From NCBI GenBank assembly GCA_025999455.1, contig AP024683.1, positions 2,854,451 to 2,918,450 of the forward strand: a stretch of 64,000 bases of DNA, in the 5' to 3' direction. Below are positions 1 to 64,000 of this stretch, piece by piece. The stretch's first letter is position 1. Each line of letters opens with the position of its first letter. Made by a program: the position numbers and the translations under genes. The notes beneath the pieces were generated by a model, which saw only the letters and a list, made by a program, of their open reading frames with translations, had not been told where the DNA came from and searched no databases. The DNA comes from Geminicoccaceae bacterium (GTDB taxonomy: Bacteria > Pseudomonadota > Alphaproteobacteria > Geminicoccales > Geminicoccaceae).

Positions 1-695
1 CGCGCCCGGCGCAGCTTCGTCACGAGCGAGGAGAGGTCGGGTGCCGAGGCCGCGTACCCCTCCTTCAAGACGATCTGCATGCCGAGCTTCTTGCAGGTCT
101 CCTCGTTGCCGGCCGCGACCCCGGCGCCGTAGGGCCCGTCCTCGTAGATGATCGCGACCTTGAGGTCCTTGGGCTCGAGGCCGAGCTTCTCGCGCGAGCG
201 TTCGCCCAGGAACGTGCAGGAAGCGGCGCCGAACTGGTCGGTGTGGACCTGCGGCCGGAACACGTATTCGAGCCCCTTGTCCTTGAAGACGGCCGAGGCG
301 GTGCACACCGTCGCCCACATGAACTTCTTCGCGGCGTTGACCTTCTGGGCCATCGGCACGCAGTGCGCGCTCGAATAGACGCCGAGGATCAGATCGACCT
401 TCTCCTGGTTCAAGAGCCGCTCGGCTTCGGCGATCGCGACCTCGGCCTTGGACTGCGCGTCGGCGTAGATCGCGTTGATCTTGTAACCTTTGACCCCGCC
501 CCGCTCGTTGTAATAGTCGATGAGCGTCCGCGTGCCGATCTGCGCGGCTTCCGATCCACCCGCGGCGAAGGGGCCGGTGACGTCGTAGATCACGCCGATC
601 TTGATTTCTTTCTGCTGCGCCGCGGCGTCCCCGCCGATCACCGCCAACGCGATCGCCGCCGCACCCGAGAGCCACGCCCGCCGCGCCGTCCGCAT
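1..695 (-). CDS. Branched-chain amino acid ABC transporter substrate-binding protein (partial)
   Basis: Reading the minus strand from an ATG at 695 gives an Arg-containing, Ala-rich signal peptide (about 27 residues, ending near DAAAQQ). It is followed by KEIKIGVIYDVTGPF, the opening strand and loop of type I periplasmic binding proteins of the LivJ/Peripla_BP_6 family. Later segments such as GVYSSAHCVPMA and FRPQVHTDQFGA fit the ligand-cleft loops of that family. The frame stays open to the window edge (about 231 residues seen), so the C-terminal lobe is missing. A purine-rich GGGGAGGTG precedes the ATG. The family captures amino acids or related solutes in the periplasm for a LivHMGF-type importer. 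The partner genes would lie beyond the left edge, and the substrate cannot be told from sequence. Confidence 0.88.
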   Translation of the reverse strand, partial: MRTARRAWLSGAAAIALAVIGGDAAAQQKEIKIGVIYDVTGPFAAGGSEAAQIGTRTLIDYYNERGGVKGYKINAIYADAQSKAEVAIAEAERLLNQEKVDLILGVYSSAHCVPMAQKVNAAKKFMWATVCTASAVFKDKGLEYVFRPQVHTDQFGAASCTFLGERSREKLGLEPKDLKVAIIYEDGPYGAGVAAGNEETCKKLGMQIVLKEGYAASAPDLSSLVTKLRRA

Positions 696-777
696 GACCC
701 ACCTCCCCTGTTCCTGCGCGCGGGACTGTCCGGGCCGCTCCGCCCCCTGTCAAGGCCGGGAGCCGCCGGCCGCCGCG

Positions 778-1566
778 TCAGACCCCGACGAGGACGGGTG
801 AGGCGAGCCGGCGCAGGCTCGCGGTCACGGCCATCGCCACGAGGACACCGGTCTTGGGGTTGGCCGCGGTCGGCCGGATCGTCTCGCGGAAGGCGAAGCT
901 GCCGAAGGCCCCGCGCGCCTCGATCTCGACGAGATGCTCGCGGATCGTGGGATCGGCCAGGATCACGAGTTCGGTCGCATCGAGCCCGGCACCGGCCAGT
1001 GCCGCGGCGGCGGCGATGTTGACGTTCTGCGGATAGAGCCTCGCCCCTTCCCGGACCGGCCCGCGGAAGAGCACGGTGGGCGCCTCGAGCCGGGCGAGAT
1101 CGACGAGCCGCTCCCCCGGCGTCCCCCACCAGGCCGAGGGATCCTTGCGCACCGTGACGGTCACGGCCTCGAGCCCACCGACCGCGGCGCCGGCCAGGAT
1201 GTCGAGGGCCCCGATGCCGGCCGAGAGGATCCGCAGCCGCCGACCGCTGCGCCGGGCCGCCTCCTCGAGGGCCCCGCGCAGAGCGTCGTCCACGAGCGCG
1301 CCGACCGACGTCAGGAGGAGATCCGCGCCGGCCTCGAGGCAGGCGAGCCCGTGCGCGCGCACCGCTTCGTGCCCGGCCACTTCCAGGACCGCTTCGGGGC
1401 GCGCGGCGAGGAACGCCCTCCGGTCGGTCGTGACGAGCGGCTCTTCGGGCCGCGGTGTCCGGGTCAAGATGGCGACGAGCTCGAGCCCGGACCCGAGCTC
1501 ACCCGCCCGGGCGCGGGCCAGCACCTCGGCCCCGATCGCCCCGAGCCCGATCATCCCGACCCGCAT
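778..1566 (-). CDS. nadX: Aspartate dehydrogenase
   Basis: This 262-residue protein starts at 1566, where GGGAGGAGCG precedes the ATG; a longer in-frame start at 1605 lacks a better site. The N-terminal Rossmann motif GLGAIG is at residues 7-12. The block SAGIGALDIL, the segment KDPSAWWGTP and the segment YPQNVNIAAAAALAG are signatures of the aspartate dehydrogenase/NadX family. Family members oxidise L-aspartate to iminoaspartate with NAD(P)+, which can feed quinolinate and NAD synthesis, or run in reverse to make aspartate. The usual nadA and nadC neighbours are absent. The gene stands alone, divergent from the ATC-hydrolase-like gene, so its pathway role here is inferred. Confidence 0.85.
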   Translation of the reverse strand: MRVGMIGLGAIGAEVLARARAGELGSGLELVAILTRTPRPEEPLVTTDRRAFLAARPEAVLEVAGHEAVRAHGLACLEAGADLLLTSVGALVDDALRGALEEAARRSGRRLRILSAGIGALDILAGAAVGGLEAVTVTVRKDPSAWWGTPGERLVDLARLEAPTVLFRGPVREGARLYPQNVNIAAAAALAGAGLDATELVILADPTIREHLVEIEARGAFGSFAFRETIRPTAANPKTGVLVAMAVTASLRRLASPVLVGV

Positions 1567-1681
1567 GCCCGCTCCTCCCCGAGCCTCGGCCGGCCCCGCC
1601 GCCACGGCCGAACGATCGAGCCTTGGCCGGGTTTCCGGGCGCGGCGATGATGAGGGCGCTTCGGTGAGCAGGAGAAGAGCG

Positions 1682-2203
1682 GTGAGCGAGGTCGAGGCGT
1701 TGCGCGAACGGGTGAGCTTCCTCGAGGATCAGCTCCGCGCCGCGCACCGGGGTCGCGGTCTCTTCTACGCGGCCATGTTCGAGGAGCTCGCCCGTCGGTT
1801 CGGCGAAGCCGAGGCCGAAGCGATCATGAAGGCCGCGATCCGGCGGCGGGGCGCCGAGGTCGGCCGCCGCTTCGCCGTGTTCGCGCCGGACGACCTCGAA
1901 GGCCTTTGCCGAGCCTTTCTCGACTTCGTCCCCGATCGCGGCCGCTTGTTCGAGCCCGAAGTCCGGCGTTGCGACCGAGACGAGCTCGTGATCCACATGC
2001 ACCGCTGCCCCTTGAAAGAAGCCTGGCTCGAGGCCGGGCTCCCGGAAGAGCGGGTGGCCACGCTCTGCCGGATCGCGGGCCACGTCGACGACGGCACCTT
2101 CGAGGCGGCCGGCTTCCGCTTCGCCGGCACGACCTGGCGCCCGGGGCAGGAGGGCTGCTGCACGCTCGTGATCCGACCCGGCCCGCCGGCGTCGGCCGGC
2201 TGA
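1682..2203 (+). CDS. L-2-amino-thiazoline-4-carboxylic acid hydrolase-like protein
   Basis: The start is taken as the GTG at 1682, with GGAGA six to seven bases upstream; an alternative GTG is at 1664. The 173-residue protein opens with a short coiled segment (VEALRERVSFLEDQ). It then has FYAAMFEELARRFGEAEA, and a C-terminal half with IHMHRCPLKEAWLEAGL and GQEGCCTLVIRPG. This layout, with a conserved Cys in the HRCP block and a Cys pair near the end, is what I associate with the ATC-hydrolase family (PF14196). The namesake opens a thiazoline ring on the way to L-cysteine, but most members are uncharacterised. The family call is fairly secure; the reaction is not. Confidence 0.65.
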   Translation: MSEVEALRERVSFLEDQLRAAHRGRGLFYAAMFEELARRFGEAEAEAIMKAAIRRRGAEVGRRFAVFAPDDLEGLCRAFLDFVPDRGRLFEPEVRRCDRDELVIHMHRCPLKEAWLEAGLPEERVATLCRIAGHVDDGTFEAAGFRFAGTTWRPGQEGCCTLVIRPGPPASAG

Positions 2204-2245
2204 GAGGTCGCGCTCCCTCCGCGACGTTCGCGGGCGGGAGACGCG

Positions 2246-3091
2246 TCAGCGCCGACCGCCGAAGAACGGCAAGAGCCGGTCGCGCCAGCGCCGCCGATAG
2301 GCGCCGAGGTCGAGCGGGCCGCGCGCACCGGGCGGCTCGTCGAGATAGGCGGTACGGACCGGGGCACTCGCCGCGTCGACCGCGCCCGGGCCGGCATCGG
2401 GCAGCCGTGCCGCGAGCCCGAGCGTCTCGCACACCGCCCGGGCGATCGCCCGGAGCTCGCGATGTTCGGCCGAGCCCGGCGCCGCCACGCTCGGCGGCAG
2501 CCCTTCGCGATAGGCGCGATCGTGCCCCTCGCGCAGCCGCAGAGGCGGGGTTAGCGGCAACCCCAGGGCCTCGATCGCGGCGAGCGGTGCGCGGGCGGCC
2601 GGGTCGGGTGCGGCGATCCGGCTCGGCACGGCCAAAAGCTGCGGCCGACCGTCCGGGCGACCGGCCCGGGCGCGCTCGAGCCAGCCGATCGTCGTCCGCG
2701 CCGCGGCGAGATCGAGGGCGGTCGGCGCCACCGGCAAGAGCACGAGCTCGCTCGTGAGCGCGGCGGTGGCGAGCGGCAGCGGGTCGGCCGGCGGCAGGTC
2801 GAGGATCACGAGCTCGGCCGAGCGGCGCAGGGCGGCGAGCCCTTCGAGCCAGGCGGGCAGAGCGGCTCGGCCGCGCAGCGGCACGGCTCGGCGCAGCAGG
2901 CCCGCGGGCCCCCGCCGCACCCCGGCGATCGCCGCTCCCGCGGGATCGACATCGACGAGCGCGGTCGCGAGCCCGGCCTCGACGAGCACGCCCGCGAGCC
3001 CGATCGCGAGGGTCGTCTTGCCGCAGCCGCCCTTGAGCCCGGCGATCGCCACGACCTTCCCCGGCGGCCGCCCGTCCGAACCGCCCGCCAC
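2246..3091 (-). CDS. ParA/MinD-family P-loop ATPase
   Basis: The 281-residue protein carries the deviant Walker A motif KGGCGKTT at about residues 20-27, followed by VDVDPAG (Walker A' region) and VILDLPPADPLPLA (Walker B region). These are hallmarks of the ParA/MinD/Soj ATPases that form nucleotide-dependent dimers on DNA or membranes. No parB or parS-like partner lies next to it, so it is an orphan ParA. Such orphans can position chemotaxis clusters, polyhydroxyalkanoate granules or other cargo. The C-terminal 60 residues are low-complexity, Pro- and Arg-rich. The cargo is unknown. Confidence 0.8.
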   Translation of the reverse strand: MAGGSDGRPPGKVVAIAGLKGGCGKTTLAIGLAGVLVEAGLATALVDVDPAGAAIAGVRRGPAGLLRRAVPLRGRAALPAWLEGLAALRRSAELVILDLPPADPLPLATAALTSELVLLPVAPTALDLAAARTTIGWLERARAGRPDGRPQLLAVPSRIAAPDPAARAPLAAIEALGLPLTPPLRLREGHDRAYREGLPPSVAAPGSAEHRELRAIARAVCETLGLAARLPDAGPGAVDAASAPVRTAYLDEPPGARGPLDLGAYRRRWRDRLLPFFGGRR

Positions 3092-3305
3092 GTCCGTCCT
3101 CCGCTCCGACCCGTCGCCCGCCTAGCAGAGCCGTGGCCGGCCGTCGCCGCGGCGGCGTTTCCCGGCGCGCCGCGCGGGATCGCGCCCCTCCCCGGCCCCG
3201 CACCGGCGGAGCGCTGTGACCGATGGGGCACGCCCCGCCGCTTGCTCCGCCCGATCGGCGCGGTCATCATCCCGCCATGGCGCCGGGCGGGCGAGGACTC
3301 CGGGC

Positions 3306-4253
3306 GTGACGGCGGGCGAAGTGCGCGAGATCGCGCTGCGCGGCCCGGATTTCGTTCCCGTGCTCGACGGTGCCGCCCACGTCACCCGCTTCGCCCCGAG
3401 CCCGACCGGCTATCTCCATCTGGGCCACGCCTACGCCGCCCGGTTCGCCCACGACGCGGCGCGGCTCACCGGCGGCCGCTTCCTCCTCCGCCTCGAGGAT
3501 CTCGACCCGCAGCGCTGCCGCCCCGAGTTCGCGACCGCGATCCTCGAGGATCTCCAGTGGCTCGGCCTGCGCTTCGACGGCGTCGTGGTCCGCCAATCCG
3601 AACGGATGGCGCTCTACCGGCAGGCGCTCGAGCGGCTGCGCACGCTCGGCGTGCTCTATCCCTGCTTCTGCACGCGCAAGCAGGTCCGCGAGGAGATCGC
3701 CGACGCCGCCGCGGCCCCGCACGGGCCCTCGGGTGAGCGGCTCTATCCCGGCACCTGCCGCGCCCTCGACCCGGCCGAGCGGGCGCGCCGGATCGGCCGC
3801 GGCGAGGCTTTTGCCTGGCGGCTCGACGTGGCCCGCGCGCTCGAGCGGACGGGACCGCTCGCCTGGTACGACGTCCGCGCCGGCTGGGTCGAGGCCGATC
3901 CGGCCGCGCTCGGCGACGTCGTGCTCGCCCGCAAGGACGTGCCGGCGAGCTACCACCTGGCGGTCGTGGTCGACGACGCGGCCCAGGGCGTGACGCTCGT
4001 CACCCGCGGCGAGGACCTTTTCCACGCGACCCACGTCCACCGCCTCCTCCAGGCCCTCCTGGGCCTGCCGGTGCCGCGCTGGTACCACCACAATCTCGTC
4101 GGCGACCGCGACGGGCGGCGGATGGCCAAGCGCACGGGCGCCTTGACCTTGCGCCATCTGCGCGCGCGCGGGCTCGGCCCGGCCGAGATCTGGCGGATGC
4201 TGGAGACCGCCGCCGCGACGACCCCGGCGTGCGCCACCTCCCCCGGCTCCTGA
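3306..4253 (+). CDS. gluQ: Glutamyl-Q tRNA(Asp) synthetase
   Basis: This 315-residue protein begins with the class I synthetase block TRFAPSPTGYLHLGHAYAAR (HIGH-like HLGH). It has RLEDLD and a KMSKS-like RMAKRTGA, but lacks the anticodon-binding domain of GltX, which is the diagnostic truncation of GluQ-RS. A zinc site of the family is visible as CFC followed downstream by LYPGTC. The enzyme charges glutamate onto queuosine at position 34 of tRNA(Asp). The start is uncertain: the GTG at 3306 is used, and a second GTG at 3321 is possible. Its end overlaps the start of the downstream hydrolase gene by 25 bases, so the two are probably co-transcribed. Confidence 0.9.
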   Translation: MTAGEVREIALRGPDFVPVLDGAAHVTRFAPSPTGYLHLGHAYAARFAHDAARLTGGRFLLRLEDLDPQRCRPEFATAILEDLQWLGLRFDGVVVRQSERMALYRQALERLRTLGVLYPCFCTRKQVREEIADAAAAPHGPSGERLYPGTCRALDPAERARRIGRGEAFAWRLDVARALERTGPLAWYDVRAGWVEADPAALGDVVLARKDVPASYHLAVVVDDAAQGVTLVTRGEDLFHATHVHRLLQALLGLPVPRWYHHNLVGDRDGRRMAKRTGALTLRHLRARGLGPAEIWRMLETAAATTPACATSPGS

Positions 4254-5209
4254 GCGCGGCCGTCCTGTTCGCGGGCACGGCGGGGGCCCTCGCCGGCTGC
4301 TCGGCCGTACCGCCCGAGCCCGCGCCCGAACCGCCGATCCGGGTCTGGGAACCGCGCGGTCCCGTGCGTGGCCAGCTCGTGGCCCTGCACGGCTTCGGCG
4401 ACCACAAGGGCGCCTTCGAAGGCCTCGGCCGCTGGCTCGCCGAACGCGGCATCCGCACCCTCGCCTACGATCAGCGCGGCTTCGGCGAGCAGCGCGACCG
4501 GCTCTTCTGGCCCGGCACCGCCGCCCTGGTCGACCAGGCGCGCGAGGTCGTCGCGCGCGTGCGGGCCCACCATCCCGACCTTCCCCTCTGGCTCCTGGGC
4601 GAGAGCATGGGCGGTGCGGTGGCCCTGCTCGCCGCGAGTGGGCCGGACGGCGCACCGGTCGAGGGCCTCGTCCTGGTCGCTCCGGCGGTCTGGGGTGGGG
4701 AGACCATGCCTTCCTTCTACCGTGCGACGATGCGCGCGCTCGCCGCCCTCGTGCCGTGGCTGCGGGTCTCGGGGCGCGGCCTGCCCGTCCGCCCGGCCGA
4801 GGATCTCGAGGTCGTCCGCGCCCTCGCCCGCGACCCGCTCTATCTCGGCGAGCCGCGCGCCGATTCGGTCGTGGGCCTGCTCGCGCTCATGGACGACGCG
4901 CCCGCCGCCGGGCCGCGGATCACCGCCCGCACGCTCCTCCTCGTCCCCGGCCGCGACGACATCGTGCCGACCCGCGTCCAACTCTCTTTCGCCGAGACGA
5001 TCGCCGCCGCCGACTGCCGGCTGCTCCTCTACCCCCGGAGCCGCCACCTCCTGCTGCGCGACCGCGATCGGCTCCTCGCCTGGCGCGACCTCCTGGCCTT
5101 CCTCGAGGGCCAACCGCCACCGTCCGGCCTCGCTCGGCCCTGCCGACCCGCGAGCCCGAGCGGGCGGCGCCGCTCTCCGCCCAGGGCGCGGGCCACAGCT
5201 ACCGAGTGA
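4229..5209 (+). CDS. Alpha/beta-hydrolase lipoprotein (monoacylglycerol lipase-like)
   Basis: The GTG start at 4229 gives a lipoprotein signal with a lipobox-like LAGC (Cys about residue 23), so the enzyme is probably membrane-tethered and periplasmic. The hydrolase core shows LVALHGFGDHKGAF (oxyanion region), YDQRGFG, the nucleophile elbow GESMGG, an acid region LVPGRDDIVP and a late His in SRHLLL. These match the lysophospholipase/monoacylglycerol lipase group (Hydrolase_4). The length of 326 residues includes a disordered Pro/Arg-rich tail of about 35 residues. The substrate is unknown. It overlaps the 3' end of gluQ. Confidence 0.78.
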   Translation: MRHLPRLLSAAVLFAGTAGALAGCSAVPPEPAPEPPIRVWEPRGPVRGQLVALHGFGDHKGAFEGLGRWLAERGIRTLAYDQRGFGEQRDRLFWPGTAALVDQAREVVARVRAHHPDLPLWLLGESMGGAVALLAASGPDGAPVEGLVLVAPAVWGGETMPSFYRATMRALAALVPWLRVSGRGLPVRPAEDLEVVRALARDPLYLGEPRADSVVGLLALMDDAPAAGPRITARTLLLVPGRDDIVPTRVQLSFAETIAAADCRLLLYPRSRHLLLRDRDRLLAWRDLLAFLEGQPPPSGLARPCRPASPSGRRRSPPRARATATE

Positions 5210-5235
5210 ACATCCGGCACGCGGCCCGCGGCAGC

Positions 5236-6045
5236 TCACCCATCGGCCATCTCCGCGATCACCGACAGAAGCCAATCGCGCGCGTCCGGACGGTCGCCCA
5301 CCTCCGCCACGAACTCCTGGCCGCGCGCGACGATCCGGCAACGGCCGTTCGCCCAGCGCCCGGGGTCTCGGTGGTAGCTCGTGCCCACCCCGCCCCGGGT
5401 CGGATCGAGCCAAGCCGGCACCGACCAGAGCGAAGGCGGCCCGCCCTCGACCGTCAACCGTAACCGCGGCGACGCCCGCCGGGCGAGGCCGAAGCCGGGC
5501 AGCCTTTTCCCGGCACCCGGGAGGCCGAGTTCGGGGCTCGCGAGATATAGGGTGTTGTTGGCGTTCCAGCCGGGTCCGAGATGGGGATGGCTGGCGAGCT
5601 CGGGAAAGATCGTCCGGGCCCAGCTCCCGTCCGCGCCGAGCCGGACGATCCGGCCGACCCGAAGATAACCGAAGAGCCGGTGGTGCGGTCGAGCGCGGGG
5701 GTCGAACCGCGGCGCCGGGCTCGCCGGGTCGAGCTCGCGGAAGAGGCCGAAGAAGAGGAAGACGTCGCCCTCGCGCACGCCCGCGTTCGCGAGATGGCTC
5801 TGCGCCGTGCCGGTCTGGCCGAACGCGCCGCGCTCGAGATCCGGATCGCGATGGCAGAGGCTCGAGCCCCGGACGGCCCCGCGCGTCAAGGCGGCGACGA
5901 GCTCGCCGAGCCCGAGATCGGCGAAGCGGGTCGTCGACCGCCAGTCCGTCGGGATCGGCAAGGGTACGGGCCTGCCGTCGTGGATCGGGCTCGGGCAGCC
6001 GCCCGAGGAGCTGTCGAAGCCTTTGCGGGAGAAGACGATCCGCAT
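5236..6045 (-). CDS. Nmad3-like protein (nucleotide modification associated domain 3)
   Basis: The 269-residue protein begins MRIVFSRKGFDSSSGGCPSP. This is the characteristic start of the family I know as Nmad3 (PF18754), together with GDVFLFFGLFRE and a later WNANNTLYLASPEL. The name comes from its occurrence beside phage and bacterial DNA base-modification genes; no enzyme activity is established. Here it sits alone between the lipoprotein hydrolase and mgtE, with no methylase, glycosyltransferase or restriction gene in view. The ATG at 6045 is used. A GGAGGAA lies about 14 bases upstream, a rather long spacing. The domain assignment is from memory of the motif and should be searched. Confidence 0.6.
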   Translation of the reverse strand: MRIVFSRKGFDSSSGGCPSPIHDGRPVPLPIPTDWRSTTRFADLGLGELVAALTRGAVRGSSLCHRDPDLERGAFGQTGTAQSHLANAGVREGDVFLFFGLFRELDPASPAPRFDPRARPHHRLFGYLRVGRIVRLGADGSWARTIFPELASHPHLGPGWNANNTLYLASPELGLPGAGKRLPGFGLARRASPRLRLTVEGGPPSLWSVPAWLDPTRGGVGTSYHRDPGRWANGRCRIVARGQEFVAEVGDRPDARDWLLSVIAEMADG

Positions 6046-6140
6046 CGCGCGCCCGGGCTTCCTCCATGGCGCCGTGACACGCGCCGGTCCAGGCCCGACG
6101 AACACGCCGCGTACCGCGTGGCGGCCGGCGTCGCTTCCCG

Positions 6141-7535
6141 TCAGAGCAGCCAGAAGGTCGCGAGCGAGAGGAAGGTGAAGAAGCCGATCGCGTCGATCGT
6201 CGGCGTGACGAACACCGAGGAGGCGATCGCCGGGTCGAAGCCGAACCGCTCCAACAAGAGCGGCACGGTCACGCCGATGAGCGCCGCCACGGTGATCGTG
6301 ACGAGGATCGAGGCCGCGAAGACGATCGCGAGGTCGAGCATGCCGAACCAGACGAGCGTCATCGCGAAAGCGACGGTCATGATGGCGGTGCCGTTCAAGG
6401 CCCCGACCGCCAGTTCCTTGAGGAGCATCTTGGGTGCGTTGGCGCGCGTCAGCTCCTTGACGGCGAGGCCGCGGACCACGACGGCCAGGGTCTGCACCCC
6501 GGCATTGCCGCCGAGGGCGGCGCTGATCGGCATGAGAACCGCGAGGGCCACGAGCTGTTCGATCGAGGCGCCGAAGGCGTCGATCACGGTGGCCCCGAGC
6601 GTCGCCGAGACCATGCTCACGAGGAGCCAAGGCACGCGCCGCCGCGCGGTCTCGAGCGGGCTCGCGAAGACGTCGGTCTCGGCCACCCCGCCGAGCTTCA
6701 AGAGATCGTCCTCGGCCTCCTCGTCGATGACGTCGACGACGTCGTCGACCGTGATCGTACCGAGGAGCCGCCCCTCGGGGCTCACGACCGGTGCGGAGAC
6801 GAGTCCGTATTGCTTGAAGAGGAAGGCCACCTGCTCCTGGTCGGTGTCGGCCGGGATCGTGTGCAGCTCCTTCATGCTGAGCGAGCGGAGCGGCACCTCG
6901 CGGCGGCTGCGCACGACGCGCGAGAGCGGCACGGCCCCGACCGGCCGGAAGCGCACGTCGACGATGAAGATCTCGTAGAAATCGTCCGGCAGATCGTCGT
7001 GGGCGCGTAAGAAATCGAGCGCCTGACCGACCGTCCAATAGTCCGGCAGCGCGACGAACTCGCGCGCCATGAGCCGGCCGGCCGAATATTCCGGGAAGGC
7101 GAGCCCCTGCTCGAGGAAGGCACGCTCGGAAAGCGGCAGGGCCTGGAGGATCGCCCGCTGGAGGGCGGGGTCGAGGTCGGAGAGGAGCTCGACCGCGTCG
7201 TCGGTCTCGAGCCGGGCGACGATCCGCGCCGCCGCCTCGGGCCCGAGATCCTCGACCAGCCGGGTGCGGACCTCGGAATCGAGATAGCCCAGCGTGTCGG
7301 CCGGGAATTGCTCACCGAGCGCGCGCACGAGCCGCGGCCGGTCGGCGGCGTCGAGCTGCTCCAGGAGATCGGCGAGGTCGGCCGGATGCAGGACCGCGGC
7401 GAGGCCCGCCGCGAGGTCGAGCGCGTCGGCCGCGAGCGCGTCGACGACCTCGGCGAGGAGCGCGTCGGAGAGCCCCGGCGCCCGGCCGGTCGCACGCTCT
7501 CGGGCCCGCCGGTCGGTCGCGGACGGCTCGCTCAC
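6141..7535 (-). CDS. mgtE: Magnesium transporter MgtE
   Basis: This 464-residue protein has the full MgtE architecture. An acidic N-terminal helical domain comes first (about 20-140). A tandem CBS region (about 145-275) contains AREFVALPDYWTVGQALD and LGTITVDDVVDVI. A C-terminal membrane domain of five helices (about 295-464) contains the conserved PISAALGGNAGVQTLAV pore segment. The family is a homodimeric Mg2+ channel of the inner membrane, gated by Mg2+ binding to the cytosolic N and CBS domains. It overlaps the downstream end of maeB by four bases, so the two are translationally coupled. Malic enzyme needs a divalent cation, but I see no evidence for a functional link. Confidence 0.93.
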   Translation of the reverse strand: MSEPSATDRRARERATGRAPGLSDALLAEVVDALAADALDLAAGLAAVLHPADLADLLEQLDAADRPRLVRALGEQFPADTLGYLDSEVRTRLVEDLGPEAAARIVARLETDDAVELLSDLDPALQRAILQALPLSERAFLEQGLAFPEYSAGRLMAREFVALPDYWTVGQALDFLRAHDDLPDDFYEIFIVDVRFRPVGAVPLSRVVRSRREVPLRSLSMKELHTIPADTDQEQVAFLFKQYGLVSAPVVSPEGRLLGTITVDDVVDVIDEEAEDDLLKLGGVAETDVFASPLETARRRVPWLLVSMVSATLGATVIDAFGASIEQLVALAVLMPISAALGGNAGVQTLAVVVRGLAVKELTRANAPKMLLKELAVGALNGTAIMTVAFAMTLVWFGMLDLAIVFAASILVTITVAALIGVTVPLLLERFGFDPAIASSVFVTPTIDAIGFFTFLSLATFWLL

Positions 7536-9820
7536 GGGGCCTCGACCGCCGCCCGGGTGAGCGCGTCGACGCAGGCCACGGCACTCATGTTGACGATGCC
7601 GCGCGCCGTGACCGAGGCGTTCAAGACGTGCGCCGGCCGGCGGGGGCCGATCAGGATCGGGCCGATCGTGACCGCGTCGCTCACCGCCTTGACGAGATTG
7701 TAGGCCGCCGAAGCCGCCTCGAGGTTCGGCATGATCAAGAGATTGGCCTCGCCCGAGAGCGTCGAGCTCGGCAGGAGCCGACGGCGGATCGTCTCGGAGA
7801 GGGCGGTGTCGGCCTGCATCTCGCCGTCGACCTCGAGCTCGGGCGCGCAGCGGCGGAGGATGGCGAGGGCCGCCCGCATCTTGCGCGCCGAGGCCGTGTC
7901 GCGCGAGCCGAAATTGCTGTGCGAGACGAGCGCCACCTTGGGCTCGAGGCCGAAGCCGCGGACGATCTCGGCGGCACGGATCGTGGTCTGGGCGATCTGC
8001 TCGGCCGAGGGGTCCTCGGCCACGGACGTGTCGGCGACGAAGAGGGCCCCTCGGTCGAGCACGATGCCGTGGACGGCCGAGGCCTCGTGCATCTCGGGGC
8101 GGAGGCCGAGCACGTCGAGGATGTGGCGCAGATGCGAGAGGAAGCGGCCGACCGGCCCGGCGAGCATCGCATCCGCCTCGCCGCGCGCCACCATGATCGC
8201 GGCGATCACCGTCCGGCGGGTCCGCACGATCTCGCGGGCGAGCTGCGGGGTCACCCCCTGTCGGCCGAGCCGCTCTTGATAGAAGGCGACGTAGTCGTTG
8301 TAGCGAGGGTCGCTGTCGGGGTTGCAGAGCTCGAAGTCGCGGCCCGGCTCGAGCGGCAGGCCGAGCCTTTGGATCCGGCTCGCCACGACCTCCGGCCGAC
8401 CGATCAGGATCGGCCGCGCGAGCTTTTCTTCGACGACGACCTGGACGGCGCGCAGCACCCGCTCCTCTTCGCCGTCGGTGTAGACGAGCCGCTGCGGCGC
8501 GGCGCGCGCCCGCTCGAAGAGCGGCCGGACGAGGAAGCCCGATTTCCAGACCCGCTGGCCGAGCCGCGCCCGGTAGGACGCGAGGTCGGCGATCGGCCGG
8601 GTCGCGACCCCGCTCTCGATCGCGGCCTTGGCGACCGCCGCCGGGAGTTCGACGACGAGCCGCGGGTCGAAGGGCTTGGGGATGAGGTAATCGGGGCCGA
8701 AGCGGAGCGCCTCTTGGCCGTAGACGGCGCTCACGGTCTCCGGTGCCGGCTCGCGGGCGAGCCGAGCGAGGGCCTCGACGCAGGCGATCTTCATCGCCTC
8801 GTTGATCGTCGTGGCGCCGACGTCGAGCGCCCCGCGGAAGATGAAGGGGAAGCAGAGGACGTTGTTGACCTGGTTCGGATAGTCGCTGCGGCCCGTGGCG
8901 ACGATCACCTCGGGCCGTACCGCCTTCGCGAGCTCGGGCAGGATCTCGGGGACAGGGTTCGCGAGCGCGAAGACGATCGGCCGCTCGGCCATCGTCGCGA
9001 GCAGCTCGGGCTTCAGGACGTTCGGCGCGGAGAGCCCGAGGAAGACGTCCGCCCCCTCGATCGCCTCGGCGAGCGTGCGCGCCCGGGTGGGCCGCGCCCA
9101 GCGCGCCTTCCAGGGGTCCATGAGCCGCTCACGGCCCTCGTAGACCACCCCTTCGATGTCGGTCGCGATGACGTTCTCGGGGCGCAGCCCGAGCCGCGCC
9201 AAGAGCTCGAGGCAAGCGAGCGCCGCGGCCCCGGCGCCGCTCGTCACGAGCTTGATCGTGGCGAGCTCCTTGCCCACGAGCTCGAGCGCGTTCTTGAGCG
9301 CCGCGGCGACGATGATCGCGGTGCCGTGCTGGTCGTCGTGGAAGACCGGGATCCGCATCCGCGCCTGGAGCCGGCGTTCGACCTCGAAACATTCGGGTGC
9401 TTTGATGTCCTCGAGGTTGATCGCGCCGAAGGTGGGCTCGAGCGCCGCGACGATCTCGACGAACCGGTCGACGTCGTCGGCCGCGACCTCGATGTCGAAG
9501 GCGTCGATGCCGGCGAACTTCTTGAACAGGACCGCCTTGCCCTCCATCACGGGCTTGGCGGCCAAGGGCCCGATGGCCCCGAGGCCCAACACGGCGCTGC
9601 CGTTGGTCACGACCGCCACGAGGTTCGAGCGGGTCGTGAGCTCGGCGGCGGCCAAGGGATCGGCCACGATCGCCTGGCAGGCCGCGGCCACCCCCGGGGA
9701 ATAGGCGAGCGAGAGGTCGCGCTGGGTGGCGAGGGGCTTGCTCGCGACGACCGCGAGCTTACCCGGCACCGGCTGGCGGTGATAGTCGAGGGCGTCCAGG
9801 CGCAGCCGATCCTCGCTCAT
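7532..9820 (-). CDS. maeB: NADP-dependent malic enzyme fused to phosphotransacetylase-like domain
   Basis: The chosen ATG at 9820 gives 762 residues, the usual size of MaeB. The N-terminal half is malic enzyme: [12 protein letters not shown] near the start, the catalytic-lysine region [31 protein letters not shown], and a Rossmann stretch. The C-terminal half (from about residue 430) is phosphate acetyl/butyryltransferase-like, with [16 protein letters not shown] and GPILIG. The enzyme decarboxylates malate to pyruvate and makes NADPH. In this fusion class the Pta-like part is usually regulatory (acetyl-CoA sensing) rather than catalytic. It is transcribed with mgtE, and the tRNA-Leu lies just upstream on the same strand. 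Confidence 0.93.
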
Positions 9821-9866
9821 GCTCGTCGTCCGGCCGGCTGGCCACGCTCCGCAGGGGGAAGCGGGA

Positions 9867-9954
9867 TGGTGCGGTCGAGAAGACTCGAACTTCCACGGCC
9901 CGAAGGCCACCAGCCCCTCAAGCTGGCGCGTCTACCAATTCCGCCACGACCGCA
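9867..9954 (-). tRNA. tRNA-Leu (GAG anticodon)
   Basis: On the minus strand the acceptor arms TGCGGTC and GACCGCA pair. The D arm contains GGCGGAATTGGTAGAC. The anticodon stem-loop reads CCAGC-TTGAGGG-GCTGG with GAG in the loop. There is a long class II variable arm (GGCC-TTCG-GGCC), and the T loop is TTCGAGT. The 3' CCA is encoded at 9867-9869. Class II form plus anticodon GAG identifies leucine. Confidence 0.96.
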
Positions 9955-10025
9955 CTATGAGGGCGCCGCGAGGGCGCGGCGTGGCGGGGCATCTAGCAAA
10001 AGGACCGGGGCCGGGCAAGACGGGC

Positions 10026-10745
10026 GTGATCGCGCCGGAATGGCGCATCACGCCGGGCCTCCTCCCCTATCCCGAGGCGGTGACGGCGATGGAGGCGCGG
10101 GTCGCGGCGATCCGCGCCGGCACCGCCCGCGAGCTCGTCTGGCTCGTCGAGCATCCGCCCCTCTACACCGCCGGCACGAGCGCCGACCCGGCCGAGCTCC
10201 TCGACCCCGACCGCTTCCCGGTCTTCAAGACCGGCCGCGGCGGCCGCTTCACCTATCACGGGCCCGGCCAGCGGGTCGCCTACGTGCTCCTCGACCTCGA
10301 GCGGCGCGGCCGCGATCTCCGCGCCCACGTCCACAAGCTCGAAGAGTGGGTGATCCGCACGCTCGCCCGCCTCGGCGTGCGGGGCGAGCGACGGGCCGAC
10401 CGGATCGGGGTCTGGGTCGTCCTGCCCGACGGTCGGGAAGCCAAGATCGCCGCGGTCGGCGTGCGCGTGCGGCACTGGGTCACCTATCACGGGCTCGCGC
10501 TCAACGTCGCACCGGACCTCGACCATTTCGCCGGGATCGTGCCCTGCGGCCTCGCCGCTTGGCCGGTCACCTCGCTCGAAGCACTGGGCCTTGCCGTGCC
10601 CGTGGCCGAGGTCGACCGGCATCTGCGGGCGAGCTTCCCCGAGGTCTTCGGCGACGTCCCGGTCGAGGTGACGTCACCCGACGGCGACGCTTGGCCGTCC
10701 TTCGCGCGCGACCCGTTGAGCGGAACCGTTCGCGTTCCATCTTAG
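10026..10745 (+). CDS. lipB: Lipoyl(octanoyl) transferase LipB
   Basis: The protein contains [20 protein letters not shown], the family block [20 protein letters not shown], the lysine-containing [17 protein letters not shown], and ALNVAPDL followed by IVPCG with the catalytic cysteine. These match octanoyl-[acyl carrier protein]:protein N-octanoyltransferase, which moves the octanoyl chain from ACP to the lipoyl domains of 2-oxoacid dehydrogenases. The GTG at 10026 gives 239 residues. An upstream in-frame ATG at 9957 would add 23 Arg/Gly-rich residues and begin right at the edge of the tRNA gene, so it is less likely. Confidence 0.93.
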
Positions 10746-10750
10746 AGCCG

Positions 10751-11377
10751 ATGCGACGGAAACCTCCCGCCGCTCCGGCCTTCGCCGGAAGCTTCCTCCG
10801 AGTCGCTCTGGCGGCCCAGGCCGCCGGCGCGTTGCTCGTCTTCCCCACACCTGCCGTTCGTGCCGCCTGCACCGACGTCGCCGCACCCGGCGTCGAGTGG
10901 CGCCGCTGTCGGATGGACGGCGCCGCGCTCGACGGGGTCGACCTCACGGGCGCGCGGATCGCCGACTCCTCCTTCCAACGCGCCTCGCTCGTGAACGCCA
11001 AGCTCGCGGAGGTCGACGGTCGGCGGGTCCGCTTCATCTCGGCCGATCTCACGAAGGCGGTGCTCGACCGCGCCGATCTCACGAGCGCCGATCTCACGAG
11101 CGCCAAGCTCGCCGGGGCCTCGCTCGTGGGTACCAATCTGCGCCGCGCCCGGCTCTTTCGCGCCGATCTCAAGGGTGCCGATCTCACGGGCGCCAATCTC
11201 GACGGCGCCGATCTCCTGCACGCCGAGCTCGCCGGCGCGCGCTGGATCGACGGGGTGAGCGTGTGCGCCGAGGATTCGATCGGCCGCTGCCACCCCCGGC
11301 CCGCGGCCCCCGCCGTCGACGGGTCGGCGACCGCGGCACCGGCGGCCGTGCTGCCCTCACCCGCCGTCGGCCACTAG
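10751..11377 (+). CDS. Secreted pentapeptide-repeat protein
   Basis: The 208-residue protein starts at 10751 with a signal peptide (MRRKPPAAP, then a hydrophobic stretch ending near AVRAA). Residues about 55-160 are roughly twenty tandem A(D/N)Lxx pentapeptides, for example ADLTSADLTSAKLAGASL and ADLKGADLTGANLDGADL, which fold as a right-handed quadrilateral beta helix. Cysteines before and after the helix (CTDV, CRMD, CAED, GRCH) suggest disulfides in the periplasm. The tail is a Pro/Ala-rich linker. The function of exported pentapeptide proteins is mostly unknown. It ends inside the 3' end of the convergent EAL gene (21-base overlap). Confidence 0.8.
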   Translation: MRRKPPAAPAFAGSFLRVALAAQAAGALLVFPTPAVRAACTDVAAPGVEWRRCRMDGAALDGVDLTGARIADSSFQRASLVNAKLAEVDGRRVRFISADLTKAVLDRADLTSADLTSAKLAGASLVGTNLRRARLFRADLKGADLTGANLDGADLLHAELAGARWIDGVSVCAEDSIGRCHPRPAAPAVDGSATAAPAAVLPSPAVGH

Positions 11378-14374
11378 GAACCCGTCGTCCTCGAGCCGGC
11401 CGTCGCGCAGGACCGGCAGGAGATCGGCCGCCGGCAGGGCGCGACTCACGAGGAAGCCCTGCATCTCGTGGCAGCCCATGCGGCGGAGCTGGCGGAGCTG
11501 CTGGCTCGTCTCGACACCTTCGGCCACGACGTTGAGGCCGAGCGAGGCGCCCATCGCGACGATCGCCTGGACGATCGTCGCACTCGAAGGATCGCGGTCG
11601 ACGTCCTGGACGAAGGAGCGGTCGATCTTCAAGGAGCGGATCGGGAACGAGCGCAGATAGGCGAGCGAGCTGTAGCCCGTGCCGAAATCGTCGATCGAGA
11701 GGGCGAGGCCGAGGGCGGTGAGCTCGCGCATCCGCCGCATCGATTCGCTCGCTTCCCGCATGACCACGCTCTCGGTGAGCTCGAGCTCGAGGCAGCGGGC
11801 GGTGAAGCCCGTCCGCTCCAGGATCTCGGCGATCCGCGCGGCGAGCTCGGCGTGCTGGAACTGGCGGGCCGAGAGGTTGACGGCGAGGCGGAGATCGGGC
11901 CGCCCGAGCTCGCGCTGCCAGGCGGCGACCTGCAGGCAGGCCGTCTCCATGGCCCAGAAGCCGATCGGCAGGATGAGCCCCGTGTCCTCGGCCAAAGGGA
12001 TGAACTCGCCGGGCGGGACGAGGCCGAGCTCGGGGTGGAACCAGCGCACCAGCGCTTCCACCCCCACGACCTCGCCGGTCCGCAGCGAGACCTGCGGCTG
12101 GTAGTAGACGACGAGCTCGCCGTTCTCGAGCGCCCGCCGCAGCCGGTTCTCGAGCATGAGCCGCTCGAAGGCCTGGGCGTTCATGTCGTTCGTGTAGAAC
12201 TGGACGTGGCCGCGGCCGAGCTCCTTGGCCCGACCGAGGGCGGTGTCGGCGTTCTTGACGAGCAGGCCCGGCTCGTCGCCGTCGTGCGGGTAGACGGCCA
12301 CACCGATGCTCGCCGAGACGGTGAGCTCGTGGCCGTTCACCGTGAACGGTCGCTCCAGCGCCGCCAGGAGCTTGTGCGCGACCTTGACGATCGGCTCGGC
12401 CTGCTCGAGCCCGGTCAGGAGGACGAGGAACTCGTCGCTGCCCATCCGCGCGACCGTGTCGCTGCGCCGGAGCGTGCCGACGAGCCGCTCGCCGACCGAT
12501 TTCAAGAGCTGGTCGCCGCGCTCGAGCCCGAGCGAGTCGTTGACGAGCTTGAAGCGGTCGAGGTCGAGCAAAAGCACGGCCAAGAGCTGGCGCTGCCGGC
12601 GCGTCCGGGCGATCGCCTGGCCGAGCCGGTCGTTGAAGAGGATCCGGTTCGGCAAACCCGTGAGCGGGTCGAAATAGGCGAGCGTCCGCAGCGCCTCCTC
12701 GGTGTGCCGGGCGAGCGTCGCATCGCGCAGCGTCAAGACGACGCGCAGCTCGCCGGGGCCCGAAGCCCAACGGGCCGCGACCTCGAGCGGCAACACCTCG
12801 CCCTCTTCGCGCAAGCCCGACAGCTCGCGCACCGCACGCGAGCGCGGCAGCTGTTCGAGCAGGAGCGCGTGCAGCTCGGCCGTGGTCTCGACGCCGCCGA
12901 AGAGCTGTTCGACCGTACGCCCGACGAGCCGGTCGGGCTCGACGCCGAACAGGACCGCCGCCGCTTCGTTGGCGAAGCGCACCGTGCCGCGGACGTCGAT
13001 CCCGAGGAGCGCGGCCGCCACCGAATCGAGGAGCGCCGGGGAGGCGTGCTCGAAGGCCGCCGGGGCCTCGGCGAGCGCCGGTTCCGGTGCGGCCGCGCGC
13101 GGTGTCCAGGCCGGCTCGGCCCGATCCACGGGCGGCTCGATCGGTGGACGCAGGAGGGCGAGCGCACGATCCGCGCCGAGCCGGCGCAGCTCGATCCGGA
13201 CCCGCGTCCCGCCCGTCGGTCCTTCGAAGGCGAGCTCGCCCCTGACCGGCGCCTCGGCCGTGAGTGCGGCATCGAGCAGATCGAGGAGGAGGTCCTGCTC
13301 GGCCGGCTGGAGCCGGGCCGAGGCGGCCGGTACGCCGCCGATCCTGCCCGCCGCCCGGAGCCGGTTCCCTCTGGCGTCGAGGAGGAGGACGGCGCCCTCG
13401 AGCTCGCCCGCGAGCGTCTCGAGGAGCTGCTCGCCGAGCCCCGCGCCCGAGCCCTCCTCGCCCACCTCCTGCAGCTCGCCGAGCGTCCCGGCCACGAAGC
13501 GGACGATCCCGTCGCGGTCGGCGAGCGGTCTCGAACGGTCGCGGACCGTCCGGACCGTCCCGTCGGCCGCGCGCAGCCGGTAGACGAGCTCGGTTTCCTC
13601 GCCGGCCAGGAGGCGCTGGTCGCGGGCTCGCAGCCGGTCGCGCTCGGCAGGGAGGGCGAGCCCCGCCGGGCCACGCTCGGGGACCGCGCCGCCGGCACCG
13701 CCGAGCAGGGCGCTGCAGGCTGCATCGGCCCAGACGAGGCGCAGCCGCAGATCGTCCTCGACCGCCAACAGATAGAAACATTCGCTCGTGAGCCCGGCCC
13801 AGGCGGCCGCGTGGCGGGCGAGCTCGGCGGGGCTCGTGGCCGGGCCCGGCTCGGGTTGCAGCCAGAGGAGCACGAGGTCCCGAGCACCCTCGGGACGGGC
13901 GAGCCGGACGTCAACCAGCCGGTCCGGCCCCTGCGCCGTCGCGAGCGCGAGCGGCCCCTCGAAAGTCCCACCGGTACGGATCGCGGCCAGGAGCTCGGTG
14001 AAACGCTCGCGCCCTTCGGAAGCGCCGCGCAGGCGCCGGAGCGAGCGGCCTTCGAGCGCGTCGCGGGCGTGGCCGGTGAGCTCGAGCAGGCGGCGATTGA
14101 CGAAGACGATCTCGGCCGCGCGGCGCGGTTCGGCGCCCGGCCGGACCACGATCAGCGCCGCCTCGGCGGTGTCCAGGAGCGCCGCCGCTTCGGCGGCGAG
14201 GTCGCCCGTCACGAGCGGCCGACGCCGGAGGCCGGCCGGCTTCGGGTGCGAGGCTCGGGCGGCGCGCGGCGGAGCCTGTCGCGATCGCGGTCGGGACGGC
14301 GGACGGCGCGGCTCATCGTCTCGTGGTCGGCGGCAGGGCGCGGCCGGGCGGCGCCGCGGCCATCTCTCGGTCAT
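11357..14374 (-). CDS. PAS/GGDEF/EAL cyclic-di-GMP signalling protein
   Basis: The protein has 1005 residues. PAS-like sensor regions lie at about 60-165, 190-290 and 455-560, with a less clear domain between them. A GGDEF domain (about 570-730) has DPLTGLPNR and DLDRFKLVNDSLG, but its signature loop is GSDEF rather than GGDEF, so cyclase activity is uncertain. The EAL domain (about 745-995) is complete: EALVRW, AVNLSARQF, LELTES, IDDFGTGYSS, LKIDRSF, VAEGVET and MQGFLVSRAL. It is therefore predicted to hydrolyse c-di-GMP. The first 55 residues are Arg/Pro-rich and may not be translated. The ATG at 14374 abuts the nnr stop codon; a GTG at 14212 is an alternative start. Confidence 0.87.
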   Translation of the reverse strand: MTERWPRRRPAAPCRRPRDDEPRRPPSRPRSRQAPPRAARASHPKPAGLRRRPLVTGDLAAEAAALLDTAEAALIVVRPGAEPRRAAEIVFVNRRLLELTGHARDALEGRSLRRLRGASEGRERFTELLAAIRTGGTFEGPLALATAQGPDRLVDVRLARPEGARDLVLLWLQPEPGPATSPAELARHAAAWAGLTSECFYLLAVEDDLRLRLVWADAACSALLGGAGGAVPERGPAGLALPAERDRLRARDQRLLAGEETELVYRLRAADGTVRTVRDRSRPLADRDGIVRFVAGTLGELQEVGEEGSGAGLGEQLLETLAGELEGAVLLLDARGNRLRAAGRIGGVPAASARLQPAEQDLLLDLLDAALTAEAPVRGELAFEGPTGGTRVRIELRRLGADRALALLRPPIEPPVDRAEPAWTPRAAAPEPALAEAPAAFEHASPALLDSVAAALLGIDVRGTVRFANEAAAVLFGVEPDRLVGRTVEQLFGGVETTAELHALLLEQLPRSRAVRELSGLREEGEVLPLEVAARWASGPGELRVVLTLRDATLARHTEEALRTLAYFDPLTGLPNRILFNDRLGQAIARTRRQRQLLAVLLLDLDRFKLVNDSLGLERGDQLLKSVGERLVGTLRRSDTVARMGSDEFLVLLTGLEQAEPIVKVAHKLLAALERPFTVNGHELTVSASIGVAVYPHDGDEPGLLVKNADTALGRAKELGRGHVQFYTNDMNAQAFERLMLENRLRRALENGELVVYYQPQVSLRTGEVVGVEALVRWFHPELGLVPPGEFIPLAEDTGLILPIGFWAMETACLQVAAWQRELGRPDLRLAVNLSARQFQHAELAARIAEILERTGFTARCLELELTESVVMREASESMRRMRELTALGLALSIDDFGTGYSSLAYLRSFPIRSLKIDRSFVQDVDRDPSSATIVQAIVAMGASLGLNVVAEGVETSQQLRQLRRMGCHEMQGFLVSRALPAADLLPVLRDGRLEDDGFLVADGG

Positions 14375-15946
14375 TCAACCAGAAAGGAACCGTCCCTGAA
14401 AGCCCACTTGCGAGAAGCGACCTTGGCCGTCCACCCGCCGTGCCGCCGTGGCCACGGCCGCCTCTTGCCGGGCCGCGGCGAGCGCTGCCGGGATCCGTTC
14501 GGGCAGATCTTCGGCGATCAGCCCCGGCCCGGCGAGCTCGCCGGCTCGGGCGTGCAGCCAAGCCCCGGCCGCCGCCGCCTCGAAGGCCGGCACGCCTTGG
14601 GCGAGGAGCCCCAGGATCACCCCGGCGAGCACGTCGCCCGTGCCGGCCGTGGCGAGCGCCGGCGGTGCGGCGGCCAGGATCGCGGCGCGTCCGTCCGGAG
14701 CCGCCACGACCGTGTCGGCCCCTTTGAGGAGGACGACGGCGCGGCTCTCCGCCGCCGCGGCGCGGGCCCGGGCGAGCCGGTCGCCCTCGTGCGCGAAGAG
14801 CCGGGCATATTCGCCGTCGTGCGGGGTGAGCACGCAGCCGCCGTGGAGGACCTCGAGCAGGGTCGCACGGTCGTCCGCGAAGGACGTGAGCGCATCGGCG
14901 TCGAGCACGAGCGGCCGGCCGGCCCGCGCGAGCTTCAGGACCGCGCTCCTCGTCGCCTCGCCGACCCCGGCGGCCGGGCCGATCAGCCAGGCATTGAAGC
15001 GCGGATCGGCGAGGAGCCGGTCGAGCGCGTCGACATCGGCGCAGGGCTTGGTCATGACGGTCGTGAGCGCGGCGGCGTAGATCGGCAGCGCGTCGGGGCG
15101 TGCGGTCACGCTCACGAGCCCGGCGCCGGCCCTGAGCGCCGCGCGCGCCGCGAGCCGCGTCGCCCCCGTGGCATGCGCCGGCCCACCCACGACGACGGCG
15201 TGGCCGAAGCGGTATTTGTGCGCCGACGCGTCGCGAAGCGGCAGGAGCGGGCCCCACCAGCTCGGCTCGTTGCGGCGCAGGCCCTCGTCGACCGCCGCCA
15301 CGACCGCGTCGGGAATGCCGATGTCGGCGACGACGAGCTCGCCCGCGAGCATGCGCCCGGGCAGGAGGAGATGGCCGGGCTTGGGCCGGCAGAAGGTCAC
15401 GGTGAGGCGCGCCGGTGCGGCCGCACCGAGCACCGCGCCGCTCGCCCCGTCCACGCCCGACGGCACGTCGACCGCGACGACCGGGCCGCCGAGGTGGGCG
15501 ATCCGCTCGACCCAGGCCCGCGCCGTGCCGTCGAGCGGCCGGTCGAGCCCGGCGCCGAAGAGCGCGTCGACCACGAGCCAGCGATCGTCGAGCTCGGCGG
15601 GGAGCTCGGCCGACCAGGGGCCGGCGCGGCGGGCGAAGGCCGTGGCCGCATCGCCTTTCAGGCGCGCCGGATCGACCAGGCTCGCGACCCGGACCGGCCA
15701 GCCCAGCGCTTCGAGGCGGCGGGCCACGACCCAGCCGTCGCCGCCATTGTTGCCGGGCCCGCAGAGGACGAGCGTCGGCGACGGTGGGAAGCGCGCCGTG
15801 ATCGCCCGGACGATCGCTCGCCCCGCCCGCTCCATGAGCACGATGCCGGGTGTCCCGAGGGCGATCGTACGGGCGTCGGCCTCGGCCATCCGGCGCGGGC
15901 CCAAGAGGACGGCGTCGGGAGGAAAGGGCGAGCCCGGCGCCACCAC
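14375..15946 (-). CDS. nnr: Bifunctional NAD(P)H-hydrate epimerase/dehydratase
   Basis: The N-terminal epimerase domain (YjeF_N, about 10-215) shows MAEADARTI, the loop CGPGNNGGDGWVVAR and VVAVDVPSGVDG. The C-terminal dehydratase domain (YjeF_C/carbohydrate-kinase fold, about 225-505) shows VVVGGPAHATGA, LVLDADAL, LTPHDGEYARLF and the catalytic ATAGTGDVLAGVI. Together the domains repair hydrated NADH and NADPH, using ADP or ATP for dehydration. The GTG at 15946 is chosen, giving 523 residues, because it lies a few bases after the terB stop and keeps the full domain; a second GTG is at 15943. The gene is in line with terB upstream and the EAL gene downstream. Confidence 0.92.
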   Translation of the reverse strand: MVAPGSPFPPDAVLLGPRRMAEADARTIALGTPGIVLMERAGRAIVRAITARFPPSPTLVLCGPGNNGGDGWVVARRLEALGWPVRVASLVDPARLKGDAATAFARRAGPWSAELPAELDDRWLVVDALFGAGLDRPLDGTARAWVERIAHLGGPVVAVDVPSGVDGASGAVLGAAAPARLTVTFCRPKPGHLLLPGRMLAGELVVADIGIPDAVVAAVDEGLRRNEPSWWGPLLPLRDASAHKYRFGHAVVVGGPAHATGATRLAARAALRAGAGLVSVTARPDALPIYAAALTTVMTKPCADVDALDRLLADPRFNAWLIGPAAGVGEATRSAVLKLARAGRPLVLDADALTSFADDRATLLEVLHGGCVLTPHDGEYARLFAHEGDRLARARAAAAESRAVVLLKGADTVVAAPDGRAAILAAAPPALATAGTGDVLAGVILGLLAQGVPAFEAAAAGAWLHARAGELAGPGLIAEDLPERIPAALAAARQEAAVATAARRVDGQGRFSQVGFQGRFLSG

Positions 15947-15951
15947 CGACC

Positions 15952-16365
15952 TCAGACCGCGCGGTGGCGTGCCCGGGCCGCCCGCTCGATCGCCGCCGCC
16001 ACGAGCGGGTCGAGCTCGAGCCGCTCGCGCAGCATGCTCAAAAGGCGGAGCTCGCTCTGGCTCGCCCCGCGATCGGCCGCGACGACGTCGCAGGCGAGCG
16101 CGTAGGCGGTCTCGCGCAAGGGCTCGGGCAGCGCGCCGGCGATCCGGTCGAGCGCCACCTCGAGCCCGTCCTCGCGCTGCAAGAGGTCGACGCACTCCTT
16201 GCCGATCGCCGCGATGCGCGAGCGGTCGAAGTCGTCGAAGGCCGGCAGCGAGCCCACGATCCGGGTCATCGCGGCGATCTCGGCGTCCGACATCGTCCCC
16301 TCGGCGGAGGCGACCAGGACCATGGTGGCGATCAGCGCGGCGTGGCGGTCGAGACGGTCGGACAT
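15952..16365 (-). CDS. TerB-like tellurite resistance domain protein
   Basis: The 137-residue all-helical protein has HAALIATMVLVASAEGTMSD and, later, ACDVVAADRGASQSELRLL. These two acidic helix-pair motifs (AEGTMSDAE and ADRGASQSE) are typical of TerB-fold proteins, which bind metal through such acidic residues. Known members are linked to tellurite and stress responses and to membrane complexes; a stand-alone TerB has no defined reaction. It is the first gene of a minus-strand run with nnr. Confidence 0.8.
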   Translation of the reverse strand: MSDRLDRHAALIATMVLVASAEGTMSDAEIAAMTRIVGSLPAFDDFDRSRIAAIGKECVDLLQREDGLEVALDRIAGALPEPLRETAYALACDVVAADRGASQSELRLLSMLRERLELDPLVAAAIERAARARHRAV

Positions 16366-16458
16366 CGCGGCTCCCGAGCGGTTCCGAAGCGGGGCGGAGT
16401 GTGGTCGCGCGGCGCCGCGAGGGCAATCGCGCGTCCTGCGGCGTGCCGCCTCTCTAAC

Positions 16459-16495
16459 CGTTCAGGAAAGTTGAACTTGACCTTATTCTATTGAA
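16459..16495. promoter_or_regulatory. A+T-rich segment between terB and the receiver/HPt gene
   Basis: Between the divergent terB and pseudo-receiver genes lies a short A+T-rich island in otherwise GC-rich DNA. It contains the small inverted repeat GTTCA-ggaaagt-TGAAC and a -10-like TATTCT. This would be the natural place for divergent promoters. No convincing -35/-10 pair with correct spacing could be fixed. Confidence 0.25.
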
Positions 16496-16540
16496 GCGCG
16501 AAAACCCGGAGCGTCTCGTCCCGGAGGAACGGTCGCCCGG

Positions 16541-17299
16541 ATGGACCTCGGCCCCGATCCGCAGCGACGCCGCCTGCTGATCGTCGGCGACCCGGCGCTG
16601 AGCCGTGGCCTGATGCGCATGGTGCTGAGCCGGCTCGGCTACGTGGTCTCGGTGGTGGCGAGCGGCACCGAGGCGCTCACGATGCGGGCGCACACCCGCT
16701 TCGCGCTGGCGCTGGTGGCGGCGCGGCTGCCGGACATGCCGGGCGTGGCGCTCGCCCGCCACCTGGCCGATCCGCCGGCCGCCGTGCCCGTGTTGATGTT
16801 CGGTGACGCCTTCGACCGGCCGAGCCCGCTCCAGGACGGCGCCGGGGCGAGCCTCGCCGGGTTCCTCGTCAAGCCGATTTCGATCGGCCGTTTGGTGGGT
16901 GCCGTGAAGGCGCTCACCGACGGCCGTGGCCCGCCCGCCAGCGCCGCGGAGATCGTCATGCCGACCCGCCCCCCGCTCGACCTCGACCGGCTGCGTGAAT
17001 TCGCCGACGGCGACCGCCAGCTCGAGCGCGAGCTCGCCACCCTCTACGTCGAGAGCGCCGCCATCTACATCGGCCAGATGCGCGGCGCGCTCGACGACCC
17101 CGAGACCTGGCGACGGGCAGCGCACGCGCTCAAAGGCGCCTCCGTCAACGTCGGCGCGCTTGAGCTCGCCGAGACCGCGGCCCGGGCCGAGCGCGCCGAG
17201 CCCTCGGCCCAGCTCGTCGACGAGCTCTCGGGCCAGCTCGCCGCGGTCCGCAGCTTCTTGAGCGCGCGCCAGGCGGCGCAGGTCGCGGCGCTTTCCTGA
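16541..17299 (+). CDS. Pseudo-receiver/HPt two-domain signalling protein
   Basis: The 252-residue protein has an N-terminal receiver-like domain (about 11-125) and a C-terminal histidine phosphotransfer domain (about 145-245). In the receiver, the position of the phospho-accepting Asp is Ala60 (context FALALVAARLPDMPG), and the acidic pocket is reduced to one Asp (Asp17). The Lys at 111 (FLVKP) is kept. The HPt domain keeps its phospho-accepting His195 in AAHALKGAS. The receiver therefore cannot take a phosphate on Asp in the usual way, while the HPt module looks competent. It may be a docking or inhibitory receiver tied to a relay from another histidine kinase (inference). No kinase gene is adjacent. 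Confidence 0.82.
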   Translation: MDLGPDPQRRRLLIVGDPALSRGLMRMVLSRLGYVVSVVASGTEALTMRAHTRFALALVAARLPDMPGVALARHLADPPAAVPVLMFGDAFDRPSPLQDGAGASLAGFLVKPISIGRLVGAVKALTDGRGPPASAAEIVMPTRPPLDLDRLREFADGDRQLERELATLYVESAAIYIGQMRGALDDPETWRRAAHALKGASVNVGALELAETAARAERAEPSAQLVDELSGQLAAVRSFLSARQAAQVAALS

Positions 17300-17495
17300 G
17301 GCGCGTGCGCCTCGGTCGGCGTTGGCGAGGGGGCAACACAGCCCGAAGGTTGCATCGGCGTTCGACCGTTCGCGCTTGCACGACCAGCGCTTTTCCCTTC
17401 ACATCCCGGCGACGGTTCGTCGACGGTCCGCGCGCCCGCCGTGCCGCATCCGCGGCTCGGGGTTGCGGGTCGAACATCCTCGGGGATCGGCGGGA

Positions 17496-18374
17496 ATGGT
17501 CGCGAAGAGGCGTGTCGCTCTCCTCCTGGGTCTGGCCCTGACGGCCGCCGGCTGCGCCAACCCGGGCGATCGGATGGTCTCCCCCGAGCCGACCGTCCTC
17601 GACGATGCCGATCTCTTCTTCGTCGACATGGACGCGGTCCGGCAGATGGCCCCGCAGGGGGCGCCCTTCAGCCAGGGCCTCAGGGTCGGCTATCTCGACC
17701 TCACCGATCAGGCGGCCGGCCGCGTCGATCTCTTGGACCGCGCCCATTTCGGCCGGAAGGCCGTCGCCTCGGCCAAGGGCCTCAACGTCCAACCCGACGC
17801 GCCGGCGCTCCGGCGGATCGCCGATGCCGCCAAGGGCGAGTTCGAGGCCGCCCGGGCCCGGCTCTTGGCCGCGCTCGATGCCAACGGCAGGCTGCGAGCA
17901 CCTGCCGATGCCGCCAAGGCGCAGACCGCCTACGATTGCTGGCTCGAGCGGACCGAGGCCGGCGACCAGGCGGGCGCCGCCGCCTGCAAGGCCCGCTTCG
18001 AGGAGGCGGTGGCGGCGGTCGAGCGGGCGCTGGGTCCGGCCGCACCGCAGCAATATCTCGTCTTCTTCGCCTGGGATCGGGCCGACATCAGCCCGGTCGC
18101 CCGCCAGGTCATCGAGCAGGTCGCGGCCGACTTCAAAGCCGGCAAGATGGTCCGGCTGCACTTGGCCGGGCACGCCGACCGCTCCGGCCCCGAGGCCTAC
18201 AACATGCGGCTCTCCGAGCGGCGGGCGCGGGCCGTGGCGCGCGAGCTCGAGCAGCTCGGCGTGCCGTCGAGCGCTCTCGACTTGAAGTGGTACGGCGAGA
18301 CCCGGCCGCGCGTCCCGACCGCGGACGGCGTGCGCGAGGCGCAGAACCGGCGGGTCGAGATCACCTGGGACTGA
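17496..18374 (+). CDS. OmpA-domain outer-membrane lipoprotein
   Basis: The ATG at 17496 gives a lipoprotein signal ending LALTAAGC (Cys about residue 20), so the protein should be lipidated. The middle (60-175) is helical with no family I recognise. The C-terminal 110 residues are an OmpA-like peptidoglycan-binding domain: [13 protein letters not shown], then GHADRSG, and [18 protein letters not shown] with the usual Asp and Arg for diaminopimelate binding. The role is probably to tether the envelope, as in Pal-like lipoproteins. A strong terminator follows. Confidence 0.87.
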
Positions 18375-18408
18375 GACGCCGCGCGCAGCGCAGCCCGCTT
18401 CGAAACAT

Positions 18409-18439
18409 GATCGGCCGCCTCCGGGCGGCCGATCCTTTT
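18409..18439 (+). terminator. Intrinsic terminator after the OmpA lipoprotein gene
   Basis: A perfect 11-bp stem, GATCGGCCGCC pairing with GGCGGCCGATC around a 4-base loop, is followed by CTTTT. It lies between the plus-strand OmpA gene and the convergent moaA end, so it may serve both. The T-run is clear only on the plus strand. Confidence 0.85.
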
Positions 18440-18486
18440 GCGGGCCTGGGGAAAGGTCGGGCGCGGCCTCGGGTGGGGCTCGAGCG

Positions 18487-19476
18487 TCAGCCGCCCGTCA
18501 CGCTCATGTGGCGGCGGACCGCCGGCCGGTTGTGACGGCGGTCGATCACGAAATCGTGGCCCTTGGGCTTGCGCGCGATGCCCTCGAGGATCGCCCGGCG
18601 GACGAGCTCGTTGCCCTCGGAGGCCCGGAGTGCCGCGCGCAGATCGGCTTTGTCCTCCTGGCCGAGGCACATGTACATGGTGCCCGTGCAGGTGACCCGC
18701 ACGCGGTTGCAGGCCTCGCAGAAATTGTGGGTCAAGGGCGTGATGAAGCCGAGCCGGCCGCCCGTTTCCTTGACTCGCACGTAACGGGCCGGACCGCCCG
18801 TCCGATAGTCGATGTCCTCGAGCGTCCAGCGCTGCTCGAGCCGGGCGCGGACGAGCGAGAGCGGCAGATATTGTTCGGTGCGGTCGCCGTCGATCTCGCC
18901 CATGGGCATGGTCTCGATGAGGGTGAGATCGAAGCCCTGCTCGCCGCACCAGGCGATCATCCGGTCGAACTCGTCCTCGTTGACCCCCTTCAAGGCCACG
19001 CAGTTGATCTTGATCGCGAGGCCCGCGGCCCGGGCCGCCTCGATCCCGGCCATCACCTTGCCGAACTTGCCCCAGCGGGTGATCGCCTCGAATTTGGCGG
19101 CATCGAGCGTGTCGAGCGAGACGTTCACCCGCCGCACCCCGAAGCGGTGGAGGTCGGTCGCGAACCGCTCGAGCTGGCTGCCGTTGGTCGTGAGCGTGAG
19201 TTCCTGGAGCCGACCCTCGCGGACGTGCCGGCCGAGCTGCTCGACGAGCCACATGAGGTTGCGGCGTACGAGCGGCTCGCCGCCCGTGAGCCGGATCCGC
19301 TTCACGCCGAGCTCGACGAACACGCCCGCGAGCCGGTCGAGCTCCTCGAGCGTGAGCAGTTCGGCTTTCGGCACGAAGGTCATGTTCTCCGCCATGCAGT
19401 AGACACAGCGGAAGTCGCAGCGGTCGGTCACCGAGATCCGCACATAGGTGATCGCCCGACCGAACGGATCGATCAT
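18487..19476 (-). CDS. moaA: GTP 3',8-cyclase MoaA
   Basis: This 329-residue radical SAM enzyme has the first cluster motif at Cys20, Cys24 and Cys27 ([12 protein letters not shown]), [10 protein letters not shown], and [10 protein letters not shown]. The second cluster region is [10 protein letters not shown] with a third Cys in YMCLG. The C terminus is the conserved Gly-Gly (MSVTGG). It converts GTP to 3',8-cyclo-GTP, the first step of molybdenum cofactor synthesis, together with MoaC. No other moa gene is in view. Confidence 0.95.
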
Positions 19477-19608
19477 CGCCGCCTCCTCCCCGGGCCCGGG
19501 CGATCGGCCGCGCCGGCCACCGGACCTTTACGGCTATGGTGCGGTCGGGCGATCCTCGCAAGGGGGCCGCGTGGTCGCGACCGGCCCGATCCGGGAGCGC
19601 CGCCGCTC

Positions 19609-20373
19609 ATGGTCCGCAAGCTCGCCTTCCTCGCCGCCGACACCGCCGAGGCGCAGCGCGCGCGCCGGGAGCTCGAGCGCGTCTACGGCGCCGTGCCGGT
19701 CGAGGCGGCCGACGTCCTCGTGCCCTTGGGCGGCGACGGCTTCATGCTCGAGACCCTCCACGCGCACCTCGACCGGCGGATCCCGATCTACGGGATGAAC
19801 CTCGGCACGGTGGGTTTCCTCTTGAACGCCTTCCGGATCGACGGGCTGCTCGAGCGGATCGCCGAGGCCACGCCGGTCGACCTCCACCCCTTGCGCATGC
19901 GCGCCGAACTCGCCTCGGGCGAGGTCCGCGAGAGCCTCGCCATCAACGAGGTCTCGGTCTATCGCGAGACCCGCCAGGCGGCCTGGCTGGCGATCGACAT
20001 CGACGGAATCTGCCGGCTGCCGCAGCTCGTCTGCGACGGTGTGCTGGTCGCCACCCCGGCCGGCTCGACCGCCTACAATCTCTCCGCCCACGGCTCGATC
20101 ATCCCGCTCGGCGCCGAGCTCTTGGCCCTCACCCCGATCAGCCCGTTCCGGCCGCGCCGCTGGCGGGGGGCGCTCCTTCCTTCGCGGACCCGCTTCACGA
20201 TCCGCGTGCTCGATGCCGAGAAGCGGCCGGTGAGCGCGGTCGCCGACTACAGCGAGTTCCGCGACGTCCTGCGGGTCGACGTCTGGGAGGATCGGGCGAT
20301 CGCCTGCCGGCTCTTGTTCGACCCCGAGCACAATCTCGAGGAGCGCATCTTGAAGGAGCAGTTCATCCCCTGA
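19609..20373 (+). CDS. nadK: NAD kinase
   Basis: The 254-residue protein has the NAD kinase motif GGDG at residues 41-44 ([12 protein letters not shown]), [12 protein letters not shown], the catalytic AINEVSVYR, and [15 protein letters not shown] followed by the PLG loop. It phosphorylates NAD+ to NADP+. The short alphaproteobacterial-type length matches. The gene is divergent from moaA, and the 132-base gap should hold both promoters. Confidence 0.94.
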
Positions 20374-20415
20374 CGGCCGCGGCCTCGGGGCCCGGGTTCG
20401 GCCCGTCCGCTGCGC

Positions 20416-23094
<2,679 letters not shown>

Positions 23095-23206
23095 GCGTTC
23101 GCGGCGTCCCGTGCTCGCCGGCAACGTGACACAGGGCGCCGACCCCTTCAACGGCGCGCTCGCACCCTTGCATCGGGCCGCGGAATCCCCTACCTCGGCG
23201 CCCGGC

Positions 23207-23281
23207 GGGCGCGTAGCTCAGCGGTAGAGCACTACGTTGACATCGTAGGGGTCAGAGGTTCGATCCCTCTCGCGCCCACCA
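23207..23281 (+). tRNA. tRNA-Val (GAC anticodon)
   Basis: The acceptor stem is GGGCGCG with CGCGCCC. The D arm is GCTCAGCGGTAGAGC. The anticodon stem-loop is CTACG-TTGACAT-CGTAG with anticodon GAC, and the T arm is GAGGTTCGATCCCTC. The 3' CCA is encoded at 23279-23281. Confidence 0.96.
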
Positions 23282-23311
23282 CCCTCCGCGGCACCGACCG
23301 GAAAGCCCCGC

Positions 23312-24262
23312 TCAGGGGTAGGCGAGCAAAGCCTCGAGGATCGTCTCGACGGCCGCGTCGCGGTCGATCGCCGCCGCCATCTGGACGTTCGCAGGCTTCG
23401 GCATCTGCTCGGCCGGCAGCCCGGCATCCGGGCGGATCCCGCGCCGGTCGACCACCGTCATCCCGCGCGTCGGGCCCGGGGCGAGCGCCACCTCGAGCGC
23501 GACCGGCTCGAGGCGGACCGCATCCGGGCGGAGCCAGGGCAGGAGCGCCAAGGCGTCGTGGATGGGCGCGCCCTCGGCCCCGTAGATCCGGCGGTAGCGC
23601 TGCCGGTAGAAGTCGAGCAAGGCGGCCACGGTCCGCGCCACGCGCCCGCCCGCCCGCAGCCGCGCGAGATCCCCCTCGCGCAAAAGAACCGTGCGGCTCG
23701 TCTCGAAGCCGAGCCAGAAGATCGGGGCGCCGCAGCCGAAGACGATGTACGCCGCTTCGGGGTCGGCCACGACGTTGCGGCAGGCCATCGGCCGGACGTT
23801 GCCCGGTCCGGCACTCCCGCCCATGATCGCGACCGCACGCAGCCAACGCGGGAGCCTGGGCTCCAGACGGAGCGCGAGCGCCATGTTCGTCTGCGGACCG
23901 GTGAGCGCCACCACGAGCTCCTCGCGATGGGCGCGCGCGGTCTCGATCAAGAGCTCGACCGCGTGCGCGCCGAGCGGGGCGCGCCGCGGCTCGGGCAGCG
24001 CCACCCCGTCGAGGCCGCTTCCACCGTGCGCCGCACCGGCCGCGGGCGGTGGCTCGCCGAGGAGCGATCGTGCGGCACCCGCGGCGACCGGCACCTCGAG
24101 CCCCGCGAGCTCCAGGATCGCGAGCGCGTTGCGCGTCGTCGCCTCGACCGGCGCGTTGCCGAAGACCGTCGTCACGGCCAGAAGCTCGAGCCGCTGCGCG
24201 GCCACGAGGATCGCCACCGCGTCGTCGTGGCCGGGATCGCCGTCGAGGAGCAGTTTCGTCAC
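23312..24262 (-). CDS. Inosine/uridine-preferring nucleoside hydrolase
   Basis: The GTG at 24262 starts a 316-residue protein with LLLDGDPGHDDAVAI (Ca2+-binding DxDxxxDD signature, residues 7-14), TVFGNAPVEATTRNA, LTGPQTNMALAL, MGGSAGPGNV and the late acid-base His in PIHDALALL. The family hydrolyses the N-glycosidic bond of nucleosides for salvage. It is divergent from the sugar ABC operon at 24377. A ribose-related link is possible but not shown. Confidence 0.9.
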   Translation of the reverse strand: MTKLLLDGDPGHDDAVAILVAAQRLELLAVTTVFGNAPVEATTRNALAILELAGLEVPVAAGAARSLLGEPPPAAGAAHGGSGLDGVALPEPRRAPLGAHAVELLIETARAHREELVVALTGPQTNMALALRLEPRLPRWLRAVAIMGGSAGPGNVRPMACRNVVADPEAAYIVFGCGAPIFWLGFETSRTVLLREGDLARLRAGGRVARTVAALLDFYRQRYRRIYGAEGAPIHDALALLPWLRPDAVRLEPVALEVALAPGPTRGMTVVDRRGIRPDAGLPAEQMPKPANVQMAAAIDRDAAVETILEALLAYP

Positions 24263-24376
24263 GAGCCTGTCATCCGTCTCTGGTCCAGCCCGCGCCGGCC
24301 GGCCGATCGCGACGGGTCCGCGCTGCGGCGCGTTCCCCCCGCGGCCGTGCCGGCAGCGAAGGAGAGGAGAGCCTCG

Positions 24377-25639
24377 ATGCGACGCCTCACGCGACGAACC
24401 GGTCTTTCGCTCGGCCTCGCGGCGGCCGCCGGTGCCGCGCTCGGCCGGATCGCCGACGCCCGGACCACGACCTTGCGGGTGGTCTGGATGGGCTGGCCCG
24501 ACGAGCAGGTCGTGCCACTCATGGATTCCTTCCGCAAGGCTCGTCCCGACATCGAGCTCGCGGTCGAGCAGATCCCCTTCGTCCAGATCTTCCAGACCCT
24601 CGAGGTCCGGCTCGGCGCCCGCACCGCCGACCCCGACATCTTCATCTGCGATTCGCCGCTGACCGCCTCCTACGCGGTCCGCGGGCACCTGCTCGACCTC
24701 ACGCCGCACATCGACGCGGCGCGCTTCACGAAGGCCGCGATCGACGCCGCCTCCTGGCAGGGCAAGATCTATTCCGCACCGTTCGGCAGCTCGATGCCGG
24801 TCCTCTTCTACAACAAGGCCCTCTTCCGCGAGGCCGGCATCACCCCGCCCGAGCCCGACGTCACCAAGCGCTGGACCTGGGAGCAGCTCGTCGAGGTCGC
24901 GAAGAAGCTCACCGATCCCGACAAGAACCGCTGGGGCTTCAGCTTCGAGCAGCAGGAACGACCCTACATGCTCCTGCCGCTCGGCCAATCCCTGGGCGGC
25001 GTGGCGCTCTCCCCCGACGGCTTGAAAGCGACGGGCTACGTCGACGGCCCGGCCTTCGTCGAAGCCTACAGCTTCATGCAGAAGCTCTACACCGAGTGGA
25101 AGGTGAGCCCGCCGGGCCTGTTCGACCCGAACCTGCCGGTCGAGCAGTTCGGCAACGGCCGCATCGCCATGCTCGTCGCCGGCACCTTCAACGAGGCCAC
25201 GATCCGCAACAAGTACCCGCAGATCGAGTTCGGCGTGGCGCCCTACCCGACCTTCGCCGCGGGCAAGCCCGTCACGCCTACGGGGGCTTGGCACATCGGC
25301 GTCAACCCGCGCACCCGCCACAAGGACGAGGCCCTCGCCTTCATCGACCATTTCATGAGCGAGGAGCTGCAGATCCTCTGGTTCAAGCTGCGCCCCTACC
25401 CGCCCGTCCTGCGCTCGGTCTGGGAGAAGGAGGCCGCCACCTTCGCGACCGACATGTGGCGGATCGTCCGCTACGAGCTCGACCACACGGCCGTGCCGCG
25501 GCCGGCCACGCCGGGCTTCCGCGAGTACGAGGACATCTTGCGCGTGGCGCTGCGCGACATCACGACCGGCGCCGACGTGAAGGCGACGCTCACGGCGGCG
25601 GCCCAGAAGATCGATCGCGAGCTGCAGAAGTACCGTTGA
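24377..25639 (+). CDS. Sugar ABC transporter substrate-binding protein
   Basis: The 420-residue protein starts at 24377 after GGAGAGGAGAG. An Arg-rich signal (MRRLTRRTGLSLGLAAAAGA, possibly Tat-type) is followed by TTLRVVWMGWPDEQVVPLMD. Further blocks are PDIFICDSPLTASYA, YSAPFGSSMPVLFYNKALF, the WTWEQLVEVAKKLT stretch, and FGNGRIAMLVAGTF. This is the SBP_bac_1 (MalE/UgpB-like) family of cluster B binding proteins for oligosaccharides or polyols. It is the first gene of an operon with two permeases and no ATPase. Confidence 0.9.
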   Translation: MRRLTRRTGLSLGLAAAAGAALGRIADARTTTLRVVWMGWPDEQVVPLMDSFRKARPDIELAVEQIPFVQIFQTLEVRLGARTADPDIFICDSPLTASYAVRGHLLDLTPHIDAARFTKAAIDAASWQGKIYSAPFGSSMPVLFYNKALFREAGITPPEPDVTKRWTWEQLVEVAKKLTDPDKNRWGFSFEQQERPYMLLPLGQSLGGVALSPDGLKATGYVDGPAFVEAYSFMQKLYTEWKVSPPGLFDPNLPVEQFGNGRIAMLVAGTFNEATIRNKYPQIEFGVAPYPTFAAGKPVTPTGAWHIGVNPRTRHKDEALAFIDHFMSEELQILWFKLRPYPPVLRSVWEKEAATFATDMWRIVRYELDHTAVPRPATPGFREYEDILRVALRDITTGADVKATLTAAAQKIDRELQKYR

Positions 25640-25662
25640 TCCCGAGCCACGGAGCCGGGCGG

Positions 25663-26562
25663 ATGCCCGCCGCACCCGCCCCGCGATCCTCGAGCCCGAG
25701 CGGCTTCCGGGTGCCGCTCGTCGTGGCCTTCGCCTTTCTGGCCCCGGCGCTCGGGCTCCTCTTCCTCTTCCGCGTCGTGCCGATCGCGATCGCGCTCTTC
25801 GGCAGCCTCACGGGCACGAAGCTCACGGGCGAGACGGTCTTCGTGGGCCTCGCCAATTTCCGCGCGCTCGTCGAGGATCCGAGCTTTTGGCGGTCGCTCG
25901 AGGTCACCCTCGTCTTCAACCTCGTCGTCAACCCGCTGCAGATCGTCTGCGCTCTGGCCCTCGCCCTCCTGGTCCGCCGGCCGACCCGCTTCGTGCCGGC
26001 CTTCCGGACCGCCTACATCGCGCCCATGACGGTCTCGATCGCGCTCACCTCCGTCCTCTGGGCGATCCTGCTCGAGCCCACGGCGGGCCCGGTCAACGGC
26101 CTCCTGCGCGCCCTCGGCTTCGCCCCGCAGCCCTTCTTCCGCAGCGAGGACCAGGCGCTCGCGAGCCTCGTGCTCCTCGCGAGCTGGAAGGGCGTAGGCT
26201 ATTGGATGCTCTTCCTTCTGGCCGGGCTCCTGCGGATCCCCGAGGAGCTCCACGAAGCCGCCGCGATCGACGGCGCGGGCCCGCTCGCTCGCTTCTTCCG
26301 GATCACCTTGCCGCTCTTGCGCCGGCCGCTCGGCTTCGTGTTCGTCGCCGACACGACTGCCAACTTCCTCCTCTTCGCGCCGGTCTACGTGATCACCCAC
26401 GGCGGCCCGAACGGCGCCACCTCGCTCCTCATGTTCGAAGCCTATCAGGCGGCCTTCACCTATCTCGACCAGGGCCGCTCCCTCGCGATCTCGGTCCTCG
26501 TCCTCGCGATCCTCGCGGCGACCGTGACGCTCCAGCTCCGCCTGTTCCGGGAGCGCGGATGA
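25663..26562 (+). CDS. Sugar ABC transporter permease (MalF/UgpA-like)
   Basis: The 299-residue inner-membrane protein has six predicted helices. The EAA cytoplasmic loop is ELHEAAAIDGAGPLARFFRI followed by TLPLL, where the ATPase docks. AYIAPMTVSIALTSVLWAIL and THGGPNGATSLLMFEAYQAA are typical of MalF-type subunits. Its end overlaps the next permease by four bases. It partners the binding protein at 24377. Confidence 0.92.
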   Translation: MPAAPAPRSSSPSGFRVPLVVAFAFLAPALGLLFLFRVVPIAIALFGSLTGTKLTGETVFVGLANFRALVEDPSFWRSLEVTLVFNLVVNPLQIVCALALALLVRRPTRFVPAFRTAYIAPMTVSIALTSVLWAILLEPTAGPVNGLLRALGFAPQPFFRSEDQALASLVLLASWKGVGYWMLFLLAGLLRIPEELHEAAAIDGAGPLARFFRITLPLLRRPLGFVFVADTTANFLLFAPVYVITHGGPNGATSLLMFEAYQAAFTYLDQGRSLAISVLVLAILAATVTLQLRLFRERG

Positions 26563-27404
26563 TCGCCGGCCGCGGCCTGCGCTTCGCCCGCACGGCGGCG
26601 CGTTACACGGTGCTCCTGCTCGTCGCCCTCTTCTTCCTCTTGCCGATCTGGTGGCTCCTCGTCGCCTCGATCCGGCCCACGGCCGAGACCTTCCGGAGTT
26701 CCTCCGAGTTCGGGCTCGCCACGCTCTGGCCCTCGGTCGTCACCTTCGACCACTATGCCCGCGTCTTCGCAGGCGTCCTGCCGCGTGCCGTCGCCAATTC
26801 GCTCTTCGTCGCGCTCTCGACCGTCGTCGCCGGCATCCTCGTCTGCTCGCTCGCGGGCTTCGCCTTCGCCGTCTTCGAATTTCCCTTGAAGCGCCCGCTC
26901 TTCGCCCTCGTCCTCTTGACCTTCATGATGCCCTTCGAATCGATCGTCATCCCGCTCTACGTGCTGATCCGGGCGCTCGAATGGTCCAACACCTATTGGG
27001 CCTTGATCCTGCCCGAGGTGGCGAGCGGCCTCGTGATCTTCCTCTTCCGCCAATTCTTCGCCGGGATCCCGAAGGAGCTCTACGAGGCGGCGCGGGTCGA
27101 CGGCGCCTCCTGGTTCCAGATCTGGTGGCGGCTCACCCTGCCGCTCTCGGGCCCGGTCGTAGCGGCGGGGGCGCTCGTCCTCTTCGTCCACCAATGGGAC
27201 GCCTTCTTCTGGCCGCTCGTCGCCGCCCCTTCGGCCGAGCTCGTGACCGTCCAGGTCGCGATCGCCCGCAACGTCACGCTCGAGGTCGCGAACTGGGGCG
27301 AGCTCTTCGCTTCCGCCTCGACCGCGATCCTCGTCGCGATGATCCCCTTCCTGCTCCTGCAGCGCTGGTACGTCCGCACCGTCGGCCTCGCGAGCGAGCG
27401 CTGA
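26559..27404 (+). CDS. Sugar ABC transporter permease (MalG/UgpE-like)
   Basis: This 281-residue permease has six helices. Its EAA loop is ELYEAARVDGASWFQIWWRL followed by TLPLSGP. FLLPIWWLLVASIRPTAETF at the start and the MPFESIVIPLYVLI helix mark it as the MalG-type partner. The operon ends here without an ATPase gene. The UgpC/MalK-like ATPase at 62585-63661, or one elsewhere, would have to energise it (inference). Confidence 0.92.
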   Translation: MIAGRGLRFARTAARYTVLLLVALFFLLPIWWLLVASIRPTAETFRSSSEFGLATLWPSVVTFDHYARVFAGVLPRAVANSLFVALSTVVAGILVCSLAGFAFAVFEFPLKRPLFALVLLTFMMPFESIVIPLYVLIRALEWSNTYWALILPEVASGLVIFLFRQFFAGIPKELYEAARVDGASWFQIWWRLTLPLSGPVVAAGALVLFVHQWDAFFWPLVAAPSAELVTVQVAIARNVTLEVANWGELFASASTAILVAMIPFLLLQRWYVRTVGLASER

Positions 27405-27440
27405 GCGCACGGCCCGCGGCACGCGGAACATCACCGTCAC

Positions 27441-27484
27441 AAACTTGTCCCGCTTGCCCGTTCCCGGCCGGCCGGGACAAGTTT
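27441..27484. promoter_or_regulatory. Inverted repeat upstream of cas6
   Basis: Perfect 11-bp inverted arms AAACTTGTCCC (27441-27451) and GGGACAAGTTT (27474-27484) are separated by 22 bases. They lie 35 bases before the cas6 start in a 114-base gap after the sugar operon. The arms share GACAAG(C/T)TT with the palindromes on either side of the CRISPR array. This suggests an operator for the cas operon, though an RNA hairpin (attenuator or terminator) is also possible. Confidence 0.5.
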
Positions 27485-27518
27485 CGGTGGACCACGACCC
27501 GGGCCGGATCACCGCACG

Positions 27519-28478
27519 ATGGATTGCGTCGCGCCGAACGCCCTGCCGATCACCCTCTCCCGCCACCGCCTCGTCTTCGCCCCCGAAGCGCCCATGCGGC
27601 TTCCGGCCTTCGCGGGCTCGGCCTGGCGCGGCGGGCTCGGCTGGGCCTTGAAGCGGCTCGTCTGCGTCATGCGCCTCCGCCCCTGCGAGGGGTGCCCGCT
27701 CGAGCTCTCCTGCATCTACCCCACGATCTTCGCCGCCCGCCCGGACGAGGAGGCGCAGAAGATGCGCCGCTACGAGCGGGTGCCGAACCCCTTCGTCCTG
27801 CGCCAGATCCACCCCTCCCGGACGACCGTCGGCCCCGAGGACCGGGTGGTGGTCGAGCTCGGCCTCGTGGGCCGCGCCTGCCGCCAGATCGCCTATCTCG
27901 TGCGCGCCCTCGACCAGGCGGGCGAAGGTGGGATCGGCCCCGACCGCGGCCGGCTGCGCCTTCTTGCCGTGAGTCCGGTCGAATCGCCCTGGGCGCCGCT
28001 CGAGCTCGAGCCCGCGAGCCAGGCGATCCGCGCCGAGGGGGCCACACCGCCCGTACCCGAGCTCTGGCCACGGGTCGAGCTCCGGCTCGAAACACCCTTG
28101 CGGCTGCAGCACGAGGGCCGGCTCGTGGGCCCGCAGCTCTTCCGCCCGGCCTGCCTCGCGATGGCGCTCGTGCGGCGCGTCTCGATGCTCTGCCACCATC
28201 ACGGCGAGACCGACCTCGAGGCCGACTTCCCGGCCCTCAAAGCGCAGGCCGAAGCGATCCGTGTGCTCGATTCGCAGATCGAATGGGTCGAGCAGCTGCG
28301 CCGCTCGGCGCGCCAGAAAGCGGTCCTGCCGATGGGCGGGCTCGTGGGGCGGCTGGTCCTCGACCTCTCCGACGCCGCCCCCCTCTGGCCCTTCTTCTGG
28401 CTCGGCCAATGGCTGCACGCCGGCAAGGGTGCCACCATGGGCATGGGGGCGTACCGGCTGGTTCGCGCCCCGGCGTGA
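27519..28478 (+). CDS. cas6: CRISPR pre-crRNA endoribonuclease Cas6
   Basis: The 319-residue RAMP protein resembles the Cas6 form found with type III systems (PF10040). It has AFAGSAWRGGLGWALKRLVC, then the Cys cluster CEGCPLELSC (Cys56, Cys59, Cys65), IYPTIF, and near the C terminus the Gly-rich loop HAGKGATMGMGAYRL that closes the RRM-like fold. Cas6 cuts the repeat RNA to leave an 8-nt 5' handle, here predicted ATTAAGAC. It is the first gene of the plus-strand cas run; the next gene starts 82 bases downstream. Confidence 0.87.
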   Translation: MDCVAPNALPITLSRHRLVFAPEAPMRLPAFAGSAWRGGLGWALKRLVCVMRLRPCEGCPLELSCIYPTIFAARPDEEAQKMRRYERVPNPFVLRQIHPSRTTVGPEDRVVVELGLVGRACRQIAYLVRALDQAGEGGIGPDRGRLRLLAVSPVESPWAPLELEPASQAIRAEGATPPVPELWPRVELRLETPLRLQHEGRLVGPQLFRPACLAMALVRRVSMLCHHHGETDLEADFPALKAQAEAIRVLDSQIEWVEQLRRSARQKAVLPMGGLVGRLVLDLSDAAPLWPFFWLGQWLHAGKGATMGMGAYRLVRAPA

Positions 28479-28560
28479 CGAGGCCCGCCGACGGGTCACC
28501 TTGTGATCGAGCCACGGCCGCGGCTACACCCAAAGACAAAGCTGGGGGGGGAACCGGCGC

Positions 28561-29934
28561 ATGGCCGAGCTGACCGCGACCCGCTCGCTCGTGGCGCTGC
28601 CGTTCCAGCCGGTCGACGTCGCCACGCAAGTGAAGGCCCGCCGGCTCGTCGAGCGCGGCGAGGCCGACGGCCGCTCCAACCTGCCGCCCTCGGACGCCGT
28701 CGCGCCGAGCGCCACCGAGCGGGAGATCGTGAGCGACATCCGGGCCGAACGCGAGCGCCTCGTCAACGCCCTCACCTCGCATCTCCGCGCCCAGAACGAC
28801 GCCCTCGCCACCCTCGACACGGCGATGGACGTGGCCAAGCTCCGCAACGAGGCGGAGCACGCGATCTCCAGGCTCGAGCAGAGCCATGTCGGCTGGAAGG
28901 GCGACATCCTCCGCCTGCTGCGCGACGCCCGCGACGCCAAGAAGGAATACGACGACTTCCGGATCCGGCACGGCCTCGCCCGCCCCGCCCACGATTCCGG
29001 CGAGCCCTGGAAGACGCGGGCGGTCCTGGCGTTCTTTGTCGCCGTCGAGTCCGGGTTCAATAGTTTCTTCTTCGCCGCGGGCTCGGATCTCGGGCTCGTG
29101 GGTGGTGTGACACTCGCGCTCGGCATCAGCGTCGTGAACGTGCTCGTCCTCGGCTTCGTGCTCGGCCTCTTCCCGGCCCGTTGGACGCACCACCGATCGC
29201 TGCTCGTCCGCACGCCCGGCTGGTTCCTCCTGCTCGCCGGCCTGGGTCTCCTCCTCCTCTTCAATGCCGGCATCGCGCATTTCCGCGATGCCTACGAACG
29301 GCTCGGTGAAGGTGTCGACCTCAACGAGGTCTGGGCACATCTGCGCGAGCAGCCCTTCGGGCTCGTGCGGATCCAGTCCTGGCTCCTGTTCTTCCTCGGG
29401 CTCTTCTTCGCCGGGCTCGGCTTCTGGAAGGGCTACGGCTTGGACGACCCCTACCCCGGCTACGGCCGGATCGCCCGCCGATGGCGGCAAGCGGAACAAC
29501 GCTATCTCGACACCCGCCAGGACCGGCTCGAGGAAGCGAGTGGGATCCGCGACGAGGCCAAGGGAGCCCTGGATCGGGCGATCGAGCAGTTGCGCGGCGC
29601 CGCGCTCCAGCGCGAGCAGACGCTGGGTGCCCGCGCCCGGATCGTGCAGGAATATCTCGCCCACGAACGCCATCTCGAAGAGGCGGCGAACACGCTCCTG
29701 GCTGCCTATCGCGACGCCAACCGGCGGGTCCGCACGACCCCGGCGCCCGTTGGCTTCGACACGGTCTTCGCCTTCGAGGACCGCGCCCTCGACCGGCCGA
29801 CGATCCAGGCCCTCCTCGCGGTCAAACCGCTGCGGGCCGATCCCGACGCTCTCCTCGCCGAGCTCGACGGGCTGCGTGGCCGCGTGCTCGCCGCCTACGA
29901 GGCGATCTTCGACGACGCGCCGGAGGCGGTCTGA
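28561..29934 (+). CDS. Four-TM coiled-coil membrane protein of the CRISPR-linked membrane module
   Basis: I do not recognise this 457-residue family. Residues 1-150 are soluble and include a charged coiled-coil stretch (about 52-135) preceded by a conserved-looking ALPFQPVDVATQVKARRLVE. Four hydrophobic helices follow at about 153-176, 180-204, 221-241 and 272-292, with FFFAAGSDLGLVGG in a loop between the first two. A second long coiled coil (about 303-400) makes up the C-terminal third. The TGA overlaps the ATG of the next gene, so the two are translationally coupled. The context (cas6 upstream, MotA/MotB-like and cas10 genes downstream) suggests a structural part of a membrane complex triggered by the type III system; this is inference. 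Confidence 0.75.
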   Translation: MAELTATRSLVALPFQPVDVATQVKARRLVERGEADGRSNLPPSDAVAPSATEREIVSDIRAERERLVNALTSHLRAQNDALATLDTAMDVAKLRNEAEHAISRLEQSHVGWKGDILRLLRDARDAKKEYDDFRIRHGLARPAHDSGEPWKTRAVLAFFVAVESGFNSFFFAAGSDLGLVGGVTLALGISVVNVLVLGFVLGLFPARWTHHRSLLVRTPGWFLLLAGLGLLLLFNAGIAHFRDAYERLGEGVDLNEVWAHLREQPFGLVRIQSWLLFFLGLFFAGLGFWKGYGLDDPYPGYGRIARRWRQAEQRYLDTRQDRLEEASGIRDEAKGALDRAIEQLRGAALQREQTLGARARIVQEYLAHERHLEEAANTLLAAYRDANRRVRTTPAPVGFDTVFAFEDRALDRPTIQALLAVKPLRADPDALLAELDGLRGRVLAAYEAIFDDAPEAV

Positions 29935-30749
29935 TGGGTCCCTCGCGCAGCCGCCGCCGCGGCCGCCGGCCGGACCGCTCGACCCTCTGGGCGGTCCTCG
30001 CCTCGATCGGTGCAGCGATCCTTCTGGTCGGCTACTTCACCTTGCACTGGTGGGCGAAGGGCCAACGGGTGGCGATCGACGAGGCGACGCTCTGCCCCGT
30101 GAGCGGCCCCTCGGCGGTGACCGCCGTCCTCGTCGACCGCTCGGATCCTCTCAACAGCCAGCAGGCCCGACGGGTGCGTCAGGTGCTCGACCGGGTGGTG
30201 GCCGAAGCTCCGGTCGGCGGACGGGTGGCACTCTACGTCGCCGAGGCCGACGCCTTCACCGCGCTCGCCCCGGTCCTCGCCCTCTGCAACCCGGGCTCGG
30301 AAGCCAACCCGCTCTACCAGAACCCCAAGAAGATCCGCGCCCGCTACGAGGAGGGCTTCAAGGCGCGGTTCGAAGCCGTCGGAAAGGCGCTGCTCGAGCC
30401 CGCGCAACGCAAGACCTCGCCCATCATGGAGAGCATCAAGGCCGTCTGCATCGACGCGTTCGGGGCCGCACCGCCGGGCGTGCCGTTGCGGCTCGTCGTG
30501 GTGAGCGACCTCATCCAGCACAGCCCGATCACGAGCCACTACCGCGATCGCAACTTCGAATCGTTCCTGCGCGACTCGCGACTTTCCGGGGTTCTCGTCG
30601 ATTGCAAGGGGGCGGAGGTCGAGCTGCTCTACATCCTCAGGCTCGGCAAGGACGGCCGACCGACCGTCCAGAACGGGGCGCACCAGCGCTTCTGGGACCT
30701 CTGGTTCCAGCGGATGAACGCCCGCCCCAAGAGCCTGGAGGCGGTCTGA
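29934..30749 (+). CDS. Membrane-anchored VWA-like protein
   Basis: The 271-residue protein has an Arg-rich cytoplasmic start, one TM helix (about 17-38) and a soluble domain with a von Willebrand A-like pattern. A first strand ends TAVLVDRSDPL (Asp68, Ser70, in place of a canonical DxSxS), there is a central TSPIMESIKA helix (161-170), and a late strand reads LRLVVVSDLIQHSP (Ser191-Asp192). The metal site looks partly degenerate. VWA domains usually mediate regulated protein-protein contacts. It sits between the 4-TM protein and the MotA-like gene, with an ATGA overlap upstream and no gap downstream. The fold assignment comes from pattern reading only. Confidence 0.65.
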   Translation: MGPSRSRRRGRRPDRSTLWAVLASIGAAILLVGYFTLHWWAKGQRVAIDEATLCPVSGPSAVTAVLVDRSDPLNSQQARRVRQVLDRVVAEAPVGGRVALYVAEADAFTALAPVLALCNPGSEANPLYQNPKKIRARYEEGFKARFEAVGKALLEPAQRKTSPIMESIKAVCIDAFGAAPPGVPLRLVVVSDLIQHSPITSHYRDRNFESFLRDSRLSGVLVDCKGAEVELLYILRLGKDGRPTVQNGAHQRFWDLWFQRMNARPKSLEAV

Positions 30750-32003
30750 ATGGCGAGCTCCACCGAGGCGCTCGGCGGCGCGAGCGAAGGTCCCGCGCCG
30801 CTACCGCGCCGCCCCTGGTTCGACGACCGGGTCGACCGTCTCCTCCTGCTCGTCTTCTTCGTGGGTGGCTTCGCCCTGATCCTCCTCGTCAAGCTCGCCG
30901 GCCGCGGCCTCGTCACCTGGCGCGGCGAGCCGGTCGAGCCGCGCTTCCTGGCGGCCGGGCTGGCCGTCGTACTGATGCTCCTCTACGCCGCCGTCGCCTC
31001 GCAGACGCGCACCTTCCGCCTGCACCCCGAGCGGCTCGGCGACAACTGCTATTATCTCGGCCTCCTCTACACGCTCGCCTCGCTCGTGGCGGCGCTCGTC
31101 GAGCTCGAACGAACGGATGCGGCCGAGCGCGGCACGCTCCTCGAATCCCTGCTCGCGAGCTTCGGGATCGCCCTCCTCTCGACGGTCCTCGGCATCGCGC
31201 TGCGGGTCTGGTTCGTCCAGACGCGCCGCGAGCTCGAAGATCTCGAAGCGGAGCTGCAGCGCGACCTCCAGGAAGCGGCGCAGAAGCTCAAGGATCAGCT
31301 CCTGTTCGCCGTCACCGACCTCGAATCCTTCCGCCTGCGCACGCAGCAGGTCCTGGAGTCGCGGCTCACCGAGGCGACCTCGGCCGTGGTCGACGGGGCC
31401 ACGCGGCAGGCCCGCGCGCTTGAGGAGCTTGGGCAGCGGACGGTCGCCGCCCTCGAACCGGCGGTCGAGCCTCTCACGCTACGGATCCGCGCCTTCTCGG
31501 AGAGCGCCCAGGCGATCCTCGCCGCCAACCGCGAGCTCGTCGAGCGGCTGCGCGCGATCGAGGTTCCGCACGATCTCCTCGTCCGGCCGGTCGCCCAGCT
31601 CCAGCGGGCGATCGCCGATCTCGCCCGTCTCGTGGCCGGGCTCGAGGAGACGACCGGGCGCATGACCGCGAGCCTGGAGCGGGAGACCTCGGCGCTGGAG
31701 TTACGGCTCTCGGGTCTCGCCACCCCGATCGGCCAGCTCGTCCAAGGCCTTCAAGCCGCCGCCGCCGCGGGTCGTGGGCTCGAGGGCCTCGGCGCCGAGA
31801 TCGAGCCCTTGCGCGCCAAGCTCTCGGCGCTCGCGAGCGATCTCGACGAGCTCCTCGCCGCGGCGCGCGACGACGCCCGCGAGATCCGCGGCCTGCGCGA
31901 CCAGATCCGCGCCGACCTCCGCGAGTATCAACGGGCGCAACAGCAGCTCGGCGGCACGCTCGTCGCGATCGCCGACGGCGTCGTCCGCCGCTTGGGAGGG
32001 TGA
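30750..32003 (+). CDS. MotA/ExbB/ZorA-like membrane protein with long coiled coil
   Basis: The 417-residue protein has four TM helices at about 29-50, 65-84, 98-118 and 134-156, then a very long coiled coil from 157 to the end. The third and fourth helices (GLLYTLASLVAALVE and FGIALLSTVLGIALRVWF) follow the pattern of MotA/TolQ/ExbB proton-channel subunits, where a small or hydroxyl residue (here Ser144-Thr145) faces the ion path. A membrane channel with a long cytoplasmic coiled tail recalls ZorA of Zorya defence. The next gene encodes a MotB-like partner. The similarity is by pattern and needs a profile search. Confidence 0.62.
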   Translation: MASSTEALGGASEGPAPLPRRPWFDDRVDRLLLLVFFVGGFALILLVKLAGRGLVTWRGEPVEPRFLAAGLAVVLMLLYAAVASQTRTFRLHPERLGDNCYYLGLLYTLASLVAALVELERTDAAERGTLLESLLASFGIALLSTVLGIALRVWFVQTRRELEDLEAELQRDLQEAAQKLKDQLLFAVTDLESFRLRTQQVLESRLTEATSAVVDGATRQARALEELGQRTVAALEPAVEPLTLRIRAFSESAQAILAANRELVERLRAIEVPHDLLVRPVAQLQRAIADLARLVAGLEETTGRMTASLERETSALELRLSGLATPIGQLVQGLQAAAAAGRGLEGLGAEIEPLRAKLSALASDLDELLAAARDDAREIRGLRDQIRADLREYQRAQQQLGGTLVAIADGVVRRLGG

Positions 32004-32006
32004 GCC

Positions 32007-33164
32007 GTGGCACGCGCCTCGATCAGCGATCCGAGGGAATATCGCCGTGGTGTGGTGCTCGGCCTCACCTTCGCCGAGATCCTCCTCCTGCTCGTGTTCC
32101 TGCTGCTGCTCGCCGCCGCCGCGGTGCACGAGCGCACCCGACGCGAGCTCGACCGGCTGCGCCCGGATGCCGAAGCGCGGAACCGCCTCGCGCCGTCGAT
32201 CGGCGATCCGCGCGACCTCGCCCGCCGGCTCGAGGAAGGCGAGCGCGCCGAGGCTCGGCTCCACACGCTCGAACTCCAGCTCTTCGAGCTCCGATCCGAG
32301 CTCTCCGCCCGCGCCGAGGTGGCGCGCCGGTCCGAGGAGCTGGCCGCCCGGCTCGAGCGCAGCGAGAGGGAGCGGCGCGCGCTCGAACGGAGGCTCGAGG
32401 CCCTGGGCCGCGATCTCGCCGAGGCCCGAAGCCGGGCCGAGGAGCTCGAGGCATCGCGCGCGGCGGCCGTCGCCCGCGCCGCCGATCTCGCGGCCGACCT
32501 CGCGCTGCTCAAGGCACCACCGCCGGATCGCGACCACTCGGCCGAACTCGGCGAGCTCCAGCGCCGGGTCGCCGAACTCGAGGCGCGCCTGCAGATCGCC
32601 GAAAACGAGCGCGACCACGCCACGAGGCGGGCGGAGACGGTCGAGCGGACCGCGGTGGCCCAATTCGAGCGGCTCGTGCAGAAGGGACGCGAGCTCGACG
32701 CCCGGGTCGCCGAACTCCAGCGAGAGAACGAGGCGCTGCGTGCCCGGTCGGCCGAAGGCAGCCGGGCGTTCGACCGCGAGCTCGCCCGGCGGATGATCGC
32801 GGGCGGCGTCTACCCGTCCTGCTGGGAGGAGAACGGCCGGCCGGTCTACGTCTTCGAGATCGCCCTGAAGCTGGGTGGCAAGATCGTCGTCCGCGACACC
32901 GCCCCGGCAACCTTCCGTCGCGGCGAGCCCTGGGATTCGGTCGGCCCCTTCCGGCGCGGCGAGTCGATCGACGTCGGCGCCTTCGTCGCCGCGACGCGGG
33001 CACTCGCCGAGTGGTCGCGCCAACAGGATCCGCCTTGCCGGTTCTGGATCCGCGTCCACCGCGAGCTGCCGTCGAGCGCGCCCACGAGCGAGTATCTCCG
33101 GGTCGTGGGGCCGCTCGGCAGCGCCGCCAACGACCACCTGCCCTTCTACCGGGTGGGCGGATGA
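32007..33164 (+). CDS. MotB/ZorB-like protein with acidic TM residue and novel C-terminal domain
   Basis: The GTG start lies three bases after the previous stop. The 385-residue protein has one N-terminal TM helix, GLTFAEILLLLVFLLLL (residues 19-35). It matches the MotB/ZorB pattern SFADLMTLLLVFF, except that the ion-carrying Asp is Glu24. A long coiled coil follows (about 45-240). The C-terminal 125 residues are globular and begin around YPSCWEENG (Tyr269), with WIRVHREL near the end. This is not an OmpA-type peptidoglycan-binding domain. The last four bases overlap the start of the small ORF. With the preceding gene it would form a stator-like ion channel (inference). Confidence 0.65.
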   Translation: MARASISDPREYRRGVVLGLTFAEILLLLVFLLLLAAAAVHERTRRELDRLRPDAEARNRLAPSIGDPRDLARRLEEGERAEARLHTLELQLFELRSELSARAEVARRSEELAARLERSERERRALERRLEALGRDLAEARSRAEELEASRAAAVARAADLAADLALLKAPPPDRDHSAELGELQRRVAELEARLQIAENERDHATRRAETVERTAVAQFERLVQKGRELDARVAELQRENEALRARSAEGSRAFDRELARRMIAGGVYPSCWEENGRPVYVFEIALKLGGKIVVRDTAPATFRRGEPWDSVGPFRRGESIDVGAFVAATRALAEWSRQQDPPCRFWIRVHRELPSSAPTSEYLRVVGPLGSAANDHLPFYRVGG

Positions 33165-33409
33165 GATCGCCGCAGCCGGCGCCCGAAGCGCCCGGCCGGC
33201 TCGAAGAGGCCCTCGCCCGGCTGCGGGCCGCGGCCCTCGCCGCCTTCGCCGCCCGCCTCGGCGTCAGCCTCCCCCACGAGGCGGCACGCGCCCTCGAGGC
33301 CCGCTGGGGCCTCGCCCCGGCGGCCGAGCGCCTGCGCCGCGTGGCCCGCCTGCCCCGGCTGATCCGGCCCCTCGCCTTCCGCTGGCTCCTGCGCGGGACC
33401 CGTCGATGA
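33161..33409 (+). CDS. Small uncharacterised protein in the cas operon
   Basis: An 82-residue ORF is linked by ATGA overlaps at both ends: its ATG overlaps the stop of the MotB-like gene and its TGA overlaps the ATG of the CARF gene. It is predicted helical, rich in Ala, Arg and Leu (for example RLRAAALAAFAARLGVSL), without TM helices or a recognised motif. The double overlap and the operon position argue that it is translated. No function can be assigned. Confidence 0.6.
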   Translation: MRSPQPAPEAPGRLEEALARLRAAALAAFAARLGVSLPHEAARALEARWGLAPAAERLRRVARLPRLIRPLAFRWLLRGTRR

Positions 33410-34557
33410 CCCCCGACCCGACCCGTCCGGAAACCTTCCCCCGCCGCGTCTTGCTCTGTGTGGTGGGACTCACACCGCAGGTCGTGACCGAGACCATCTG
33501 GGCGCTCGCCGTCGCCCGCCGGCCGCCCTTCGCCCCGACCGAACTCCAGATCGTCACGACCGCCGAAGGGGCGGAGCGGATCGAGCTCGTGCTCCTCTCC
33601 GGGCGGCGGATGCTGGAGGCGCTCGCCCGTGACCATCCGGGCGCCGGGCTCGACGGCGTCGCCGAGCGGACCACCGTCCACCAGGTGCGCGGCCCCGACG
33701 GTGCCCCGCTGTCCGACATCGCCTCCCTCGAGGCGAATACGGCCCTCGCCGATCTGCTCGTCGAGGTTGTGAGAAATCTCACAGCCGACCCCGCCGCCGC
33801 CCTCCATGTCTCGATCGCCGGTGGCAGAAAGACGATGGGGTTCCTCGCGGGATACGCGCTCTCGCTCTTCGGCCGTCCGCAGGACCGGCTCTCCCACGTG
33901 CTCGTCGACCCGGCCTTCGAGCAGCATCCCGAATTCTTCTATCCGCCGCCGGAACCCCAGGTCCTGATCGGCCAGGGCCGGGACCAGAAGCCGATCCGCA
34001 CCGACCGCTGCAACCTCGTCCTCGCCGACATCCCCTTCGTGCGCTTGCGCGAGGGCCTGCCGCAGGACCTTTTGGCCGGCCGGGCGAGCTTCCAGGAGGC
34101 GGTCGACCGGCTGCAGGAGCGCTTCCGCCCGCCCGAACTCGTCCTCGATCTCGCCGCCGCGACCGTCCGCGCCCACGGTCGACCGATCGCCTGCCCGCCG
34201 ATCGAGCTCGCCTTCTGGGCCTGGCTCGCCGAGCGGCGCCTGGAGCTCGGCGAGGCCGCCGCCGTCGGGCGCGGCGACCGCCCGGCCCTCGACCGCTTCC
34301 TCGCCCTCTACCGCCGCACGGCCGAGCCCGAGCGCGTCGCCAAGACCCGCAAAGCCCTCGACGACGATCCCGAAGGCGCCTGGTTCTCCGAGCGGGTCAC
34401 CCGGCTCAACAAGCTTGTCGAGCGCGCGCTCGGGCCCGTTTCGCCCCACTATCGGGTCGAGCGGGTGGGGAGGCGGCCGGCGAGTGCTTGGCGGCTTGCC
34501 ACCCCGCCCGAGGCCATCCGCTTGATCCTCGACGCCACCGACGAGAGCCACGCATGA
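33406..34557 (+). CDS. CARF-domain CRISPR protein, NE0113/TIGR02584 family
   Basis: The 383-residue protein begins with the CARF strand and loop LLCVVGLTPQVVTETIWAL (residues 16-34) and has a second CARF motif SIAGGRKTMGF (136-146). This is the pattern of the NE0113-type proteins found with type III loci, annotated as putative ring nucleases. The C-terminal 120 residues resemble a winged helix (VTRLNKLVERALGP then YRVERVGRR). Such a protein could bind cyclic oligoadenylate made by Cas10 and either degrade it or act as a regulator; the sequence does not decide. It overlaps both neighbours by four bases. Confidence 0.82.
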   Translation: MTPDPTRPETFPRRVLLCVVGLTPQVVTETIWALAVARRPPFAPTELQIVTTAEGAERIELVLLSGRRMLEALARDHPGAGLDGVAERTTVHQVRGPDGAPLSDIASLEANTALADLLVEVVRNLTADPAAALHVSIAGGRKTMGFLAGYALSLFGRPQDRLSHVLVDPAFEQHPEFFYPPPEPQVLIGQGRDQKPIRTDRCNLVLADIPFVRLREGLPQDLLAGRASFQEAVDRLQERFRPPELVLDLAAATVRAHGRPIACPPIELAFWAWLAERRLELGEAAAVGRGDRPALDRFLALYRRTAEPERVAKTRKALDDDPEGAWFSERVTRLNKLVERALGPVSPHYRVERVGRRPASAWRLATPPEAIRLILDATDESHA

Positions 34558-37112
34558 GCGAGCCCCAACCCGAGCTTCCGACCTGCGACGAGCTCGCCCT
34601 CGGCGCCTTCCTGCACGATGCCGGCAAGCTCCTGCAGCGGGCGCTGGGCAGGACGCAGGAGCTGCCGGCCGAAGTCCGGGCGCTCGAGAGCACGCTCTGC
34701 CCCAAGGCCCCCCAGGGCCAGTACTACACCCACAAGCACGTCCTCTTCACCGAGCTCCTCTTCCACGATCTCGAGGTCGAGAAGCTCGGCCTGCCGGGCG
34801 GCCTTCGCCGCAGCTTCGTGCGCGACGCCGCGGTCTTCCACCACCATCCGCGCCCCGAACGCGTCTGGGACCTGCTCGTGGTCGAGGCCGACCGGTTGGC
34901 CTCCGGCATGGACCGCAAGGAGAAGGACCTCTCGCTCGAAGACCCAAACGAGCAGGCGAGCTGGGACCGTTTCCGCAAGACGCCGCTCACGAGCATCCTC
35001 TCGACGGTCCAGCTTCCGGGAAGGGCCGCTCCCACCCCCGTCGTCCACCGCCCGCGGCCGGCCGATCCCGAGACGATCGTCCCCGAGCCGCCGACCCCGG
35101 ACCTGAAAGAGCGCGCACTCCCCACCGACTACGCGGCGACCGCGGAAGCCTTCCGCGCCGCCTGGAAGGATCTCTGCCGCGACCGCCGGCAGAGCGCCGC
35201 CCTCCTTCACGAAGGGGTGATCGGGCTCGCCGAGCGCTTCTGGTGGGCCGTGCCCTCCTCGACCCGCGACGAGCCGGACGTCCCGCTCCTCGACCACGCG
35301 CTCGCCGTCGCGGCCTTCGCCGCCTGCCTCTACCGCCACCACGAGGCGCGCGGCGAGCTTTCGGATGACGCCGCGATCCGCGACCGCACGCGGCCCAAGT
35401 TCCGCCTCCTGCGCGGCGATCTCTCGGGCATCCAGAGCACGCTCTTTCGCCTCGCCTCCCAGCAGGTGAAGGGTGTGAACCGCATCCTCCGCGCCCGTTC
35501 CTTCCTCATGGGCCAGCTCGTCGAGGCGGCCGCCCTCCTCGTCCGGCAGCGGCTCGGCCTGCCGCCCTACGTCGTCCTCATGCGCGCGGGCGGCCAGTTC
35601 ACGCTCCTCCTCCCCGAGCTCGAGGGAATCGAAGGAAAAATCGCCGAGCTGCAGGGCGAGATCGACCAGTGGATGGCGACCCGCTACGCGGGCGAGCTCG
35701 CGCTCCATCTGGGCCTGACCGACCCGCTGCCGCCCGAAGCCTTCCTGCGCGAGCGGATCGGGGCGACGCTCGATCGGCTGCGCGCCGCGACCGAGCGCGC
35801 CAAGCAGGCGCCCCTGCGCGCCTTCCTCGCCGCCAACGGCCCGATCCTGAAGGAGGACTACGAAGAAGGCGCCGACGGCTACTGCCCCGCCTGCGGCGTG
35901 CGGCCGCGCAAGGAACGGTTCGCGGCCGGTGGGCTCCGGCGCTGCGAGGCCTGTCACCACGAGTACCAGCTCGGCGTGCGCCTGCCTCGGTTGCGTCAGC
36001 TCCTCTGGCTCGAGGGTCCGGGCGACGAGCACGCCCTCGCGCTCTTCGGCAAGGTCCGGCTGCGCGCGGTCGCGGCCTGGGAGATGCCCTTCGAGCCGGG
36101 CGGCAACGTCGTCTCCGCCTGGCGCCCCTGGACCGAGACCGATCTGCCCTGGCCCGTGGCGTCCCGGCCGATCGCCAACCACGTGCCCACCTTCCGCGAC
36201 GGCGAGTGGGACGATCCGCGCTACCGCGACATCCCGGAGGACATCCGCGACATCGACCAGCTCGAGGAAGGAGCCATCAAGAGCATGGCCTATCTCGCCG
36301 CTGCCGCGAAAGACCCGGAGACCGAGCGCGGCCGGCCGATGCTCGCGATCCTCAAGGCGGATGTCGACAATCTCGGGCAGATCTTCGCCAGAGGTCTGCT
36401 CAAAAAGCGATCGGACGGCACGGTGGAAGACAACCGCTCGATCGGCCGGCTCGTGGCGCTTTCGCGCGCGCTCGACTGGTTCTTCACGGGATACCTCCCG
36501 CATCTCCTGAGGACGCGCTTTCCCGACACCTACACGGTCTATGCGGGCGGCGACGATCTGTTGTTGATCGGCCCCTGGCTCTCGACCGTGAAGCTGGCAG
36601 GCGAGCTGCGCGAGGCCTTCCGGCGCTACTGCGGCGCCAATCCGAGCCTCGGGCTCTCGGCCGGGATCGCGCTCGTCTCGGATCGCGAGCCCTTGAACCG
36701 CTCGGCCGACGCCGCGGAGGAGGCACTCGGCGCGGCCAAGGCCCGCCCGACAAAGGACGCCCTCGGCTTTTTGGGCGAGGTGCTCGACTGGGCCGATCGC
36801 GAGCGCGGCCTGCCCTGGCTGCTCGAGAAGCAGGACTGGCTCTTCGACCGGCTCGCCGAGCGGGAGGCGGCCACCGCCTTCGCCTACAAGCTGTTGGGCT
36901 TCCTCGAGCAGCGTGAGCGGGCCGAGACGAAGGGCGACACGGCCGCGGCGATCTGGCGGGCCCGCTACAGCTATTTCCTCGCGCGCACTTATCCGAAGCC
37001 CGAGGAGCGGCGCATCTGGCAAGAGTTCAACGCGCTCATGGGGCTCGACCGCAAGGCCGACCCGCCGCCGTCGAAGGTGGCGATCAGCATGGCGCTCTGG
37101 CGCAACCGGTGA
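34554..37112 (+). CDS. cas10: Type III-A Cas10/Csm1
   Basis: The 852-residue large subunit has an intact HD nuclease motif (His21-Asp22 in GAFLHDAGKLLQRA), a first Palm/ferredoxin region LLRGDLSGIQSTLFRLAS, and a zinc ribbon at Cys444, Cys447, Cys464 and Cys467. The catalytic Palm domain carries YAGGDDLLLIG (GGDD at residues 665-668), and a helical D4 domain ends the protein. Both the ssDNase and the cyclic oligoadenylate synthase activities are therefore predicted functional. It assembles with Csm2-5 and crRNA and is activated by target RNA. It overlaps the CARF gene and is followed after 10 bases by csm2. Confidence 0.95.
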   Translation: MSEPQPELPTCDELALGAFLHDAGKLLQRALGRTQELPAEVRALESTLCPKAPQGQYYTHKHVLFTELLFHDLEVEKLGLPGGLRRSFVRDAAVFHHHPRPERVWDLLVVEADRLASGMDRKEKDLSLEDPNEQASWDRFRKTPLTSILSTVQLPGRAAPTPVVHRPRPADPETIVPEPPTPDLKERALPTDYAATAEAFRAAWKDLCRDRRQSAALLHEGVIGLAERFWWAVPSSTRDEPDVPLLDHALAVAAFAACLYRHHEARGELSDDAAIRDRTRPKFRLLRGDLSGIQSTLFRLASQQVKGVNRILRARSFLMGQLVEAAALLVRQRLGLPPYVVLMRAGGQFTLLLPELEGIEGKIAELQGEIDQWMATRYAGELALHLGLTDPLPPEAFLRERIGATLDRLRAATERAKQAPLRAFLAANGPILKEDYEEGADGYCPACGVRPRKERFAAGGLRRCEACHHEYQLGVRLPRLRQLLWLEGPGDEHALALFGKVRLRAVAAWEMPFEPGGNVVSAWRPWTETDLPWPVASRPIANHVPTFRDGEWDDPRYRDIPEDIRDIDQLEEGAIKSMAYLAAAAKDPETERGRPMLAILKADVDNLGQIFARGLLKKRSDGTVEDNRSIGRLVALSRALDWFFTGYLPHLLRTRFPDTYTVYAGGDDLLLIGPWLSTVKLAGELREAFRRYCGANPSLGLSAGIALVSDREPLNRSADAAEEALGAAKARPTKDALGFLGEVLDWADRERGLPWLLEKQDWLFDRLAEREAATAFAYKLLGFLEQRERAETKGDTAAAIWRARYSYFLARTYPKPEERRIWQEFNALMGLDRKADPPPSKVAISMALWRNR

Positions 37113-37122
37113 GGAGAGGGCG

Positions 37123-37650
37123 ATGACCGGAAGAGGACCCTACCATCCACGGCCCGGCCACGGTGGCGCAAATCCCGGAAACCGGGGCCCCAACAATCCC
37201 CCCGCGGGCGGGGGCGGCGCAGGTGGCGGCGCCGAAGCCGAGATCGCGCCCCTGCTCAAACCCCCGGCCGAGAAGATGCAATATTTCGAGAAGCTCGGCC
37301 CGCCGCCCGTGATCCGCGCCGCCTTGCTCGACGAGGAGGCGCGGACGCAGGCCGAGCGGTTCAAGGACCTGCCCAACACCCAGCTCCGCCGCTTCTACGA
37401 TCCGGTCGTGGCGCTGCGTCTGCGCGCCCAGGCCGGCCAGATCGACCCTGCGCAGATCAAGGCCGAGCTCGCCCTCATGAAGGCGCGCGCGGCCTACGCC
37501 TACAAGCGCCCGGGCATGAAGGTCCCGGCCGATCTCGTGAAGTTCTTCACCCTCCACGCCCATTCGGTCGGCAGTCGCGACGAACTCCTGGCCTTCGCCC
37601 GCCATTTCGAGGCGGTCGTCGCCTACCACCGCGTCTACAACCCCGACTGA
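37123..37650 (+). CDS. csm2: Csm2, small subunit of the type III-A complex
   Basis: The ATG at 37123 follows GAGGAGAGGG. The first 45 residues are a Gly/Pro/Asn-rich, probably disordered tail. The helical core (50-175) has FKDLPNTQLRRFYDPVVALR and later AYAYKRPGMKVPADLVKFF, matching the Csm2 family (five-helix bundle, several copies along the crRNA). No catalytic role is known for the family. It lies between cas10 and csm3 with short gaps. Confidence 0.9.
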   Translation: MTGRGPYHPRPGHGGANPGNRGPNNPPAGGGGAGGGAEAEIAPLLKPPAEKMQYFEKLGPPPVIRAALLDEEARTQAERFKDLPNTQLRRFYDPVVALRLRAQAGQIDPAQIKAELALMKARAAYAYKRPGMKVPADLVKFFTLHAHSVGSRDELLAFARHFEAVVAYHRVYNPD

Positions 37651-37659
37651 GGTCGAGCG

Positions 37660-38460
37660 ATGAGCGTGAACGGCACCAAGCTCCTCGGCGTGGCGACCCT
37701 CGGCGGCCGCATCGTCGCGCTGACCGGCCTGCACATCGGCGCCGGCAAGGACACGGTCGAGATCGGCGGCATCGACCTGCCCGTCATCCGCCACCCCCAC
37801 ACCCGCGAGCCCTACATCCCCGGCTCCTCGTTGAAGGGCAAGCTCCGCTTCATGCTGGAGTGGGTGTTCGGCAAGGTCCGCACCGACGGCCGCGCCTGGG
37901 GTTTCAACGCCGATTCGCGGAGCGGCCAGACGCTCGACACCGACGATCCGATCCTGCGCATCTTCGGCAGTTCCATCCCGCGCAAGGACTGGGAGCAGGC
38001 CGGCAAGAAGGACCCGGGCCCGACCCGGCTCGTGGTCCGCGACGCCTTCTTGGATCCGGCCTGGGTCAAGAAGACGGTCGAGGCCGGCAACAGCCTGACC
38101 GAGGAGAAGATGGAGGTCTCGATCGACCGGATCGCCGGCAAGGCGCTCGACGGTGGGCTCCGCCGCACCGAGCGCGTGGTCGCCGGTGCCGAGTTCCTCT
38201 TCGACCTCTCCTTCCGCGTCTACGACACGGGCGACGGCGGCAAGCGCGATCAAGAGTGCCTGAACTGGCTGCTCCTGGGCCTCTGGCTCGTCGAGCAGGA
38301 CGCGCTCGGCGGCTCGGGCTCGCGCGGCTACGGCCGGGTCCGCTTCGACAAACTGCGGCTCGTCGACTGGAACGGCCGGACGCTCCTCGAGAACGCCGCT
38401 CCGCCCTTCGGCCAGAACCGCTTCGACCCCGCGAATGCCCCCACGATCGTGAGCTTCTGA
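37660..38460 (+). CDS. csm3: Csm3, target-RNA-cleaving backbone subunit
   Basis: The 266-residue RAMP protein has LTGLHIGAGKDTVEIGGIDL, then PVIRHPHTREPYIPGSSLKG. The Asp aligned with the catalytic Asp33 of the Streptococcus thermophilus protein is Asp39 (IGGIDLPVI), so RNA cutting at 6-nt steps is expected. A Gly-rich loop GGSGSRGYGRVRF lies near the C terminus. Its TGA overlaps the csm4 ATG by one base. Confidence 0.95.
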   Translation: MSVNGTKLLGVATLGGRIVALTGLHIGAGKDTVEIGGIDLPVIRHPHTREPYIPGSSLKGKLRFMLEWVFGKVRTDGRAWGFNADSRSGQTLDTDDPILRIFGSSIPRKDWEQAGKKDPGPTRLVVRDAFLDPAWVKKTVEAGNSLTEEKMEVSIDRIAGKALDGGLRRTERVVAGAEFLFDLSFRVYDTGDGGKRDQECLNWLLLGLWLVEQDALGGSGSRGYGRVRFDKLRLVDWNGRTLLENAAPPFGQNRFDPANAPTIVSF

Positions 38461-39407
38461 TGGAGACCTGGCGCTTCCGCCTGGAGCTCCAGGGCCCCTA
38501 CGCCACGCCCTGGGCCTCGGGCACCCTCTTCGGCCAGCTCTGCTGGGCCAAGCGCCGCCGCGACGGCTCGGACGAGCGGCTCGCCACCCGCCTCGCGGCA
38601 CTCCGCGAGGGAAGCGAGCTCTTCTTGCTCTCCGACGTTTTGCCGGCGGACCTCCTGCCGCGGCCGATCCTCCCGCCCCCGCCCTTCGATCCGGCGAAGG
38701 CCGCCGAGCACAAGAAGCGCAAGAAGCTCGCCTTCCTCCGCCGCGACGCGTTCCTGCGTCACCGCGCGGCCCTCTCCGAAACCGCGCTCGAGGACGGGCT
38801 CTGCGCCGGTCCCGGCGACGCGGAGCACCGGCTCGCCCACAACACGATCGACCGGCAGCGCTCGACCGTGATCGAGCCGGGCGGCCTCTTCTTCCTCGAC
38901 GAATGGTGGCCGCGGCTGCGCGACGAGAAGGGTGCGCCCGCGCCCGAGCGGTTGCGCGACCTCTACATCCGCACGAGCTGGCCGATCGCCGAGGTCGAGG
39001 ACCTCCTGGCCGCCGTGGGCAGCTGGGGCTTCGGCCGGGATTCGACCTGGGGCCGCGGCCGCTTCAGCGTCGTCGGCAAGGAAGAGGAGAAGGAGCTCTT
39101 CGCCTTCGAAGGGAACCGCTACCTCTCGCTCTCCCACGGCGCCTGGACGCCGGACCTCGGGAGCCCCCGCTACAAGCTCGCGACGCACTTCGGCAAGCTC
39201 GCGATCGAGGCGGCCATGGCCTGCGGCCGGCCCTGGAAGCGCCCGCTCCTCCTCATGAAGCCGGGTGCGACCTTCGCCGCCTCCGGAACGGGCCCCTTCG
39301 GCGCCTGGCTCCGGGGCATCGTCCACAGCGAGGTGCCGCGGATCCTGGGCTACGAGCCCGGTCACCACGCCTTCCATCTCCCCGTCCCCTACCGGGAGGC
39401 CTCCTGA
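38460..39407 (+). CDS. csm4: Csm4, crRNA 5'-handle binding subunit
   Basis: The 315-residue RAMP protein begins METWRFRLELQGPYATPWAS and has GTLFGQLCWA, the AHNTIDRQRSTV block and WGFGRDSTWGRGRFSVVG, which are Csm4/Cmr3-group features. In the complex it contacts Cas10 and caps the 5' handle. It has one-base stop-start overlaps with csm3 and csm5. Confidence 0.93.
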   Translation: METWRFRLELQGPYATPWASGTLFGQLCWAKRRRDGSDERLATRLAALREGSELFLLSDVLPADLLPRPILPPPPFDPAKAAEHKKRKKLAFLRRDAFLRHRAALSETALEDGLCAGPGDAEHRLAHNTIDRQRSTVIEPGGLFFLDEWWPRLRDEKGAPAPERLRDLYIRTSWPIAEVEDLLAAVGSWGFGRDSTWGRGRFSVVGKEEEKELFAFEGNRYLSLSHGAWTPDLGSPRYKLATHFGKLAIEAAMACGRPWKRPLLLMKPGATFAASGTGPFGAWLRGIVHSEVPRILGYEPGHHAFHLPVPYREAS

Positions 39408-40732
39408 TGCAGGGCGACGTCGTCCGGCGCCTCACCGCCATCCCCCTGACCCCGATCCACGTGGGCGACGGCTCGGTCCTCGCGGCCGAAGAGTGGCGGC
39501 TCGGCCGGGACGACCGGCTCGAGCGCTTTTCGCCCGCGGCCGTGTTGCGCAGCGCCCCGGAGGACACCCGCTCCGACTACGTTCGCGCCCTCGAACAGGG
39601 CCGGCTCAAGGAGGCGCAAGGCATCTTGAGGAACGCGGTCCGTCCCGAGCACGTCCTCGAGCGGATCGCCGTGGGCCCGGCCGCGCTCGACGAGCTGCGC
39701 CAGTCGATCGCCAACCCGCTCCGCCGCGGCGACATCCGGCCGATGATCCGCACGGGCGGCCGGCCTTTTCTCCCCGGCTCCTCGATCAAGGGGGCACTCC
39801 GCACCGCGCTCCTCTCGAGCCTCGTGCCGCAGCACCGGGCCGCGATCGACTCCCTCAAGGAGCGCCACCGGACCCCGCGGGGCACGATCGCCTCGCGCGC
39901 GAGCAACGAGGTCCAGGCCCTCCTCCTGCGCCACCGGAACCCCGATCAGGACCCGTTCCGGTTCGTCGAGGTCTCGGACCTCCTCCTGCCCCCCGACTCG
40001 ACCCGGATCGACCGGGTCGTGAACTGGCGGCCCCGCCGGCTCCTGCCCCGCGGTGCGGCACAGCCGGCCGAGAAGATGCAGATGATCTTCGAGCGCGTTC
40101 TTTGTTGGGCCGACGGCGGCGCGCTCCTTTGGCCCACCCTCGAGATCCGCATCGAGGAGGGCACCCTGGCCGAGGCCTGCCGGCGCGATCCGGACCGCCG
40201 GAAGACCCCGAGCTTCGCCTTGCGCGCGGCCTCCTTGTGGAAAGCCGTGAACGACTTCCACTGGAAGCTCCTGGACGAAGAGCGCCGGCGCTTCTTCGAG
40301 GGCGAAGGGGACATCCTCGAGAACCTCACGCGTGCCTTCACCCTCCGCCTCGTGGACGGCACGCCGTTGCCCGAGGCCGAGCTCCGCGCCCGGCCGGACG
40401 TGCTGCTCCTGCGCCTCGGCCGCTTCGGCCAGTTCGAATCGAAGAGCCTCGAAGGCGTGCGCGAGGGCTGGAACGCGCAGGCCAAGCCCCCGCGCGGGAT
40501 GAGGGAAGGCAACACCCGCAACCTCGCCAAGCTCGGCGAAGCGGGGCCGCTGCTCCCCTTCGGCTGGCTCCTCCTCCTGCCCGAGGAGCTCGCCGAAAAG
40601 CTCGCCGCCCCGCCGGCGCCCGCGCCGCGGCCCCGGCGAACGCGCCCCGCACCACCCCGACCGCCGGCCGCCGCGCCTTCTACGAGGGCGAAGAGGTCCG
40701 CGTGCGGCAGCGGAGTGGTGGCGAGGTGCTGA
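39407..40732 (+). CDS. csm5: Csm5, crRNA 3'-end RAMP subunit, probable frameshift at the C terminus
   Basis: The RAMP core is clear: IPLTPIHVGDG at the start, then IRTGGRPFLPGSSIKGALRT and RGTIASRASNEVQALLL. Csm5 sits at the crRNA 3' end and is needed for its maturation. The open frame ends at 40732 with a low-complexity Pro/Arg tail (441 residues). The -1 frame from about 40640 to 40791 instead reads a sensible SH3-like end (RRAFYEGEEVRV, then TEWVDESAIEWR) and stops three bases before the next gene. One missing base in the C/G-rich stretch 40612-40640 would join them, giving about 461 residues. Sequencing error, real mutation or -1 slip cannot be told apart here. Confidence 0.9.
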   Translation: MQGDVVRRLTAIPLTPIHVGDGSVLAAEEWRLGRDDRLERFSPAAVLRSAPEDTRSDYVRALEQGRLKEAQGILRNAVRPEHVLERIAVGPAALDELRQSIANPLRRGDIRPMIRTGGRPFLPGSSIKGALRTALLSSLVPQHRAAIDSLKERHRTPRGTIASRASNEVQALLLRHRNPDQDPFRFVEVSDLLLPPDSTRIDRVVNWRPRRLLPRGAAQPAEKMQMIFERVLCWADGGALLWPTLEIRIEEGTLAEACRRDPDRRKTPSFALRAASLWKAVNDFHWKLLDEERRRFFEGEGDILENLTRAFTLRLVDGTPLPEAELRARPDVLLLRLGRFGQFESKSLEGVREGWNAQAKPPRGMREGNTRNLAKLGEAGPLLPFGWLLLLPEELAEKLAAPPAPAPRPRRTRPAPPRPPAAAPSTRAKRSACGSGVVARC

Positions 40733-40791
40733 TCGAGTTCCCGGGCGGCGACACCGAGTGGGTCGACGAATCCGCCATCGAGTGGAGGTGA
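40669..40791 (+). other. Out-of-frame C-terminal tail of csm5
   Basis: This stretch has codon use like its neighbours and encodes GRRAFYEGEEVRVRQRSGG followed by a short beta-rich end with TEWVDES, in the -1 frame relative to the csm5 body. It has no start codon or ribosome-binding site of its own. Its stop lies three bases before the Csm6-like ATG, the spacing expected of an intact csm5 end. Confidence 0.6.
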
Positions 40792-40793
40792 GC

Positions 40794-42137
40794 ATGCCCG
40801 CCCCCGACGCCGCCCAGGTCCGGACCGTTCTCCTCTGCACGGTCGGCGGCAGCCCCGACCCGATCGTCAAGGCGATCGAGGCCCGCCGTCCCGACCGTGT
40901 CGTCTTCCTCTGCACCGGCCCGTCCGGAACGAATCCGGGCTCGCGCGTCCAGGTCGAGGGGCCGGTGCCGGCACCGCCCACGCCGCCCCCTCGCCCCGAC
41001 CGGCCGCACGATCCACGCCCGATCCCCGAGCGCGCCGGCCTCGCTCCCGGCTCCTGGGAGGTCGTCGAGGTCCCGGCCGACGATCCGGACACCGTCTTCT
41101 GGCGCTGCCGGCAGCTCCTGCGCCGGCTGCGCGCCGAGCGGGCGACCCGCGAGGCGCGGGTCTGGGTCGACTACACGGGCGGCACCAAGAGCATGACGGC
41201 GGGGCTCCTGGCCGCCGCGATCGGCCTCGACGATGCGACCCGCCCGCAGCTCGTCACGGGCGAACGGGCCGACCTCGTCCAGGTCCGCGGCGGGACCGAG
41301 CGCACGGTCGAGGTCCCGGTCGACGCCATGCTCGCCGACCGCGTCCTCGCCCAGGCCGAAGCGCTCTGGGGCCGCTACGCCTATGCCGCCGCCGCGGCCC
41401 TTCTGGAGCCGGTCGCGAAGAGCCTCGCCATCGCCGAGGGTGCCCCCGCGGATCTCCGCGAGCTCGTGAGCCGGGCGCTGCGCGCGTCCGAGCTCCTGGC
41501 CGCCTGGGACCGGCTCGACCACGCGGGTGCGCTGCAGCTTCTTCGCGAGCATCGGCTCGCCTCGACCACGCTGCTGCGGCCCTACGACCATCCGCTGCGC
41601 AAGCTCGCCGCCCCCGACAGGCGGATGCCGCTCCTCCTCCTCGATCTCTGGCACAACGCCCTGCGACGGGCCGCGACGGGCGCCTTCGACGACGCGGTCG
41701 CCCGCTGCTACCGGCTGGTCGAGGCGACCGCCCAGCATCTCTTGGCCTCCCGGTTCGGGATCGACACGGGCCGGCTCGAGCCGAGCCGCTTCGTCGAGCG
41801 CCTGCCCGAGCGCGAACGGCCGGCCTGGTCCACCCGCAAGGTGGCGGGGCTGCTCGACGCCTGGCGTCTGTTTTTCTGGCTGGTGCCCGAGGACGATCCG
41901 ATCCGCCACGCGTTGCGCGCCGAGCGGCCCGACGGCAACCCCATGGCGCAGCTCCAGGCCTGGCTCGAGACGCGCAACTATTCGCTGTTCGCGCACGGTT
42001 TCGCGCCGGTCGGCCGCGACGGCTTCGAGGAGGTGCGGCGCTGGATGGAGCGCTTTTGGCTCGATGCGATCTGGCCGCAGCTCGGCTCGAAGGAGGGGCT
42101 CGCTCAATTGCCGACAAGCTTGTCGGGCTTGACGTAG
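40794..42137 (+). CDS. Csm6-like CARF-HEPN protein, TIGR02710 family
   Basis: The 447-residue protein has an N-terminal CARF domain: VLLCTVGGSPDPIVKAIEA at 12-30, and the ligand-loop motif WVDYTGGTKSMTAG around 124-137. The C-terminal helical domain ends with the HEPN RNase motif R-x6-H at Arg394 to His401 (RNYSLFAHGF). This is the TIGR02710 group. When Cas10 makes cyclic oligoadenylate, such proteins become non-specific RNases that slow or kill the cell. The ATG lies directly after csm5. The stop codon is ten bases past a 16-bp palindrome, and the CRISPR leader begins there. Confidence 0.87.
   Translation: MPAPDAAQVRTVLLCTVGGSPDPIVKAIEARRPDRVVFLCTGPSGTNPGSRVQVEGPVPAPPTPPPRPDRPHDPRPIPERAGLAPGSWEVVEVPADDPDTVFWRCRQLLRRLRAERATREARVWVDYTGGTKSMTAGLLAAAIGLDDATRPQLVTGERADLVQVRGGTERTVEVPVDAMLADRVLAQAEALWGRYAYAAAAALLEPVAKSLAIAEGAPADLRELVSRALRASELLAAWDRLDHAGALQLLREHRLASTTLLRPYDHPLRKLAAPDRRMPLLLLDLWHNALRRAATGAFDDAVARCYRLVEATAQHLLASRFGIDTGRLEPSRFVERLPERERPAWSTRKVAGLLDAWRLFFWLVPEDDPIRHALRAERPDGNPMAQLQAWLETRNYSLFAHGFAPVGRDGFEEVRRWMERFWLDAIWPQLGSKEGLAQLPTSLSGLT
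42111..42126. promoter_or_regulatory. Perfect 16-bp palindrome at the array side of the csm6-like gene
   Basis: CCGACAAGCTTGTCGG is a perfect palindrome inside the last codons of the Csm6-like gene, about 147 bases before the first CRISPR repeat. A 15-of-16 copy lies at 55133-55148, beyond the other end of the array. A dyad with no loop suggests a homodimeric DNA-binding protein rather than a terminator. Confidence 0.5.
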
Positions 42138-42272
42138 GCGCTATTCTGTGGGCGGTGCCGCGGGGCGCTCCACAGCCGAGGGTTGCATGGCAGCCAACTT
42201 TCTCGCCCGCTGTGGATTTTGGAATCGTGAATCGGAACCCTTTGTCCCGTCTCGTTTTTTCGAGGGGGGTCC
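42138..42272 (+). promoter_or_regulatory. CRISPR leader
   Basis: The 135 non-coding bases between the Csm6-like stop and the first repeat are less GC-rich than the flanks and include TTTTTT within CTCGTTTTTTCGAG. Repeats on this side are intact while the far-end repeat is mutated, so this is the leader, the array is transcribed rightwards and new spacers enter here. No certain promoter hexamers could be fixed. Confidence 0.75.
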
Positions 42273-45200
42273 CTTCAGCTCTCTGCCCTGACGAAGAAGG
42301 GATTAAGACTGCCGAGCTTGTACGGGTGCCGGCCCTCGACGTCTTCAGCTCTCTGCCCTGACGAAGAAGGGATTAAGACGTAACGTCGCAGCGACGTTAC
42401 GGACCGTAACGCCGCCTTCAGCTCTCTGCCCTGACGAAGAAGGGATTAAGACTCGACGCTCTTCTCCATCGTCAAACATATGGGCGTACTTCAGCTCTCT
42501 GCCCTGACGAAGAAGGGATTAAGACGCCGCGCGGCCAGCGACCGCGCCGCCCGGAGGCGCTTCAGCTCTCTGCCCTGACGAAGAAGGGATTAAGACCCAC
42601 CTCGGGCGCCGGCTCATAGCCGGCCGCCCGCTTCAGCTCTCTGCCCTGACGAAGAAGGGATTAAGACCCCGCGCCGTCCGCAAGCTCGCGACGATGCACA
42701 ACCCTTCAGCTCTCTGCCCTGACGAAGAAGGGATTAAGACGTAACCGTTGGCGTGCACCAGCACGCACAACCGGGCTTCAGCTCTCTGCCCTGACGAAGA
42801 AGGGATTAAGACGCCGCGCCGGCCGGCGTTGGTTGCGTCTCCCCGCCTTCAGCTCTCTGCCCTGACGAAGAAGGGATTAAGACCGCCGATCTCCTCCGCC
42901 ACGACGTCGGCGTCCTTCTTCAGCTCTCTGCCCTGACGAAGAAGGGATTAAGACGCGATGTCGTCCTCGAACCTGCACCGCAGGCCGGCCTTCAGCTCTC
43001 TGCCCTGACGAAGAAGGGATTAAGACGCGAGCACGCGCCAGCAACTCATTCGCGGCCGCTCTTCAGCTCTCTGCCCTGACGAAGAAGGGATTAAGACCCT
43101 ACCGTGAAGGAGATCGCAACTTGTTTGCCGGCTTCAGCTCTCTGCCCTGACGAAGAAGGGATTAAGACTGCATCTGCACTCTTCCACGCCGCCGTCCCGC
43201 GCTTCAGCTCTCTGCCCTGACGAAGAAGGGATTAAGACAGCGGGTCAGCATCCGGCCGATCATCACGGCCGCCTTCAGCTCTCTGCCCTGACGAAGAAGG
43301 GATTAAGACACCGCCGACTTCTCCAGCTCGTCGGCCTGCCGATCTTCAGCTCTCTGCCCTGACGAAGAAGGGATTAAGACTCTTTATCCGGCTGCCCCTA
43401 CGCCTCTAACGGGCCTTCAGCTCTCTGCCCTGACGAAGAAGGGATTAAGACCTCTTGCGGCTCGATTGTCCAATCCGGTTGCGGCCTTCAGCTCTCTGCC
43501 CTGACGAAGAAGGGATTAAGACAGAGCCGCCGCGATGGCCTTCTTGACGACCGGCTTCAGCTCTCTGCCCTGACGAAGAAGGGATTAAGACCTGTCGGAT
43601 GGTCGGCAGGTTGGCGATGGCAAATACCTTCAGCTCTCTGCCCTGACGAAGAAGGGATTAAGACCGCCTTCTCGGCACGCTCTAGCACCACCCGAACCCT
43701 TCAGCTCTCTGCCCTGACGAAGAAGGGATTAAGACACATCACCTTTGAAGAACCTGTACCATTTCTTCACTTCAGCTCTCTGCCCTGACGAAGAAGGGAT
43801 TAAGACGGTGCGTCCGGCGAATATTAGGTCGCTCGATGTCCTTCAGCTCTCTGCCCTGACGAAGAAGGGATTAAGACTTCAGCTCTTCCGCGCATTCACG
43901 CGCCGCCGCGATCTTCAGCTCTCTGCCCTGACGAAGAAGGGATTAAGACGGCGCCGACAATGTCGCCGCGATTGACGATCGCCTTCAGCTCTCTGCCCTG
44001 ACGAAGAAGGGATTAAGACGAGGTCGACGACGTAGGCATCCGACGCCGTGGCGGCTTCAGCTCTCTGCCCTGACGAAGAAGGGATTAAGACACATCGTCT
44101 GTATCGAGTTCGAGGATTGGCCTCTTCAGCTCTCTGCCCTGACGAAGAAGGGATTAAGACACCGCGATGTCACGACATTCATCCGCCGCGCGGCCTTCAG
44201 CTCTCTGCCCTGACGAAGAAGGGATTAAGACCGAAGCCGCCGCAGAAGCCCCGAGGCTCGCCACCTTCAGCTCTCTGCCCTGACGAAGAAGGGATTAAGA
44301 CGCCGAGCAACACGAGATCCCCGCGGAACCGCTGCCTTCAGCTCTCTGCCCTGACGAAGAAGGGATTAAGACGGGTCGGCACGGCCCCTGCCGTCGCCGA
44401 CCCGCACCGCTTCAGCTCTCTGCCCTGACGAAGAAGGGATTAAGACGCCTGCTGCTCCCGCAGCTCGGCGGCCAGGCCGTGCTTCAGCTCTCTGCCCTGA
44501 CGAAGAAGGGATTAAGACGCCGCGTCCGCGCGCAGCGCCGCGCGCCCATCCGCCTTCAGCTCTCTGCCCTGACGAAGAAGGGATTAAGACGTCAGGCCGC
44601 CTGCTGCTCCCGCAGCTCGGCGGCCCTTCAGCTCTCTGCCCTGACGAAGAAGGGATTAAGACGATCGTAACCACGGCAACCCCGAACGGACTCCACCCTT
44701 CAGCTCTCTGCCCTGACGAAGAAGGGATTAAGACGATCAGGGCGGAGCAGGCGAGCGCCACCTCGGGCTTCAGCTCTCTGCCCTGACGAAGAAGGGATTA
44801 AGACCCACGAGCAGCCGGTCCAAATCGGCCCTGGTATGCCTTCAGCTCTCTGCCCTGACGAAGAAGGGATTAAGACCTCGAGGCGGTGAGCCATTCGCAT
44901 CGCGTAACAGCTTCAGCTCTCTGCCCTGACGAAGAAGGGATTAAGACTGCAGAGCACGACGAGCTCCCTCTGCGACGCCTCCTTCAGCTCTCTGCCCTGA
45001 CGAAGAAGGGATTAAGACCCCCCGGCTGGCCCAACAGCAAAAGGGCCCGGGCCTTCAGCTCTCTGCCCTGACGAAGAAGGGATTAAGACGAGCGACCGCG
45101 AGCAGCGAATCGAGGCGCGGTTCCTTCAGCTCTCTGCCCTGACGAAGAAGGGATTAAGACTGCGCCGGGACCGTGCGCGTGGGCGCGAAGTACAGCTTCA

Positions 45201-48200
45201 GCTCTCTGCCCTGACGAAGAAGGGATTAAGACCCGCATCCAGATCGACCATTTGCCTCCTTCCACGCTTCAGCTCTCTGCCCTGACGAAGAAGGGATTAA
45301 GACGTCACCGCAGCGCTTGATCAGCGCCGTCCACCCGGCTTCAGCTCTCTGCCCTGACGAAGAAGGGATTAAGACCTCTTCCATCGCCGACAGCTTCTCC
45401 TGCATCTGCCTTCAGCTCTCTGCCCTGACGAAGAAGGGATTAAGACCCCACTGCTTATGAAATATTGCCGCGCCCTTTGCTTCAGCTCTCTGCCCTGACG
45501 AAGAAGGGATTAAGACATCAGGCAACCCCGCGAGCCACACGTCGAGCCGCTCTTCAGCTCTCTGCCCTGACGAAGAAGGGATTAAGACCGTCCACCCGGC
45601 GGGAACGTCCTCGCCGTCCTGGCTTCAGCTCTCTGCCCTGACGAAGAAGGGATTAAGACCGCTCGACTTGCTCAGACTCCCAGTCATAGCCGGCTTCAGC
45701 TCTCTGCCCTGACGAAGAAGGGATTAAGACAAGTCGAGGAGGAGAGCCTCGACGGCGTCGACGGCTTCAGCTCTCTGCCCTGACGAAGAAGGGATTAAGA
45801 CTGCAGCTGGACGTATAGGTGCGCCGCGTTGAGCCTTCAGCTCTCTGCCCTGACGAAGAAGGGATTAAGACACGAACTTCTCGGGCTTGTGCCTGGCGGA
45901 ACGGCTTCAGCTCTCTGCCCTGACGAAGAAGGGATTAAGACCATATTCGCAATGCGGGTACCGTGGCTTGCGGAACCTTCAGCTCTCTGCCCTGACGAAG
46001 AAGGGATTAAGACACCGACGCCGGCGTGCACTGCGCAAGATCCGGCCCTTCAGCTCTCTGCCCTGACGAAGAAGGGATTAAGACGGCGCGTTCCCCAAGA
46101 AAATTTCGACGTAGTCACGCCTTCAGCTCTCTGCCCTGACGAAGAAGGGATTAAGACCCTTCGCAACTGCAGGCGCTGCACCGGCCGCCCTTCAGCTCTC
46201 TGCCCTGACGAAGAAGGGATTAAGACCGAACGTCTGCCGCGGCGCCTTCACACCCCGCTTCTCTTCAGCTCTCTGCCCTGACGAAGAAGGGATTAAGACA
46301 GCTCTCGGCATGCAACTGATCACAAATGACGCTCTTCAGCTCTCTGCCCTGACGAAGAAGGGATTAAGACCCAGCGCGGCGCGCGACGCTGTCCATCATC
46401 TCCCTTCAGCTCTCTGCCCTGACGAAGAAGGGATTAAGACAGCTAACGCCATGCGCTTTCACGTACTGCCCTTCCTTCAGCTCTCTGCCCTGACGAAGAA
46501 GGGATTAAGACCAGCCGCGCGCCCCGCGCGATCGCGCGATCGAGCCCGCTTCAGCTCTCTGCCCTGACGAAGAAGGGATTAAGACGGCCCTCCACGAGCG
46601 CCGCTCGATCCACCATGTCTTCAGCTCTCTGCCCTGACGAAGAAGGGATTAAGACGCCTCGACCGCGTCGGGCGCCTTGTCGAGCTCGTCCTTCAGCTCT
46701 CTGCCCTGACGAAGAAGGGATTAAGACATCGCCGACAGCTTCTCCTGCATCTGCACTCCCGACTTCAGCTCTCTGCCCTGACGAAGAAGGGATTAAGACT
46801 TTGTCGAACCTAATAGTTCCGGTCCAGACCGGCCTTCAGCTCTCTGCCCTGACGAAGAAGGGATTAAGACTCCGGGCCGCCGCCAGTCTCGACGAGGCGG
46901 CGGCGCTTCAGCTCTCTGCCCTGACGAAGAAGGGATTAAGACGATCTCGCGGCAGAGCGCGCGCGGATCGACACGCTCTTCAGCTCTCTGCCCTGACGAA
47001 GAAGGGATTAAGACTTCGCATCGCGTAACAGTTCTTGCAGCCGGCGCCTTCAGCTCTCTGCCCTGACGAAGAAGGGATTAAGACCCGGTATCCTCGGCCG
47101 CAGCCGGGATCGGCGCCTCGCTTCAGCTCTCTGCCCTGACGAAGAAGGGATTAAGACGCCGCGACGTCGATGCCCTGCACGAGGTCGTCGGCCTTCAGCT
47201 CTCTGCCCTGACGAAGAAGGGATTAAGACCCAGGCCGTGGACATAATAGTCCACGACCTCCTCGCTTCAGCTCTCTGCCCTGACGAAGAAGGGATTAAGA
47301 CAACGATGCGCATTACTTCCACGTCTGTCTCCCTCCTTCAGCTCTCTGCCCTGACGAAGAAGGGATTAAGACGCCACGCCTCGCAAACGATGCGCATGAC
47401 TTCCATGCCTTCAGCTCTCTGCCCTGACGAAGAAGGGATTAAGACGTTCCCCTCGTCCGTCAGGTTCTCGTCGCCCATCACCTTCAGCTCTCTGCCCTGA
47501 CGAAGAAGGGATTAAGACCGGCGGCCAGGCCGTGGACATAATAGTCCACGACCCTTCAGCTCTCTGCCCTGACGAAGAAGGGATTAAGACCCCGGCCCCC
47601 CTCTCAGGCCGCCTGCTGCTCCCGCTTCAGCTCTCTGCCCTGACGAAGAAGGGATTAAGACGCGCTCTAGCGAGCGCCTCGGCCAGCGCGGTCTCTTCAG
47701 CTCTCTGCCCTGACGAAGAAGGGATTAAGACCGGGCCGCCGCCAGTCGCGACGAGGCGGCGGCGCCTTCAGCTCTCTGCCCTGACGAAGAAGGGATTAAG
47801 ACGTCGCGCGGTAGCGCGGCCCGGCCCCCCTCTCAGCTTCAGCTCTCTGCCCTGACGAAGAAGGGATTAAGACGGGCGGCCCCGGTTGCGTTGCCCCGGC
47901 GCGGCGGCTTCAGCTCTCTGCCCTGACGAAGAAGGGATTAAGACAATAGTCCACGACCTCATCGAGGTCACGCCCGCCTTCAGCTCTCTGCCCTGACGAA
48001 GAAGGGATTAAGACGGTCGAGCCACCAGAGCCTCACGCCGGCCGCGACCTTCAGCTCTCTGCCCTGACGAAGAAGGGATTAAGACATGCGCATGACTTCC
48101 ATGCGCCATCTCCCTCGGCTTCAGCTCTCTGCCCTGACGAAGAAGGGATTAAGACTCGTGCGCCGGCGGTGCCTTTGGCGGCATTTCTTCTTCAGCTCTC

Positions 48201-51200
48201 TGCCCTGACGAAGAAGGGATTAAGACGCCACCACCGCGACCAGCGCGTCGGTCGGCAGCCCTTCAGCTCTCTGCCCTGACGAAGAAGGGATTAAGACCTC
48301 GGGCGCCGGCTCGTAGCCGGCGGCCCGCAGGCCTTCAGCTCTCTGCCCTGACGAAGAAGGGATTAAGACGGACGGCCTCGATCAGGGCCTTCGCAACTGC
48401 AGGCGCTTCAGCTCTCTGCCCTGACGAAGAAGGGATTAAGACGCCTGCTGCTCCCGCAGCTCGGCGGCCAGGCCGTGCTTCAGCTCTCTGCCCTGACGAA
48501 GAAGGGATTAAGACGTGTGGCGCCGGCGATCTCGAGGCCGCGGTCCGCTTCAGCTCTCTGCCCTGACGAAGAAGGGATTAAGACGGCGGCGCGCCAGGCG
48601 CCACGCCTCGTAAACGATGCTTCAGCTCTCTGCCCTGACGAAGAAGGGATTAAGACCATGACTTCCATGCGCCCTCTCCCTCGGCCGCCCCCTTCAGCTC
48701 TCTGCCCTGACGAAGAAGGGATTAAGACCGGCGGTGGCGGGGTGAACAAGGTAGGTCCGCCGATCTTCAGCTCTCTGCCCTGACGAAGAAGGGATTAAGA
48801 CCGAGGTCACGCCCGCAGGCTGTGCGGGCGCCGGGCTTCAGCTCTCTGCCCTGACGAAGAAGGGATTAAGACGCCGGGTCGCGCGGTAGCGCGGCCCGGC
48901 CCCCCTCTTCAGCTCTCTGCCCTGACGAAGAAGGGATTAAGACACAAGAAAAGCACCGAACACGTCGCTCTCAGTACCCTTCAGCTCTCTGCCCTGACGA
49001 AGAAGGGATTAAGACCGTAAACGAGGCGCATGACTTCCATGTCCCTCTCCCTTCAGCTCTCTGCCCTGACGAAGAAGGGATTAAGACGATCATCCGCTGC
49101 AACGTTCGCTCGCTTACCCCCTTCAGCTCTCTGCCCTGACGAAGAAGGGATTAAGACACTTCCGCGTCTGCAGACTGCCCTCAACATACACTTCAGCTCT
49201 CTGCCCTGACGAAGAAGGGATTAAGACTGCAGCCCGCGAGCGGGTTCCACGTTCTTTCTGTCTTCAGCTCTCTGCCCTGACGAAGAAGGGATTAAGACCT
49301 GGATCCATAGGTCGAAGCGGTCGTCTCCGACCTCTTCAGCTCTCTGCCCTGACGAAGAAGGGATTAAGACACGCATCCCAGTCCCGCCACTCGCCGCCAC
49401 GGCGCTTCAGCTCTCTGCCCTGACGAAGAAGGGATTAAGACTCTCTCCCGCCCGAGGGACAATGCCCTCGGGTGCTTCAGCTCTCTGCCCTGACGAAGAA
49501 GGGATTAAGACTGGGAGACGGTGGTCGACGAGACCACCGTCTCTGCCCTTCAGCTCTCTGCCCTGACGAAGAAGGGATTAAGACCTCAAGAACGCCGCGG
49601 ACCGCCGTACCGATACTCCTTCAGCTCTCTGCCCTGACGAAGAAGGGATTAAGACGTCCGCCAGCCCGTGGCCTCAGCCACGGGCTGGCCTTCAGCTCTC
49701 TGCCCTGACGAAGAAGGGATTAAGACCCCACGACCGGGAGAAACCCCGGTCACGGAACTCTTCTTCAGCTCTCTGCCCTGACGAAGAAGGGATTAAGACC
49801 CGTACCGATACTCGTACGGCGCTCGGGTCCGCAGCTTCAGCTCTCTGCCCTGACGAAGAAGGGATTAAGACGGAATGCGAGTCGTTGGATTGTCATACGA
49901 CACCCTTCAGCTCTCTGCCCTGACGAAGAAGGGATTAAGACATCGCTGTGGCGACGAAGATCGTCACCCCGACGACTTCAGCTCTCTGCCCTGACGAAGA
50001 AGGGATTAAGACCGAACGGCGGCGGCGGTTCCACCGCCGCTGCTCTTCAGCTCTCTGCCCTGACGAAGAAGGGATTAAGACAGCCACGGCAGCGGCATCA
50101 GCCGGGACCGCGGCCTTCAGCTCTCTGCCCTGACGAAGAAGGGATTAAGACCGCGGGCCTCGGACAGAACCGCCCTGAGTAGTCTGACTTCAGCTCTCTG
50201 CCCTGACGAAGAAGGGATTAAGACGACTTCCCGGAGACGATGTTCTTGGACGCCATGGCTTCAGCTCTCTGCCCTGACGAAGAAGGGATTAAGACGATGC
50301 TCGCCCTCGGCGAGCGGCACCGGCGGATAGAGCTTCAGCTCTCTGCCCTGACGAAGAAGGGATTAAGACATCCGCGTGACGATAAACGACGAGCACGTAG
50401 CCGTCTTCAGCTCTCTGCCCTGACGAAGAAGGGATTAAGACCCGGCCGCCCAACGCAAACCGTGACGTGTCCCCCAACCTTCAGCTCTCTGCCCTGACGA
50501 AGAAGGGATTAAGACGACGTCCCCTGATTGCACTCCATGGCCGGCGCATCCTTCAGCTCTCTGCCCTGACGAAGAAGGGATTAAGACGGGGCGGGCGAGC
50601 AGGTCTTCCACGGCCAGCCGGCTTCAGCTCTCTGCCCTGACGAAGAAGGGATTAAGACCGGCCGTGCCACAAGGGTTCGGCCGCTCGCTCCTTCAGCTCT
50701 CTGCCCTGACGAAGAAGGGATTAAGACGGGGGACGGGGGCGGCACCGCTTTGGCGGGGCGCCCTTCAGCTCTCTGCCCTGACGAAGAAGGGATTAAGACT
50801 GCCGTGGCGACGAAGATCGTCGCCCCAACGACTTCAGCTCTCTGCCCTGACGAAGAAGGGATTAAGACTCTTCTAACCCCCCGATTTTCAGTCGAGTGAA
50901 CTTCAGCTCTCTGCCCTGACGAAGAAGGGATTAAGACAAGCGGTCGTCACCGACTGCCGTGGCGACGAACTTCAGCTCTCTGCCCTGACGAAGAAGGGAT
51001 TAAGACAGCGGTCGTCACCGACTGCCGTGGCGACGAAGACTTCAGCTCTCTGCCCTGACGAAGAAGGGATTAAGACCGACGAAGATCGTCGCCCCAACGA
51101 CGATTGCCCTTCAGCTCTCTGCCCTGACGAAGAAGGGATTAAGACCGGCCGTGCCACAAGGGTTCGGCCGCTCGCTCGCGCTCTTCAGCTCTCTGCCCTG

Positions 51201-51724
51201 ACGAAGAAGGGATTAAGACTGGAGACGGGACTGTTAACAAGATTTCGAGGTTGTCTTCAGCTCTCTGCCCTGACGAAGAAGGGATTAAGACAATCCTGTG
51301 TACCGAATTTTTCGAGTGCTCGACTTCAGCTCTCTGCCCTGACGAAGAAGGGATTAAGACATCGGTCGAAGCCGTATTCCACTCGCATTTTTCCTTCAGC
51401 TCTCTGCCCTGACGAAGAAGGGATTAAGACATCGACACCTCCTCTGTCTTTGTCTCAAGGCCGCCGCCTTCAGCTCTCTGCCCTGACGAAGAAGGGATTA
51501 AGACGCGAACGACGCTCGCCGGCCCAGTGTCTGGGCAGACTTCAGCTCTCTGCCCTGACGAAGAAGGGATTAAGACCGCGAACGCTTCGGTGTTGTTCTC
51601 CGACCACGGCACGACTTCAGCTCTCTGCCCTGACGAAGAAGGGATTAAGACCTCGGGAGCTCCGAGCTCCGAGCTCCCGAGCTCCCCCTTCAGCTCTCTG
51701 CCCTGACGAAGAAGGGATTAAGAC

Positions 51725-51975
51725 GAAAAGCGCCGTCCGGGGGTGTCCCCCGGACGGCCTTCAGCTCTCTGCCCTGACGAAGAAGGGATTAAGACATATC
51801 AGTGTGCCGAACCTCAACAAAACAGGTACCTTCAGCTCTCTGCCCTGACGAAGAAGGGATTAAGACTCGCCGGCCCGGTGTCTGGACACAGAAGGTCCGC
51901 CCCTTCAGCTCTCTGCCCTGACGAAGAAGGGATTAAGACCTGCCACAGTGCTTCCATTTCCTTCGCCTGGTCGCG
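51725..51975 (+). repeat. Four-spacer block, first copy
   Basis: Four consecutive spacers (starting GAAAAGCGCCG, ATATCAGTGTG, TCGCCGGCCCG and CTGCCACAGTG) recur in the same order and without change at 52157-52407, a shift of 432 bases. Two other spacers lie between the copies. This is an internal segmental duplication of the array by recombination between repeats. Confidence 0.95.
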
Positions 51976-52156
51976 CTTCAGCTCTCTGCCCTGACGAAGA
52001 AGGGATTAAGACGGCCGTCGGGCTGCAACAGCGTCTCGTCGCCGAGCCTTCAGCTCTCTGCCCTGACGAAGAAGGGATTAAGACCGCAACTTCGCAGGAT
52101 TTTTCGACAGCTCGACGAGCTTCAGCTCTCTGCCCTGACGAAGAAGGGATTAAGAC

Positions 52157-52407
52157 GAAAAGCGCCGTCCGGGGGTGTCCCCCGGACGGCCTTCAGCTCT
52201 CTGCCCTGACGAAGAAGGGATTAAGACATATCAGTGTGCCGAACCTCAACAAAACAGGTACCTTCAGCTCTCTGCCCTGACGAAGAAGGGATTAAGACTC
52301 GCCGGCCCGGTGTCTGGACACAGAAGGTCCGCCCCTTCAGCTCTCTGCCCTGACGAAGAAGGGATTAAGACCTGCCACAGTGCTTCCATTTCCTTCGCCT
52401 GGTCGCG
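52157..52407 (+). repeat. Four-spacer block, second copy
   Basis: Exact second copy of the block at 51725-51975. The spacers on either side differ from those flanking the first copy, so the duplicated unit may have been six spacers long with later loss, or four with a separate insertion. Confidence 0.95.
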
Positions 52408-53893
52408 CTTCAGCTCTCTGCCCTGACGAAGAAGGGATTAAGACTTGTCCGCCAGCACGGCGGCTGGCGCAGCGAAAAACGTCTTCAGCTCTCTGCCCTG
52501 ACGAAGAAGGGATTAAGACCTTCGACTTTGGTCAAACTTAAAAGCATACGCCTTCAGCTCTCTGCCCTGACGAAGAAGGGATTAAGACGGCGGCGTCGCG
52601 AACGACGCTCGCCGGCCCAGTGTCCTTCAGCTCTCTGCCCTGACGAAGAAGGGATTAAGACCAGTGTCTGGGCAGACGAGATCGTACCGCCAGCCCCTTC
52701 AGCTCTCTGCCCTGACGAAGAAGGGATTAAGACGCGCCCTCAACGGGCGATCCGGCGCAGGCGCCGGACTTCAGCTCTCTGCCCTGACGAAGAAGGGATT
52801 AAGACCCATCTTTGTTATTTCTTTTTGCAAATCGGTAACCGCTTCAGCTCTCTGCCCTGACGAAGAAGGGATTAAGACGGCAGTATGCGCCGCGTATACC
52901 TCTGGCCACACGCCTTCAGCTCTCTGCCCTGACGAAGAAGGGATTAAGACGGGTGACCGCGACGGTAATCGTCACCCCCACAATGCTTCAGCTCTCTGCC
53001 CTGACGAAGAAGGGATTAAGACCGCGACGGTAATCGTCACCCCCACAATGACCCCTCTTCAGCTCTCTGCCCTGACGAAGAAGGGATTAAGACGGGGTCA
53101 AGTTCTTTAACATCACCCCTCCATCAACCTTCAGCTCTCTGCCCTGACGAAGAACGGATTAAGACCCCGGCCAACCGACGAATTTCCGTCGGCTGGCCTG
53201 CCCTTCAGCTCTCTGCCCTGACGAAGAAGGGATTAAGACCACCGTCGTCCGCGCGGATCGCCGTGCGGACGACGCTTCAGCTCTCTGCCCTGACGAAGAA
53301 GGGATTAAGACCGCCTCCGCCGCCCGAGGGACAATGCCCTCGGGCGGGACTTCAGCTCTCTGCCCTGACGAAGAAGGGATTAAGACTGACGTCCAAACGT
53401 GATCTCCTGCTTCCCAAAACGCTTCAGCTCTCTGCCCTGACGAAGAAGGGATTAAGACCCAGCCGCCTCGGCGAGGGTCTGGCTCACGATGAGCCCTTCA
53501 GCTCTCTGCCCTGACGAAGAAGGGATTAAGACACCACGTCCGGACGGGGGGGACGGGGGTGGGGTTCTTCAGCTCTCTGCCCTGACGAAGAAGGGATTAA
53601 GACGTAGAGGACCCCGGGGGTGAGCTATCATCACCATATCGCTTCAGCTCTCTGCCCTGACGAAGAAGGGATTAAGACCTCCATTTTCACTCGACTGAAA
53701 ATGGGGGTTCGGCCTTCAGCTCTCTGCCCTGACGAAGAAGGGATTAAGACTCTGGGCGGGCGAGCAAGTCCTCAATGGCCAGCCCTTCAGCTCTCTGCCC
53801 TGACGAAGAAGGGATTAAGACCCTTCTCTGGCCGTCCCCTCCATTTTCACTCGACTCTTCAGCTCTCTGCCCTGACGAAGAAGGGATTAAGAC

Positions 53894-54146
53894 GACGTGC
53901 GTACAATGGTACAAAAGAAGAGAGCGGCCCTTCAGCTCTCTGCCCTGACGAAGAAGGGATTAAGACTGACGTGGGTGATGACCATAGCGTCATCACCCAC
54001 ACTTCAGCTCTCTGCCCTGACGAAGAAGGGATTAAGACGACGTGCGTACAATGGTACAAAAGAAGAGAGCGGCCCTTCAGCTCTCTGCCCTGACGAAGAA
54101 GGGATTAAGACTGACGTGGGTGATGACCATAGCGTCATCACCCACA
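53894..54146 (+). repeat. Tandem duplication of two spacer-repeat units
   Basis: The spacers starting GACGTGCGTACAATGG (53894) and TGACGTGGGTGATGACC (53967) recur at 54039 and 54112, a shift of 145 bases, which is exactly two units. This is a direct tandem duplication. Confidence 0.95.
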
Positions 54147-55132
54147 CTTCAGCTCTCTGCCCTGACGAAGAAGGGATTAAGACCCGCCGCCGCCAGCTTG
54201 GCGACGGCGGCGGTCAAGCTTCAGCTCTCTGCCCTGACGAAGAAGGGATTAAGACGGGGGTCATAGGGGGGGGGTTCTTAGCGGACCCGCCCTTCAGCTC
54301 TCTGCCCTGACGAAGAAGGGATTAAGACCCGGTCGTCGCCAAGGATGTTGGCGACGACGATCATCTTCAGCTCTCTGCCCTGACGAAGAAGGGATTAAGA
54401 CCCCGGCGACGAGAAGAGTAAGAAGGTCAGGCATCGCCTTCAGCTCTCTGCCCTGACGAAGAAGGGATTAAGACGGTGCGTAGTGGTACGCACCCAACCA
54501 CCGGACCACGCTTCAGCTCTCTGCCCTGACGAAGAAGGGATTAAGACGTGGCGGGCGAACGCGTCCCAATCCCGCCACGCCCCTTCAGCTCTCTGCCCTG
54601 ACGAAGAAGGGATTAAGACGCCGGGGGGTTAGGTTTTTCATAGGGGGGCCTTCAGCTCTCTGCCCTGACGAAGAAGGGATTAAGACCCCACACTGCCGAG
54701 GTGACCAGGTCGCCGGGCGCGCTTCAGCTCTCTGCCCTGACGAAGAAGGGATTAAGACCCGGGCCCGGGCCACGGGGACCCAGACCACAGCGACCTCTTC
54801 AGCTCTCTGCCCTGACGAAGAAGGGATTAAGACCCCTCGGGCGGGATACGAACGACAACCCCCCCGAGGCTTCAGCTCTCTGCCCTGACGAAGAAGGGAT
54901 TAAGACCGCCCGAGGGACGATACCCTCGGGCGGGATACGAACTTCAGCTCTCTGCCCTGACGAAGAAGGGATCGAGACCGGTGGCGGCGGCGAGAACGCC
55001 TCCAACTCGCGGTCCTCGAAAAAAAACTCGCAGAGGGGGGTGGGGTGCGGGGAGGGACCGCAGGGTCCCGCCCCGGATCTCTTCGCGCCGCTCTCTCTCC
55101 TCCCCGCCGGCCACGGCCCGGTCGGGCGGGGG

Positions 55133-55148
55133 CCGACAAGCTTGTGGG
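55133..55148. promoter_or_regulatory. 16-bp near-palindrome upstream of cas2
   Basis: CCGACAAGCTTGTGGG differs by one base from the perfect palindrome at 42111-42126. It lies 61 bases before the cas2 start. A T-run (55153-55158) follows closely, so a terminator for array transcripts was considered. The weak stem and the shared sequence with the other sites make an operator more likely. Confidence 0.45.
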
Positions 55149-55209
55149 CGGATCTTTTTTCGTCGGTTCGTCTTACATCGGGGGCGTCCGCCGCATCTCC
55201 GGTCGGTTC

Positions 55210-55494
55210 ATGGCGCAGCGTCTGTTGCATCTCGTCTGTTACGACGTGCGGTGTCCGCGTCGGCTCGCCCGGGTGCTCAAGGTCGTCAAGGGCTGGAGCA
55301 CGGGTGGGCAGAAGTCGGTGCACGAATGTTGGCTCACGGCGCGCGAGCTCGCCGAGCTCGAGCGCGAGCTTTCGCAAGTCGTCGACCACGAGGAGGATTC
55401 GCTCCTGATCTTGCGCCCCGATCTCTCGGCCGGGGTGCGCACGCTCGGCATCGCGCAGAAGCCGCGCGATCCGCGGTTCCTCTACGTCGGCTGA
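55210..55494 (+). CDS. cas2: Cas2
   Basis: The 94-residue protein begins MAQRLLHLVCYDVRCPRRLA, with the Cas2 ferredoxin-fold start and the YD pair, followed by KVVKGW, QKSVHECWL and LLILRPD. Cas2 dimers bridge two Cas1 dimers in the spacer integrase. It is the first of four adaptation genes after the array; the cas1 start follows 29 bases after its stop. An upstream in-frame extension lacks Cas2 features. Confidence 0.9.
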   Translation: MAQRLLHLVCYDVRCPRRLARVLKVVKGWSTGGQKSVHECWLTARELAELERELSQVVDHEEDSLLILRPDLSAGVRTLGIAQKPRDPRFLYVG

Positions 55495-55523
55495 CCCCCA
55501 TCCGGCGCGGGAGTTCCTTCGCC

Positions 55524-56480
55524 TTGCGCACGCTCTACGTCGATCGCAAGCACGCGTTCCTCGACCACGATTCGGGTGCGCTGCTCGTGCGCGTGCCGGG
55601 CGAGCGGCCGGCGCGGGTGCCGCTCGCCGGGCTCGAGCGGGTCGTGGTGCGTGGTGCGGCCACGCTCGCGACCGGCCTCCTCGCCGCGCTGCACGAGCAC
55701 GATGTGGGGCTCGTCGTGCTCTCGGGCCGGCGGAGCGAGCCCACGGCGACCCTGCTCGGCCGGCCGCATGCCGACGTGGCGGTGAAGATCGCCCAGCTCG
55801 AGCTCGTGCGCGATCCGGCGGCCCGTCTCGCCTACGCCCGGCGGCTCCTGGACGCCAAGCTCGCGGGCCAGCTCCGCCTTCTGGGCGATCTCCTCGACGC
55901 GCGGCCCGACCAGCGCCGCCTCCTCGAGGCCGCGCGCGGGCTCCTCGAGGCCACGCGGGGGAAGCTCGCGGAGGCCGATCTCGCCGGCCTGCTCGGGCTC
56001 GAGGGGACGGCCGCGGCGGCCTTCTTCCAGGGCCTCGCCGCGGTCCTGCCGCCTTCGCTCGGCTTTTCGGGCCGCAACCGCCGGCCACCCAAGGACCCGG
56101 TCAACGCCTGCCTCTCGCTCGGCTACGCGCTCGCCACCCACGAGGCCGGTCGCCAGGCCCAGCTCGTGGGACTCGACCCGATGCTGGGCTTCTTGCACGC
56201 GCCCGTGCCGGGCCGCCCGGCGCTCGCCTGCGATCTCGTCGAGCCCGTGCGCTGCCACGTCGACCGCTTCGTCTGGCGCCTCTTCGCCGAGGGCCGGCTC
56301 CGTCCCGAGCACGCCCGCGTCACGGCCGAGGGGTGTCTTCTGGGCAAGGCCGGCCGCGAGATCTTCTACACGGCCTACGAGGCCGAGCTCGCCGCCCTGC
56401 CGCGGCTGTTGCGGCAGATGGCGACGGCACTCGTGCGCGAGCTCCGCGCCCGGCCGCTTCCGGAGTGGCTCTCGTGCTGA
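55524..56480 (+). CDS. cas1: Cas1 integrase
   Basis: The start is a TTG at 55524, giving 318 residues beginning (M)RTLYVDRKHAFLDHD, the expected Cas1 start. The N-terminal beta domain ends near residue 75. The helical catalytic domain has all three metal ligands: Glu160 (GLEGTAAAAFF), His225 (DPMLGFLHAP) and Asp237 (ALACDLVEP). It should catalyse spacer integration. Its stop overlaps the start of the second Cas1-like gene. Confidence 0.94.
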   Translation: MRTLYVDRKHAFLDHDSGALLVRVPGERPARVPLAGLERVVVRGAATLATGLLAALHEHDVGLVVLSGRRSEPTATLLGRPHADVAVKIAQLELVRDPAARLAYARRLLDAKLAGQLRLLGDLLDARPDQRRLLEAARGLLEATRGKLAEADLAGLLGLEGTAAAAFFQGLAAVLPPSLGFSGRNRRPPKDPVNACLSLGYALATHEAGRQAQLVGLDPMLGFLHAPVPGRPALACDLVEPVRCHVDRFVWRLFAEGRLRPEHARVTAEGCLLGKAGREIFYTAYEAELAALPRLLRQMATALVRELRARPLPEWLSC

Positions 56481-57262
56481 TCCCCGTCCATCTCGACGCG
56501 GTCGAGACCCCGCTCCTCGTCGCGCTCGACGGGCCCTCGCTCCTCGTCCGGCGTGCCGGGGCGGCCGATCTGCGGTTGCCGCTGCGCCGGCTCGCGCGGA
56601 TCAGCGTGCGGGGCCCCGTGACCTTCGCGGCCGAGGCGCTCCCGGCCTGCCTCGAGGCGGGTGTGCCCGTGACCTTCCTCGACGGGTTCGGCCGGGCGCT
56701 CGGTCAGCTCCTGCCGCTCCACCGCCGCCAGCAGGACCTCGCCGCGCTGATCGACGAGGCCGCCGCCGCGGGCCGCTTCGCCGCCTTGCGCGCCTCCTGG
56801 CGGGCGGCGATCGAGCGACGCGCGGTCGTTTCGGCCGTGACCGCGCTCGGCCTTCGCACGCCGGATCTGCGGGCGCGCACGGTCCGGCTCGCCGCCGCCC
56901 GGGCGGTCGACCGGTTCGGCTCGCCCGTGCCGACCGAGCTCCTCGAGGCGCGGCTGCGCGCCCTCTTCCAGGGGCTCGTGGCCGAACGCCTCGTCGAGGA
57001 AGGTGCGGGTGCCCGCTTCCAGGGCCAGGACCCGGATCTCGACCTCGCCGCCGACCTCGACGCCGCGCTCTCTTTCGAGCTCTGGCCGCTCGTCCGTGAC
57101 CTCGCGCGTTACCTCGCCGTCCACGGCCGCAAGCACCGCCAGGAGCGCGAGCTCCAGGCGCGGATCGTGCGCCGGTTCGAGGCGGCGCGGCCGCGGCTCG
57201 AGCGGGCCTTGGGCGAAGCTTTGGCGATGCTCCGCCGTTCCTTGCGGGAGGTGCTCCATTGA
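56474..57262 (+). CDS. Cas1-like protein lacking the catalytic triad
   Basis: A GTG at 56474 (alternative 56465) starts a 262-residue protein. Its N-terminal 80 residues follow the Cas1 beta domain (LRLPLRRLARISVRGPVTFA, then CLEAGVPVTFLDGFGRALG). The rest is helical but shorter than in Cas1. There is no Glu in an ExxxxxxF helix and no GxxH segment. A remnant DLAADLDAALSFELWPLVRD aligns with the Cas1 DLVEPFRP region. It is therefore probably inactive as an integrase and may form a heteromer with the active Cas1. Both neighbours overlap it, so all four adaptation genes are likely translated together. Confidence 0.75.
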   Translation: MLIPVHLDAVETPLLVALDGPSLLVRRAGAADLRLPLRRLARISVRGPVTFAAEALPACLEAGVPVTFLDGFGRALGQLLPLHRRQQDLAALIDEAAAAGRFAALRASWRAAIERRAVVSAVTALGLRTPDLRARTVRLAAARAVDRFGSPVPTELLEARLRALFQGLVAERLVEEGAGARFQGQDPDLDLAADLDAALSFELWPLVRDLARYLAVHGRKHRQERELQARIVRRFEAARPRLERALGEALAMLRRSLREVLH

Positions 57263-57576
57263 GCCGTCGGACCGGTCAGTGGCTCGTCGCCTACGACATC
57301 GCCTGCCCGAAGCGGCTCGCCCGGGTCCATCGGCTCATGGTGGCCTGGGGGCTGCCCGCGCAATATTCCGTCTTCCTGTTGGTCGCGACGCGCGAGGCGG
57401 TGGGCTCGCTCGTGGGCGAGCTCGCCCGGCTGATCCATCCGCGCCAGGACGATGTGCGGATCTACCGGCTGGAGCCCGGCTGGCAGCGCAGTCTCGGCGT
57501 GGCGAGCTTGCCGCGCGGGGTATTGGCGCTGTTCGATCGGCTCGCGGTTTCGGCGCGGTCCGGCGGGTCGTCCTAA
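57259..57576 (+). CDS. cas2: Second Cas2
   Basis: The TTG start overlaps the preceding stop (TTGA). The 105-residue protein reads GQWLVAYDIACPKRLARVHR, then GLPAQYSVFLLVATREAV and DDVRIYRLEPGW, which is a standard Cas2 with the YDI pair. It differs clearly from the first Cas2, so it is not a recent copy. It may pair with the Cas1-like protein. Confidence 0.88.
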   Translation: MSRRTGQWLVAYDIACPKRLARVHRLMVAWGLPAQYSVFLLVATREAVGSLVGELARLIHPRQDDVRIYRLEPGWQRSLGVASLPRGVLALFDRLAVSARSGGSS

Positions 57577-57908
57577 GGCGTGGTCGGCCGGGGGTCCGGC
57601 GGGCGGGGCCGAAAGGGGCCGGGGCGGGTCCGGGGCGGCGATCCGCGCCCGTGTCCCGGGCGGTGCGGACGCGGTCGAGGGTACGCCGGGCGTGTCGGCG
57701 CGCCTCGGGACGGGCGGCCCGTCGCTCCTGTCGGTGCTGCCGGCGCGCGCGTGCGGATCCGAGGGCGCGGGCGGGCCAGGCGCGTGGGGATGCGGGGGCT
57801 CGCCCACGCCCACCGGTCGGGCCGTGTCCCACCGCGCCGAGCTGGACTTTCGTCCGTGCTAGGTATATCGTCCTTCTCGTCCCCGCCCCCGACCCCGAGG
57901 TGCCCACC
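57577..57908. other. GC-rich intergenic region after the adaptation genes
   Basis: The 332 bases hold no convincing gene. The left 270 are extremely GC-rich with short G and C runs. Around 57842-57870 an A+T-richer patch (TGGACT, then TATATC after 15 bases) could be a weak promoter for the next gene. The spacing is short, so this is only a suggestion. Confidence 0.4.
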
Positions 57909-58958
57909 GTGATCCCCCGCTCCCCCGCCCAGCGCGCCACGTCGCGCACCAACGGCGCCCGCTCGCACGGGCCCGTCACGCCGGAAGGCAAGGCCCGCTC
58001 GTCCCTGAACGCCACCAAGCACGGCCTCTTCTCCCGGAGGCTTTTGGCCCCGGGCGAAGATCCGGCCGCCTTCGAAGCCCTCCTCGAAGCCCTCCGCGCC
58101 GAGCACCGGCCGCGCTCGCCGACCGAAGCACTCTTGGTCGAACGGCTCGCCGCCACCTTCTGGAAGCTCGCCCGCTGCGACCGGCTCGAGGCCGAGCTCG
58201 CGAGCTGCCGCCCGCGCCCGCCGCAGGGCCGGATCTATCCCGACGGCACGCCGATCCTCCTCACCCGCACGGCCGAGCTCGCCACGCTCTCGGCGCACAC
58301 CGCCCGGCTCGAGCGCGCCCTCCACCGCCTCCTCGCCGCCCTCGCCGCCCGGCCTTCTTTGTCAGTTCCGCGGACCGAACCCGAGGCCGAGCTCGCCCCG
58401 GCCGAGGAGGATGCGAGCGGCTCCCCGGCCACCGCGGCGCGCGAGAAAACCGACGAAAACGAACCCGAGCGGCGCACCCGGGTCCACGCCACCGGGTCCA
58501 CGCCGCCGGCCGCGGCCGAGGCGGTGACGCCCGCGGCCCTCTCCGTTGCCCGACCGCCTTCCGAAAAATCGAAAAACGAACCCGAGCGGGTCGCTCCCGC
58601 CGCCGCACCGCCGGAAGCGGCAGCGGCGGTCCGGTCGGCCGCCGACCCGACGGCCGGGAGAACGTCTTCCGAAAACGAAGAAAACGAACCCGAGCCGGCG
58701 CCCGCTTCCTCTCCGGCGGCCGCCCCGGCCGGGCTCGTCGCCGGCGACGCCGAAGCCGCGCGCCGAGCCGAGACCCCGCCGCCCGACCCGGAGCTCGCGC
58801 TCCTGGACGCCGCGCGCCACTCGAAGAAGATCGCGCGGGCGCTGGTCGAGGACCTCGCCGGCGAAGGCGAGCTCGCGCGTGTGCGCCGGCTCCTCGCCGC
58901 CCTCCGCACCGACCTCGCCACCCTCCTCGCCCACCCACCCGACCGAAAAGCGGCGTGA
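57909..58958 (+). CDS. Uncharacterised protein with SRxNGxxSxGPxTxEGK N-terminal motif and low-complexity repeats
   Basis: The GTG at 57909 (GAGG eight bases upstream) gives 349 residues. Residues 12-41 carry SRTNGARSHGPVTPEGKARS followed by SLNATKHGLFS. I know this N-terminal motif from many bacterial proteins of unknown function. A helical region (45-150) follows. The middle (150-285) is disordered and holds three spaced copies of an NEPE motif in Ala/Pro-rich linkers, and the last 60 residues are helical. No catalytic motif is visible. It lies at the right border of the CRISPR locus and may be unrelated to it. Confidence 0.7.
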   Translation: MIPRSPAQRATSRTNGARSHGPVTPEGKARSSLNATKHGLFSRRLLAPGEDPAAFEALLEALRAEHRPRSPTEALLVERLAATFWKLARCDRLEAELASCRPRPPQGRIYPDGTPILLTRTAELATLSAHTARLERALHRLLAALAARPSLSVPRTEPEAELAPAEEDASGSPATAAREKTDENEPERRTRVHATGSTPPAAAEAVTPAALSVARPPSEKSKNEPERVAPAAAPPEAAAAVRSAADPTAGRTSSENEENEPEPAPASSPAAAPAGLVAGDAEAARRAETPPPDPELALLDAARHSKKIARALVEDLAGEGELARVRRLLAALRTDLATLLAHPPDRKAA

Positions 58959-58975
58959 GGGGGGCGGGCGGCGGA

Positions 58976-59401
58976 TCAGCCGGGCGGTGGGGCCGGGTAC
59001 CAGGCCTCGGGCTCGGCCATCTGGAAGCCCGGCGGGATGTCGAAGATTTCGAAGATCGTCGTGGTCGCGTCCTCGGTGCCGAAACAGGCCCGGGGCACGA
59101 TGCCGAGCCTTGCGCCCGCCATCCTCCAGCGGTCGTCGCCCTTCTCGACGCGGACCCGGATCGTCTCACCGAGAAAGGTGTCGGACGGGGTCTCGGGCCC
59201 GGTGAGCGGGGGTTCGGTGGTGGCCGCCGCCCTCGGCTCGTTCGACGCAACGGAGCCGGGGCCCGGACCGCGGGCGCGCCAGCGCCGACCGCTGCGGCCG
59301 CGCGGGGCCCGCTTGCAGCTGCGACGATTGACCGCGCCGCAGCCGGCCCGCAAGCTGCTCCGAACGACCGCCCGGCGGGGGCGGCGGGGAGGAAAAGCCA
59401 T
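58976..59401 (-). CDS. Possible small protein, start unresolved
   Basis: The minus frame from the stop at 58976 gives a plausible C-terminal 70 residues (TFLGETIRVRVEKGDDRWRM, then GIVPRACFGTEDATTTIFEI and FQMAEPEAWYP). The stretch towards 59401 is Arg-rich and looks non-coding. The true start is probably inside, near 59200, but no good start codon with a ribosome-binding site was found. It would be divergent from the binding-protein gene at 59400. No family is recognised. Confidence 0.35.
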   Translation of the reverse strand: MAFPPRRPRRAVVRSSLRAGCGAVNRRSCKRAPRGRSGRRWRARGPGPGSVASNEPRAAATTEPPLTGPETPSDTFLGETIRVRVEKGDDRWRMAGARLGIVPRACFGTEDATTTIFEIFDIPPGFQMAEPEAWYPAPPPG

Positions 59402-60749
59402 GCAGCGGACGCGGTGGGACTGGTCGCGACGGGATCTCTTGGGTGTGGGTGCGGGGACGCTCGCCGCCGCGCTCACCGGCTTCCACGACCCGCGTCGGGC
59501 CTTCTCCCAGGTAGCACCCTGGGCAGTGGCGCCCACGAGCAAGGTCGACGAGGTCAATTTCGTCGTTTGGACCTACGGCGACATCTACACCAAGATCGCC
59601 AAGAAGTTCACCGACGATTGGGGGGTCGAGGTCAACGCCACGATCTCCTCGTTCAACGACCACCCGACCAAGCTCATGACGATGTTCGCGGGCGGCGAGA
59701 CGATCGACGTCTCGCAGAGCTCGCCCTTCAGCTTCGCCAACTTCATCGCCCAGGGGCTCGTCGAGCCGCTCGACGGGCTACCCGGGGCGGCGGATTACGC
59801 AGCCGATTTCACGAGCTTCACGAAGGAGGTCGCGGTCCAGGGCGGGAAGATCATGGGCCTGCCCTATTTCTCGGCGGTCTGGGTCTGGAACTACCACCAA
59901 GACCTCATGGACAAGGCCAAGATGGAGCCCTTCAAGTCCTACGAGGAGCTCCTCGAGCAATGCCGCAAGGCCAAGAAGGACGGGATCTGCCAGTACCCGA
60001 TCCTCTGGGTCGCTGGCGTGGGCCTCGAGCAATTGCCCGGAACCTGGTACCAGATGACCTGGAACCGGGGCGGCACCTTCTTCGACAAGGACGGCAAGCA
60101 CCAATTGGGGCCGGGCTCGATCGCCCGCGAGACGTTGCGCTGGTGGGCCGCCACCTTCAAAGAAGAGCTCGCCGACCCGGAGAGCTTGAAAGTCCAGTTC
60201 ACGGCTTCGGCCAAGGCGTTCGGTGCCGGCAAGAACCTCTACCGCGGCCCGAACCACCATTACGGACTCAACGTCGCCAACGACCCGGCGCAGTCGCCCA
60301 CGGCCGGCAAGGCCAAGGTCTGGGGCTCGCCCGGCGACGGCCGGACGGTGGGTGTCACCCACGTCTACTTCCTGTGCACCGCCCATCGCGACAAGGAATG
60401 GGCCTGGAAGCTCCTGCAATATCTGGGCGGGCGGACCAAGGACGGCCGCTACACCCAGGCCGAGAATTTGGCCAAGGACGCCATGCTCGGCTCGGGCTAC
60501 CGCTCGGTCATGGAAAGCGACGTGATCAAGACCGGCTGGGCGCCGTGGGGCGACGTGCCGGCGATCCTCGAGATCTGGAAGAAGGCCACCTATTTGGGCG
60601 AGGTCGTGAGTTCGATGTACCAGCCCTGGCACTTCCCCTGGTCGGACCGCCTCAACATCGAGGTCCAGAAATGCCTCACGGGCCAGATCACGGCCGACCA
60701 GGCCTGCGACAACCTCATCAAGGCGATCGACGAGGTGAAGCGGCTCTGA
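59400..60749 (+). CDS. Sugar ABC transporter substrate-binding protein, Tat-exported
   Basis: The 449-residue protein has a twin-arginine signal, WSRRDLLGVGAGTLAAALTG, so it should be exported folded by Tat. The mature part shows VNFVVWTYGDIYTKIAKKFT, MFAGGETIDVSQSSPFSF, GLPYFSAVWVWNYHQDLMDK and SVMESDVIKT, which fit SBP_bac_1-type cluster B binding proteins. GGAGG lies just upstream of the ATG. Two permease genes follow. The ligand is unknown, probably a carbohydrate. Confidence 0.9.
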   Translation: MQRTRWDWSRRDLLGVGAGTLAAALTGFHDPRRAFSQVAPWAVAPTSKVDEVNFVVWTYGDIYTKIAKKFTDDWGVEVNATISSFNDHPTKLMTMFAGGETIDVSQSSPFSFANFIAQGLVEPLDGLPGAADYAADFTSFTKEVAVQGGKIMGLPYFSAVWVWNYHQDLMDKAKMEPFKSYEELLEQCRKAKKDGICQYPILWVAGVGLEQLPGTWYQMTWNRGGTFFDKDGKHQLGPGSIARETLRWWAATFKEELADPESLKVQFTASAKAFGAGKNLYRGPNHHYGLNVANDPAQSPTAGKAKVWGSPGDGRTVGVTHVYFLCTAHRDKEWAWKLLQYLGGRTKDGRYTQAENLAKDAMLGSGYRSVMESDVIKTGWAPWGDVPAILEIWKKATYLGEVVSSMYQPWHFPWSDRLNIEVQKCLTGQITADQACDNLIKAIDEVKRL

Positions 60750-60784
60750 GCCGGGCCCGCCCCTTGGCCGTCCGGAGCGAACCC

Positions 60785-61705
60785 GTGGCGGCGGTGGTCG
60801 AAAGCCGCCGCCGCGGGCGGGAGCTCGCCGCGGGCAGGCTCGCGGTCGTCATGAACCTGCCCACCCTCCTCACCATGGCGTTGGTCCTCGCCTATCCGAT
60901 CGGTTACGCCGCCTGGCTGAGCTTTCATCGGGTCGGGCCGGCCCAGCTCCGCCGCGGCGAATTCCCTTGGACCGGGCTCGACAACTACGTCCGTCTGTTC
61001 TCCGACCCGCTCTTCCTCCTCGCCTTGAAGAACACCTTCGTCTTCGTGACGATCGTGGTCGTCGCTGAACTCGTGCTCGCCGTGGCGATCGGTCTGTTGA
61101 TCGACCAACAGCGGATCTGGACCTCGCGGATCACGCGGGTGCTGATCTTGCTACCTTACGCGATCCCGCCGATCGCCAACGGCCTCATCTGGTCGTTCAT
61201 CTACAGTTTCCAGTTCGGCTTCTTGAACCGGATCCTCTTCACCGTGGGCGTGATCGATGCACCCGTCAACTGGGCGGGCCACCCGGAGACGGCCCTCTAC
61301 GCCGTGACCGTCCCCTACATCTGGCGGACGCTGCCCTTCGCGGTCCTCTTGGTGCACGCCGCACTGCAGGGGATCGGCAGGGAGCTCCACGAGGCGGCGG
61401 CGGTCGACGGGGCCACGGCCTGGCAGCGCTTCCGCTACGTCACCCTCCCGCTGCTCGTGCCGATCCTGGTCGTGATCCTGGTGCTCCGGACCTCCTTCGC
61501 CTTCACCGTCTTCGAGGAGATCCGGGCGATCACCCAGGGCGGACCGGGTGATGCCACCTGGGTCGCGGCCTGGTACAGCTACAAGAAGGCCTTCGAGCCG
61601 CCCAACGACATCGGGCTCGGCGCCGCCTCGGCCTGGGTCTTGGCGCTGATCGTGGGGGCGCTCGCGATCCTCTACGTCAAGACGATCTACCGGCGGATCC
61701 ACTGA
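60785..61705 (+). CDS. Sugar ABC transporter permease (MalF/UgpA-like)
   Basis: The GTG at 60785 is chosen because GGAG lies seven bases upstream; TTG 60764 and ATG 60852 are alternatives. The 306-residue protein has six TM helices (first about 27-44) and the EAA loop ELHEAAAVDGATAWQRFRYV followed by TLPLL. ITQGGPGDATWVAAWYSYKK is typical of MalF-group permeases. The next permease starts two bases after its stop. Confidence 0.9.
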   Translation: MAAVVESRRRGRELAAGRLAVVMNLPTLLTMALVLAYPIGYAAWLSFHRVGPAQLRRGEFPWTGLDNYVRLFSDPLFLLALKNTFVFVTIVVVAELVLAVAIGLLIDQQRIWTSRITRVLILLPYAIPPIANGLIWSFIYSFQFGFLNRILFTVGVIDAPVNWAGHPETALYAVTVPYIWRTLPFAVLLVHAALQGIGRELHEAAAVDGATAWQRFRYVTLPLLVPILVVILVLRTSFAFTVFEEIRAITQGGPGDATWVAAWYSYKKAFEPPNDIGLGAASAWVLALIVGALAILYVKTIYRRIH

Positions 61706-61707
61706 CC

Positions 61708-62595
61708 ATGCTCGCCCCCACCCCGATCGGCCGGCTCCTCCTGCACCTCGCCAATCTGCTCGTGATCGCCTTCCTGCTCCTGCCGATCGCCGCGGTCACG
61801 CTCGGCTCGCTGCAGGCTGAACGGACGCTCCAAGCCGACACCCGGGCCCTGATCCCGCCCGAATGGACGCTCGACAATTTCCGCGTGATCTTTTCCGGCG
61901 GCGAGCAGCGCGGCGCGATCTTCGAGCAGGTCACCTACCTCCCCGACAACGTCAAGAAGATCCGCTACGCCTTCCAGAACAGCGCCGTCATCGCGATCTC
62001 GGTGACCTTGCTGACCCTGACGATGGGCTCGCTTTCGGCCTGGACGATCGCCCGGCTCGGCTATCGCTGGACCCGTTGGCTCGTGAACGCGAGCCTGTTG
62101 GCCCGCTTCGTCCCGGTCCTCACGCTCATGATCCCGCTCTACGTGGCGTTTCGCCAGTTGGGGCTCTTGAACTCGGTCGTGGGCGTGATCGTGGCGCTCA
62201 CGGGCTTCCTCTTGCCTTACGCGATCCTGATCCTGGCACCCTATTTCGACCAGATCCCGAAAGAACTCGAGGACAGCGCCCGGATCGACGGCTGCTCGCG
62301 CTTCGGCGCGTTCTGGCGGGTGAGCCTGCCGCTCGCCGCGCCGGCGCTCGCCTCCTGTGGTGCGCTCGTCTTCATCATCTCCTGGAACGAGCTCTTGATC
62401 CCGTTGATCCTCGTCAACAAGGCCGAGTTCATGACCGTGCCCGTCGTCATCAACAGCCTGGTCGGCGACGTCCATGTCTTCTTCAATCTCATGATGGCGA
62501 TTTGTCTCTTGGCGCTCCTGCCGTCGGTGATCCTCGTGCTGCTCTTGCAGAGGTTCGTGGTGGCGGGCCTCCAGGTGGGTGCCGTCAAAGGCTGA
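61708..62595 (+). CDS. Sugar ABC transporter permease (MalG/UgpE-like)
   Basis: The 295-residue permease has six helices and the EAA loop [20 protein letters not shown] followed by [27 protein letters not shown] at the start and [20 protein letters not shown] fit the MalG group. Its end overlaps by 11 bases the end of the convergent ATPase gene. Confidence 0.92.
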
Positions 62596-63661
62596 CCCCC
62601 GGGGCGGCGCGGAGCGTGCGGCCGTCGGGGCCGAAGAGATGGCAGGCCTCGGGCGGGATGCGCAGCCGCACCGGCTCGCCGGACCCGGCCCGCGCCGCCC
62701 CGGCGGTCCGCACCGTGAGCGGCCCGGCCGCGGTCTCGACGTGGAGATAGGATTCGGCGCCCAGATGCTCGACGAGCCGCACCCGTCCGGCCAGCGTCGC
62801 CGAGCCGTCCGCGGCGAGGAACAGGTGCTCCGGCCGCACCCCGAGCGTGAGCTCGCCCGCGCCGAGCGCGGCATCGGCGATCGGCAGGAGATCGCCCGAA
62901 GCGAGGCGCACGCCGCCTTCGGCCGCGCGCACCGGCAGAAAATTCATCTTCGGGCTGCCGAGGAAGCCCGCGACGAACAGATTGGCCGGTCGGTGGTAGA
63001 GTTCGAGCGGCGGCCCCGCCTGCTCGATCCGCCCCTTCGAGAGGACCACGATCAGATCGGCCATCGTCATCGCCTCGACCTGGTCGTGGGTCACGTAGAT
63101 CATCGTGTTGCCGAGCCGTTCGTGGAGCGCCTGGAGCTCGATCCGCATCTGGACGCGGAGCTCGGCGTCGAGGTTCGAGAGCGGCTCGTCGAAAAGGAAG
63201 ATCTTGGGCTCGCGCACGACCGCCCGGCCGATCGCGACGCGCTGGCGCTGGCCGCCCGACAGCGCCTTGGGCCGGCGGTCCAAGAGCTCCTCGATCCGCA
63301 GCATCCGCGCCGCCTCGGCCACCCGGCGGGCGATCTCGTCCTTGGGCGTCTTCAAGTTCTCGAGGCCGAAGGCGAGGTTCTGGCGGACCGTCATGTGCGG
63401 GTAGAGGGCATAGGATTGGAAGACCATGGCGAGCCCACGGCGGGCCGCCGGCACCTCGTTCACCCGCACCCCGTCGATCCGAATCTCCCCGTCGGTGATC
63501 GCCTCGAGCCCGGCGATCATCCGCAGGAGCGTGGACTTGCCGCAGCCCGAGGGGCCCACGAACACGCAGAAGGCGCCCGAGGGCACCACGAGGTCGACGC
63601 CGTGGATCACCTCCACGGTCCCGTAGCGCTTGACGACCCGATCGAGCTCGAGCGTGGCCAT
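62585..63661 (-). CDS. UgpC/MalK-type sugar ABC transporter ATPase
   Basis: The 358-residue ATPase has Walker [11 protein letters not shown]-loop [13 protein letters not shown], signature [14 protein letters not shown], Walker [13 protein letters not shown] and the switch His in [10 protein letters not shown]. The C-terminal 110 residues form a TOBE/MalK regulatory domain ([10 protein letters not shown]). It energises carbohydrate importers, and one such ATPase often serves several systems. It belongs to the minus-strand operon with the permease at the right edge and may also serve the ATPase-less operons at 24377-27404 and 59400-62595 (inference). Confidence 0.94.
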
Positions 63662-63670
63662 CGCCGCGGC

Positions 63671-64000
63671 TCACTTGATCCCGGTCGTGGCGATGCCGGT
63701 CGTGATGTAGCGCTGCAAGAAGCCGAACACGAGCGTGATCGGCAGCAAGGTCAAGACCGTCATCGCCAGGAGATTGCCCCATTGGGTGTGCATCTCGCCC
63801 TTGAACGAGTTCAAGGCGAGCTGGAGCGTGAACTGCTCGGATTGCGACAGCACGATCAGCGGCAACAAGAAGTCGTTCCAGCGCCACATGACCGCGAAGA
63901 TCGCGAGCACGGCGAGGGCCGGCGCGGCGAGCGGGAGCACGATCCGCCAATAGATCTTCCACTCGGAGGCGTTGTCCATCCGCGCCGCGTCGATCAGCTC
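63671..64000 (-). CDS. Sugar ABC transporter permease, C-terminal part (cut by window edge)
   Basis: The visible 109 residues are the C-terminal third of a MalG-type permease. The EAA loop ELIDAARMDNASEWKIYWRI runs to the window end, then come [20 protein letters not shown] and the last helices ending TTGIATTGIK. It is followed after nine bases by the ATPase gene on the same strand, so they form one operon whose binding protein and first permease should lie to the right of the window. Confidence 0.9.
   Translation of the reverse strand, partial: ELIDAARMDNASEWKIYWRIVLPLAAPALAVLAIFAVMWRWNDFLLPLIVLSQSEQFTLQLALNSFKGEMHTQWGNLLAMTVLTLLPITLVFGFLQRYITTGIATTGIK

Follow-up and report, generated by a model that had tools for sequence, protein, structure and literature searches.

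The window, the whole stretch of 64,000 nucleotides analysed here, contains an adaptation module of four genes (55210-57576), placed beyond a type III-A locus and an array of 178 repeats. The start codons of the four module genes are our own reading of the sequence.

27519..28478, + strand: cas6 (Pfam CRISPR_Cas6, 59.4 bits, cut-off 25)
33370..34557, + strand: CARF gene of the NE0113 family, an open frame with a provisional start (PADLOC CARF, E 8.8e-106; Pfam Cas_NE0113, 143.6 bits)
34554..37112, + strand: cas10, type III-A (PADLOC Cas10, E 3.4e-98)
37090-37650, + strand: csm2 (PADLOC match; start provisional)
37660-38460, + strand: csm3 (PADLOC match; start provisional)
38457-39407, + strand: csm4 (PADLOC match; start provisional)
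39404-40690, + strand: csm5 (PADLOC match; start provisional)
40758..42137, + strand: csx1-type CARF-HEPN gene (PADLOC CARF_HEPN, E 3.7e-98)
42273..54978, + strand: CRISPR array, 178 copies of a 37-nt repeat
55210..55494, + strand: cas2a, first Cas2, 94 aa (Pfam CRISPR_Cas2, 52 bits, cut-off 23.8)
55524..56480, + strand: cas1, catalytic Cas1, 318 aa, TTG start (Pfam Cas1, 230.7 bits, cut-off 22.3)
56474..57262, + strand: cas1', diverged Cas1-fold protein, 262 aa, GTG start (PADLOC PDLC01185, E 7.5e-15)
57259..57576, + strand: cas2b, second Cas2, 105 aa, TTG start (Pfam CRISPR_Cas2, 49.3 bits, cut-off 23.8)

A single locus holds cas10, csm2, csm3, csm4 and csm5 together with an array, which identifies the system as type III-A. 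Within the array, 176 repeats are exact, the last carries two changes, and one with a single change lies within a 109-nt interval. Its 170 distinct spacers are mostly 33-36 nt long and rich in hairpins, and no phage matches were found for its first 7978 bases. We additionally identified a second array in the same genome, with repeats near-identical to those in the window.

The four genes and their products

The module reads cas2, cas1, cas1-like, cas2 on the forward strand, as an earlier note on this DNA had described, and the stop-start overlaps that it reported after cas1 are present; cas1 and cas1' share 7 nt (GTGCTGA), and cas1' and cas2b share 4 nt (TTGA). The same note had seen no reverse transcriptase (RT) in the window, and the sole RVT_1 match of the genome lies at 1,488,057, approximately 1.4 Mb away. 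With no RT fused to or beside cas1, the locus falls outside the RT-Cas1 adaptation modules of type III systems; both serve type III effectors, but here the locus has no RT and Cas1 is unfused.

Both Cas2 proteins match the Cas2 profile (PF09827), and they differ as strongly as had been claimed, with 32% identity between them. Cas2a carries the motif GGQKSV[F/H]E, of which GGQKSV is found in 65 of 65 rows (the 65-row alignments used throughout include the window sequence), and Cas2b the conserved motifs Y-D-I (65/65), Q-Y-S-V and D-D-x-R-x-Y. The match of Cas1 to PF01867 is above the curated cut-off and spans positions 1-282 of the 283 in the profile; its metal-binding residues Glu160, His225 and Asp237, numbered as in the earlier note, are each present in all 65 aligned rows.

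Cas1' is 56 residues shorter than Cas1 (262 against 318 aa; about 55 had been estimated), and the Pfam Cas1 profile covers only its residues 15-88 (32.4 bits). An AlphaFold single-chain model (pLDDT 93.9) nonetheless predicts the two-domain Cas1 fold, beta and helical. The N-terminal beta domain, described before as retained, superposes on 5xvo_D with an rmsd of 1.4 A over 78 residues, and the helical domain on 9p11_D at 3.3 A over 162. Cas1 structures head both the Foldseek and VIA lists for this model, and the 50 Foldseek matches listed of 152 (E at most 0.001) all belong to Cas1, a Cas1 complex or a casposase; the titles of two of those listed, 3god and 2yzs, do not contain "Cas1". By hhalign, Cas1' aligned with Cas1 over the full length at 99.3-99.7%.

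The claim that the second Cas1 lacks its catalytic residues held for Glu and His, and only in part for Asp. In a profile-profile alignment, the stretch opposite Glu160 of Cas1 is absent from Cas1'; His225 aligns with D185, in a column that is His in 6 of 65 rows, and Asp237 aligns with D193, where Asp is kept in 45 of 65. The Glu/His/Asp metal-binding set of Cas1 is therefore incomplete in Cas1', and no other conserved acidic/histidine triad is evident that could form the full alternative active site which the earlier note had considered. Judged by its sequence, Cas1' is a Cas1-fold protein and not an integrase. Cas1' diverges fast, with a mean identity of 0.24 against 0.44 for Cas1 and a mean column identity of 25%, and the residues conserved in it include P35 (65/65), W108 (61/65), G72 (60/65), R41 (58/65) and E235 (55/65).

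Distribution and ancestry of the gene set

PADLOC lists the Cas1' family as PDLC01185, "Cas1, diverged variant, second in the loci", an entry that gives only this name. Cas1' belongs to it both by profile match (residues 18-202 against 14-195 of 246, E 7.5e-15) and by its position after an active cas1, here and in 64 further four-gene loci. Our literature search found no description of the PDLC01185 family, of a mechanism, of the second cas2 or of a spacer signature, and passages of the 2025 classification (PMC12669027) mention no second Cas1. Two other PDLC01185 matches, G082 (L020), which lies beside a large frame that looks by eye like cas9, and G532 (L019), were rejected as ordinary.

The earlier note had proposed a survey of whether the gene pairs co-occur. 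Six aligned Cas1' sequences held no stretch conserved enough to scan the collection, and Cas2a was used as the query instead, which skews the sample to Cas2a-like loci; among the best 80 of the 190 loci fetched, cas1, cas1' and cas2b were all present in 64, spread over several phyla. This co-occurrence is more than chance. The distance from cas1 to cas1' ranges from -71 to +59 nt in 60 of the 64, and cas1' lies between cas1 and cas2b, with the exceptions of L044, in which cas2a also intervenes, and L053, in which cas2b is distant. No plasmid matches for Cas1' were found. Three loci (L039, L061 and L092) have cas2a, cas1 and cas2b and are otherwise complete, with no cas1' found elsewhere in their genomes, and in L028 and L075, which have cas2a and cas2b, no cas1 was found, indicating that parts of the module are separable.

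In a tree of 16 loci with 41 other Cas1, Cas1' forms one clade (support 100/99), so that by its phylogeny Cas1' has one origin among the 16 sampled loci. Cas1 of the four-gene loci forms one clade with weak support in the same tree (90/23). A quick Cas2 tree recovers one Cas2a clade, also weakly supported (83), and splits Cas2b in two. Partial correlations of distance trees, which are suggestive only, were 0.40 for Cas1'-Cas1, 0.36 for Cas1'-Cas2a, 0.10 for Cas1'-Cas2b and 0.18 for Cas2a-Cas2b; the last of these does not favour a tight Cas2a/Cas2b pair.

A central spacer signature associated with the module

The exact middle of the spacers beside the module is marked by a palindromic AA/TT signature. 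Across 1358 module spacers, drawn from 47 Cas2a loci (41 of them four-gene), the window array and the second array of this genome, the centre scored 1.670 against 1.132 for the flank (z 18.2), and restriction to the 41 four-gene loci (1019 spacers) gave 1.698 at the centre and 1.233 at the flank (z 13.8); z treats spacers as independent and is therefore overstated, and the safer measure is the count by locus, with the signature positive in 32 of the 33 loci with at least 10 spacers (the two arrays of this genome, the Cas1'-less L039 and 30 four-gene loci). Both arrays of this genome show it (z 8.1 and 9.5), and in spacers 31-37 nt long the dyad keeps to within approximately half a base of their middle. 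Module spacers are of about 34 nt, against mostly 39-40 in most other proteobacterial arrays compared (csm3 genomes).

Control arrays (1228 spacers) showed the signature weakly or not at all, with a centre of 1.239 and a flank of 1.160 (z 2.6); these arrays were not sorted by effector type, the plasmid csm3 records also holding other systems, for example type I-D genes, and one L149 array possibly not being CRISPR. Within this set, module-free type III-A loci on plasmids showed no signature (303 spacers, z -1.2), and the other 925 spacers a weak central trend (z 3.8). There was likewise none in csm3 genomes lacking the module (166 spacers, z 0.3). Two individual loci without it speak against the main reading given below: L062 (29 spacers) and L214 (10 spacers), the latter having csm3 and a module-like repeat and no cas1 in the stretch. 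Spacers of 28-42 nt were kept for module arrays and of 26-50 nt for controls; within-locus duplicates were dropped, as were control arrays with fewer than 6 spacers (fewer than 3 for the csm3-genome set), and 9 nt were cut from the L094 spacers, the detected repeat being short. The signature is shown to be associated with the four-gene module, and its occurrence beside such a module is new.

A probable heteromeric integrase and its alternatives

In the canonical integrase, one Cas1 polypeptide supplies both the catalytic and the non-catalytic copies, and the Cas2 copies are likewise identical. A passage of a review (PMC9048733) describes four Cas1 around two Cas2, and a passage of a further paper (PMC8102632) distinguishes a catalytic Cas1a from a non-catalytic Cas1b. 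The module resembles this arrangement in having an active Cas1 with Glu/His/Asp and proteins of the Cas2 profile, and non-catalytic Cas1 copies occur there too, as the second passage has it; it differs in that the roles seem to be divided among separate genes.

We consider it likely that the module encodes one heteromeric acquisition complex of an RT-free type III-A system, uniting all four proteins. Cas1 would be its integrase, and Cas1', its active site lost, would most likely fill permanently the non-catalytic Cas1 seats of a Cas1(4)-Cas2(2) hexamer. Cas2a and Cas2b would form the central bridge, probably as a heterodimer, gripping the prespacer middle; a Cas2 dimer would be expected at the spacer centre. 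As the putative reader of this centre, the bridge would favour an AA/TT step at the dyad, through a bend or a narrow minor groove, and both arms would be measured outward from it, which would set the spacer length at about 34 nt. That prespacers are chosen by such a central sequence or shape, and not by an end motif like a PAM, with a dedicated dead Cas1 in the non-catalytic seats, we put forward more tentatively, as possible rather than probable. The review (PMC9048733) states, in the passages concerned, that the type III systems tested need no PAM for direct adaptation, and asks whether type III Cas1-Cas2 itself recognises secondary structure in prespacer DNA.

The heteromeric integrase suggested in the earlier note is well supported, if indirectly, by a gene set kept together over several phyla and by a second Cas1 that keeps its fold without the active site. 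Its further idea that the inactive Cas1 picks substrates agrees with the AA/TT centre for the module as a whole, but less so for Cas1' as the reader. Among the Cas1'-less loci, L039 (10 spacers) shows the signature, L061 (6 spacers) does not and L092 holds 2 spacers; with one of three retaining it (18 spacers in all), this points away from Cas1' as the reader and towards the Cas2 pair or Cas1. These three arrays are short, against 2-96 spacers in 26 untruncated four-gene loci, which suggests, from three loci only, that Cas1' helps acquisition.

The same three loci bear on the possibility that Cas1' is a regulator or decoy outside the integrase, holding Cas1 inactive or handling prespacers before integration. 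Its absence from otherwise complete loci indicates that integration may not strictly need it, and its fast evolution would fit such a role; however, the short arrays hint, though three loci prove nothing, that Cas1' helps acquisition, cas1' sits between cas1 and cas2b with the two exceptions above, and the protein has a single origin among the 16 sampled and a whole two-domain Cas1 fold, and we regard this role as unlikely. The poor conservation of Cas1' might also be read as that of a decaying duplicate losing function, to which we give almost no credence, as its frames are open in 64 loci of several phyla, with one origin among the 16 sampled, it has the conserved residues listed above, and its fold is predicted with confidence.

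Alternatively, the operon could hold two integrases, Cas1-Cas2a and Cas1-Cas2b (or Cas1'-Cas2b), with separate substrates or arrays. The distinct conserved motifs of the two Cas2 groups, the weak co-divergence of Cas2b with Cas1' and with Cas2a, and the two arrays with near-identical repeats are in keeping with this, but both arrays show the same central signature, the four genes stay together, and Cas1'-Cas2b could hardly integrate without an evident active site, making it very unlikely. It is quite unlikely, too, that the AA/TT centre is owed to the type III effector or to source DNA rich in hairpins rather than to the integrase. Adaptation by the Streptococcus thermophilus type III-A system favoured hairpin-forming DNA, according to a passage of the review (PMC9048733), and that system is, like the present one, RT-free, the window array being hairpin-rich as well. 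Against this, type III-A loci without the module lack the signature (the 303 and 166 spacers above), and hairpins were rejected as its cause, since it survives removal of hairpin spacers (1211 left, 1.705 against 1.159; lengths of 24-45 or 24-60 nt were kept for hairpin counts).

With catalytic Cas1, non-catalytic Cas1 and the two Cas2 each encoded by a gene of its own, this widespread module makes each role individually accessible, and the spacer centre offers a quantitative read-out by sequencing alone. If selection by the centre holds, the conformational asymmetry of ordinary integrases would have been turned into separate genes. Heteromeric integrases could also serve DNA recording.

The proposal that the inactive Cas1 sets asymmetry finds weak agreement in a small 3'-ward shift of the signature (z 3.42 over the 1358 spacers, against -0.6 in controls), which by locus falls to the right in 17, to the left in 7 and at zero in 2 of the 26 with at least 15 spacers. 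It is opposed by a signature that is nearly palindromic and by the absence of any shift in the two arrays of this genome (0.02 and -0.05).

Relative to interior positions, which contain the central signature, both spacer ends show a weak and similar base preference, and the last base is C-rich.

The type III-A locus and its Cas1'

The window covers positions 2,854,451-2,918,450 of a single contig of 3.76 Mb, and its type III-A locus, on the + strand, ends in a four-gene adaptation module (cas2a-cas1-cas1'-cas2b, in which cas1' encodes a diverged second Cas1-type protein).

Features of the locus (window positions; basis in brackets)
27519-28478, +, cas6 (profile matches)
28561-29934, 29481-30749, 30750-32003, 32000-33409, open frames between cas6 and the CARF gene, the first two overlapping
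33370-34557, +, CARF gene, NE0113 family (profile matches)
34554-37112, +, cas10 (profile matches)
ending at 40690, +, csm2, csm3, csm4, csm5 (profile matches)
40758-42137, +, CARF-HEPN gene (profile matches)
42273-54978, +, CRISPR array (repeat detection)
55210-55494, +, cas2a, module gene 1, beyond the array
55524-56480, +, cas1, module gene 2
56474-57262, +, cas1', module gene 3
57259-57576, +, cas2b, module gene 4

An earlier note had described the order cas2, cas1, cas1-like, cas2 at 55210-57576, and each detail checked was borne out. The last repeat of the array carries changes, so the array is probably oldest on the side of the adaptation genes, with the 135 bases preceding 42273 presumably as its leader. 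Repeat-spacer blocks are duplicated within the array (51688-51987 and 52120-52419, 300 nt, 100%; within 53854-54143, 145 nt, 99%), so some spacers are copies made by slippage or recombination. The open frames at 28561-33409 gave no Pfam match over the cut-off, and the three scanned with PADLOC nothing beyond a weak LmuB match; they are possible unknown ancillary genes.

The predicted structure of Cas1' (pLDDT 93.9, pTM 0.73) contains the N-terminal beta domain noted earlier and, additionally, a helical domain. Foldseek returned 152 matches at E<=0.001, and the 50 listed are Cas1, Cas1-complex or casposase entries, although Cas1 is absent from the titles of 3god and 2yzs. The beta domain aligned at 1.4 A over 78 residues and the helical domain at 3.3 A over 162 (VIA-align), whereas whole-chain alignments gave an rmsd of 12-16 A, so the interdomain angle of the model seems to differ. 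Profile-profile alignment spans Cas1' nearly end to end (99.3-99.7%), with the stretch bearing the catalytic Glu among the missing residues; the catalytic His position is not conserved across 65 aligned rows, in agreement with the reported lack of both residues. The catalytic Asp position, D193, is Asp in 45/65 rows, and the other acidic or His columns at >=60% are D18 (44/65), E235 (55/65) and an Asp column opposite R100 (39/65). These columns form no evident alternative triad, though Cas1' may still contain a hidden site.

Distribution and evolution of the module

Cas1' matches PDLC01185, which PADLOC names "Cas1, diverged variant, second in the loci". This profile matched in 2/289 genomes of the class and 8/398 of the phylum ring, our genome being counted in both; the one congener within the class draw gave no match. 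One match in each set proved on inspection to be an ordinary Cas1. The phylum set thereafter held six other bearers, five with complete four-gene loci and one cut by a contig end.

A Cas2a-motif scan of the species-genome collection identified 190 relatives; the 80 best of these were retained and classified with models built from six loci. All four genes lie on one strand in 64 of these 80. Six of the 16 incomplete loci stop at a contig end (L022, L049, L058, L077, L079, L082). Three others (L039, L061, L092) hold cas2a-cas1-cas2b without cas1', and in their genomes the Cas1' profile hit nothing but ordinary Cas1 and a single broken frame. Two hold cas2a and cas2b only, with no cas1 match at L028 (3894-4425) or L075 (4955-5792), indicating that the Cas2 pair can persist once both cas1 genes are gone; cas1 is short or broken in four (L033, L071, L095, L100), and L064 holds cas2a alone. 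Judged by their record titles, the bearers are alpha-, beta-, gamma-, zeta- and deltaproteobacteria, Acidobacteria (Bryobacteraceae), anammox bacteria, Nitrospira, a thermodesulfovibrionian and an Arcobacter MAG. Relatives of the window's type III proteins are within reach at 51/80 loci and arrays at 48/80, and most repeats terminate in GGGATTAAGAC or a near variant of it.

A maximum-likelihood tree, with long branches flagged, was built from 16 module Cas1, 16 Cas1' and 41 other Cas1 sequences. Cas1' forms one clade in it (support 100/99), and module Cas1 another that is weakly supported (90/23). Both of these parts, and a quick Cas2 tree as well, show the sub-groups L037/L056/L087, L029/L078, L021/L026 and L063/L097. 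Cas1' diverges fastest (mean identity 0.24, vs 0.44 for Cas1, 0.51 for Cas2a and 0.39 for Cas2b). Partial correlations of distances are 0.40 for Cas1-Cas1', 0.36 for Cas1'-Cas2a and 0.34 for Cas1-Cas2a, and lower for Cas1-Cas2b (0.30), Cas2a-Cas2b (0.18) and Cas1'-Cas2b (0.10).

A central signature in spacers beside the module

We oriented by repeat the spacers of 47 Cas2a loci whose array was usable (41 four-gene loci, and L039, L061, L064, L075, L092 and L100), of the window array and of L116, a second array of our genome. By far the strongest position-wise signal is at the spacer middle, where A at 16-17 reaches a z of 9.5 and T at 18-20 one of 12.1, mirrored when counted from the 3' end; next comes the final base (C enriched, 5.1; A depleted, 5.3). 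A central score, counting A in the two bases to the left of the centre and T in the two to its right, was compared with the same score at shifted positions: the 1358 spacers gave 1.670 vs 1.132 (z 18.2), the 41 four-gene loci alone 1.698 vs 1.233 (1019 spacers, z 13.8), the window array 1.482 vs 0.777 (z 8.1) and L116 a z of 9.5. The centre is positive in 32/33 loci with 10 or more spacers, L062 being negative. The peak tracks the middle over lengths 31 to 37 and fades within about 2 bases, and controls are flat. L116 (genome positions 2,994,000-3,013,999) holds 138 spacers at ~2,999,668-3,009,748 with nearly the repeat of the window array; no cas1 lies near it, the Cas1 matches of the genome being at 2.04 and 2.91 Mb.

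As controls, 41 arrays of 44 regions that all lack a Cas1' match went through the same pipeline and gave 1.239 vs 1.160 (1228 spacers, z 2.6); among them, the arrays of ten csm3-bearing plasmid loci that lack the module gave a difference of -0.081 (303 spacers, z -1.2) and the remaining 925 spacers 0.131 (z 3.8). Matching for length or GC left the module-control contrast unchanged. Proteobacterial genomes with csm3 in which no module was found gave a central z of 0.3 over 166 spacers, 149 from stretches holding csm3 itself and 17 (L167) from a genome whose csm3 is on a different contig, with 88 (L165, L167, L169) also in the 1228-spacer set; their array median spacer lengths are 34-41 nt, mostly 39-40. 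No signature was found in L115, our genome's array beside an ordinary Cas1 (z -0.3), or in the 10 spacers of L214, one of these csm3 loci, which has a module-like repeat and no cas1 within the stretch. L115/L101, around genome position 2,037,756, is a second adaptation module. Its cas1 lies inside an open frame of 559 aa, perhaps encoding a Cas4-Cas1 fusion, and it also has cas2 and 102 spacers in an array whose repeats end in GGATTGAAAC.

The Cas1' family is already named in a profile library. We found no description of the module or of a central spacer signature in the full-text passages surveyed, and "not in print" is limited to that scope.

Possible origin of the signature and other spacer properties

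In E. coli structures, the prespacer centre sits on the Cas2 dimer. A bridge that reads or bends DNA at the twofold axis would produce a palindromic signature at the centre and variable arms on both sides, and an unusual bridge, of two different Cas2, would be the hallmark of this module. Ordinary integrases are described as hexamers of two Cas2 ringed by four Cas1 (PMC9048733), with both catalytic and non-catalytic Cas1 copies (PMC8102632); Cas1', which has the fold of a Cas1 but no evident active site, may occupy the non-catalytic seats. The gene-content association cannot tell which module protein causes the signature, because the four genes travel together in complete loci and the reduced loci (L028, L039, L061, L075, L092) hold few spacers. 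The three Cas1'-less loci gave 1.72 vs 1.08 over 18 spacers (permutation p 0.0025), with L039 accounting for the excess.

On the crRNA strand, spacers are rich in pyrimidines in 33/33 loci with >=10 spacers, own arrays included (overall mean 0.544, z 17.7). They are thus oriented, which would be expected if crRNAs have to base-pair with mRNA; the share in L115 is 0.505, without enrichment. Perfect hairpins (stem >=7) occur in 31/170 spacers of the window array (42310-54941), vs 4.3 after shuffling and 4.6 in random pieces of flanking DNA, in 42/1052 spacers of 47 other loci (9.0 expected), in 13/137 of L116 (vs 2.2) and in 9/101 of L115 (vs 4.1). A preference for hairpins has been reported in type III-A adaptation (PMC9048733).
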